Source: a virus
Length of the DNA stretch: 33,534 nucleotides
Strand: one strand, 5' to 3'
IMG/VR virus record: IMGVR_UViG_3300020446_000040
Location: 1 to 33,534 of that record
Part shown: positions 1 through 33,534 of the stretch, piece after piece
How positions within the stretch are numbered: position 1 is the stretch's first letter
Layout: the number at the start of each line of letters is the position of its first letter
Made by a program: the position numbers and the translations under genes
Notes under the pieces: model-generated
What the model was told of the DNA's origin: nothing
Databases searched by the model: none
What the model saw: the letters and a program-made list of their open reading frames with translations, nothing else

Positions 1-1592
1 CCACCACTACCGCCGCATATATCGCAGCAAAGATTGCGTTTGGTGATCCTAATAATCCGTGGAAAGTTCTAGTATTGGCGAATAAACAAACATTAGCACA
101 AGAATTTTTAAAAAAGATAAAAGATTTTTTAGATCAGATACCCGCATGGGTATGGGGCGTTGGTGAGGGAGACTCTTACTTATCCATTGAGGCAAAAGGG
201 CATATTAAAACCAAAGATACACAATGTGAGGTAAAAGCATTAGCAACTTCTAAAGATGCGTTAAGGGGGTATACACCCACATTTTTAATTATGGACGAAG
301 CTGCGTTTATCGATAATGGTGCTGAGGTATTTGGTGCTGCATTAACATCATTAGGTACGGGTGGTAAAGTAACTCTAATTTCCACACCTAATGGGCAAGA
401 CGCATTATATTATAAAACATACGATGGTGCAAAACAAGGTGATAATAATTTCAATATAATTGAAATGAGGTGGCATGAAGATATAAGATATAACAGAGGT
501 TTAAGGTGGTTAAGAGGGGAAGATGAGGTAATTGAATGTGAAACAGTGGGGAGAGAAACATTAAGATGGGAATATAGTGGTAAAACATACGAAACCAATA
601 GTATAGATATAGAAGATTATAGTGTAATGGTTAATGATGGATGGAAAGGTTCTTCTCCGTGGTATGAAGAAATGTGTAGAGATATGAACGGAGATAAAAA
701 ACAAATAGCACAAGAATTAGATGTATCTTTTGTTTCTTCTGGGGGTAATGTTATAGATGATGAATACATAGAATTTCAAGAACAAAACAATGTAAAAGAA
801 CCAAAATATAAGGCAGAGATGGAAAAATCAATGTGGATTTGGAAAGAGCCCGAAGAAGGACATAAATATATTATGGGTGTAGATGTATCTAGAGGTGATG
901 GTAAAGATAGTTCTACTATAGTTATTTTAGATTTTGATGGTTTAGAACAAGTGGCAGAATTCAAATATAAACTTCCACCAGATTTGTTAGCAGAAATAGT
1001 TTATAAATATGGTAATTTATATAACGCATATACTGTAGTAGATATTACAGGTGGTATGGGAGTTTCTACAGTTATGAAATTGTTAGAAATGGATTATAAA
1101 CATTTACATTATGATGATCCTAAGAGTAGAAAATTAAGTGAAAAATATGCTAAGACATTATATAAACAAGGTGATAAAGTACCTGGTTTTAATGTAGGGA
1201 GTAGTAGACTTCAAATGGTTAGTGATATGGAAGAACACATTAGAGAAAATAAAACAATAATAAGATCAGTAAGGTTAATATCAGAATTAAAAACATTTGT
1301 ATATAGAAATGGTAGACCAGATCATATGGATGGTTATCATGACGATATAATTATGGCATTAGCAATGCCAATATTTGTGGTACAAACTACTTTTAAGAAA
1401 CTAAAACAGATAGAAAACCAAACTAGGGCAATGTTAGATAGTTGGACTACTGTGAGTAATAGTAGTAATAAAATCACACCTAAACAAACACATGTAAATC
1501 CATTTTATAGTAATACCCCAACATATGAACCTAAACAAAATAATGGAAATAACGATAATGGCGAATATAATTGGTTATTTGGTATAAAGTAA
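1..1592 (+). CDS. Terminase large subunit (gp17-like), 5'-truncated by window edge
   Basis: ATP-driven DNA packaging motor and nuclease that docks on the portal. The reading frame is open to the left edge. The first codons, from base 3, read TTTAAYIAAK, which fits the end of a Walker A motif (GKTT), so the true start lies outside and the TTG at 75 is not the start. The Walker B motif LIMDEAAF is at 285-308, followed by a coupling-motif-like STPNG near 380-395. The RNase H-like nuclease follows: the first acidic site is in GVDVSRGDG (Asp codon at 882-884), a second strand is YTVVDITGG near 1035, and the terminal HDDII is at 1338-1352. The order ATPase then nuclease is that of T4 gp17. The portal gene follows after 52 bases. 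The C-terminal ~60 residues are Asn/Thr-rich and probably a flexible tail. Identification is firm. Confidence 0.96.
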   Translation, partial: TTTAAYIAAKIAFGDPNNPWKVLVLANKQTLAQEFLKKIKDFLDQIPAWVWGVGEGDSYLSIEAKGHIKTKDTQCEVKALATSKDALRGYTPTFLIMDEAAFIDNGAEVFGAALTSLGTGGKVTLISTPNGQDALYYKTYDGAKQGDNNFNIIEMRWHEDIRYNRGLRWLRGEDEVIECETVGRETLRWEYSGKTYETNSIDIEDYSVMVNDGWKGSSPWYEEMCRDMNGDKKQIAQELDVSFVSSGGNVIDDEYIEFQEQNNVKEPKYKAEMEKSMWIWKEPEEGHKYIMGVDVSRGDGKDSSTIVILDFDGLEQVAEFKYKLPPDLLAEIVYKYGNLYNAYTVVDITGGMGVSTVMKLLEMDYKHLHYDDPKSRKLSEKYAKTLYKQGDKVPGFNVGSSRLQMVSDMEEHIRENKTIIRSVRLISELKTFVYRNGRPDHMDGYHDDIIMALAMPIFVVQTTFKKLKQIENQTRAMLDSWTTVSNSSNKITPKQTHVNPFYSNTPTYEPKQNNGNNDNGEYNWLFGIK

Positions 1593-1609
1593 TATTTAGT
1601 TTTTACTAG

Positions 1610-1617
1610 ATATTTAT
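1610..1617 (+). promoter_or_regulatory. Putative late promoter motif ATATTTAT before the portal gene
   Basis: ATATTTAT lies 27 bases before the portal ATG in the run AGATATTTATTATAATAG. A near-copy, AGATATTTAATAAAATG, directly abuts the start codon (1631-1647). The same octamer occurs before several other head and tail genes in this window. It is an inferred late promoter for the gp55-like sigma factor encoded at 15741-16478. T4 late promoters read TATAAATA, so this is related but not identical. No transcription data support it. Confidence 0.45.
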
Positions 1618-1644
1618 TATAATAGTAAAAAGATATTTAATAAA

Positions 1645-3597
1645 ATGGCAAGAAAAACAGTATTTCAACAGTTAAGTGACTTATTCGGACCTGAAAGAAA
1701 ACAGGCGGAAAGTAAATCTAGATATTCTATTAATGATAAAGAGTTACTAAAAACTCAATCAAAAGAAGAATATGATTATGAGTTACTACAAAAACAACAA
1801 GACGCTTATTTAGCGAATCAATGGAAAAAAGTTGATAATGAGATATATCAACACTCAATATATTACGAAACTACGCGATTAGCATCTTATGCAGATTTTG
1901 AGGGAATGGAATTCTTTCCTGAAATTGCAGCAGCTTTAGATATATTTATGGAAGAATCTACCACACCTAATGGGGATGGTAAAATATTAAATATTTTTTC
2001 AGAAAGTAAAAGAGTTAGAAGAATATTACAAGATTTATTCTTCAATAGATTAGATATACATACTAATTTACCTATGTGGGTTAGAAACACTTGTAAATAT
2101 GGTGATAACTTCTTATACCTATCAATCGATAGTGAAAATGGGGTACAAAGTGTAAAACAATTACCTAATATTGAAATAACTCGTAAAGAGAATGATGGGT
2201 TTGGTGAAAACTCTAATTTATCAACTGAAGATAAATTTAACCCAGTTAAATTTGTTTGGGGACAAAAAGATATGGAATTTAATGCATGGCAAATAGCACA
2301 TTTTAGATTATTAGGTGACGATAGAAGATTACCTTATGGTACATCTATCTTAGAAAAAGCAAGAAGAATATGGAAACAATTATTACTTTCAGAAGATGCA
2401 ATGTTAATATATAGAGTAACAAGAGCACCAGAAAGAAGAATATTTAAAATATTTGTTGGGAACATTGATGAAAAAGATGTACCAGCATATGTTAATAAGA
2501 TTGCAGATAACTTTAAAAGAAGTCCTGTTATCGACCAACAAACTGGACAGATAGATACAAGATACAATCAAATGGCACAAGATCAAGATTATTTTGTACC
2601 AGTGAGAGATCAGAACGCACCTAGTCCAATAGATACTTTACCAGGTGCAACTAATCTATCCGAAATTGCTGATATCCAATTTTTACAAAAGAAACTGTTT
2701 ACGGCATTAAGAGTACCAAAACCATTCTTAGGTTTTGAAGAAGTGACAGGAGAAGGTAAAAACTTAGCATTACAAGATATTAGATTTTCTAGAACAATTA
2801 ATAGGGTACAACAAGCAATTATACAAGAATTAAATAAAATTGCAATTATACATCTTTATATCTTAGGTTTAGAGGATGAATTAGAAAATTTTACTTTAAC
2901 ACTTAATAACCCATCTACACAAGCGGAAATGTTAAAAATAGAACAAACTCAGTTAAAGGTTACTTTATATAAAGATGCAGTAGCGGATGCAGGTAATGGG
3001 TTTGGGGCATATTCTATGACGAGAGCAAAGAGAGATATATTAGGAATGTCCGAAGAAGAAATACGTAATGATTTAGAACAACAAAGAATGGAGAAAGCAG
3101 CTAGTGCAGAAATGGAACAAACTTCTACTGTAATTAAGAAAACAGGTATCTTTGATAGAGTTGATACATTATATGGTGACCCAATGGGTGCTGAAGGAGA
3201 ATCTGGAGGTGACGCAGCAGGAGGTGATATGGGTGGAGACACTGGTGGTGATGACTTCGGAGGTGGATCTGACTTTGGTGCAGACTTAGCTGGCGGTATG
3301 GATGATGCTGCGGCTACTGACGCAGGTGGAGAAGCGGCAGCGGCTGAAGCAAGCGCAGCAGTAGAATCAATAGACAAAAAAGAAAATTTATTATTAGAAG
3401 AAAAACAACAAAAAATTCTAAATGATAAAGTTAAAAAATATCAGAATATGTACTTTAAAAGACTTATGGAAAGTATAGATGAAGATGAAAAAGTTTTTAA
3501 TGTTGAGAATTTAGATGATGAAGTTAATACTATAAATTCTAAAATAGAAGAAATGTCTAAAGAAATTGATAGTATTATTGATAATGAAGAAAAGTAA
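1645..3597 (+). CDS. Portal protein (gp20-like)
   Basis: Forms the dodecameric ring at the head vertex through which DNA enters and leaves, and binds terminase and neck. The 650-aa protein has the T4-portal signature order: an N-terminal region with LASYADFEGMEFFPEIAAAL, then LLSEDAMLIYRVTRAPERR in the stem/wing region, then DTLPGATNLSEIADIQFLQK followed by ALRVPKPFLGFEE. These resemble the gp20 motifs (EDALVIYRI.RAPERR; DTLPGG.N...I.D..YF.KKLY.AL.VP). Unusual feature: residues ~515-575 (3187-3369) are an almost pure Gly/Asp/Ala stretch, followed by a charged coiled-coil-like tail of ~75 residues. It sits between terminase and the prohead genes, without the sheath and tube genes that separate them in T4. 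The start ATG at 1645 has an A-rich leader and no Shine-Dalgarno. Confidence 0.94.
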   Translation: MARKTVFQQLSDLFGPERKQAESKSRYSINDKELLKTQSKEEYDYELLQKQQDAYLANQWKKVDNEIYQHSIYYETTRLASYADFEGMEFFPEIAAALDIFMEESTTPNGDGKILNIFSESKRVRRILQDLFFNRLDIHTNLPMWVRNTCKYGDNFLYLSIDSENGVQSVKQLPNIEITRKENDGFGENSNLSTEDKFNPVKFVWGQKDMEFNAWQIAHFRLLGDDRRLPYGTSILEKARRIWKQLLLSEDAMLIYRVTRAPERRIFKIFVGNIDEKDVPAYVNKIADNFKRSPVIDQQTGQIDTRYNQMAQDQDYFVPVRDQNAPSPIDTLPGATNLSEIADIQFLQKKLFTALRVPKPFLGFEEVTGEGKNLALQDIRFSRTINRVQQAIIQELNKIAIIHLYILGLEDELENFTLTLNNPSTQAEMLKIEQTQLKVTLYKDAVADAGNGFGAYSMTRAKRDILGMSEEEIRNDLEQQRMEKAASAEMEQTSTVIKKTGIFDRVDTLYGDPMGAEGESGGDAAGGDMGGDTGGDDFGGGSDFGADLAGGMDDAAATDAGGEAAAAEASAAVESIDKKENLLLEEKQQKILNDKVKKYQNMYFKRLMESIDEDEKVFNVENLDDEVNTINSKIEEMSKEIDSIIDNEEK

Positions 3598-3615
3598 ACT
3601 TTTTATTAAATCTTA

Positions 3616-3628
3616 ATATTTATAAATA
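3616..3628 (+). promoter_or_regulatory. Putative late promoter motif before the 253-aa gene
   Basis: ATATTTAT at 3616-3623 runs directly into TATAAATA at 3621-3628, which is an exact match to the T4 late promoter consensus. The end of the latter is 11 bases before the ATG at 3640. If transcription started at the usual distance, the leader would be only a few bases long. Inferred from sequence only. Confidence 0.45.
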
Positions 3629-3639
3629 AACAAAAGAAT

Positions 3640-4401
3640 ATGACTAATTTTGGATACATAAAAGATACTTTTAATAATATTTTATCAGAATCAATTTTAA
3701 ATAAAAATGAAGAAGGTAAAAAATTATTCAAAAAATACGTACAAACATTAAAAGAGGATGTTAACTTAAAAAAAGAATATCTTATATATAAGAACTTAAC
3801 TACTAAAAAATTTACTTCAGAATCAGACGCTAAAGATTATATTAAGGAGAATATATCTTTATTAAAAGATAATAACCCATCAAAAGGGCTTAATAAATTA
3901 AATAAAATTTTAGGTGATAAAGAAATAGTTAAAGAAAATAAAGAAATATATTCTCATATTAATATATTACGTAATACCACTAAAACACCTACCAACATCG
4001 AGAGAATACAAGAATCAATTAATTTCTTTAAAGAAAGAATGTTAAAAGAAGAAACTAAAGTAGAATCACAATATGATGTTGCAGGTGTACCACCTTCAGT
4101 ATTAACAAAATTAGCAGTTAATAAATTTAACTCTAAATATGAAAATATTACTGAAGAAGAAAAGAAAATTATCAAAAATGTTCTTAACAGTAACGATGAA
4201 GAAAAAGAAGAAACTTATTCTTCATTAAAAAATGAATGTATAGACATTATTGATAATCGTCTAAGTGAAAATACAGATTTAGACTTAAAAGACAAACTTT
4301 TAAAAGTAAAAGATAAATTATTAAGAATGTCTTTTAATAAAGAAACTTTCCCAACAGATATTGATAGTATATATAATCTAAAAAATTCTGTAACAGAATA
4401 A
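3640..4401 (+). CDS. Unknown protein in the prohead module, possible core protein
   Basis: I do not recognise a family. The 253-aa product is highly charged, Lys/Glu/Asn-rich and mostly predicted helical, with long stretches compatible with coiled coil and no membrane segment or signal peptide. The most distinctive part is YDVAGVPPSVLTKLAVNKFN at residues ~146-165. It sits between portal and prohead protease, where T4 has genes 67 and 68 (prohead core proteins), so a scaffold-core role is plausible by position only. It has its own ATATTTAT/TATAAATA motif just upstream and ends at a strong terminator, so it closes a transcription unit. Confidence 0.75.
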   Translation: MTNFGYIKDTFNNILSESILNKNEEGKKLFKKYVQTLKEDVNLKKEYLIYKNLTTKKFTSESDAKDYIKENISLLKDNNPSKGLNKLNKILGDKEIVKENKEIYSHINILRNTTKTPTNIERIQESINFFKERMLKEETKVESQYDVAGVPPSVLTKLAVNKFNSKYENITEEEKKIIKNVLNSNDEEKEETYSSLKNECIDIIDNRLSENTDLDLKDKLLKVKDKLLRMSFNKETFPTDIDSIYNLKNSVTE

Positions 4402-4408
4402 TCTATTT

Positions 4409-4434
4409 AAACCCACTAAACAGTGGGTTTTTTT
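4409..4434 (+). terminator. Rho-independent terminator after the 253-aa gene
   Basis: Stem ACCCACT / AGTGGGT with loop AAAC, flanked by A's, then a run of seven T's. It begins 8 bases after the stop codon at 4399-4401 and separates this gene from the next, which has its own promoter. Confidence 0.9.
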
Positions 4435-4442
4435 ATGCATAG

Positions 4443-4474
4443 TTTGACATCATTGATAAAAATGATTATCTTTG
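4443..4474 (+). promoter_or_regulatory. Host-like (Bacteroidota sigma-A type) promoter
   Basis: TTTG at 4443-4446 and TATCTTTG at 4467-4474, separated by 20 bases, match the Bacteroidota primary promoter pattern TTTG / TAnnTTTG exactly. It sits directly after a terminator and 29-32 bases upstream of the next start codon. This suggests the gene at 4507 is read early and independently by host RNA polymerase. Confidence 0.75.
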
Positions 4475-4506
4475 TATTAAAATAACATAAAAGAAATTGA
4501 CTATGA

Positions 4507-4941
4507 ATGAAACGAGGAAAAGAATTAAAATTAGATTTAAACCCAAATTATAAAATAAAAGTTGGGACAGTAGATAATAAAAATCCAAAAACAATATACA
4601 TAAATCTCTCCGCTTGGGGACAATTAAAAAAATACGATATAGATTTAAACTATGAAAATGTAATTAATAAAATTAGAACTAGAATTAAACATAAAATCAA
4701 TAGTTATAATTTAAATGAATTTCATAGAGGTAAATATATCGTAGATTTAGATATGAGATCATCAGGTATAAAACCAACAAAAAGAAGTTTTATGTCTTGT
4801 GAAATAACATTATTCCAAAAAGAACCTATTCCTGTTAACAATCCTACAATAGTAAATTCTTCTACACAAATAATAGAAGATGTTATAAAAGATTGTTTAG
4901 ATACAGATACCCACTTTACTTTTTATAAAACTAAAAACTAA
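4507..4941 (+). CDS. Unknown 144-aa protein, independently transcribed insert in the head module
   Basis: No family recognised. The product is basic, with alternating short beta-type segments, and has no membrane segment or signal peptide. It is separated from the flanking head genes by a terminator upstream and a host-like promoter (4443-4474), so it is probably an accessory early gene (a 'moron'-type insert) rather than a structural gene. An ATG at 4503 in another frame, in the context ACTATG shared with the starts at 30853 and 31205, opens a 16-codon reading frame overlapping this start (ATGAATG). The long frame begins at 4507. Which ATG ribosomes use first is open. A putative late motif (4961-4968) follows for the protease gene. 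Confidence 0.75.
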   Translation: MKRGKELKLDLNPNYKIKVGTVDNKNPKTIYINLSAWGQLKKYDIDLNYENVINKIRTRIKHKINSYNLNEFHRGKYIVDLDMRSSGIKPTKRSFMSCEITLFQKEPIPVNNPTIVNSSTQIIEDVIKDCLDTDTHFTFYKTKN

Positions 4942-4960
4942 ATTTTTTTGTAATAAAGGT

Positions 4961-4968
4961 ATATTTAT
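4961..4968 (+). promoter_or_regulatory. Putative late promoter motif before the prohead protease gene
   Basis: ATATTTAT, 20 bases before the ATG at 4989, in the context GGTATATTTATATG. Same octamer as before the portal, the 253-aa gene and the 296-aa gene. Inferred role as a gp55-type late promoter. Confidence 0.45.
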
Positions 4969-4988
4969 ATGTAAAGTATATCTATATT

Positions 4989-5678
4989 ATGGAAATTTTA
5001 AAAAACAATGAGTTAAATAAAAAAGGTATCTTAGTAGAATATGATGCGGGATACATCTCTCCTAAAGATAATAGACATTTCATTAACGAAATAAATAAAC
5101 TAACTAAAGGTGGACAAATAGTCGAAGATCCTTTAGTTGTTTATGCAGTAATGCAAAAATATGATGTGGAGAATAGAAACGGTAGAGTATATCCTGAAAA
5201 AATACTTAAAAAAGAATCTGAAAACTATATGAAACTTATTGAAGAAAAAAGAGCTATGGGTGAAGCGGATCATCCAGATTCTTCAATAGTAGCTATCAGT
5301 AGAATTTCTCATAATGTGACAGAACTATGGTGGGAAGGTAATGTTCTAATGGGTAAATTAGAAATTATTATGTCACCAGGATTTGTAACACAAGGTATAA
5401 TATCATGTGAAGGTGATCAAGTAGCAAATCTTTTAAGAAAAGGTTTAAAAATAGGTGTATCATCGAGAGGTGTCGGTTCATTGAAAAAAGAAAACGGTAA
5501 AAATATTGTACAAGATGACTTTGAATTAATATGTTGGGATGTGGTAACATCACCATCAACACCGGGTTCTTGGATATATAATGAATCACCTTCTAAAGAA
5601 CAACAGATGTCTGAATCAAAAGAGAATAAAGATAAAGATTTACTTATCGATTCATTAGATAATTTTTTATCAGATTAA
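4989..5678 (+). CDS. Prohead core protease (gp21-like)
   Basis: Serine protease of the herpesvirus-assemblin type that matures the prohead by cutting scaffold and capsid proteins after assembly. The 229-aa protein shows the family landmarks: NRNGRVYP at residues 62-69, the catalytic-His region GEADHPDSS with His95, and the Ser region GVSSRGVGS with the nucleophile expected at Ser158 or Ser159. Length and motif spacing agree with T4 gp21 (His/Ser pair about 60 residues apart). The last ~30 residues are polar and charged and may be an autocleavage tail. It is followed by the scaffold and capsid genes it would process. Identification is firm; which of the two serines is catalytic is inferred. 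Confidence 0.94.
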   Translation: MEILKNNELNKKGILVEYDAGYISPKDNRHFINEINKLTKGGQIVEDPLVVYAVMQKYDVENRNGRVYPEKILKKESENYMKLIEEKRAMGEADHPDSSIVAISRISHNVTELWWEGNVLMGKLEIIMSPGFVTQGIISCEGDQVANLLRKGLKIGVSSRGVGSLKKENGKNIVQDDFELICWDVVTSPSTPGSWIYNESPSKEQQMSESKENKDKDLLIDSLDNFLSD

Positions 5679-5713
5679 TTTCACAATAAATCCACACTTT
5701 TATCATTTTTTGC

Positions 5714-5721
5714 ATATTTAT
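5714..5721 (+). promoter_or_regulatory. Putative late promoter motif upstream of the scaffold gene
   Basis: ATATTTAT in TGCATATTTATAAAAAA, 71 bases before the scaffold ATG. A hairpin (5731-5754) lies between motif and gene, so either the motif is not used or the hairpin is part of the 5' leader of the scaffold/capsid message. Confidence 0.3.
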
Positions 5722-5730
5722 AAAAAAATG

Positions 5731-5754
5731 GCACTTTATAGTGCTGCATTTTTT
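5731..5754 (+). terminator. Hairpin with T-run between protease and scaffold genes
   Basis: Stem GCACT / AGTGC with loop TTAT, followed by TGCA and then six T's. It looks like a modest rho-independent terminator that would lower read-through from the protease gene. Because a late-type motif lies just upstream, it could instead be a leader stem-loop on the scaffold transcript. The short stem and the four bases before the T-run make termination efficiency uncertain. Confidence 0.55.
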
Positions 5755-5792
5755 ATTATAATAACAAAATGTAAAAAAAACAAAAATTTACA

Positions 5793-7376
5793 ATGGCTAC
5801 AAAAAGAAAATCAATCATCGAAGAGGCTTTGTTAGAAGCAAAGTCTTTAGAGGATGCCTTAAAAGCCAATACGAAAGAAATGCTTGCTTCACATATGAAA
5901 CAAGAAATTGAGAACATCGTTGAGTCGTCTTTAAATGAGGAAGACGAAGAAGTTGAAGAAATCGATGTGGAAGGATCCGATGAAGAAATGGAAGAAATGC
6001 CAGCATTAGATGCTGGAAATGACTCAGAAGAGTCAGAATTAATGGATTTAGATATCGATCTTGACGCTTTAGCGGGAGACGATGATGAAGAAGTTGAATT
6101 AGATGTTGTTGAATTACCCGCAGAATTAGATATGGGTGATGAAGAAGAATTAGATTTAACTGGTGCATCAGACGAAGAAGTAATCGCAGTATTTAAGAAA
6201 ATGAGCGATGAAGACGAAGTTGAAGTTGTTAAAGACGCTGACGGAATCCACTTAACAGATAACGAAACCGGTGCAGAATACTACATCAAAGAAGGTGACG
6301 AACATTATGAAGAATCTTATGACAAAATGGACGAAAAGTCTGATTGTATGAAAGAGGAAGCAGGATGTGGCAAGAAATATGAAGGTCACGATCATATGGA
6401 CGAAGAAGTAATGTACGAAATCGAACTTTCTGAAGAACAACCTTATGGAGGTAATAAAGGAGACGAATCTAAAAGTCGTAGAGATTACATGGAAGAAGGT
6501 AAATATGGCGGCAATAAAGGAGACGAATCTAGAAGCCACAGAGACTATATGGAAGAAGGTGATGACATGTATGAAGGTCATTATGGTGGTAACAAAGGCG
6601 ATGAGTCTAGAAGCCACAGAGACTATATGGAAGAAGGTGATGACATGTATGAAGGAAAATATGGCGGCAATAAAGGCGATGAGTCTAGAAGTCATAGAGA
6701 TTACATGGAAGAAGGTGATGATATGTATGAAGGAAAATATGGCGGCAATAAAGGCGATGAGTCTAGAAGTCATAGAGATTACATGGAAGAAGATGAAGAA
6801 ATAGTAGATTTAGATGTTTCTGAAGGTGATGGCGCAATCGAAGAAGACAAACTTAAAAGACACCAATCAACTGGTTACCAAAGATATAGTGGTGCCAAAG
6901 CTGGGTCGGATCAAGCAAGTCCTTACGGTGGTGTATCAGAATCTAGAAAAAGAAGAACACCTAAAAATGTACAAAAAGTATCGGAATCAAAAATTATGAA
7001 GGAATACAAAGAGTTAAAATCCAAAAACGAAGAGTATAAAGGAGCACTTAAAGTATTCAAGAATAAATTAAACGAAGTTGCTTTATTCAACACAAATTTA
7101 GCATACGTAAATAGATTATTCACTGAACATTCTACAACCAAATCAGAAAAGATGGAAATCTTAAAAAGATTTGATAATGCAGAAACTATTAAGGAATCTA
7201 AATCTATCTACAAATCAGTAAAAAGTGAGTTAGATTCTAAGTCACCAATTACAGAATCTGTAGAGAATAAAGTAAATAAGACTGTTAAGTCTTCTAAATC
7301 GGATTTAAATGAATCTACTGCATATGTAGATCCACAAATAACTGCGATTAAAGATTTGATGAGAAAATTATCATAA
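5793..7376 (+). CDS. Prohead scaffolding core protein (gp22-like) with internal repeats
   Basis: Internal scaffold around which the capsid shell assembles, normally degraded by the prohead protease. The 527-aa protein is extremely acidic: residues ~45-150 are dominated by Glu/Asp. Residues 218 onward hold five tandem copies of a Tyr-Gly-Gly-Asn-Lys-Gly-Asp-Glu-Ser unit (6444-6800). The C-terminal ~130 residues form a charged helical domain with LFNTNLAYVNRLF and MEILKRFDNAETIKES, which resembles the conserved C-terminus of T4-type scaffolds. Position between protease and capsid gene supports the call. The leader is A-rich (ACAAAAATTTACA before the ATG) and has no Shine-Dalgarno. It lies 38 bases before the capsid gene with no terminator between, so the two are probably co-transcribed. 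Confidence 0.85.
   Translation: MATKRKSIIEEALLEAKSLEDALKANTKEMLASHMKQEIENIVESSLNEEDEEVEEIDVEGSDEEMEEMPALDAGNDSEESELMDLDIDLDALAGDDDEEVELDVVELPAELDMGDEEELDLTGASDEEVIAVFKKMSDEDEVEVVKDADGIHLTDNETGAEYYIKEGDEHYEESYDKMDEKSDCMKEEAGCGKKYEGHDHMDEEVMYEIELSEEQPYGGNKGDESKSRRDYMEEGKYGGNKGDESRSHRDYMEEGDDMYEGHYGGNKGDESRSHRDYMEEGDDMYEGKYGGNKGDESRSHRDYMEEGDDMYEGKYGGNKGDESRSHRDYMEEDEEIVDLDVSEGDGAIEEDKLKRHQSTGYQRYSGAKAGSDQASPYGGVSESRKRRTPKNVQKVSESKIMKEYKELKSKNEEYKGALKVFKNKLNEVALFNTNLAYVNRLFTEHSTTKSEKMEILKRFDNAETIKESKSIYKSVKSELDSKSPITESVENKVNKTVKSSKSDLNESTAYVDPQITAIKDLMRKLS
6444..6800 (+). repeat. In-frame tandem repeats within the scaffold gene
   Basis: Five units start at 6444, 6504, 6582, 6660 and 6738. The first is 60 bases, the next three are 78 bases, and the last is cut short. 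All begin with the codons for YGGNKGDES and contain DYMEE; the 78-base copies add GDDMYEG. The 78-base units are nearly identical at DNA level, especially those at 6660 and 6738, indicating recent duplication and a likely site of length variation. Unit lengths are multiples of three, so the frame is kept. Confidence 0.95.
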
Positions 7377-7414
7377 AAAAAATAACAATAACAAAACAAT
7401 AAAAAACTCAAAAA

Positions 7415-9166
7415 ATGGGACATTTATTAAATTCAGGTGAAGTTGGAAATATCGGACTAGAACACTTGAAACAAATCAGATCTAAAACCATCGGAAAATG
7501 GGATTCTTTAGGATTCTTAGAAGGTTTAAAAGGTCACGTAAAAGAGAACATCGCTCAGTTATACGAAAACCAAGCTTCAGCTTTATTAACAGAAGCTACA
7601 GATGCTGGTTCATCTGGTTCTTTCGAAACTGTAGTTTTCCCTATCGTAAGAAGGGTATTCTCAAAATTATTGGCTAACGATATCGTATCGGTACAGGCGA
7701 TGAACATGCCAATTGGAAAATTATTTTACTTTGTACCAAAAACAACTGGAAGAAATCACAATCCTTTAAATGGTAACGCAACTAACGGTTCATTACCAGA
7801 ATGTGTATTCAGTTCTTGTAGCGGAAATGCCGTTTCAGAATTCTTACAAAAATCATTATATGATGTATTCTATAATGACGGTATGTTTGACGCATCTAAA
7901 GGTACTGCAACTGTACAAGTAGCTGAAGGTTACGGTGCAATTGTAAGTGCTAACGGTGAAACTGTTGTTACTGCATTTGCAGACCAACCAGTTGCTGCTG
8001 ACGGATCAATCAGAAGTCTTTCTATGTGTATTTCTGGATTCACAACTGCTGGAGCTGGAAGATTAACTGGACCTGACGGAAACGAAATGGATACAGAATC
8101 TTTCTTAGCATCATTAAGAATTGTTGCTGACGGTCCTGTAGTTGACCCAGCTGGTGATACATTTATCGCGGCAGGTGCTTCAATTCCATTTAACGTAACT
8201 GCACAGAAATACGGAAGAGGTATCGTTGATTATAATGATATCTGTAATCCTGATGGATGTTTATTAGTAACTTTAGATTTAACTACACCTGCGTGTGTTA
8301 GTTGTTCTGGAAGTAGCTTTGATGGTTATGTTGGAGCTTCTGGTGGATCAGTAACTACTGGTTTATCATTCTCTGGTTCTTGGATGCAATATGCAACTTT
8401 AGAATTCGCAACTGAAATGGGAGAAGTTTCTTTCGAACTTGATGAAGTAGTTGTTTCGGTAACTGAAAGAAAATTAAGAGCAACTTGGTCGCCAGAATTA
8501 GCACAAGACGTTAGTGCATTCCATAACATTGATGCTGAAGCTGAATTAACGGCTTTATTATCTGAGCAGGTAGCAGCTGAAATCGATAGGGAAATCCTTA
8601 GAGATTTAAGATCTGGTGCAGCTTGGTCATTAAGATGGGATTACAACGGATGGAAAAGAGCTAATAATGGTGGTGGATTTAACGCATACACTCAGAAAGA
8701 GTGGAATCAGACGTTAATCACTAGAATTAACCAATTATCTGCACAAATTCATAAATCAACTCTAAGAGGTGGTGCTAACTTTATCGTAGTTTCTTCTGAA
8801 GCTTCAGCGATATTTGATGATTTAGAATACTTCCACGTATCTAACGCAGCACCTGAGCAAGATCAATACAATATGGGTATTGAGAAGATTGGTTCATTAG
8901 GAGGAAGATACACTGTATATAGAGATCCTTACGCACCAGCTAACTCAATCATTGTTGGACACAAAGGGAAGTCATTATTGGATACTGGGTACATTTATGC
9001 ACCTTACGTACCATTACAATTGACTCCAACGTTACAAAACCCATTCAACTTTGCACCAACTAAGGGTATCATGACTAGATACGCTAAGAAAATGGTTAAT
9101 AACCGTTTCTATGGTACAGTAACAATTGATGGAGTTGTAACATTTGATGTTAACTTATTAAGATAA
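7415..9166 (+). CDS. Major capsid protein (gp23-like)
   Basis: Main shell protein of the head, HK97 fold. The 583-aa product has T4-type landmarks: an N-terminal delta-like region with LENQ-type YENQASALLTEA, then FPIVRRVFSKLLANDIVSVQAMN at about 75-97, ELAQDVSAFHNIDAEAELTALL at 361-382, and the C-terminal VPLQLTP...FAPTKGIMTRYAKK. T4 gp23 is cut within FLTE|AE after Glu65; here the matching site would be LLTE|AT after Glu60, so the mature protein would start at Ala61 (inferred). All seven cysteines fall in residues 130-297 (130, 135, 205, 277, 282, 294, 297), in the region corresponding to the surface insertion domain. A strong terminator follows the stop. Confidence 0.96.
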   Translation: MGHLLNSGEVGNIGLEHLKQIRSKTIGKWDSLGFLEGLKGHVKENIAQLYENQASALLTEATDAGSSGSFETVVFPIVRRVFSKLLANDIVSVQAMNMPIGKLFYFVPKTTGRNHNPLNGNATNGSLPECVFSSCSGNAVSEFLQKSLYDVFYNDGMFDASKGTATVQVAEGYGAIVSANGETVVTAFADQPVAADGSIRSLSMCISGFTTAGAGRLTGPDGNEMDTESFLASLRIVADGPVVDPAGDTFIAAGASIPFNVTAQKYGRGIVDYNDICNPDGCLLVTLDLTTPACVSCSGSSFDGYVGASGGSVTTGLSFSGSWMQYATLEFATEMGEVSFELDEVVVSVTERKLRATWSPELAQDVSAFHNIDAEAELTALLSEQVAAEIDREILRDLRSGAAWSLRWDYNGWKRANNGGGFNAYTQKEWNQTLITRINQLSAQIHKSTLRGGANFIVVSSEASAIFDDLEYFHVSNAAPEQDQYNMGIEKIGSLGGRYTVYRDPYAPANSIIVGHKGKSLLDTGYIYAPYVPLQLTPTLQNPFNFAPTKGIMTRYAKKMVNNRFYGTVTIDGVVTFDVNLLR

Positions 9167-9190
9167 TCTTAATAATACAACTTAATATTA

Positions 9191-9225
9191 AAAAGGGTGG
9201 AATTTATTTTCTACCCTTTTTTTTT
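9191..9225 (+). terminator. Rho-independent terminator after the major capsid gene
   Basis: Arms AAAAGGGTGGAA and TTCTACCCTTTT pair with one G-T wobble around a short AT loop, followed by a run of T's. It ends the scaffold/capsid transcript about 25 bases after the stop codon. Confidence 0.9.
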
Positions 9226-9235
9226 GTTTTAATAG

Positions 9236-9243
9236 ATATTTAT
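9236..9243 (+). promoter_or_regulatory. Putative late promoter motif before the 296-aa gene
   Basis: ATATTTAT in TAGATATTTATTATTATA, 17 bases before the ATG at 9261 and directly after the capsid terminator. The surrounding bases closely match those before the portal gene (TAGATATTTATTATAATA). This is the best pair for judging that the motif extends beyond the octamer. Confidence 0.5.
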
Positions 9244-9260
9244 TATTATATTAGCATACT

Positions 9261-10151
9261 ATGATTATTAAGAAAAAGCACGTATTATTAGAATCACTTT
9301 TAATTGACACTATTGATGAGTTTACACCACAAGAAAAAAAATTATTAACTGTTCTTCATCAAAAATTTGGTATGGGATCTGGTAAGATTGAAAAATCTTG
9401 GAACTTTGATAAGTGGGGTGCGGCAGCATTCTTAATAGAATATTTTGAAACTCCTTATGATATTGCACATGATTTAGCGTCTACCTATTATTGGAATGGT
9501 GAAAAATTGTTTAAGGAGTTCGAAAGTCTTAGGAAAAAAAATAATAGAAGTGATTTATTTATGAATCACGCATTTAGAGATATACTAGACGACTACATTG
9601 AATCAAAGAAAAATGAAGATAATAATTTTTATCTAACACAACCTGTAGAATATAACGTTAAAACTCAAAGTGAAAATGAAGTACTTCCCGGCATTATATA
9701 TCAAAGTTTTCCACCAAGAAGTTATAAAGAATTGGAGGAGTCTAGAAAAGAAGCAAATGAAGTAAAATTATCTGTAAGACCTATGGTTTGGTCTACCTAT
9801 AACGGTGTTATGTTATATATTCAACCTACTCAAGAAGATATTATAGAACCAAAGGATATAGAGACTACTAGTTGGGAGACGATGCGTAATATGGGTCTAA
9901 CTGCATCAATACGATTAGATTATTATAAAGATGAAGATGAAAAATCTCAAAATTATCTTCGAGGTAAATGTGAATATAAATTCGGACATGAGTATAAAGA
10001 TGAGGGTATAATATGGAGTGAGGACATAAAATTACCTGAAGTTTTATCTAAGGAAAGTGTTTATGAATTTATAGATATGTTACTAGAAAAATTACGTTCT
10101 ACAATTAATGGAATGACGTTTATTTACGGTAAAGGTGTAAAAGAGAATTAA
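9261..10151 (+). CDS. Unknown 296-aa protein after the capsid gene
   Basis: No family recognised. Soluble, mixed composition, with aromatic-rich stretches (FDKWGAAAFLIEYFETPYDIAHDLASTYYW written here only in part: EYFETPYDIAHDL near residues 59-71) and the short motif RPMVWSTYNGVMLYIQP at about 173-189. The C-terminal helix EFIDMLLEKLRSTINGM is amphipathic. No signal peptide or membrane segment. It has its own terminator upstream and late-type motif, and is the last plus-strand head gene before transcription converges at the palindrome. A virion or head-completion role is possible from position only. Confidence 0.75.
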   Translation: MIIKKKHVLLESLLIDTIDEFTPQEKKLLTVLHQKFGMGSGKIEKSWNFDKWGAAAFLIEYFETPYDIAHDLASTYYWNGEKLFKEFESLRKKNNRSDLFMNHAFRDILDDYIESKKNEDNNFYLTQPVEYNVKTQSENEVLPGIIYQSFPPRSYKELEESRKEANEVKLSVRPMVWSTYNGVMLYIQPTQEDIIEPKDIETTSWETMRNMGLTASIRLDYYKDEDEKSQNYLRGKCEYKFGHEYKDEGIIWSEDIKLPEVLSKESVYEFIDMLLEKLRSTINGMTFIYGKGVKEN

Positions 10152-10166
10152 AATGACTTAAATCCT

Positions 10167-10192
10167 GTCTTATATGTATATACATATAAGAC
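10167..10192. repeat. Perfect 26-bp palindrome between convergent genes
   Basis: GTCTTATATGTAT followed immediately by its exact reverse complement ATACATATAAGAC. It sits between the convergent ends at 10151 and 10222. No T-run follows on either strand, so it is not a standard terminator. It could act as a hairpin that blocks exonuclease on both 3' ends, or as a binding site for a dimeric protein. Confidence 0.85.
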
Positions 10193-10221
10193 TGTTAAAA
10201 ACCCCCTAAAATCGATTAAAA

Positions 10222-11703
10222 TTAGTGTAATTTGTCTACTTGATTGACAATATTAAAGTTCATTACGTTAGTGTATTGTTTAACTTCTTGATTTGAAGTT
10301 AATTTTATGTCAATATAGTATTCATTTGGTATCATCCAAGACGTGTCTAGTAAGAAGTAATTTTTGAGATATGCCATATTAACATCTCTCCAGTCAATAA
10401 CATTTACTTGTGCGTTTCCTTCAGTAACCCAAACTCTATATTGTAAATTATCAATTACTTTACTTTCATTAATTGTATAAGGTAATCTTGCAGAAACTAA
10501 TATTTTTCTCACATCACCTCTTTTAATTCTTTCATCTCTTTTTACCCCACTTAATGACATTGCATAATCGACAGGTAAAGAATCGTTATTCCCTATTTGA
10601 TAGTATTCCGTTTCTGGCTTAATTTCAAAGGATAATTCTACATTTTCAATGTCTACACCACCAACTTTTAAATCACTCCACTCATCATAATATAATACCC
10701 CACTATCTACTGAGTTAGGGACAAATACTTCTGCGTAATAAATGCCCGTAGAAACTTGTACAGTTTGTGCGGATGTAATCGCAGAAAAAACACTACCTTC
10801 ATTGTCGTAAATTGTTACACTAGGATTACTATCTAAGTTTGTTGGTTCACCTCCTACGTTACTATATAAATAAATTTTATTATATCTATTTTTATAGAAA
10901 TTTTTTCTATCATCTTTTATAGGGTTGTTATAATCAGTTTCTAAAAATGGTTGATAATATGTTTGAGTGTGTCTAGTAAAGAAACCGACATATTGTGCTG
11001 GTACAGTTATTATTTCTTCTAATGGTGGTACGAATGCAACTCCGTAACCGTAATTAGTTGTACCACCAGTAATTAAACTATTTACTTCTTCAGTCATATC
11101 CATTTCGATATTTTCATTACCTTTATCAAAATGTTGTGTTGCAACTGTGATTCCCGTTACTGAAGGTGTTACTGTAGTATATCCAGTTAAACCTTCACAA
11201 GTAGAACCAGTATCACCATTAAAAGAACAATACGTTTCTGCGGAATATACACCTTCATCCACCCAAGGTGTTAATGTATCAGATTGAAACCAATTACTAG
11301 CACTTTGTACAAAAGTAATATCGTTATCATCTTCTAATTTTATAAATCTTTGATAATCATAACCAGTCCCCTCATCCCAATCTTGATTTACTCTAAATAA
11401 CATCAAATCAAAGGAAGATGTTCTTTGTTTTTCATCTAATGCTTTTTGTGCTTGTAAATTTCTATCAAAAAAAGAACTATTACACATTCTAAGAGTGTGA
11501 GTAACTTTAGATAAATCACCTAACTCACCATTATTATATCTATTTTGTAAATCTTCTATATCAAAATATAATAAATGTCTAGTAAAATCTGTTTCACTAG
11601 TTTTACCACCATAATACAATTCCGCAATAGGATTTCTACCCGTATTTACGTCGCTATTTTTAATTATAGTATTATTTTTATCTATGTAAGTTCTTATTAC
11701 CAT
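10222..11703 (-). CDS. Probable tail appendage/structural protein, unknown family
   Basis: 493 aa, rich in beta-forming residues, Tyr, Asn and Thr, with no signal peptide or membrane segment. The N-terminal part has RTYIDKNNTIIKNSDVNTGR followed by RHLLYFDIEDL, which resembles the start of DNRLRE-type beta-sandwich domains ('DT.I...N.G ... LL.FD'). This is a resemblance by eye only. The later part looks like repeated beta modules (VTIYDNEGSVFSAITSAQTV; ISVA-type strands), typical of fibre or adhesin proteins. It is the last gene of the leftward transcript and is adjacent to the gp5-like baseplate gene, so a tail or baseplate appendage is the likeliest role. A late-type motif precedes it. Confidence 0.7.
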   Translation of the reverse strand: MVIRTYIDKNNTIIKNSDVNTGRNPIAELYYGGKTSETDFTRHLLYFDIEDLQNRYNNGELGDLSKVTHTLRMCNSSFFDRNLQAQKALDEKQRTSSFDLMLFRVNQDWDEGTGYDYQRFIKLEDDNDITFVQSASNWFQSDTLTPWVDEGVYSAETYCSFNGDTGSTCEGLTGYTTVTPSVTGITVATQHFDKGNENIEMDMTEEVNSLITGGTTNYGYGVAFVPPLEEIITVPAQYVGFFTRHTQTYYQPFLETDYNNPIKDDRKNFYKNRYNKIYLYSNVGGEPTNLDSNPSVTIYDNEGSVFSAITSAQTVQVSTGIYYAEVFVPNSVDSGVLYYDEWSDLKVGGVDIENVELSFEIKPETEYYQIGNNDSLPVDYAMSLSGVKRDERIKRGDVRKILVSARLPYTINESKVIDNLQYRVWVTEGNAQVNVIDWRDVNMAYLKNYFLLDTSWMIPNEYYIDIKLTSNQEVKQYTNVMNFNIVNQVDKLH

Positions 11704-11715
11704 ATCTTTTTATAT

Positions 11716-11723
11716 ATAAATAT
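11716..11723 (-). promoter_or_regulatory. Putative late promoter motif before the 493-aa gene
   Basis: On the minus strand this reads GATATTTATATATAAAAAGATATG, with ATATTTAT ending 12 bases before the start codon. It lies in the 21 bases between two leftward genes and would give the appendage gene its own transcript. Confidence 0.45.
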
Positions 11724-11724
11724 C

Positions 11725-13047
11725 TTAATTACTGTTAATGTTTTTATTTAATATACTATCTAAATCAAAATTTAACACATTTATTTTATTTGGTAATTCT
11801 GTTGCGGGCATTCCGTGATAATTGTGAGTATGTCCAGCCACATAAGATTTAACTAATTCTAAAAATTCTACTAATATATCACCATATACTAAAGGATGTG
11901 CTTCATTATTTATTTTCTTTTGTTCTTCAGTAGAAATTAATTCTTCAGGATTTGTTAAATTGAAGGTATGTGGTCCATCGTGACTAATTAAATTAATTTT
12001 ATTACCTACCATATTAATAACACTCCCACTTCTCTCCGTATTGGCTTCCATTTTTACTACTTTAATGGTTTTTTTAACTTCTTTTTTATTACCTTTAAAA
12101 AATGCCACTCTACTGGTTACTGCCTCTTCCCCACCATATTCTTTTAATATTTCATCTGAGTTGGATTTTAATTTCCATTTTCCCACCACAAATGGTTTAA
12201 TCGCAGTATTTGCGGCAATAATTGCACTTTCTCTTGTTGAAAAACCGGGGTTTAAAAAGTTTTGTTCAAAAAGAGTAGAATTGTTTTTTATTTGTGTAAC
12301 TTTTATTCTCACCACATTTTTAGTACTTTGAGAATATTCATTAGGGGTTAAATTGCCGGCTAACACTTCATTATCAACATTTAATGTATCTATTTGAACA
12401 TTTATTAAGGTTTCTGCTTTATCATAAACATAATTAGTTATTACTTTATCCTCTAAAGTTCTTACTAATTCATTACCACCGTATTTTACTTGAATATATC
12501 CTAAATCTCTATCATTAAATTGATTTTTTTCTTCAGTGTCTATATATTTACCTGCACGTATCCATATTTGTCCCTCTTTCAATATAACATCTGTGTTACC
12601 TCTTCCTTGTAAAGCGATGTCTTCCGTATTTGGGTAAACACCTTCGGTATTACTTAAAGTTATATCAGGTAATTTAAATTTACCGCCTGTCATTACTGAT
12701 CTAGCGTCGACTATTGGATCATAATTTAATTTATTAGATTGAGAAATTAATGGACCCATCCAAAATCTCTGGCTGGAAAATTCAGTGTATTTTACACCTT
12801 TTTTATGTTCATATTGAAATACTAAAACTAATTCACCAATTTTAGGCATTACATTTAAAAATCTAGGTGTAAGTGGTACACAATAAGGTAATGATTGAAC
12901 TGTCACATCTGATTTGTCTATACCATCTATTTTAACTCTTATTCTACCTGTTTTTTTAGGGTCATCAACATCCATAACTTCACCTACTCTAATTAATGGT
13001 ATAGTTCTCCTGTTTAACTTATCATATGTTGCATTTGCATTTGCCAT
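11725..13047 (-). CDS. Baseplate hub/spike protein with gp5-like OB-fold domain
   Basis: 440 aa. Residues ~15-115 resemble the OB-fold domain of phage baseplate spike proteins (T4 gp5 N-terminus/gpV family): GEVMDVDDPKKTGRIRVKID followed by CVPLTPRFLNVMPKIGELVLVF, with a WMGPLIS strand. The C-terminal third has INMVGNKINLISHDG, a beta-strand series, then a GHTHNYHGMPA segment, as in trimeric spike proteins. I see no lysozyme domain of the T4 gp5 kind. The role would be the central hub/spike of the tail tip, which is the best evidence in this window for a contractile-type tail. Its ATG overlaps the upstream stop by one base (TAATG), so it is translationally coupled to the 65-aa gene. Confidence 0.8.
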   Translation of the reverse strand: MANANATYDKLNRRTIPLIRVGEVMDVDDPKKTGRIRVKIDGIDKSDVTVQSLPYCVPLTPRFLNVMPKIGELVLVFQYEHKKGVKYTEFSSQRFWMGPLISQSNKLNYDPIVDARSVMTGGKFKLPDITLSNTEGVYPNTEDIALQGRGNTDVILKEGQIWIRAGKYIDTEEKNQFNDRDLGYIQVKYGGNELVRTLEDKVITNYVYDKAETLINVQIDTLNVDNEVLAGNLTPNEYSQSTKNVVRIKVTQIKNNSTLFEQNFLNPGFSTRESAIIAANTAIKPFVVGKWKLKSNSDEILKEYGGEEAVTSRVAFFKGNKKEVKKTIKVVKMEANTERSGSVINMVGNKINLISHDGPHTFNLTNPEELISTEEQKKINNEAHPLVYGDILVEFLELVKSYVAGHTHNYHGMPATELPNKINVLNFDLDSILNKNINSN

Positions 13048-13244
13048 TAATCAATTCCTTTTTGTCTATTTTCTAATATAGTACTACCTAATAAATATTC
13101 TTTTTCTAAATCGTCTATTTTATCTAATAATTTAGTTATCTGTACTTTAAGAGATGAGTGATATTCTTTTATACTTTCTAATTCATGTTTAATATTAGTA
13201 TTAGACATATCATTCCATTTTATTATTTCTTTTTGTTTTTCCAT
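13047..13244 (-). CDS. Small coiled-coil protein, unknown
   Basis: 65 aa, highly charged, with a heptad-like segment from about residue 20 to 50 (ELESIKEYHSSLKVQITKLL then DKIDDLEKEYLL). No known family. Stop and next start share a base (TAATG), and it lies one base after the upstream gene, so it belongs to the tail operon and is probably a small structural or assembly helper. Function unknown. Confidence 0.7.
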   Translation of the reverse strand: MEKQKEIIKWNDMSNTNIKHELESIKEYHSSLKVQITKLLDKIDDLEKEYLLGSTILENRQKGID

Positions 13245-13245
13245 T

Positions 13246-13641
13246 TTATCTAATTATTCCTGAACCTTTTACTTGACCAATAATAGGTATATCATTAATA
13301 CCAAAACCTATAGGTGTGGGTGGTGTACCTGGTGTATATACAGTTACATTTATTGCATTTTCAGGTATTACTATTTCTACTTTTGCGTCAGTTAGTAATG
13401 CTTCTACTATTGCATTTATTCTCTCTTTTTCCATCGCTAAATCTTGTTCAGAAGGTACTGCAGGTACACCTGCTTTTGTTTTATTAGACACTAATCTTGC
13501 CCATATTCCTTCAGCACTTAATCCAGGTCTTGTTGGCATACCCAACCCAATTTGTATTTTACTTATAGGTGGTAAAGGTGTAGGTGGATTTATAATCGAC
13601 CTTAAAAATTTTGATATTGTATCTAATGAAGTTATACTCAT
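13246..13641 (-). CDS. Unknown 131-aa protein of the baseplate-like cluster
   Basis: No family recognised. Pro-rich N-terminal section (NPPTPLPPISK), then GMPTRPGLSAEGIWARLV and a helix with MEKERINAIVEALLTDAKVE. The C-terminus is Gly/Pro/Ile-rich with no charged tail. No signal peptide or clear membrane helix. Tightly packed between the large 556-aa protein (2-base gap) and the 65-aa gene (1-base gap), so it is very likely translated and part of the tail assembly. Role unknown. Confidence 0.75.
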   Translation of the reverse strand: MSITSLDTISKFLRSIINPPTPLPPISKIQIGLGMPTRPGLSAEGIWARLVSNKTKAGVPAVPSEQDLAMEKERINAIVEALLTDAKVEIVIPENAINVTVYTPGTPPTPIGFGINDIPIIGQVKGSGIIR

Positions 13642-13643
13642 AA

Positions 13644-15314
13644 TTAACAGAATTTACCTAATCCTTCACCCTCTAATCCTAAAGATGCCTTAACAGGTCC
13701 TAAATTTAAATTATTGGTAAAGTTAGTTATATCATTATACTTATCTTTAACACCTTTTAGTGCATTGATAATTTTTTGTCGTGTATCAGGAGGTAAATTA
13801 GAAAATCCAGGAATTAACGATTGTATAGACAATTGATAATTTGCCCATTTTTCTTTTAATATTTTACCTAACACACACAATAATAAAGGTTTTAAATTTC
13901 TTAATATCCATGGTATTATTAATTCATATAATAATTTTTTTAATAATTCACCAATTATATTTCTCCATATGCAACTAGTTGCTTTATAATATTGTTTTAA
14001 ACCACCCTTAATTTCACCATTCACTAAATACTCCATAAGTTGATTTAAATATTTATTTTTTGGTGAATTAGTTAGTTTAAATAATTCAGTAGTTATATTT
14101 GCTAACAATCTTAAAAAGAATTCAAAACCTGCTTTTTGTTGATCTATTGGATCTACATTATTACCGGTTTGTCGTACTATACTATCCATAGCACTTTTTA
14201 TTAATTCTACTTTTTTACCATTATCTGTTGCACCAGATAATTGGTTACCTAAATCAATCAAAGTTTCTGGTGAAACTGAAGCAGTTTTTTTATTACAACA
14301 ATCAGTAAAAACCATTTGTCCTTTTTTCTTATCTTCTACTGCTTTTTTAATGTTAACAACTTGTTTGGGTGTAAACTCAAAAAATGAATCATCTACAATG
14401 ACTTCTTTATCATCTATACCGAATTCTATTAATTGATTAATATATGCGTCTGCCTCTGCTTCTTTTTCAACACATAAATCACTTATACCTTTTTTATCTC
14501 TTAAATTCTTAGTGAGGGTCCCAAACACACTGTCGATAGAATTTGGAAATAACGTTTCAATATCAAATAAAGGTAAAATACTGTCAATGTATTCTGTAGA
14601 AAAATCAGTTAAAGTTTTATTATGATAGTAATCATCAATTTTCATATTAATGACATTACTTTCTGCTTTAGTAGTTTGAGGACTGTTAGCTAATCCTGCA
14701 GTAAAGGCAGTTGATTCGTTTTCTAAAAAAGTAAAATGTGCAATTGTTCTACCATTTTTTGGGTTTTTCCACGGAATAGTAGCAGGTGCTTGTTGTATTA
14801 CATTCCATAAAAATGAATTAAAACCATAATCATATTTTAATTTCCCTATTTCACTATTAGGATTTATTTTAAGTAAACATCTTTCATCAATATCTTCTAC
14901 TTTTACATTAAAACCAATTCCTTCTTGTCCTGTAGTAGGATTAGTAAGAAATAACCATTCACCTATTGTAGGTTGTACCTTACATGTATAACATGAACGA
15001 ATACCCATTTTAAATAAATTTGCTAATCTTATTTGAAGAGGTTTTATGACTGAAACCAACCAATTTAAAATTCTTGCCCTTAATTCATCTATTTTTAAAT
15101 CACCCAACACCGCTAATATATCTTTAAGAAAGAAAAATATTGCAAAATTAATATTAAGAGAAGGTAAAGATGCATCTATAGTAAATGATGGTGCACCATT
15201 ACATTGAGCCTTTAACTTTTTAATTTCGTCCATTATTTTTTGTTTAATGGCTAATTGCTCTTTTATAGTTTCAATTTTACTACAAATTTTATTTAATTTA
15301 TTAGGATCCTCCAT
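13644..15314 (-). CDS. Large tail/baseplate-type protein, unknown family
   Basis: 556 aa. N-terminal helix with coiled-coil character (residues ~5-35). There are hydrophobic segments around FAIFFFLKDILAVLGDL (56-72) and LLKKLLYELIIPWILRNLKPLLLCVLGKIL (partly quoted: IIPWILRNLKPLLLCVLG near 465-482), which could be membrane-active or buried helices. Middle region has WLFLTNPTTGQEGIGFNVKV. Cysteines occur in pairs (SCYTC; DCCN). No recognised catalytic motif. It is flanked by small baseplate-like genes and lies upstream of the gp5-like gene in the same transcript, so it is a candidate baseplate or tail-tip component. The hydrophobic helices are noteworthy, and a membrane-contact role during entry is possible but unproven. 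Confidence 0.75.
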   Translation of the reverse strand: MEDPNKLNKICSKIETIKEQLAIKQKIMDEIKKLKAQCNGAPSFTIDASLPSLNINFAIFFFLKDILAVLGDLKIDELRARILNWLVSVIKPLQIRLANLFKMGIRSCYTCKVQPTIGEWLFLTNPTTGQEGIGFNVKVEDIDERCLLKINPNSEIGKLKYDYGFNSFLWNVIQQAPATIPWKNPKNGRTIAHFTFLENESTAFTAGLANSPQTTKAESNVINMKIDDYYHNKTLTDFSTEYIDSILPLFDIETLFPNSIDSVFGTLTKNLRDKKGISDLCVEKEAEADAYINQLIEFGIDDKEVIVDDSFFEFTPKQVVNIKKAVEDKKKGQMVFTDCCNKKTASVSPETLIDLGNQLSGATDNGKKVELIKSAMDSIVRQTGNNVDPIDQQKAGFEFFLRLLANITTELFKLTNSPKNKYLNQLMEYLVNGEIKGGLKQYYKATSCIWRNIIGELLKKLLYELIIPWILRNLKPLLLCVLGKILKEKWANYQLSIQSLIPGFSNLPPDTRQKIINALKGVKDKYNDITNFTNNLNLGPVKASLGLEGEGLGKFC

Positions 15315-15320
15315 TTATAT

Positions 15321-15704
15321 TTAGTCTAATTCGTAATCAGTGTTATTTTTTTCTTTTTTCTCATTAAATAAGTCTCTTAACAAATTTTTATCCTCATCAC
15401 TTAATGAATTATCACTAGTTTCACTGTTAGTTTCTTTTTTATCAGTTTCTACTATTTGACTTTGTAATTTTGCTAAAGCTAATTTTCTATCAATAGTCGC
15501 CTCAATGATTTTCAAAGTATCATTATTTACTTTACCTATCATAGATTCATCATTTATGTCTTCAATTTCAGCTCTATTTTTTCTCTCATTTAATTCTTTT
15601 CGAGCACTATTCATTACATTCACACAATCATTATAAATTTCTTGCATAAACTCTTGGAGACTTCCCTTATCTAAATTTATTTTAGTTTTTTTTGGTCTTC
15701 CCAT
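15321..15704 (-). CDS. Unknown 127-aa charged helical protein next to the sigma factor
   Basis: No family recognised. It starts with the basic motif GRPKKTK, then a helical stretch LQEFMQEIYNDCVNVMNSAR and a second helix around IIEATIDRKLALAKLQSQIV. The acidic C-terminus has DEDKNLLRDLFNEKKE. Its basic N-terminus and helical build could fit a DNA- or polymerase-binding factor. Small late co-activators such as T4 gp33 act together with gp55, and the gp55-like gene is the upstream neighbour, but no sequence motif shows this and a terminase-small-subunit-like or structural role is equally open. A late-type motif lies just upstream. Confidence 0.7.
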   Translation of the reverse strand: MGRPKKTKINLDKGSLQEFMQEIYNDCVNVMNSARKELNERKNRAEIEDINDESMIGKVNNDTLKIIEATIDRKLALAKLQSQIVETDKKETNSETSDNSLSDEDKNLLRDLFNEKKEKNNTDYELD

Positions 15705-15718
15705 AAGATTTGTTTTTA

Positions 15719-15726
15719 TATAAATA
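15719..15726 (-). promoter_or_regulatory. Putative late promoter motif before the 127-aa gene
   Basis: On the minus strand: AGTATTTATATAAAAACAAATCTTATG. The core TATTTATA matches the octamer seen elsewhere except at the outer base (GTATTTAT for ATATTTAT). It falls in the 36-base gap after the sigma-factor gene and may start a transcript for the downstream tail genes. Confidence 0.4.
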
Positions 15727-15740
15727 CTGGAAAACTAAAA

Positions 15741-16478
15741 TTATAATAAACCTTTATCTATTTTAAACCCCTTTAAAGCCGAATAAATCTTTTTGTATCT
15801 CCTCATTGCCACTCTTATGTCTTTAGTGGTTAATCCAGACAATTCTCTAATATATGCAAGAATCAAATTTTTATTATATTTATTCCCACTTTCAACTTGT
15901 TCAAATATAGTTTCCCAATTATCTAATACTTGCATTAAAGCATTACCTACTGCTAATTCATTTTCACTTAATTTACCGTGTTCTATTTCTGCTTTAATAT
16001 TTGCAGAAATTTCTTTAATAAATTCATCTAATGGCGTTTTATCACCTTCTTCGATTGTGTATTGATAATCATCCATTTCTTCAACGGATTTATAAACATC
16101 ATCATATGCTAAATCTGTTTTCATTCTTTTATCAGATTTAAGTAATTGTCCTAATAAATAATTTTTACAAATAGTTCCAAAATATGAATAAGCTTTTTTT
16201 CCTTGTTCAGGTTCAAACTTATTCATTTTCATTGCTAAAAATGATAGTGTATCTGCATGTAGATCTTCAAACTCCATATCTTTTCTATAGAGTTTATAAC
16301 GTCTAATGATTGATTCTATCATCTTATTAAGTGGAGCACGTAAACTTTTATTGTAAATTTTATTACGTTGGTGTTCATCCTCACAAGTCAAAAATTCCAC
16401 AACTGCTTTTTCCTCTTCAGGTCCGAAATATAAATTAGTGGTTCTTTTCCTACCTCTTTTTTTAATTTCTTCAGACAT
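15741..16478 (-). CDS. Late-transcription sigma factor, gp55-like
   Basis: Directs host RNA polymerase to late promoters. The 245-aa protein is smaller than a housekeeping sigma factor. A region-2-like segment lies around residues 65-120: FEDLHADTLSFLAMKMNKFE, then YSYFGTICKNYLLGQLLKSD. This is the helical -10-recognition region with the aromatic/basic pattern of sigma region 2.3-2.4. The C-terminal AYIRELSGLTTKDIRVAMRR looks like a helix-turn-helix. A T4 gp55 relation is inferred from size, layout and phage context. It abuts the upstream glycosyltransferase (no gap), so it is expressed from the long leftward transcript. Its likely targets are the ATATTTAT motifs catalogued here. Confidence 0.8.
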   Translation of the reverse strand: MSEEIKKRGRKRTTNLYFGPEEEKAVVEFLTCEDEHQRNKIYNKSLRAPLNKMIESIIRRYKLYRKDMEFEDLHADTLSFLAMKMNKFEPEQGKKAYSYFGTICKNYLLGQLLKSDKRMKTDLAYDDVYKSVEEMDDYQYTIEEGDKTPLDEFIKEISANIKAEIEHGKLSENELAVGNALMQVLDNWETIFEQVESGNKYNKNLILAYIRELSGLTTKDIRVAMRRYKKIYSALKGFKIDKGLL

Positions 16479-17276
16479 TTAAGTGGTTTCTACATCGTAT
16501 GTTATTTCTCTATCTTCAGTGAAAAAATATTCTTTTTTAGCTTTATTTACCCAAAATTTACTTTCAAGTACGTTAACAGTGTTTTTATATTCATCAAATA
16601 ATGATCCAGCACGATTATTAATATGTTTATATCCTAACTTAGGAATCACCATAATTTGGACATCTAAGTAACTTAATCTCAATAAAAATTCATAGGTAAA
16701 AGTTAACTTCATATGTTTCTTTAATCCACCATGTTCTTGAAATATTTCTTTATTTACTACCATCCCATCGAAATTGAAATTCTGTATTTTTTGTAAAGTT
16801 TCATTATCTAATAATCCCATATTTTCGGAAACATTTTGTACCCATACATTTTCATTTGTAAAAGATATAAACTCACCTTTTTCATTACATTCAAATACTA
16901 TTGGTAAAAATACTCCAACTTCAGGATATGATTCTCTATATTTTACAACATTATCAAACCATATTGGTGATAATACATCATCATACTCTAGAAAAGAAAA
17001 ATAGTTACTAGTAGATTGTTCTACACCATAATTTATTTGTGATTGAAAATCATAATTACCTGTTTCATTTTCAATAACTTTTGTAATTTTTTTAATTTTA
17101 CCATAATCAAAAGAATCTAAAAATTTAATTAACTTTTTATCGTTTGAACGTACAATTAAAACTTCATCTGGTAAAATCTTTTGTTCAATTATACTATTGA
17201 TTGCTTTTTCAAAATATTCACTAACACTATCATCTAATTTATGTATAGGAATAATTAAACTAATATCTGTTTTCAT
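16479..17276 (-). CDS. GT2-type glycosyltransferase
   Basis: 265 aa, GT-A fold. It begins with the family-2 pattern ISLIIPIHKLDDSVSEYFEK and PDEVLIVRSND at 36-46. The metal/nucleotide-sugar site is probably EYDDVLSP at 97-104 (a DxD variant), followed by the acceptor-side region with VNKEIFQEHGGL near 175. Retains the usual domain length for single-domain GT2 enzymes, with no membrane helix, so it probably acts in the cytoplasm on an activated sugar. It directly abuts the sigma-factor gene. Donor and acceptor cannot be told from sequence. Confidence 0.82.
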   Translation of the reverse strand: MKTDISLIIPIHKLDDSVSEYFEKAINSIIEQKILPDEVLIVRSNDKKLIKFLDSFDYGKIKKITKVIENETGNYDFQSQINYGVEQSTSNYFSFLEYDDVLSPIWFDNVVKYRESYPEVGVFLPIVFECNEKGEFISFTNENVWVQNVSENMGLLDNETLQKIQNFNFDGMVVNKEIFQEHGGLKKHMKLTFTYEFLLRLSYLDVQIMVIPKLGYKHINNRAGSLFDEYKNTVNVLESKFWVNKAKKEYFFTEDREITYDVETT

Positions 17277-17286
17277 AACTATTTTT

Positions 17287-18417
17287 TTATTTTGTTGTAA
17301 TTTCTTCTTTTTTATTATTTTTAGTCTCTTTAGCGTCTACCACCCCTAATTCAGTTAATCTTCTACTAAAAATTCTATTATATACTTCTTTAATTTGTTG
17401 TTTACTTTCTTTTTCTGTATATTTGTTTTCGTACTCTTTCATTGTATTTAATACATTTTCAGGTAATGCATCTTCTAAATATAAACCAACCATAGTTGCT
17501 ATCATATCAGGAATTGCATTTAAGTTAGTTACCCACACACCATTATCAATTAATTTAAGTGCACCATTTTCATCACTTTCCCCCATCCATTCTGGTATCA
17601 TTCTCGGTATTTTACCAATAACTGGTGTTTCACTTTTCATTGATTCTAAGGGAAAAGTACCAAAACTAGATAATTCATCTACCCAAACACTTAAAAATGA
17701 TTCGGATAAACTTTTGGCAAACTCTTTTCTAGGTAATCCTGACATATCTCTAAAAGTAATGAAACGATAGTGAGGGTATTTTTGAAAAAATACTTTTACA
17801 ATTTTTAAAATTTCTCTTTTGTCTCTAGCCGATATAGACACTGTAGGTATTTTTGGTTTTTCACTATTTTTAAAGTAATCTGGTATACCAATAGGTATAA
17901 CTTCTGTCACTAAATTTCTAAAGATAGATTCTACATATTTCTTTAAATTTTCATTTGTCGTAATAACCTCATTAATACCAAACGCATTCCAATTTTCACC
18001 AATCTCTAACATTTCAAAAATATATTCATATGATTGTAAGAATACTATTCTTTTACAAGGAAAATTAACAGTTTGTTTCATTATACTTGCAAATGCTTCC
18101 GGAATTATCACAAAATCTTGTGGTCCTACTTGTAAAGTTTGAGATTCTATAGAAACGTGAGGTAGTTCAGCATATTCTTCACCTAACCATTCTGCGATTC
18201 CCATACCTTCTTCATTTCCTCTTAATCTATAATCGTTTTTATCATGTAAAATTTGAGCATTAAACCCAAACTCCCTTAATGTTTTAACATGTTCATAAAT
18301 TGTTGCCACACCTGCGGTGGGATTCCCTTTAGTATCTAAAGTAAAAAAATAGATACCAAAATCTTTGTTTACTATTTTTTGAATAGTGTCTTTTACTGTG
18401 CTTTGATTGTCACTCAT
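17287..18417 (-). CDS. GT-B-type glycosyltransferase (GT1/GT4-like)
   Basis: 376 aa. Two Rossmann-like halves: an N-terminal half with GVATIYEHVKTLREFGFNAQ (residues ~36-55), typical of the family's first helix, and a C-terminal half with SSFGTFPLESMKSETPVIG near 247-265, the E-x7-E-like nucleotide-sugar region of GT4 enzymes. Basic charged tail of ~25 residues (KETKNNKKEE). No membrane segment. The leader before the ATG is an unusual run of A's (minus strand, 18418-18430). Lies in the same leftward transcript as the GT2 gene, 10 bases upstream of it. Substrate unknown. Confidence 0.78.
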   Translation of the reverse strand: MSDNQSTVKDTIQKIVNKDFGIYFFTLDTKGNPTAGVATIYEHVKTLREFGFNAQILHDKNDYRLRGNEEGMGIAEWLGEEYAELPHVSIESQTLQVGPQDFVIIPEAFASIMKQTVNFPCKRIVFLQSYEYIFEMLEIGENWNAFGINEVITTNENLKKYVESIFRNLVTEVIPIGIPDYFKNSEKPKIPTVSISARDKREILKIVKVFFQKYPHYRFITFRDMSGLPRKEFAKSLSESFLSVWVDELSSFGTFPLESMKSETPVIGKIPRMIPEWMGESDENGALKLIDNGVWVTNLNAIPDMIATMVGLYLEDALPENVLNTMKEYENKYTEKESKQQIKEVYNRIFSRRLTELGVVDAKETKNNKKEEITTK

Positions 18418-18439
18418 TTTTTTTGTTTTTTTTTTATTG

Positions 18440-18754
18440 TTATAATTCTTTTAGTATACCCTTCATTAATAAGGTATTAAATGATAATTTAAATGGTATT
18501 GGTAATTGGTTTAGACCTACCATACCTAATTTATCGTCTACTACATCGTTGTAACTCAATACTGCTCCAATTAAATCTCTATACATTTCATATTTGGTGA
18601 CATCTATTTTTAGTGACGATAATGAGTCTTCTTCGTTATTTTCGTTTGGTACTTCTTCACATTTAGTTTCAACACCGTATTGTACTTGTTCTGCTAATTT
18701 ATCGATATCGAAATAAAATTCTTTACCCCCCACATTTAATAAAATATCATCCAT
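18440..18754 (-). CDS. Unknown 104-aa acidic protein
   Basis: No family recognised. N-terminus DDILLNVGGKEFYFDIDKLA looks beta-then-helix. The middle is acidic and Asn-rich (NENNEEDS), and the C-terminal half has YEMYRDLIGAVLSYNDVVDD followed by a hydrophobic segment ending LLMKGILKEL. It lies 22 bases upstream of the GT-B gene and 55 bases after the HAD-like gene, in the same transcript. Function unknown. Confidence 0.7.
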   Translation of the reverse strand: MDDILLNVGGKEFYFDIDKLAEQVQYGVETKCEEVPNENNEEDSLSSLKIDVTKYEMYRDLIGAVLSYNDVVDDKLGMVGLNQLPIPFKLSFNTLLMKGILKEL

Positions 18755-18809
18755 CTTAATCTTTTTTTTTAATGTAAATTATTATTCGAATAAGTAAACC
18801 TTAAATTAC

Positions 18810-19433
18810 TTATATATCTTCATATTCAATTGTTTCAGTACTTAAAATTTTTTCTAACATACTTTTATCTTCTAATAGTTCTTTTAAATCTACTACAGTA
18901 TAATCAGAATTATTATTTTTATTATATGTGTTGATAACCTTTACTGATACTTTATTATTTGGTTTAGTATCTAAAGTTTCAGGAGATGCAGTAATTAATA
19001 CATCTACATGTTCCCACTTATTTACATAATCTCTTACAAACTTAATATTATTAACTTTAGAAGATAGTTTAGATAAGAAAAATAAAGTTGCTGGTTTACT
19101 ATTGTTTAATTCTTTACTAATAATAATGGGGGTATGCCCCATATCTTCTATCATATTATGTAATTGGTTTAAATGTTCAACGGAATTTAATTTTACTTCA
19201 CCCGCATGACCAAATATTTCTAATGAAGCGTCTACATACATAAATTTATTTAATTGTTGAGTACCCCCACTAAATTCGAAATATTTTAATAAATCTAAAT
19301 CTTTAATATCTCTTTCAATTATTTTATTTTCACCTGTTTCTTCATCAATAATTGGGTAATATTTATCATAAACTAATTCAAATTTTGTTATAAAATCTCT
19401 TATAACACCATCTATCGTAATTCCTATTTTCAT
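18810..19433 (-). CDS. HAD-superfamily-like protein (5'-nucleotidase type), nucleophile position altered
   Basis: 207 aa. The N-terminus KIGITIDGVIRDF has the form of HAD motif I of nucleotidase-type enzymes (hhhhDxDGVhxDF). At the position of the nucleophilic Asp there is Thr5, while the second Asp (Asp7) is kept. A motif-II-like strand TPIIISKELNNSKPATLFFL follows near 105-124, and a candidate later motif is in FVRDYVNKWEHVDVLITASP (~132-151). Phage HAD proteins of this kind usually act on nucleotides or serve as DNA end phosphatases. With the nucleophile replaced, this one is probably inactive or works differently. It overlaps the PhoH gene by 4 bases (ATGA), so the two are coupled. Confidence 0.72.
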   Translation of the reverse strand: MKIGITIDGVIRDFITKFELVYDKYYPIIDEETGENKIIERDIKDLDLLKYFEFSGGTQQLNKFMYVDASLEIFGHAGEVKLNSVEHLNQLHNMIEDMGHTPIIISKELNNSKPATLFFLSKLSSKVNNIKFVRDYVNKWEHVDVLITASPETLDTKPNNKVSVKVINTYNKNNNSDYTVVDLKELLEDKSMLEKILSTETIEYEDI

Positions 19434-20179
19434 TGTTCTAATTTTTCAAATACCTCTTCTATTTTTTTTATTATTGGGTTTCTAACTACATCATTAGGAT
19501 TTCTAAGTTGTACACAACCGAATCCTTCAACATCTTTGAATTTATCCAATACTATTTCTAAAGAAGAATCTTTTTTATTTCTTATATCTTTTTGTCTTAC
19601 GTCCCCCATAATAACCATTTTAGAATTATCACCTATTCTAGTCATTAATGTTCTTATGTTATCCATTGATATGTTTTGTGCTTCATCAATTAGTATTATA
19701 GAGTTATCTATACTTCTTCCTCTCGCAAATGCGATGGGAACAATTTCAATAACACCTAATTCAATTAGTTTTTCCATCCTACTTCTACCAATTAATTTTC
19801 TAATATTATCAGTGAAAGATTCCATAATTGGTGCCATTTTATCTTTTAATTCACCCGGTAAATGTCCTATTTCTTCACCTTTTAACGCAGTAATAGATTT
19901 AACTAAAACAATTCTTTTGTATTTAGGTCTAGATTTTATTAATTTAAGTGCTTCTGCACATGATAAAAATGTTTTTCCCGATCCCGGTAATCCACTACAA
20001 ATAGTAATTTCGTTTTGTTTGATTGAATTAACTAATTTTTTTTGATTTTCTGTTTTACACTTAACGTGTACAGAGATGGTTTGGAATACTTTTTCTTCTT
20101 CTACATTATTCCTATTTAGGAATAATTCCATTTCTTCTATCTCTTCTTGTGAAAGTTGTTTGTTCTTTCTTCTACCCAT
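19430..20179 (-). CDS. phoH: PhoH-like ATPase
   Basis: 249 aa P-loop NTPase. Walker A GLPGSGKT at 63-70, Walker B ILIDEAQN at 161-168, and the family's GDVRQKD near 192-198. The helix between (VKSITALKGEEIGHLPGELK) is the conserved PhoH core. PhoH-type proteins are RNA/DNA-associated ATPases of unclear role and are common in phages, including marine and Bacteroidota phages. The N-terminal ~35 residues are charged and specific to this protein. Coupled to the HAD-like gene by a 4-base overlap. Identification is firm, function in infection is not. Confidence 0.92.
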   Translation of the reverse strand: MGRRKNKQLSQEEIEEMELFLNRNNVEEEKVFQTISVHVKCKTENQKKLVNSIKQNEITICSGLPGSGKTFLSCAEALKLIKSRPKYKRIVLVKSITALKGEEIGHLPGELKDKMAPIMESFTDNIRKLIGRSRMEKLIELGVIEIVPIAFARGRSIDNSIILIDEAQNISMDNIRTLMTRIGDNSKMVIMGDVRQKDIRNKKDSSLEIVLDKFKDVEGFGCVQLRNPNDVVRNPIIKKIEEVFEKLEQ

Positions 20180-20238
20180 ATAAAATTATTTTATATTAAT
20201 ATATGGGTAAAATGAAATAAAGTATATGATTAATTATA

Positions 20239-20290
20239 TTTTTTTATTATTAAATAACCAATCATCTATATAGGTTTCTTTAATTTCCAT
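20239..20290 (-). other. Possible 17-18-codon reading frame in the gap before phoH
   Basis: The 115-base gap between phoH and the GT8-like gene holds a minus-strand ATG at 20288-20290, starting with MEIKETYIDDWLF and ending after about 18 codons. It lies 4 bases after the stop of the GT8-like gene. It may be a tiny peptide, a remnant of a longer gene, or chance. The rest of the gap is AT-rich with no hairpin or promoter I recognise. Confidence 0.2.
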
Positions 20291-20294
20291 AATA

Positions 20295-21113
20295 TTAAAT
20301 ATTTTTAAAAAAGTTTTCCATATACTTCAACTCTACAAGAGGATAGCTAGTATTAATTTTTTTAAAAACACTATCATTTTTTACTTCACAATAAAATTTA
20401 TAATGATTTTTATAATTATCTTTAACTATCTGATTTTTAACTGCTGGTGGTAAATTACTTTTGTACCCCCTCCAAATACCTAAATGTAATCCGTGATGTG
20501 GTCCACTCCCTCCTATATCTATTTTAAATTTATTTTGAGGTAATTTACCTATACCTTTGTTAATTATATCGTATAATAAATGTTCATTTCTGTAACGTTG
20601 GGATAAAGATAGTTTTCTATTTTTTAGTTTTGTTGAGTATTGTTTTATAATATTAGACATTTTTTCATAATATTCTTTAACTTTAAAAAAGTGTAAACCG
20701 GTAAATCTTTTTTGTTTAGGTCTTATAGAATTACTATACGGTAAGTTATTATTTTTTAAATGTGTTATATGGGTTTCTCCGAGTGTAGGGGTTTCTTTAC
20801 ATATTAATATATCTACATCACCAATATACACATAATCAAAATCACTAAATACATCTTCAGGTATTACCCATCTAATAGATTTCAATTTTTGGTTATCTTT
20901 GGGGTATCCCGCAAAAAATCCTTCTTCAATAGAAACTAAATCGTTGTTAATAACATTAATTAATTCTTTAGTCTTTTCAGATAAACTTCCTAAAAATAAA
21001 ACTTTTATAAAATAATTAGGGTAAGATTTAGTTATAAAATAAATAAAATAAGGAATATATTTTTCATAATTTTTATTAACAACTACCGATATACAAATTT
21101 TATTATTCATCAC
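20295..21113 (-). CDS. GT8-like glycosyltransferase
   Basis: 272 aa, GT-A type. Starts with CISVVVNKNYEKYIPYFIYF. The metal-binding DxD is in FDYVYIGDVDILI with Asp99-Val-Asp101, the classical 'YLDxDxL' site of GT8-type retaining transferases. A C-terminal GSGPHHGLHLGIWRG (about 197-211) corresponds to the His/Gly-rich acceptor and second metal site region. No signal peptide. It follows the 302-aa gene after 22 bases in the leftward transcript. Sugar and acceptor unknown. Confidence 0.75.
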   Translation of the reverse strand: MMNNKICISVVVNKNYEKYIPYFIYFITKSYPNYFIKVLFLGSLSEKTKELINVINNDLVSIEEGFFAGYPKDNQKLKSIRWVIPEDVFSDFDYVYIGDVDILICKETPTLGETHITHLKNNNLPYSNSIRPKQKRFTGLHFFKVKEYYEKMSNIIKQYSTKLKNRKLSLSQRYRNEHLLYDIINKGIGKLPQNKFKIDIGGSGPHHGLHLGIWRGYKSNLPPAVKNQIVKDNYKNHYKFYCEVKNDSVFKKINTSYPLVELKYMENFFKNI

Positions 21114-21135
21114 ACTACAAATTTTTTATTTAAGT

Positions 21136-22044
21136 TTAATTTAATATATTATTTTTAACAAATTCTAAAGAAGTATGTTTTTTTGTCCACTCATACTGTT
21201 TTTTTGAAATCGATTTTATTTTATCAGGATTTTCAATAAAATCTTCAATGGTTTTACGTAATTCACTAGGATTAATACTTATACTAGGAGGGTTTTCAAA
21301 AAAAGGTTCAGTGATTAATTGTGGTGAGCTAGTAATAAGTACATTTTTAACTAACATAGCCTCTAAACCTGATTTACCAATACCACCCTTAAAACCTAAT
21401 AATTTTTTAGACAAAGAAGTAGATACCATTTGATCTATAAAAATATGTGTTTTTTCTTTAATTTTTATACAATCACTCCATTTTTTATCTCTAATCACTA
21501 TTAGTTTTTGATCGTGTAAAGTTCTTTTAATAAATTTAGTACCTTTTAAGTTACTAGAGTATTTTAAACCTGGAGAATGAGAAAAAGTAAGTTCCTCATA
21601 TTTTTGTATTTCTTTATCTAATGGTATTCCTATGTGTTGAAAATATGGTTTATATTTAATAGATTTATCCAAAAAAGGTATTTTATCAGGCATTATTAAT
21701 ACTTTTACATTAGGGTTATTTTTTAAAATATTATTAACTCTTTTATTTTTCTTTAAAAATCTACCATCACTTATTACTATTATTAATTCTTTATTCTTAA
21801 ATTTTTTTAATTCTATATTATCTAAAGATATTGCACCAAAAATAATTATTCTTTTAGAATTTTTTAATAAGTTAACACATAATTTAGTATTCTTTTCATA
21901 AAAAAATTTATTTTTAATCATAGAATCAAAATCTCTTCTTACCGACCTAACTAATATTGTACAACTATTTTCTATGTGGTTAGCAATAAAACTTATACCC
22001 CCATAGGAAGAGTCGTTAGAAAATAAAACTGTTTCTACCGACAT
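21136..22044 (-). CDS. Glycosyltransferase-like protein (GT-B C-terminal domain)
   Basis: 302 aa, very Lys/Ile/Asn-rich. The C-terminal half holds LLGFKGGIGKSGLEAMLVKN followed by VLITSSPQLI, which resembles the nucleotide-sugar loop (G..GxxxLEAM) of GT1/GT4 enzymes, then the family-typical final helix with ENPDKIKSISKKQYEW. The N-terminal half has short Rossmann-type strands (RIIIFGAIS; ELIIVISDG) but is shorter than usual, so the donor-binding half is clearer than the acceptor half. It is 3 bases from the LpxD-like gene. A glycosyltransferase role is likely, specificity unknown. Confidence 0.65.
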   Translation of the reverse strand: MSVETVLFSNDSSYGGISFIANHIENSCTILVRSVRRDFDSMIKNKFFYEKNTKLCVNLLKNSKRIIIFGAISLDNIELKKFKNKELIIVISDGRFLKKNKRVNNILKNNPNVKVLIMPDKIPFLDKSIKYKPYFQHIGIPLDKEIQKYEELTFSHSPGLKYSSNLKGTKFIKRTLHDQKLIVIRDKKWSDCIKIKEKTHIFIDQMVSTSLSKKLLGFKGGIGKSGLEAMLVKNVLITSSPQLITEPFFENPPSISINPSELRKTIEDFIENPDKIKSISKKQYEWTKKHTSLEFVKNNILN

Positions 22045-22047
22045 AAT

Positions 22048-22932
22048 TTATTTTTTAATTATTTTTGCTGGTGTTCCAACATAAGTATTATTAGAATCTG
22101 CATTACTATTTAGAAAAGAATTAGCCCCTAAAGTAACATTAGAACCTACATTCATACCATTTTTTAAAGATGCGTTTATACCACAATAAAAATTCTCACC
22201 TATTGTATTAGAACCAGCAACTACACAATGTGAAGTAAATAGTGAATTTTCACCTATTATACAATTATGTCCAATGTTAGTATAAGAACCTAATTTACAA
22301 CCTTTTTTAATAATAGTATTTTCTAATGCACCCTTTTTAATATCACTATGTGAACCAATTTCTACATTATCTTCTATTATAAGCCCCCCTATCTGAGGAA
22401 ATCTAATCCACTCATCATTTGTGTTTTTTTCAAATCCCATACCGTTAGTACCTAAACAGGAATTTTCTCTTATTATACAATTTTCACCAATAGTAACATT
22501 ACTATGGATAACTACGTTAGGATATAGTATCGTACCTTCACCTATAATAACATTTTTAGAAATATGAACGTTATCCATTATTGTAATATTAGGTGAATTA
22601 TTTTTATGATAGTCAACATAGTTTGTGGGATTAATTTTTTCCTCAACTAATTTTAAAATTAAAATATAAGTTAACCTAGAGGTAGTTTCCTCACAAACTA
22701 AATGAATAATATTTGGGTTTAATTTTTTAAGTTTTTTTAGTGTGTTATAATCACGCTCACTAATAATTAAAATTCCGTTAACAAAATTATTATAAAAACT
22801 AATATTTTTAACCCAATATAAACAATCTTCAGATGTATCTTCTTTTTTACCAATTCTAAGATTTTCAAAAACACATTCATCTTTAAATTTTACATTACCT
22901 AGTTTTAATATGTCCTTAACTTTTACTTTCAT
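22048..22932 (-). CDS. LpxD-like sugar N-acyltransferase, left-handed beta-helix
   Basis: LpxD adds an acyl chain to the free 2-amino group of an acylated UDP-glucosamine in lipid A synthesis. The 294-aa product (start MKVKVKDIL chosen because it overlaps the upstream gene by only 17 bases; a longer frame to 23010 lies inside that gene) has an N-terminal ~110-residue domain with ILIISERDY, like LpxD's uridine-binding domain, then hexapeptide repeats (IIGEG, TIGEN, EIGSH, IIGEN). Diagnostic LpxD features are NGMGF and WIRFPQIGG, the segment EIGSHSDIKKGAL, and NIGHN with His222 at the catalytic-His position. The C-terminus is YVGTPAKIIKK. It differs from cellular enzymes in low-complexity Asn richness. 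Acyl donor and sugar are unknown. Confidence 0.85.
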   Translation of the reverse strand: MKVKVKDILKLGNVKFKDECVFENLRIGKKEDTSEDCLYWVKNISFYNNFVNGILIISERDYNTLKKLKKLNPNIIHLVCEETTSRLTYILILKLVEEKINPTNYVDYHKNNSPNITIMDNVHISKNVIIGEGTILYPNVVIHSNVTIGENCIIRENSCLGTNGMGFEKNTNDEWIRFPQIGGLIIEDNVEIGSHSDIKKGALENTIIKKGCKLGSYTNIGHNCIIGENSLFTSHCVVAGSNTIGENFYCGINASLKNGMNVGSNVTLGANSFLNSNADSNNTYVGTPAKIIKK

Positions 22933-23428
22933 AAAGTTCTTTTTCTTTATGATACTTCTTTGCCGGATTACCAAAGTAAATCCCACTATCCATAATGTCT
23001 TTATTGACAAAAGACAATGAACCTATTGTAGTATTATTTACTATAGAAATACCATGTTGTAAAACACTATTAGTGCCTATGAAACATTTAGCACCAATTT
23101 TAGCACCACCTATTTGTATTTTTCCTGAATCTAAATTATTCGTCATAACTCTAGGACAAACATAAGTATCATCACCAATTTCTACTCCTCTAGCGATTAT
23201 TGAATCATATCTTAGTGTAACTCTATCACCAATCTTACAATTTCCTGAAGTAGAAACTCTAGAATCAATATAACAGTCTTCACCAATGATGGTGTTTTTT
23301 CTAAGTTCTACATAATTTTTAATAATTGTGTTATCACCAATGATAACATCTTCTTCTATCACACAAAAACTTCCTATTTGAACGTTTTCTCCGATAATTG
23401 CTTTTTCTGATATATTATTCATTTTCAT
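22916..23428 (-). CDS. Hexapeptide-repeat acyltransferase (left-handed beta-helix)
   Basis: 170 aa made almost wholly of hexapeptide repeats ([IV]G-x-x-x-x), for example IIGEN, QIGSF, IIGDN, IIGED, KIGDR, EIGDD, KIGAK and TIGSL, ending in the classic IYFGNPAKKYHK. This is the fold of LpxA and of sugar O- and N-acetyltransferases that use acetyl-CoA or acyl carrier protein. There is no LpxD-type N-terminal domain, so it is more like a simple sugar acetyltransferase than LpxA proper. It overlaps the LpxD-like gene by 17 bases and is directly downstream of the deacetylase gene, so it may act on the same sugar. Confidence 0.85.
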   Translation of the reverse strand: MKMNNISEKAIIGENVQIGSFCVIEEDVIIGDNTIIKNYVELRKNTIIGEDCYIDSRVSTSGNCKIGDRVTLRYDSIIARGVEIGDDTYVCPRVMTNNLDSGKIQIGGAKIGAKCFIGTNSVLQHGISIVNNTTIGSLSFVNKDIMDSGIYFGNPAKKYHKEKELYESKS

Positions 23429-23444
23429 AATTTTTTTGTTTTTG

Positions 23445-24089
23445 TTATAGTATCCATCTTATTACTTCAAAACATTCAGCGTATAAAGTATTTATCTGTA
23501 CCCCCCTAGTTCTAGCTAATGACTTTACGAATTCTTCGTTAGCATAGGGTCTATGAGATTGAGATAAGTATTGTTTTATCGCTTCAATTTTTTTATTAAT
23601 GTGTTTTTCCTCTAATTTCATAAAAGAAGTAGTATTAAATGTTAAATTATTCCAAGGTAATTCATACGACAGTAAACTACTAAATTTAAACGCTCTAAAC
23701 CCTTCTTGTGCAATAGTATAATGATCTTGATGTACATCGGTTAATGAAGGTATAAAAACTATATCGGGTTGTATACTCTTTTTGAGTGTTAAAATATCAT
23801 CTAATATTTCTTGTCGTTGGTAATTAAATGTTCTTACGTTATAATCTAAAAGGATTAAATTATCTTTTGGGATACCTAAAACCTTACTAGCTTTTTTAAT
23901 TTCAGTAATTAAAATATCTTCAGGAAATTCTTTTTTAACTGATTGTTTACATGCAGAAAACGCTGCACAATAAACAATATTGCCGTCTTCTATTAACTTA
24001 TTTACTGTTCCACCACAACCAAACTCTAAATCATCAGTATGTGGGGAAAGAACTAAAACTTTTTTATTTTTAATATTCATCGTATACAT
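23445..24089 (-). CDS. PIG-L/LmbE-type N-deacetylase
   Basis: 214 aa. Zinc-dependent deacetylases of this family remove the N-acetyl group from GlcNAc-containing compounds. Motif 1 is VLVLSPHTDDLEFGCGGT with His17, Asp19 and Asp20 (canonical PHPDD; here PHTDD), and the third metal ligand is in DVHQDH at 117-122 (canonical HPDH). The active-site set is complete despite the Pro to Thr and Pro to Gln changes. No signal peptide, so cytoplasmic. The start MYTMN at 24089 overlaps the tri-modular glycosyltransferase by 20 bases; an internal ATG at 24080 is an alternative. Its products could be the free-amine substrates for the two acyltransferases just downstream. Confidence 0.85.
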   Translation of the reverse strand: MYTMNIKNKKVLVLSPHTDDLEFGCGGTVNKLIEDGNIVYCAAFSACKQSVKKEFPEDILITEIKKASKVLGIPKDNLILLDYNVRTFNYQRQEILDDILTLKKSIQPDIVFIPSLTDVHQDHYTIAQEGFRAFKFSSLLSYELPWNNLTFNTTSFMKLEEKHINKKIEAIKQYLSQSHRPYANEEFVKSLARTRGVQINTLYAECFEVIRWIL

Positions 24090-26505
24090 CTAACCAATCG
24101 TTATTAACATCTAAAAATTCAATAATATCATCTGCGACATTTTCACTATTTTCATTTCTTTTATCATATTCATTATTTATATGATTAATAATATCTTCTA
24201 CTGTTTTATAATTCAAAGAATTAGGTGTATTACCATTATGTACACAATGTCTTCCTGTTAACCCCATTTCTAAAACTGTATTAGGTAAACCATCATGTTT
24301 AGTTAACCTTAAACCAATAAAACAACTTTCATAAACTTTTTCTAACTCTTCTTCACTAAACGATTTCGCATTAGCTTCTATGATATTGTAATCAGTTTTT
24401 TCTTTAATAATATCTACTAAATCTCCACCGTATTTAATTCTATCTTCACCACTATAAAAGTATATGTTTTCACCTTTTTTCTCTTTATAATTTTTAATTG
24501 GTGTTGTAGGTGTTATAGGTAATAATATATGTGGTATATTTTTTTTAGTTAAGGTTTCCGAGATGAATTTAGATTTCGCAATATGTCTTATTTTACCTGC
24601 TTGATTAATTAAATCTTTATTTAAAAATTGTGCATCCGAACCACACCAAACAACCGTCTTATGTCCTTTATGGTTTATTAGTGCCATATAATCTTGCATA
24701 GTATATATTCCATTGAATATACAAGGTTTGTTAATATCTGTGTATTCATTTAAACCGTATTTTTTTAATAACTTATTTTTAAAAAAACTTAAACCTGGCG
24801 CTACTCTCATTTGTGTAATAGTAGTAGGGGTATTAATCTTTTCATCAACTTGATTTATTACTCTTTTATATAAATCTATATATTGTTCTGTAATATAATC
24901 TGTATTAAATAAATTCATATCTTTTGGAAATATATCATCTTTTATTTCCTCTATATCACCTGCGGGATCCACTAAATATCCAATCCCTTTTTTATTGTGT
25001 TTAAATCCTTCTATTAAAGTTCGTCCTAAATATGAACCACATACTTTTTCACATTTCTCATATAACTCACTTAAATCTGACATTTCTTCAAAATATGTTA
25101 CGTGTTCGTTTTCTTCACTTATTTTTTTAGCATAACCAAAATCATTATCGTTACCAACTAAAACTAAATTTTGCCCCTTTGATTTGGTTTTTTCCGTAAT
25201 ATCATACACCATCTCTTTTCTAAGATAATTCATTGTACCCGGTAATAAAACGAAATTTTCAATGTTAATACTTTCTTTAACGTTCTTATTATTATTTTTT
25301 TTATCTTCAGTTATATTATATATCATTTCAATATCTGATTCTTTAATTTCTTTAAAATTTTTACACATATGTTCCTTAACTGGATCACTTATTGCAATAT
25401 ATTTTTTAATTTTTTCATCAAATAAAGGATATTCTACGGGTAAAGTTCTAGAACGTACAATGTTAACAAATTTGTTTTGTGGAAAAAGATTTAACAAAGT
25501 CTTACCTATTGGTTGATGATTTATCTGAATAATATCAAATTTCTCATCTTTTATTTTATAAAGTTTATTTTTTTCAGAAACTATTATTTTACCATTCATA
25601 TTTAGTACCCATTTTCCATCACCTTTTTTATAACCAGGAGGAGTATCTAAATTATGTAATTTAATCCCTATTTTTTTTGCCTTTTTTTCTAAAATCCCCC
25701 CTATATTTGAATAGACATGTACCTCACACCCTTTTTCTTTTAGTGATTTTGATAATTCAAAGGTTGAGATTTCAGATCCGGTTAATCCATTATAATTCAT
25801 ACACCCCAATAAAACTTTTAATTTTCTATTCTCAAAATTCTCATCTACATGCATGGGTAAATTTTGTTCATTATTCTTAACAAAAAGTTTTCTGTTTTCT
25901 TCCCACTCTACATTAGTCTGCCCTATAGACATATGATTAATTCTAACTTTGGTAATTACACCAACCTTACATCCTTTAATTTTATTTTCTACACAGAAAG
26001 TTACATCATAAAAATGAAAACCTTTCACATCTTCATTAAACGTAGTTTTTATTTTGTCTTTTTTAAATGAAAACCATAATCCATCTACTAAAACTACCTC
26101 TTCTACGTTGTCACCTAAATCATCACTGTATACACTTAACCAACTTTTATTATTATGGGTGTGTTTAACTTTACCATACATTTTTTGTTGATTGTCCCAC
26201 CATCTTCCACTTTTACTTAATTCTTTAGTACCTGCAACACCAATTATACTATATTGAGGATTTCTATCATATATTTTTAATAATTTCTTACCCCATTGTT
26301 TAGTTTCTATCATTATATCATCATGACATATAACAATAGTATCATATTTTGCTTCTTTAATACCTCTATTATAACATTTAGTTAAAGACTCACCATTATT
26401 AATTATTTCAATTACTTCGATATGTTTATGAAGTCCAGATGATTTAATAATGTGTTCTTTATGTGAGGGCTTAGTTTCTCTAGTACAGTATATAACACTA
26501 ATCAT
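24070..26505 (-). CDS. Tri-modular glycosyltransferase (GT2 plus two GT-B-like modules)
   Basis: 811 aa. Residues ~1-200 are a GT2-type domain: ISVIYCTRETKPSHKEHI, a substrate loop with NNGESLTKCYNRGI, and a metal site in VICHDDIMIE (Asp62-Asp63 region). Residues ~225-560 are GT-B-like: VLLGCMNYNGLTGSEISTFE begins a first Rossmann half with the family's N-terminal glycine/helix pattern, and the second half has FVLLPGTMNYLRKEMVYDI and LYEKCEKVCGSYLGRTLIEG. Residues ~600-811 form a third module ending in GLRLTKHDGLPNTVLEMGLT, again a GT4-type C-terminal motif. No membrane helices. Fusions of this kind can build a short glycan in one protein. The 52-aa gene upstream overlaps its start by 8 bases. 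Confidence 0.8.
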   Translation of the reverse strand: MISVIYCTRETKPSHKEHIIKSSGLHKHIEVIEIINNGESLTKCYNRGIKEAKYDTIVICHDDIMIETKQWGKKLLKIYDRNPQYSIIGVAGTKELSKSGRWWDNQQKMYGKVKHTHNNKSWLSVYSDDLGDNVEEVVLVDGLWFSFKKDKIKTTFNEDVKGFHFYDVTFCVENKIKGCKVGVITKVRINHMSIGQTNVEWEENRKLFVKNNEQNLPMHVDENFENRKLKVLLGCMNYNGLTGSEISTFELSKSLKEKGCEVHVYSNIGGILEKKAKKIGIKLHNLDTPPGYKKGDGKWVLNMNGKIIVSEKNKLYKIKDEKFDIIQINHQPIGKTLLNLFPQNKFVNIVRSRTLPVEYPLFDEKIKKYIAISDPVKEHMCKNFKEIKESDIEMIYNITEDKKNNNKNVKESINIENFVLLPGTMNYLRKEMVYDITEKTKSKGQNLVLVGNDNDFGYAKKISEENEHVTYFEEMSDLSELYEKCEKVCGSYLGRTLIEGFKHNKKGIGYLVDPAGDIEEIKDDIFPKDMNLFNTDYITEQYIDLYKRVINQVDEKINTPTTITQMRVAPGLSFFKNKLLKKYGLNEYTDINKPCIFNGIYTMQDYMALINHKGHKTVVWCGSDAQFLNKDLINQAGKIRHIAKSKFISETLTKKNIPHILLPITPTTPIKNYKEKKGENIYFYSGEDRIKYGGDLVDIIKEKTDYNIIEANAKSFSEEELEKVYESCFIGLRLTKHDGLPNTVLEMGLTGRHCVHNGNTPNSLNYKTVEDIINHINNEYDKRNENSENVADDIIEFLDVNNDWLDVYDEY

Positions 26506-26656
26506 TTTTTAATTGTTTTAACCGATCTTCTAATTCAAGCATTTTATCCTCCACCCATTTTATAAGCCATCCATTACTATACTCGCTCATCACTAATTCT
26601 ACCTCTAATTTTTGAAGGTATTTTTCGATTTTTTTAATCTCTTCTTCTTTCCCCAT
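26498..26656 (-). CDS. Small coiled-coil protein, 52 aa
   Basis: Minus-strand frame from ATG at 26656 to TAG at 26498. The product begins MGKEEEIKKIEKYLQKLEVE and continues through LVMSEYSNGWLIKWVEDKML to a charged end (LEDRLKQLKND). It is almost wholly helical and charged. Support: it fills the only sizeable gap between dUTPase (stop 26662, 5 bases upstream) and the tri-modular glycosyltransferase, whose start it overlaps by 8 bases, as expected for a coupled gene. Function unknown. Confidence 0.6.
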   Translation of the reverse strand: MGKEEEIKKIEKYLQKLEVELVMSEYSNGWLIKWVEDKMLELEDRLKQLKND

Positions 26657-26661
26657 ACTTT

Positions 26662-27282
26662 TTAATTTTTACCTGTTGATCCAAACCCACTATTACCTCT
26701 ACTAGTAGATGATAGATTTTTATCTTCACTATTTACTAATTGAGACACATTTTGATTTACTACGTTCATAATAACGCCTTGTGCAATTCTATCACCATCT
26801 TCAATGGTATATTTGTCATTACTTAAATTTATTACTATAATACCAACATCCCCTCTATATCCTTCATCTACTGTTCCTGGTGTATTTAATACTGTAATAC
26901 CATGTTTTAATGTCATACCACTTCTAGGTCTAACTTGAAGTTCAGTATTAGGAGATAATTCAAAACTTAATCCAGTAGGTATTAATTTTCTCTCTAATGG
27001 TTTTAGTGTTATTGATTCTTTTAATGAAGCCCTAATATCGAAACCACTATCACCTACATGTGCATATGTAGGATCAGGATTATTACTTTTATTAACAAAC
27101 TTAGTAATAGTTTTTAATTGTCCATTTTCATGTAAGTTTTTATAATGTTCAACTACGTTAGTAATGTTATTGACACCATCATCGATGTTAGTTCCATTAC
27201 CATATTCGTTAACCATAGTTGTTATTTCATCTAAAATTTTATTTAAATCCTCAATACTATTTTCATTATATTCTTCACCCAT
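26662..27282 (-). CDS. dut: dUTPase (trimeric type) with N-terminal extension
   Basis: Hydrolyses dUTP to dUMP and pyrophosphate, keeping uracil out of phage DNA and feeding dTMP synthesis. All five motifs are present: AHVGDSGFDIRA (74-85), RPRSG (118-122), the motif-3 region NTPGTVDEGYRGD (133-145), RIAQG (165-169), and the C-terminal arm SRGNSGFGSTG (194-204). A motif-3 difference is VDEGYRG where most have IDxxYRG, leaving the catalytic Asp. The ~55 N-terminal residues are acidic, helical and absent from minimal dUTPases. The start overlaps the HD-like gene stop by one base, so the two are coupled. Confidence 0.95.
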   Translation of the reverse strand: MGEEYNENSIEDLNKILDEITTMVNEYGNGTNIDDGVNNITNVVEHYKNLHENGQLKTITKFVNKSNNPDPTYAHVGDSGFDIRASLKESITLKPLERKLIPTGLSFELSPNTELQVRPRSGMTLKHGITVLNTPGTVDEGYRGDVGIIVINLSNDKYTIEDGDRIAQGVIMNVVNQNVSQLVNSEDKNLSSTSRGNSGFGSTGKN

Positions 27283-27857
27283 TACTTATTGTTTTTTTCT
27301 TCTATTATCGCTAATTCATTAGCTTGTTTAAGTATTGTAGACAAAGTACTACCATACCATTTTGATTGTTTGTCATCATCAGGTTTATCATAATTTACTA
27401 TTGCCTGATATTCTTCCTCACTTAATGTAACACCATATTTCATAGCGTAATAAACTGATCTTTCACCTATTTTCATTGAAGTAATGTCTTCATTAAACTC
27501 ATACATTTTTCCTTGATTAGTTCTATGCCATTCAGATTCGCACCATTTATAAAGAAAAGTTTTACCTATTTGGTGTAAAAAACACACCTTAACTATGGAT
27601 TGTGCATCTACGGATAAACTATCAGGTAATAATTTATTTATACCTATAGCATATTTGGTGGTTTTAAGAACGTGATCAATTAACCCACCAGGAAAAGCAT
27701 TATGTAAAGATGTCATAGTCGATGCAGGTGCAGTTAATAAATCTTCACCTAAATAATCTAATAATTCTTTATTTAATATACCATACAACTTATTCTTTTC
27801 TAAGAAAGTTTGTTTATTTTTTAATATTTTATCTTTTAATTCTACTGTTTTTGACAT
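27282..27857 (-). CDS. HD-domain-like protein with His-Gln in place of His-Asp
   Basis: 191 aa. The pattern is LHNAFPGGLIDHVLKTTKYA (51-70) then CFLHQIGKTFLYKW (92-105), which matches the first His and the HDxGK block of HD-type phosphohydrolases (H...HD). The HD dyad reads His95-Gln96, so one metal-ligand Asp is missing. The surrounding residues (GK after it, DHVL before it) are kept, so this is a degenerate or changed active site rather than an unrelated fold. HD enzymes act on nucleotides or 3' RNA ends; being coupled to dUTPase, a nucleotide-related role is plausible but catalysis is doubtful. Confidence 0.7.
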   Translation of the reverse strand: MSKTVELKDKILKNKQTFLEKNKLYGILNKELLDYLGEDLLTAPASTMTSLHNAFPGGLIDHVLKTTKYAIGINKLLPDSLSVDAQSIVKVCFLHQIGKTFLYKWCESEWHRTNQGKMYEFNEDITSMKIGERSVYYAMKYGVTLSEEEYQAIVNYDKPDDDKQSKWYGSTLSTILKQANELAIIEEKNNK

Positions 27858-27892
27858 AATTTTAAATTTTCTTTAAAAATAATTAATTTATT

Positions 27893-29149
27893 TTAAAACA
27901 TCAAATTTTTTGCAGGTTCTTTTTTATTTATTAATGATTTGTAAAGTAATAATCGTTTTTCACAAACAGATTTCATATCATATTTACCATTTACTTTTTT
28001 ATATAGATTCTCACCTAATTTTTCGATTTCTTTAGGATTTTCAATTAAATATTTAATATGTTTAAACCAAAACTTATGATTTTTATTTTCAGGTATTAAT
28101 ATACCATTACATTTCTCAGTATTATAATTACCTCCTCTTTCATATGCATTTTCAATGTCTATTTGATAAGGTCCAAAATCTTGTCCTATTAAAGCTTTCT
28201 TATGAAATCCAGCTTCTATTACTTTTAACTGAGATTTAACTCTATTAAAGTCACTTTCTTTAAGTGGTGCTAAAGAAACATCAAATAGATTATAATTAGA
28301 TGCGTAACTAGTAATTGGTTTAGTCCATATTCTTCTATAGGGTTCATTTTTTACGTTTTCATATTCTTTCTTTTCAAATTTAAGTAAAAAATCTTTATAT
28401 TCTGGACTAACAATTTTATAATTATCAGTAAATATTTTTTCGTATTTATACCATACACTTTCTTTTGGTTTAATAGGTCTTTGTTTTTGTTTACCAGTTT
28501 CTCTATCAATTACAGTCATAGTTCCTCTTAAATCATATCCACATAATACAAATTGTACTTTATCTATTAAACCTGCAGATTTGATACTACTTACTACACC
28601 AGATAAAATTTCTAAATCTTTTAAGTGAGAAGATCCACCTAACCAACCTATACGAACTCTATCACTTTTTTCTGTATTACTTTTATATTGTTTTTCTTCT
28701 GGATTAATTGCGTTAGGTAAAACAAATACATTTTGATTAAATTTTGTTATTTCTTTCGCAAAAATAGGTGTAGTTGTAGTTATGTTACGAGCAATTTTTA
28801 AATTATCTGCAATCTTTTTATTTAATTTTTGTTGTTTAATAATTGCCCAAGCTGGGTGATCAGGACCCGGTGCCCAATGATCATCAATATCCATAATAGT
28901 GGTTATACCTAACTCATCACATCTCTTAAGAACAGACTCTATTTTTTCATATGGACCTAATGTTCTATGGTAATGAATTAAATCATATTGTTTTAAGAAA
29001 TCATCACTCTCCAAATCTGGCTCATAATCTATATCTACATAAAAGTCGTTAGGATAATATTCTTGTAATTTAATGTGGGGTATTGTAGAACGGTAATAAG
29101 ATACACCTGTTCTATCACTAGGTACTACTAAAATTTTTAATTTACTCAT
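27893..29149 (-). CDS. GT-B-type glycosyltransferase (GT4-like)
   Basis: 418 aa. N-terminal half: LKILVVPSDRTGVSYYRSTI (4-23), YDLIHYHRTLGP, and the strand TTIMDIDDHW (83-92). The second half begins at RVRIGWLGGSSHLKDLEIL (about 165-183), the classic start of the GT4 nucleotide-sugar domain, then a long region with PITSYASNYNLFDVSLAPLK and the end helix NPKEIEKLGENLYKKV. Length is normal for the family. Its start codon lies in a 15-bp AT-rich inverted repeat (29150-29188). First glycan gene of the leftward block. Confidence 0.85.
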   Translation of the reverse strand: MSKLKILVVPSDRTGVSYYRSTIPHIKLQEYYPNDFYVDIDYEPDLESDDFLKQYDLIHYHRTLGPYEKIESVLKRCDELGITTIMDIDDHWAPGPDHPAWAIIKQQKLNKKIADNLKIARNITTTTPIFAKEITKFNQNVFVLPNAINPEEKQYKSNTEKSDRVRIGWLGGSSHLKDLEILSGVVSSIKSAGLIDKVQFVLCGYDLRGTMTVIDRETGKQKQRPIKPKESVWYKYEKIFTDNYKIVSPEYKDFLLKFEKKEYENVKNEPYRRIWTKPITSYASNYNLFDVSLAPLKESDFNRVKSQLKVIEAGFHKKALIGQDFGPYQIDIENAYERGGNYNTEKCNGILIPENKNHKFWFKHIKYLIENPKEIEKLGENLYKKVNGKYDMKSVCEKRLLLYKSLINKKEPAKNLMF

Positions 29150-29188
29150 AATAAAGTTTTTTTAAAATATAAGTAAAAAAACTTTATT
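29150..29188. repeat. Perfect 15-bp inverted repeat overlapping a gene start
   Basis: AATAAAGTTTTTTTA at 29150-29164 and its exact reverse complement TAAAAAAACTTTATT at 29174-29188, with a 9-base loop. It lies directly upstream of the 418-aa glycosyltransferase start (ATG complement 29147-29149), in the gap after the 325-aa gene. On the minus-strand transcript it would form a long AT hairpin holding the start region. It could be a terminator-like or translation-control element, or a spacer after the upstream structural gene. Confidence 0.6.
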
Positions 29189-29200
29189 AATAAATGTTAT

Positions 29201-30178
29201 TTATAAATTTTTTACAACGTTTGTTTTAAAATCTTTTTTATAGGGTTCTAAATCTATAGGCTCAATCGGTATCGCTTTTATTTCTTCTTCAATAGGTGTA
29301 GTATAATAATATGGTCCCCATTCAGTATATCCCTCACCAATACCAAAAATACCAATATCTGGAAAACGATTTTGTGCGAATAGTAATCTAACAAAATTAT
29401 CTTTTAATTGAAAACCTACATCGATAAAACTATCAATATACTGATATTTAGTACTTAAGTTAACAGATTCTATTTTAATATTCACATATCTATCATCTAC
29501 GATCTCTATGGAAACCGTACCGGAACCATAAACTTCGAAGTAAATAGCACCACCTATATTTAAATCTCCGTTAATAGAAATATTGATTGTACCATCATTT
29601 AAATTATAATCTTTAAATATAATCTCATTTATTTCATATTTAACATCAACATTTCTTAATTTATTCCATTGTGTTTTTACAAATCCAACATTAACCGGTG
29701 ATTTAACAGGTAAAAATTCACCTAATTTAGTTTTATCGTCAAAAGGTAATTGATTGTTAACTGCCGTATTTATAAGGTTTATTATTAAATCTTTATTTTC
29801 TCGTGTAGATAAAATTTCTACGATGTCTTCTGTCTTACCCTCAACAAACTTTATAATGTTTGAGACTGCTTTTGCGTAATCTATACCAAATTGATCACCG
29901 TTAGTTTCAAATCCAAAGTCAGATAGTACTTTTGATAGGTCTTCTACACTATTAATAGTATTATTATCACCCATTAAATAAACACCTAGTGCTTTTGCAG
30001 TCATATCACCAAATCCAGGCGCACCAGTATCTATGCCCGTATGTTTTTCTATAAATTTTTGTATTTCATAATAATTGGGTCCTGGTAATTCTTGTTCTGT
30101 AACTATATTACCGTATAATCTTTCTTCATTAAATAAAGATTTTATTCTAATAATTTCACTTAGAAAATGTTTTTCCAT
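29201..30178 (-). CDS. Unknown 325-aa protein, structural-type
   Basis: No family recognised. Soluble, with a charged helical N-terminus (LSEIIRIKSLFNEERLYG) and the distinctive EKHTGIDTGAPGFGDMTAKALGVYL near 42-66 (partly quoted), which looks like a lysozyme- or peptidoglycan-binding-like helical motif but no catalytic pattern is evident. The C-terminal half is beta-rich (INISINGDLNIGGAIYFEVY; SIEIVDDRYVNIKIESVNLS). The last residues are Pro/Glu-rich. It has its own late-type motif only 4 bases before the start codon, so it is probably a virion protein. Role unknown. Confidence 0.7.
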   Translation of the reverse strand: MEKHFLSEIIRIKSLFNEERLYGNIVTEQELPGPNYYEIQKFIEKHTGIDTGAPGFGDMTAKALGVYLMGDNNTINSVEDLSKVLSDFGFETNGDQFGIDYAKAVSNIIKFVEGKTEDIVEILSTRENKDLIINLINTAVNNQLPFDDKTKLGEFLPVKSPVNVGFVKTQWNKLRNVDVKYEINEIIFKDYNLNDGTINISINGDLNIGGAIYFEVYGSGTVSIEIVDDRYVNIKIESVNLSTKYQYIDSFIDVGFQLKDNFVRLLFAQNRFPDIGIFGIGEGYTEWGPYYYTTPIEEEIKAIPIEPIDLEPYKKDFKTNVVKNL

Positions 30179-30182
30179 AATA

Positions 30183-30190
30183 ATAAATAT
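30183..30190 (-). promoter_or_regulatory. Putative late promoter motif before the 325-aa gene
   Basis: On the minus strand: AAAATATATTTATTATTATGG, with ATATTTAT ending 4 bases before the ATG. If it is a -10-type element the transcript would start at or inside the start codon, so either transcripts are nearly leaderless or the motif has another role here. Confidence 0.4.
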
Positions 30191-30208
30191 ATTTTTTTTT
30201 AATAAAAA

Positions 30209-30239
30209 TTTGGTGGTTTAAATTTTTTTTGTATATTTG
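30209..30239 (+). promoter_or_regulatory. Host-like promoter, copy 1
   Basis: TTTG at 30209-30212 and TATATTTG at 30232-30239, 19 bases apart, an exact match to the Bacteroidota pattern. The spacer GTGGTTTAAATTTTTTTTG is closely repeated in the next two promoters. Confidence 0.75.
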
Positions 30240-30267
30240 TCACATCAAACCACTAAATGTTAATAAT

Positions 30268-30795
30268 ATGTTAAATTTATCAGATTACTCAAAAATTTAT
30301 AAAACAACTTTTAAAAATGGGGATGTTCATTTTGGTAGAGTTGTATCCTCTAAAAAATATTCACCTAAAATTTATTTGAATGATCAAATTAGTAAAGTCA
30401 AATCTAATAGTAAAAACCCTAATAGAATTAATATGACTACTGAGTTTGAGTTGAGGGTACAAAGAGAGATAGATACTGTTAAATGTGAAATAGTTTTTGA
30501 GGGTTTGACTGCGGAATGTTGTCAAAAAAAGGATTCTTTGATATATAATAGTAAACAATGTATTAATTACAGAAAAAGTGTAATGAATAAAAAAAGAGTT
30601 GACGTACCAAGAACGATTAAAAAGGATTATGTTAAAAAATTAATTAATCCTACTACTAAAGAAATTTTTTATTACGTAGATTGGAGTTGGGCTAAGTCTC
30701 ATCCATATTTCTCTAAACACATATCAATCGATAAATCTCATCCATTACACCCTAATTTTAAAAAATTGACAATAGAAAATATAAAAATCTTATAA
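30268..30795 (+). CDS. Unknown 175-aa protein of the early cassette
   Basis: No family recognised. A TTG at 30229 lies inside the promoter, so the ATG at 30268 (MLNLSDYSKIY) is taken as start; an out-of-frame ATG lies at 30257. The product is basic, with a beta-type N-terminus, two adjacent Cys in EGLTAECCQKKDSLIY, and an aromatic C-terminal motif FYYVDWSWAKSHPYFSKH. The many Lys/Arg residues fit a nucleic-acid or host-protein binder. It is the first of three rightward genes with similar host-like promoters, inside an otherwise leftward region, so an early host-takeover role is plausible but unproven. Confidence 0.7.
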   Translation: MLNLSDYSKIYKTTFKNGDVHFGRVVSSKKYSPKIYLNDQISKVKSNSKNPNRINMTTEFELRVQREIDTVKCEIVFEGLTAECCQKKDSLIYNSKQCINYRKSVMNKKRVDVPRTIKKDYVKKLINPTTKEIFYYVDWSWAKSHPYFSKHISIDKSHPLHPNFKKLTIENIKIL

Positions 30796-30799
30796 AAAA

Positions 30800-30831
30800 T
30801 TTGGTAGATTAAAAAATTTTTTGTAATTTAG
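30800..30831 (+). promoter_or_regulatory. Host-like promoter, copy 2
   Basis: TTTG at 30800-30803 and TAATTTAG at 30824-30831 (one mismatch to TAnnTTTG), 20 bases apart. The spacer again contains the TTTAAAAA-TTTTTTG pattern seen in the other two copies. Confidence 0.65.
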
Positions 30832-30852
30832 TATTATAAAAATTAAACAACT

Positions 30853-31137
30853 ATGAAATATTTTAATAGACACGAATGTATGGGTAAAAAAACCCTAAGA
30901 AGTATTAGTGAGGCAACAACAGAACTATTCGGCATAGATGGTGTTAGTCCTTTTGGTGGTGTAGGTAATATGTTATACGGTTTGTATGACGGTTTTGACT
31001 ACTCAGATAAAATTCGTTCACACGAAGATATGGAAACCATTAAAAGTCAAAAAATGGATTTGTATGAAAAGATTTTAAATATCTGTAAGGATGTAGATAC
31101 ATACCCTAAACACGAACATGATGTAACCGTACATTAA
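30853..31137 (+). CDS. Unknown 94-aa protein of the early cassette
   Basis: No family recognised. Contains a Gly-rich middle (FGIDGVSPFGGVGNMLYGLY) and a charged helical end (KSQKMDLYEKILNICKDV), ending in a His-rich tail (KHEHDVTVH). Start ATG at 30853 is in the context ACAACTATGAAA. Likely an early gene read from its own host-like promoter; role unknown. Confidence 0.7.
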   Translation: MKYFNRHECMGKKTLRSISEATTELFGIDGVSPFGGVGNMLYGLYDGFDYSDKIRSHEDMETIKSQKMDLYEKILNICKDVDTYPKHEHDVTVH

Positions 31138-31153
31138 AAAAACTTCTAAAAAG

Positions 31154-31184
31154 TTTGGCAGTTTAAAAATTTTTTGTATCTTTA
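31154..31184 (+). promoter_or_regulatory. Host-like promoter, copy 3
   Basis: TTTG at 31154-31157 and TATCTTTA at 31177-31184 (last base differs from consensus), 19 bases apart. The spacer GCAGTTTAAAAATTTTTTG is almost the same as in the other two copies. Confidence 0.7.
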
Positions 31185-31204
31185 CAATATCAAATCAAAT
31201 AACT

Positions 31205-31771
31205 ATGGGAAATTCAGAAATCACAATCAGAGTACAAAATTACAACGGTAATAACGGATTTATTAATTCATTACAGAATGGGTTAAAAAAATATGGTAAA
31301 TTAACCGAAAGACAACTTTTGGCGGCAGGTAAATTTTTTACTAAACTTAATAACTCAACTCAAACACAACAACCTAAAGAGGTTAATGTGGATATCAAAA
31401 TTACTAAATTCATTGCTAAGAGAGTTGCGGAAGAGAATGAATTAGAGTTTAGACCTTTTTTAATGACTATTAGTAAGGTTTTGAAAGAGACTGAAAGAGC
31501 GTATCAAGTAGTTGGTAAACTAACTGTTTCAGATGTTTCATCTTGTAGAGTGTGTGGTAGAGATTTAACGGATTGGAGATCACAGGCGACTGGTGTAGGA
31601 CCAGTTTGTTCCAAAACATTAGGTATACCATATGTAAAGAATGAATTAGATGTTGCAGTTTATAAGAAACTACTTAAAATGAAAATTGATAAAATTGGAG
31701 ATTTAACTTTTTGGTTGGCAAAATCACAAATTGTCGAAGGAAAAGAAGATTTAGAAAATAGTTTAAAATAA
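31205..31771 (+). CDS. Early protein with small Cys motif (DUF6011-like)
   Basis: 188 aa. Residues ~112-138 hold CRVCGRDLTDWRSQATGVGP followed by VC, a small cysteine motif (Cys-x2-Cys and a later GxGPxC) like that of DUF6011-type domains, which may bind zinc. The N-terminal region has KYGKLTERQLLAAGKFFTK near 29-47, a helical pattern often seen with it in DNA-associated phage proteins. Only three obvious Cys are in the motif, so if zinc is bound, a fourth ligand must come from elsewhere. Start ATG at 31205 (ATAACTATGGG) follows the third host-like promoter; the gene ends at a terminator. Function unknown. Confidence 0.75.
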   Translation: MGNSEITIRVQNYNGNNGFINSLQNGLKKYGKLTERQLLAAGKFFTKLNNSTQTQQPKEVNVDIKITKFIAKRVAEENELEFRPFLMTISKVLKETERAYQVVGKLTVSDVSSCRVCGRDLTDWRSQATGVGPVCSKTLGIPYVKNELDVAVYKKLLKMKIDKIGDLTFWLAKSQIVEGKEDLENSLK

Positions 31772-31773
31772 AA

Positions 31774-31799
31774 AAACCCTCTTCGGAGGGTTTCTTTTT
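31774..31799. terminator. Bidirectional rho-independent terminator with UUCG loop
   Basis: AAACCCTC-TTCG-GAGGGTTT is a strong stem with the very stable UUCG tetraloop on the plus strand, followed by C and five T's. On the minus strand the loop is CGAA and the stem is followed by a run of T's, so it can end both the rightward early cassette and the leftward 186-aa gene whose stop codon is at 31798-31800. Confidence 0.92.
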
Positions 31800-32358
31800 A
31801 TACTCTTTTTTTCTTTTTTGTTGGTAGTGGTTTTAATTTACCACCGAATATTGTATCACCTATTTTGATTTTAATATCTTCAGTTACTAAAGATTTATCT
31901 AAATACTCTTCTACAACCTCTTTAACTACATCCCCTATCTCTTCTCTAACTATTTGTCTAATATCATTAGTTTCATAATTAGATGTGGGTGTTGGTAGTG
32001 GTTGTTGTGTGGGAACACTTTCATTTACTAAGTCTTGTACATCTGATAATTCAAAAGTATGATTAGGAGACTCAGGAATCTCTATTGGGTTATTAACCAT
32101 TGCATCTAATACTTCTTTAGGCATCTTAGATGTTTTTAAATTCCTATATTGTCCATTTTGTGGTGCTACTGACCTAGTACTACCCTTAGAATGTCTACTA
32201 ATGTAATCTTCTGTTAAGTTCGGTATTTCTTTTTCTTCAGATGAAAAAGAATTACCACCTTGTGTATTTTTAATAGTAGAACCATGATTTTCATCAGTTT
32301 TTTGCATTACCGCTTTAGATCTACTTAATATTTCTGCTAATTTACTTGCGTTACTCAT
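31798..32358 (-). CDS. Unknown 186-aa protein, structural-type
   Basis: No family recognised. Polar, with a Pro/Thr/Gln-rich linker near residues 110-125 (QQPLPTPTSNYE) and a helical, charged segment IVREEIGDVVKEVVEEYLDK (~135-154). The C-terminus is strongly basic (KKKKRV). No signal peptide. It is 2 bases downstream of the WYL-like gene and ends at the bidirectional terminator, closing the leftward transcript. It is probably a virion-associated or assembly protein, but this is inference from position. Confidence 0.7.
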   Translation of the reverse strand: MSNASKLAEILSRSKAVMQKTDENHGSTIKNTQGGNSFSSEEKEIPNLTEDYISRHSKGSTRSVAPQNGQYRNLKTSKMPKEVLDAMVNNPIEIPESPNHTFELSDVQDLVNESVPTQQPLPTPTSNYETNDIRQIVREEIGDVVKEVVEEYLDKSLVTEDIKIKIGDTIFGGKLKPLPTKKKKRV

Positions 32359-32360
32359 AA

Positions 32361-32729
32361 TTATTCAAATTTTGTTATATAATATATGTTTGTCATATCT
32401 TTATCTCCTGTTGGGTTAAATAGTGGTTTAGCTTCATTAAACGTACCACCTAATGTTCTCATATTTTGCATTCTATCAGTCCTAAATAATTTCCAACCTG
32501 GTTGTATAGTTTTTGTGTCACCACCTACTTGATACACCCTTATTACTTCGTTTCCCGCTTTAGATACTCCATAACAATATATTTGTACCCATCTTTTTCC
32601 TTTTCCACCTGGATCTTCTTCATCATCATAGTTTAACTCAATAATTCTACGTTTACGCATAGCATTCATTATGTCACCCTTAGCGGCAACTTCTAATATA
32701 AGACTTTCTGCTAAATTGTAAAGTTTCAT
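32361..32729 (-). CDS. Small protein with WYL-like core
   Basis: 122 aa. MRKRRIIELNYDDEEDPGGK, then WVQIYCYGVSKAGNEVIRVY and GWKLFRTDRMQNM give the order of a WYL domain (h-x-Y-x-x-g ... R-x-v-P ... G ... L-R-x-f-x-l-x-r-I) but without the helix-turn-helix partner and with a weak WYL triad. WYL domains bind ligands or nucleic acid and are known in regulators and phage proteins. Here the 122-aa standalone form in a structural gene cluster argues either for a small virion protein sharing the fold or for a co-opted ligand sensor. Confidence 0.6.
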   Translation of the reverse strand: MKLYNLAESLILEVAAKGDIMNAMRKRRIIELNYDDEEDPGGKGKRWVQIYCYGVSKAGNEVIRVYQVGGDTKTIQPGWKLFRTDRMQNMRTLGGTFNEAKPLFNPTGDKDMTNIYYITKFE

Positions 32730-32735
32730 TATGAT

Positions 32736-33050
32736 TTAAGTAGCTTTAAATTGATTTTTATTACCATCTGTTGATGGTGTCTCATATGGTTTTTCTGCAC
32801 TATACTTATTTTTTGCAATATTTGCAATTCTACCAGAACCTGGTTCGTTAGATGAACCTATTTCATCACTTAATGAACCACCATTATATGTATCTAAAAA
32901 ATTGCCTGTACCTTTACCTTTATTATCCCCATCTGATTTAGCATTAGGGTGTTTAGCGCCATATTGGTTTCCTTCACCATTCTGATAAGTATTTTTGATT
33001 ATATTGTCTGTTCTGAATTGTTTACCTAATTCTTCTAATTTACTCGCCAT
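32736..33050 (-). CDS. Unknown 104-aa low-complexity protein
   Basis: No family recognised. Rich in Asn, Gly, Ser and Lys with almost no hydrophobic core (NGEGNQYGAKHPNAKSDGDN; GSSNEPGSGRIANIAKNKYS). Probably disordered, like small phage virion accessory or linker proteins. It is 6 bases upstream of the WYL-like gene and 4 bases downstream of the partial gene at the right edge, so it is part of the same leftward transcript. Confidence 0.65.
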   Translation of the reverse strand: MASKLEELGKQFRTDNIIKNTYQNGEGNQYGAKHPNAKSDGDNKGKGTGNFLDTYNGGSLSDEIGSSNEPGSGRIANIAKNKYSAEKPYETPSTDGNKNQFKAT

Positions 33051-33054
33051 TTTT

Positions 33055-33534
33055 TTATTTTTTATAATTATACGTTATTAATTTCTTTATTTTTTTTACT
33101 TCTTCGTAAACTGGTTTACCTCTAGATATTTGTCCACTAATGTCTTTATGTATTTTAGGTAAATTTATTTTTAAAGTTTCTCTATTAACTTTATTAACAT
33201 CTTTGTTATGAGATTTAATGAATTGGTTAGATAATCCTGTTTCCATTTTTATCTTTTTAGGTGCTTTAATTGCGGCAGTTTCTCTATTTAATGTAGAGTC
33301 TACCCAATTATGCATTGTTTTTCCACCATTTAATCTATATTCCATATCATCCGTACTACCTTCAAATGTATCAAACCAATTTTTAATTCTTTTCATTTGT
33401 GAGTATTCTATTAGATTGTTATTTAATATTCCTTTAGCTCTTTTATATCCCTCACTTGTTTTACCATTTTTATTTAATGCTTCATATCTTTTTACTGCAG
33501 AATTAATTGCATTGGTTACATATTCAGGACATGA
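33055..33534 (-). CDS. Unknown protein, 5'-truncated by the right window edge
   Basis: The frame continues without stop from the ATG at 33396 back to base 33534, reading SCPEYVTNAINSAVKRYEAL and then GYKRAKGILNNNLIEYSQ before it. The N-terminus is therefore outside the window and the ATG at 33396 is not the start. Visible product of 159 codons, basic, with the motif MKRIKNWFDTFEG at about 47-59 and a C-terminal basic helix ending KKLITYNYKK. No enzyme motif is seen. Its placement with small virion-type genes suggests a structural or packaging role, but the function is unknown. Confidence 0.75.
   Translation of the reverse strand, partial: SCPEYVTNAINSAVKRYEALNKNGKTSEGYKRAKGILNNNLIEYSQMKRIKNWFDTFEGSTDDMEYRLNGGKTMHNWVDSTLNRETAAIKAPKKIKMETGLSNQFIKSHNKDVNKVNRETLKINLPKIHKDISGQISRGKPVYEEVKKIKKLITYNYKK

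Follow-up and report, generated by a model that had tools for sequence, protein, structure and literature searches.

A deacetylase and an LpxD-like acyltransferase within a hypervariable glycan island of large T4-like phages

Between dUTPase and PhoH, the T4-like phages of a large clade carry an exchangeable, hypervariable glycan island, and we found that one allele of it is a block of sugar-modifying genes in a large, uncultivated member. Our favoured reading, to which we assign a probability of roughly one half, is that the island makes a custom amino sugar and attaches it, most likely to the virion. The window (the whole 33,534-nt stretch of viral DNA analyzed in this work) is 99.9%–100% identical to part of a 198-kb T4-like phage contig (denoted G001). 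Its features are as follows.

16479–17276, minus strand: core GT2 glycosyltransferase, kept in relatives (PF00535)
17287–18417, minus strand: conserved protein of GT-B-like appearance, adjoining tail and late genes
19430–20179, minus strand: PhoH-like ATPase, the conserved right island boundary in most relatives (phrog_170)
20295–21113, minus strand: probable GT-A-type glycosyltransferase with a DVD motif, 272 aa (sequence features only)
21136–22044, minus strand: probable GT-B-type glycosyltransferase, 302 aa (sequence features only)
22048–22932, minus strand: LpxD-like protein, probably a sugar N-acyltransferase, 294 aa, N-domain and beta-helix (TIGR01853, AF2, Foldseek)
22916–23428, minus strand: short hexapeptide (left-handed beta-helix) acyltransferase, 170 aa (PF00132, 97.5 bits)
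23445–24089, minus strand: PIG-L/LmbE-family de-N-acetylase, 214 aa (PF02585)
24070–26505, minus strand: multidomain glycosyltransferase, 811 aa, with a GT2-like module (PF13712), a GT4-like module (PF13439) and a third GT-B-like region (Pfam)
26662–27282, minus strand: dUTPase, the conserved left island boundary (PF00692)
27282–27857, minus strand: HD-domain-like protein, conserved flank (phrog_28876; 95% identical in relative G003)
27893–29149, minus strand: core glycosyltransferase outside the variable segment (phrog_7162, 8e-43)

We confirmed the coordinates and strand of the five leftward ORFs (20295–24089) and the presence of the two glycosyltransferases (24070–26505 and 27893–29149) reported in a preliminary description of this DNA. 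That account had presented the run as a glycosyltransferase block; the glycosyltransferases are real, but the run is not purely of this kind, since the dUTPase and the HD-like gene, which it omitted, separate the two enzymes. The cassette proteins were 78%–92% identical in a second phage contig, indicating that these are genuine genes. Pfam backed the first (PF13712, 1.8e-31) and second modules of the 811-aa protein, previously called tri-modular, but not the third; its homologues form the first island gene in the relatives examined. Conservation in relatives was 49%–90% for the core glycosyltransferase at 27893–29149 and 40%–93% for the protein at 17287–18417, which had no match in Pfam or among isolated phages. 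Profile searches returned no significant family match for the proteins at 20295–21113 and 21136–22044, which we regard as probable glycosyltransferases judging by a DVD motif and by a C-terminus that resembles GT-B enzymes. A defence-system library gave no match, and scans for the late promoter TATAAATA and for sigma-70 promoters found occurrences not above chance.

The content of the dUTPase–PhoH segment was wholly different between phages whose flanks are conserved. One relative (G003) has capsid and flanking proteins that are ∼90% identical, and its island instead holds a GDP-mannose dehydratase and a GDP-fucose synthase. Another (G002) retains the PIG-L, hexapeptide and LpxD-like genes together with the protein at 21136–22044 (78% identity), while the last gene (20295–21113) has been exchanged for a sulfotransferase (PF03567) and a methyltransferase (methyltransferase domains). 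Ten complete islands had a mean size of 8.8 ORFs; an island ORF recurred in a second island just 15% of the time, whereas flanking genes were found in nearly all. Island ORFs encode glycosyltransferases, epimerases or dehydratases, aminotransferases, hexapeptide transferases and methyltransferases. No hydrophobic segment was detected in 96 of 97 island ORFs; one was present in 25 of the 195 genome ORFs.

Under the favoured reading, the core glycosyltransferases, located within or next to the island, would assemble a glycan whose acceptor is cytoplasmic and most likely a late-made virion protein, with the variable island enzymes providing its distinctive sugar. PIG-L would strip the N-acetyl group from a GlcNAc-type sugar, either UDP-linked or already in the glycan, and the LpxD-like enzyme would add a different short acyl group to the freed amine, presumably from acyl-CoA and not acyl-ACP. 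The short hexapeptide enzyme may attach a further acetyl group, and the structure would be finished by the cassette glycosyltransferases or, in the sister phage, by the sulfotransferase and methyltransferase. If so, an abundant uncultivated phage clade handles its surface sugars much as bacteria handle O-antigen, with a fixed slot and freely swapped biosynthetic alleles, which would account for antigenic or receptor differences between virions and yield testable enzyme sets.

The main rival, which we consider possible but distinctly less probable, is that the island remodels the host surface polysaccharide or LPS against superinfection, its soluble enzymes feeding modified sugars into host membrane export. 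Such a role has been proposed for cyanophage sugar clusters, which are likewise polymorphic between relatives (PMC7824862), and archaeal surface-glycan clusters contain similar LpxD-like genes. However, not one of the ten complete islands encodes a flippase, a polymerase, an initiating phosphoglycosyltransferase or any predicted membrane protein, the 25 Pfam families most frequent in 65 island proteins include none of these functions, and the core glycosyltransferases adjoin tail and late genes. Because the host could supply the membrane steps, the missing membrane proteins do not exclude a host-surface target; we nevertheless favour decoration of the virion.

Pfam placed the protein at 23445–24089 in the PIG-L/LmbE family (PF02585, 65.3 bits against a cut-off of 28.2). 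The metal motifs HxDD and HxDH are present as H17-T-D19-D20 and H120-Q-D-H123, and H17-x-D19-D20 and H120-Q-D-H123 are invariant across seven divergent phage PIG-L proteins. The protein shares its fold family and these motifs with the GlcNAc deacetylases BshB1 and LmbE; as a BshB1 bacillithiol deacetylase it fell short, scoring 62 bits against the equivalog TIGR04001 cut-off of 182.5.

We asked how often PIG-L and hexapeptide genes adjoin one another in viral contigs. Hexapeptide genes occupied 20 of 130 positions at ±1 of PIG-L in IMG/VR contigs, compared with 15 of 427 at ±3–6 (odds ratio 5.0, p=8e-6) and just four of 88 neighbours of gmd/fcl, WbqC or methyltransferase genes. An adjoining hexapeptide gene was found at 18 of 65 non-redundant viral PIG-L loci, suggesting that the pairing is common and not obligatory. 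Complete trios recurred in four contigs (L264, L276, L206 and L222), of which L276 also carries terminase and portal genes, and in L190 the LpxD-like and PIG-L genes overlap. The sequence of deacetylation and then N-acylation proposed earlier is thus reasonable given the recurring pair and the retained LpxD architecture, although a fatty acyl-ACP donor and a lipid A role were not supported. If this is correct, the deacetylase and the LpxD-like enzyme form a portable acyl-swapping module common to unrelated phages. It is unlikely, in our estimate, that PIG-L and the hexapeptide transferases work on different sugars of one glycan with no such sequence of steps: some islands have hexapeptide genes and no PIG-L, and at most viral loci PIG-L has no hexapeptide gene next to it, but the strong clustering at ±1 and the overlapping genes argue against separate substrates. 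A CE4-like deacetylase (HDVD motif) adjoining the LpxD-like gene in L261 is not claimed, as it had no Pfam match and a similar protein in L206 had no solved relative.

Both hexapeptide proteins scored above Pfam cut-offs, and their genes overlap by 17 bases; the LpxD-like ORF has an ATG start, with a longer reading open from a TTG at 23010. The nearest solved relatives of the short protein include LpxD and the sugar N-acetyltransferase QdtC. The LpxD-like protein carries the PQIGG, KKGAL and NIGHN (H222) features noted previously, with KRAAL replacing KKGAL in its closest relative. Its AF2 model was confident (pLDDT 90.3, pTM 0.83), and the 25 best PDB matches by Foldseek were all LpxD (∼320 columns), with a whole-chain TM of only ∼0.4–0.5, suggesting that the two domains are placed differently. 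H222 aligns with the catalytic histidine (E. coli H239) and is invariant in 21 of 21 viral sequences, and W40-xx-N43-xx-F46 occupies the position of the LpxD motif F-xx-N-xx-Y, which we take to bind uracil in the uridine pocket of the Chlamydia LpxD structure. Thus domain order, fold, catalytic histidine and the motif at the pocket position are shared with bacterial LpxD, whereas the beta-helix is shorter and the C-terminal helical extension, through which LpxD contacts ACP, is missing: five residues follow GTPA, compared with 30–41 in seven of eight bacterial full-length LpxDs and 19 in the eighth. Since it also fell below the LpxD equivalog cut-off (TIGR01853, 165.8 bits vs. 242.5), the protein probably functions as a sugar N-acyltransferase of the short-acyl (CoA) type and not as a lipid A enzyme. 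A lipid A or fatty acyl-ACP role is further opposed by its haloarchaeal relatives, which come from cells without lipid A and belong to surface-glycan clusters, and by our finding no ACP-domain gene in the phage.

An LpxA homologue, found in no other phage or viral contig searched, is also encoded by this phage, outside the window (G001:152433–153194), ∼130 kb from the cassette and adjoining a different glycosyltransferase. It scored 232.4 against the PRK05289 cut-off of 226 and 228.6 against the TIGR01852 cut-off of 231.05, and retains the catalytic-region histidine pair (H112 and H115), the HQ motif and the C-terminal domain (PF13720, 41.6 vs. 24.5 bits). An assembly chimera was ruled out, as the region is an insertion within gene order common to phage contig G038. 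A partial lipid A pathway, in which LpxA would O-acylate UDP-GlcNAc, PIG-L replace LpxC and the LpxD-like enzyme N-acylate the product, draws on these retained features and on the aromatic-xx-N-xx-aromatic motif; the distance, the absence of LpxA from 49 further related contigs (which include fragments), the missing C-terminal tail and the lack of an ACP gene make it very improbable. It is just as doubtful that a lipid-A-like route yields di-acylated UDP-glucosamine outside host control, altering host lipid A or placing a lipid-like sugar on virions. Least probable of all is the earlier suggestion that these enzymes hypermodify phage DNA bases: glycosyltransferase clusters of DNA-glycosylating phages have been reported (Pyle 2024, as cited in PMC12619734), but G001, a possibly incomplete contig, yielded no Tet_JBP (searched without a positive control), C5-methylase or thymidylate-synthase/dCMP-hydroxymethylase-family gene, and no DNA-hydroxymethylation enzyme was found.

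The preliminary description could recall no such combination as a phage pathway, and the literature we searched likewise described neither a phage LpxD/PIG-L pathway nor a phage-encoded LpxA. LpxD and LpxA matches in a phage collection were rejected as precedents, being mostly unverified faecal scaffolds, bacterial contigs and predicted prophage regions carrying host genes. The cyanophage P-SSM2-type capsule/LPS clusters (PMC7824862) are also found in large T4-like phages and share polymorphic glycosyltransferases, epimerases and sugar-modifying enzymes; the present island differs in its fixed dUTPase–PhoH slot, its deacetylase and LpxD-like module, its favoured virion target and a clade capsid (MCP) whose nearest isolates are Flavobacterium phages. 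The nearest cultivated phage by MCP, Flavobacterium phage immuto (MW353176), has a sugar cluster with an aminotransferase, a PglD-like acetyltransferase, an epimerase and glycosyltransferases, and no PIG-L or LpxD-like gene annotated within the stretch inspected. The Stenotrophomonas phages DLP3/DLP5, unrelated siphoviruses for which the portion of the source consulted lists no hexapeptide or LpxD-like partner, carry a PIG-L–WcaG–WecE–methyltransferase cluster (PMC7326821), so that in these cultivated phages PIG-L adjoins amino-sugar enzymes.

The cassette belongs among phage sugar clusters, already a known type. What appears to be new is a recurring pair of enzymes, a PIG-L/LmbE-family deacetylase beside a hexapeptide acyltransferase, for which we found no description in the literature searched. 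The five leftward ORFs and two further glycosyltransferases are present as in the preliminary description:

23445-24089 (-), PIG-L/LmbE-family deacetylase
22916-23428 (-), short hexapeptide acyltransferase
22048-22932 (-), LpxD-like protein
21136-22044 and 20295-21113 (-), putative glycosyltransferases
24070-26505, large multidomain glycosyltransferase
27893-29149, second glycosyltransferase

Family models support the PIG-L protein, both hexapeptide proteins and the large glycosyltransferase. The family search gave no match for 20295-21113 or 21136-22044, which we call putative glycosyltransferases from sequence features only. The sugar block is more organized than first described; its interior also includes a dUTPase (26662-27282) and an HD-like protein (27282-27857). 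Neighboring terminase, portal, protease and T4-type major capsid protein (MCP) genes mark a T4-like phage. Part of a 198,361-base IMG/VR contig (G001) matches the window at 99.9%-100% identity. Among cultivated phages, Flavobacterium phage immuto has the most similar MCP (37%), making a Bacteroidota host likely.

A profile search returned 209 viral PIG-L relatives, and neighbors were counted in the best 80 loci (65 non-redundant). Hexapeptide genes occupied 20/130 positions immediately beside PIG-L, compared with 15/427 at a distance of three to six genes (odds ratio 5.0, p=8e-6); next to the remaining sugar genes of these loci they were rare (4/88 neighbors). Four loci (L264, L276, L206 and L222) combine PIG-L with a short hexapeptide gene and a longer LpxD-like one, L276 together with terminase and portal genes, and L190 has an LpxD-like gene that shares four bases with PIG-L. 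The preliminary description, which proposed that the phage deacetylates, N-acylates and transfers an amino sugar, would have fallen had the two enzymes never been found together; the pair recurs. The LpxD-like proteins of L190 and L206 show weak similarity, below cut-off, to the Pfam LpxD N-domain.

An AF2 model of the LpxD-like protein (21 viral sequences; pLDDT 90.3, pTM 0.83) had LpxD as all of its best 25 Foldseek matches in the PDB, with LpxA ranking below; the catalytic histidine (H222) is kept, and W-xx-N-xx-F stands where bacterial LpxDs have F-xx-N-xx-Y. On the other side, the protein falls below the LpxD family cut-off, its tail after GTPA has five residues versus 30-41 in bacterial LpxDs (19 in one sequence), and the whole-chain TM is only ∼0.4-0.5, indicating a different domain arrangement. 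Similar short-tailed proteins occur in haloarchaeal plasmid glycan clusters, one near a polysaccharide deacetylase; archaea lack lipid A. We infer that the phage protein would bind a UDP-amino sugar and use a short acyl-CoA as donor.

The MCP has relatives in 600+ stretches. In the relatives examined, sugar genes adjoin PhoH (19430-20179 in the window) and reach the dUTPase where the contig extends so far, with content varying from phage to phage. Examples are genes for GDP-fucose synthesis (G003 and G004), sets of aminotransferase/WbqC/PglD-like type (G028 and G040) and a pair of hexapeptide genes (G013). In the closely related G002 (38,649 b, ∼80% DNA identity), PIG-L is retained at 92% protein identity, as are the short hexapeptide protein (89%), the LpxD-like protein (82%) and 21136-22044 (78%); a sulfotransferase and a methyltransferase take the place of 20295-21113. 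Among 50 relatives, PIG-L occurs only in G001 and G002. Pairs of islands have 15% of island ORFs in common (118/792), and the flanking genes recur almost throughout; Pfam families among 65 variable-segment proteins were GT2, epimerase/dehydratase, hexapeptide, DegT aminotransferase, GT11 and methyltransferase. Between G003 and the window, slot-flanking proteins are 90%-95% identical, the dUTPase 64%, the first glycosyltransferase 42% and the remaining island genes unrelated, with identity back at 90% beyond the far side, a pattern characteristic of cassette exchange.

We also noted that PhoH is absent from its usual island-side position in L134 of G003 (flanks ∼90% identical). In several relatives, proteins resembling IMP dehydrogenase/GMP reductase directly follow the dUTPase (L139:5819-6847, L144:4833-5894, L151:617-1390; one island member matches PF00478), perhaps providing GTP for GDP-sugars. 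Intein-like insertions seem to interrupt the dUTPase and the IMPDH/GMP-reductase-like gene (L140:765-2634 of G030; L151:617-3107 of G025), with LIHNCG/IVHNCS junctions in the downstream halves.

Hydrophobic stretches were found in 1/97 island ORFs versus 25/195 genome ORFs, no export machinery was found among island ORFs, and searches of G001 for DNA-hydroxymethylation enzymes gave none (the Tet search having no positive control). These results favor a cytoplasmic protein, most simply the virion, as acceptor; for mycobacteriophages, glycosylated virions are described (Freeman 2023, cited in PMC12619734). Possibly the island instead alters the host surface, the view taken for cyanophages (PMC7824862), against which the same scarcity of hydrophobic stretches and export genes counts.

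Elsewhere, G001 encodes a further acyltransferase relative:

G001:152433-153194 (= L014:12433-13194), LpxA homologue lying beyond the window, in which both catalytic-region His residues and the C-terminal domain are present

It passed one of two LpxA cut-offs and narrowly missed the other, and a GT2-like gene follows it. The homologue lies in a ∼10-kb insertion whose bordering genes adjoin each other in phage contig G038, which rules out a chimera and identifies the region as phage DNA. Motif scan and protein search gave no second LpxA in the viral collection, and no convincing phage LpxA was found in the phage collection. That it works together with the cassette is very improbable.

By eye, G001 also shows resemblances to an RpoD-like sigma factor (139804-140610), a response regulator (155727-156425), TROVE/Ro60 (156517-157968) and DnaJ (159988-161016). 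A GT-B-looking conserved protein adjoining the tail genes (window 17287-18417) is present in most relatives and had no match in isolated phages. Finally, ORF 5793-7376 contains tandem repeats of 60/78 bases at 6444-6796 (78-base unit, four copies, 90% matches); when the window is aligned with its 198-kb source contig, copies also pair out of register, and their number may vary.

Follow-up and report, generated by a model that had tools for sequence, protein, structure and literature searches.

The early promoters (Pe) of phage T4 are excellent promoters for the host sigma factor that carry extra consensus past the host elements, and in the T4 middle promoters the -35 box is replaced (PMC2988021). 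In T4-type phages, repeated early promoters with stem-loops, termed PeSLs, have been proposed as mediators of gene shuffling (Arbiol 2010; Comeau 2014, both as cited in PMC4503421). The primary (sigma-ABfr) promoters of Bacteroidota comprise TTTG at -33 and TAnnTTTG at -7 (PMC6847099). In our literature searches we found no account of the transcription programme in T4-related phages of Bacteroidota. We analyzed a 33,534-nt stretch of IMGVR_UViG_3300020446_000040 (the window), containing a fragment of a phage distantly related to T4 with terminase, portal, prohead protease, gp23-type capsid protein and PhoH, and took the genomic context from the 198,361-base contig G001, which is 99.9-100% identical to the window over its length. 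We consider it likely that three separately promoted early-type units form an island in a leftward late block of a T4-related Bacteroidota phage, each unit carrying a strong host-sigma promoter (Table 1).

A sequence-only reading of the window had described three rightward ORFs, each preceded by TTTG, a 19-20 base spacer and a TAnnTTTR box, and these are indeed present, with the -7 box of P2 one base off this form. P1 matches TTTG/TAnnTTTG in full, with about 19-20 bases between the elements, and P3 ends in A; the boxes thus agree with the Bacteroidota primary form to which they had been assigned (PMC6847099). The joint pattern TTTGGNNNNTTAAAWWWTTTTTTGTANNTTTR, allowing up to 3 mismatches, has exactly 3 sites in the window (30209, 30800 and 31154) and none in 100 dinucleotide shuffles of it. 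The suggestion that these promoters are near-copies of each other extends from the boxes to the three spacers compared, whose mean identity is 0.75 vs. 0.49 across all pairs of host-like promoters in G001, a likeness equalled by 10 of the 1330 promoter triples in the genome. Furthermore, window 31147-31208 displays an 81% match to G001 190004-190067, continuing through the leader up to the start codon, and the AACTATG noted earlier at the starts at 30853 and 31205 is common to both. The island had also been said to face the wrong way; this is correct locally but not genome-wide, because 157 of the 199 ORFs in G001 point rightward.

Table 1. Features of the island and of related loci (window coordinates unless stated)
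Feature	Position	Strand	Remarks
gp55-like late sigma factor, weak match	15741..16478	-	phrog_234 E=0.0039; sigma70-ECF E=0.00033, below cut-off
Divergent 325-aa gene	29201..30178	-	shared N-terminal leader peptide; in segment 29203-30789 missing from relatives
Late-type box TATATTTAT	30183..30191	-	precedes divergent leftward gene
Promoter P1	30209..30239	+	TTTG-N19-TATATTTG, extended spacer; equals G001 30276-30306
Gene 1	30268..30795	+	175 aa from ATG 30268, or 188 aa from TTG 30229; no detectable family
Promoter P2	30800..30831	+	TTTG-N20-TAATTTAG; conserved in G002-G005 and L033
Gene 2	30853..31137	+	94 aa; phage family outside Pfam/NCBIfam, without significant PHROG
Promoter P3	31154..31184	+	TTTG-N19-TATCTTTA
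Gene 3	31205..31771	+	188 aa; helicase-like N-terminal ~95 aa plus DUF6011 Cys motif
Intrinsic terminator	31774..31793		between gene 3 and convergent leftward gene 31798-32358

Defining the host-like class as TTTG-N18-21-TAnnTTTR within 90 bases upstream of an ORF, we found such promoters ahead of 20 of the 199 G001 ORFs, compared with 1.0 in shuffles and 7 on the opposite strand. The genes behind them encode DNA polymerase B, primase, a DenV-like pyrimidine-dimer glycosylase, a DUF932 protein, a polyA/CCA polymerase and small unknowns; the search for further copies in the genome, as proposed by the earlier reading, has revealed strong enrichment ahead of replication and repair genes. A second motif, ATATTTAT, emerged without prior assumption ahead of 48 ORFs vs. 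3.6 expected; as ATATTTAT(A/T), it precedes 47 ORFs (5.8 in shuffles, 13 on the opposite strand), including portal, prohead protease and many long genes, and also an SNF2 helicase. Sorted by box, 17 ORFs have the host-like class only, 46 the late-type only, 3 both and 133 neither, and the two classes are not clean because some late-box genes, the SNF2 helicase being an example, are non-virion. Within 90 bases upstream of genes 1-3, the late-type box is absent and only the host-like class is found, while the divergent 325-aa neighbour belongs to the late-type class. Since genes 1-3 carry the host-like class only, we regard their putative early status, as judged from promoter class and gene company, as well supported in silico.

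On the sense strand, the box ATATTTATA displayed a strand bias of 31:15 in G001, 16:1 in Flavobacterium phage immuto (NC_055915) and 17:6 in Microcystis phage Mel-JY01 (PP395634); it lies ahead of terminase, portal and other virion genes, and in this lineage we propose it as a candidate late promoter. When reverse-complemented, the core TATTTATA gives the T4 late box, TATAAATA. The gp55-like protein is a candidate reader of the late-type box. Together, host-like early boxes and ATATTTATA late boxes provide a testable two-class model. Mel-JY01 also has the closest annotated portal (41.7%), and PP395634 53694-66146 harbors several Bacteroidota-type TTTG-N20-TAnnTTTG sites though the recorded host is Microcystis, so this host is worth checking.

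Several features of the surrounding region were observed in passing. The leftward block at window 16479-29149 comprises, as seen by eye from the translations, a long run of glycosyltransferase, acyltransferase-like and sugar-modifying genes, with one glycosyltransferase confirmed, and a protein encoded between the prohead protease and the capsid protein (window 6444-6806) contains a tandem 26-residue repeat (YGGNKGDESRSHRDYMEEGDDMYEGK). An N-terminal leader (e.g. MEKNISEEIKRIKTLFTEERLYGNLV) is common to otherwise unlike proteins, with leader-bearing loci at window 30104-30178 (minus strand), G001 72324-72767 and 76498-77355, and L071 1660-2460 and 2472-4610; possibly it serves the capsid targeting or processing of internal virion proteins. 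As for translation, Shine-Dalgarno-like sites are found in 1 of 172 leaders in G001, and the leaders are A-rich at -3 and at -11 to -13; Flavobacterium leaders likewise are without Shine-Dalgarno sites and A-rich at those positions (PMC6847099). This near absence of Shine-Dalgarno sites, in conjunction with A-rich leaders as in Flavobacterium, supports the predicted Bacteroidota host of the phage.

Among the three genes of the island, gene 1 was seen solely in this phage and the near-identical contig G001, and is absent from relatives. By eye, it had been considered a GIY-YIG endonuclease, an idea that we rejected because in G001 the PF01541 HMM had no hit with an E-value of 10 or lower, whereas a GIY-YIG gene of known type was detected in L062. 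Gene 2 is one of 18 loci that form a family marked by the motif FxRH...NMLYGLYDG, with no match in Pfam or NCBIfam and a single weak match in PHROG (E=0.017); the family represents small phage proteins that occur across many viral contigs and are modelled by none of the profile libraries searched. Among its distant loci, 6 of 11 carry a host-type promoter immediately ahead of the gene. The dN/dS values of genes 2 and 3 (0.07-0.36) indicate purifying selection. The last member of the cassette, already recognized as a Cys-motif protein, contains DUF6011 (PF19474; 37.7 bits vs. the Pfam gathering cut-off of 26.6), a domain for which our literature search found no description. Compared with DUF6011 proteins, gene 3 has an extra N-terminal region: its first ~95 residues are similar to the N-terminal part of the SNF2-type helicase that the phage itself encodes (E=1e-5 in a pairwise comparison, E=0.001 in a search of 199 proteins). 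A tblastn search among annotated phages found no match to gene 3, and an alignment-based search found no relatives past close kin. Given the helicase-type N-terminal region and the Cys motif, we surmise that the gene 3 product most likely binds nucleic acid and assists in the DNA metabolism of the phage. AlphaFold modelling of gene 1 (from a single sequence, pLDDT 46) and of gene 2 (from 7 sequences, pLDDT 55) did not reach the quality needed for fold comparison, and PDB sequence searches yielded nothing useful.

The extended promoter, comprising both boxes and the conserved spacer, was found in 37 stretches among 2.9 million viral contigs, mostly ahead of unrelated small genes, whereas the same boxes with a scrambled spacer of the same composition had no match in that collection. 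In 84,980 bacterial genomes it was found in 6 stretches, but 37 vs. 6 is not a normalised rate, given that the two collections are unlike in size and composition. These six comprise two phage contigs that belong to a single-cell genome, one match inside a Romboutsia gene, which is probably due to chance, and three in Bacteroidales, one of them ahead of a kinase-like gene. A search of eight cultured phages yielded a single 3-mismatch site, in Tenacibaculum phage PTm1, and the genome of Flavobacterium phage immuto had no match; annotated phages, searched at the DNA level with the promoter region, had weak AT-rich matches only, and the literature searched contained no description of the extended promoter. 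As an observation apart, the same promoter precedes a GIY-YIG homing-type endonuclease gene in L062 (704-735, minus strand). It is conceivable, although we hold this only tentatively, that Bacteroidota viruses have in TTTGGYRGTTTAAAAWATTTTTTGTAnnTTTR a "super-promoter" peculiar to phages: a mobile unit of promoter and leader that unrelated phages pass to each other along with any gene behind it, and whose conserved spacer confers a benefit not exploited by host genes.

Relatives of the phage differ in what lies behind the promoters. In G002-G005 as well as in L033, segment 29203-30789 with the 325-aa gene, P1 and gene 1 is missing, with P2-gene 2-P3-gene 3 being kept. In G006, a 173-aa gene replaces gene 2 behind the same promoter, and in L034 the same 173-aa gene and gene 2 adjoin the primase gene behind one promoter copy; in L071 the promoter is followed by a different small gene, which runs antisense to genes with the leader. 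Judging from these arrangements, the genes of the island are exchangeable as cassettes that follow a common promoter. In the window, the flank preceding P1 matches the P2 flank in 3 of 4 relatives compared (0.2-0.6% of shuffles), and L024 lacks the match, while the flank upstream of P2 in the window has no match to the P2 flank of relatives (31-43% of shuffles). Entry of gene 1 at a promoter repeat would be expected to leave such a pattern, but it is only suggestive because the matching stretch, one of many comparisons, is short (34 bases) and T-rich. Separately, an ECF-type sigma factor gene lies directly after the gene 2 homologue in L034 (6300-6788), beside the primase. Both L034 and L071 (QCKH01000004 and QCKH01000012) are contigs in the Prochlorococcus single-cell genome AG-409-L21, while promoters and leaders indicate a host among the Bacteroidota; perhaps they represent a co-sorted virus.

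Could these promoters resemble each other without having been copied? Chance resemblance might be suspected in a genome of 28% G+C with T-rich intergenic regions, but it is refuted by the shuffles, the scrambled pattern and the conservation of the promoters in relatives, leaving it a negligible probability. Convergence deserves more attention, although we are inclined to doubt it: the host RNA polymerase may work best with this exact spacer, with each gene having independently gained or kept an optimal promoter and neither duplication nor movement taking place. In keeping with this, spacer likeness reaches in part other G001 promoters (190954, 0.68-0.84; 132210, 0.68-0.85), the form is common to unrelated phages, and T4 early promoters also have a consensus past the host elements (PMC2988021); spacer similarity could be selected rather than copied, a point that counts against the island of moving units that we prefer. 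However, the form almost never occurs in Bacteroidota hosts, though strong promoters are needed there too, and the 81% match to G001 runs on from the promoter through the leader as far as the start codon.

The conserved spacer might also be the binding site of a phage or host factor, in which case the promoters would be middle-type or factor-dependent and not plain early. We deem this unlikely: conservation far past both boxes in unrelated phages and the near absence of the extended promoter from hosts would fit such a site, but both host boxes are retained, unlike T4 middle promoters with their replaced -35 box (PMC2988021), and no factor was identified. The sequence-only reading had suggested host takeover or anti-defence as a role of the cassette, and the genes are indeed small, variable, early-type and at an exchangeable site. 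This role now seems improbable to us, as gene 3 has features of DNA metabolism and looks nucleic-acid-associated, gene 2 is situated among replication genes in L034, and a PADLOC profile search with genes 1-3 found no match, though PADLOC covers defence proteins and counter-defence is outside its reach.

Returning to the reading that we prefer, the promoter sequences, their enrichment and association with gene classes, the terminator, and the exchange among relatives of genes that follow the promoter were computed directly. Under this model, each unit would comprise a strong promoter read by the primary sigma factor of the host in unmodified form and a short A-rich leader without a Shine-Dalgarno site, followed by one small gene, and a shared terminator would close the island ahead of the convergent late genes. 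We infer that host RNA polymerase would read P1-P3 as soon as infection begins, and that gene gain may have involved crossover at the promoter repeats. Against this reading stand the off-consensus -7 box of P2, the incomplete separation of the two box classes and the 133 ORFs that carry neither box. The promoter copies look like units moving with their genes, set facing the other way among late virion genes.

How does this island compare with the described systems? Like T4 Pe, P1-P3 are predicted to be host-sigma promoters with added consensus ahead of small early-type genes in a T4-related phage; they differ in having Bacteroidota -33/-7 elements and a conserved spacer in place of the sigma-70 UP/-35/TGn/-10 arrangement. 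With the bacterial sigma-ABfr promoters they share the TTTG and TAnnTTTG elements (PMC6847099), but the spacer TTTAAAAWATTTTTTG and the GYRG after TTTG are common to phages and nearly absent from bacterial genomes; this compact, apparently strong promoter is offered for Bacteroidota genetics. The repeated early-type promoter between exchangeable small genes is reminiscent of PeSLs, as far as these are described in the citing source (PMC4503421). Unlike PeSLs, however, there is no stem-loop terminator before P1, P2 or P3, where folds are weak or none, and the only terminator-like site lies after gene 3 at the end of the island; we therefore do not class the island as a PeSL, because the promoter-joined stem-loop is absent. 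As in T4, early-type promoters are thus repeated between exchangeable genes, here with no stem-loops; the best reading of the island is a Bacteroidota counterpart of the T4 early promoters that moves in cassettes linked to genes and does not have the stem-loop of a PeSL.
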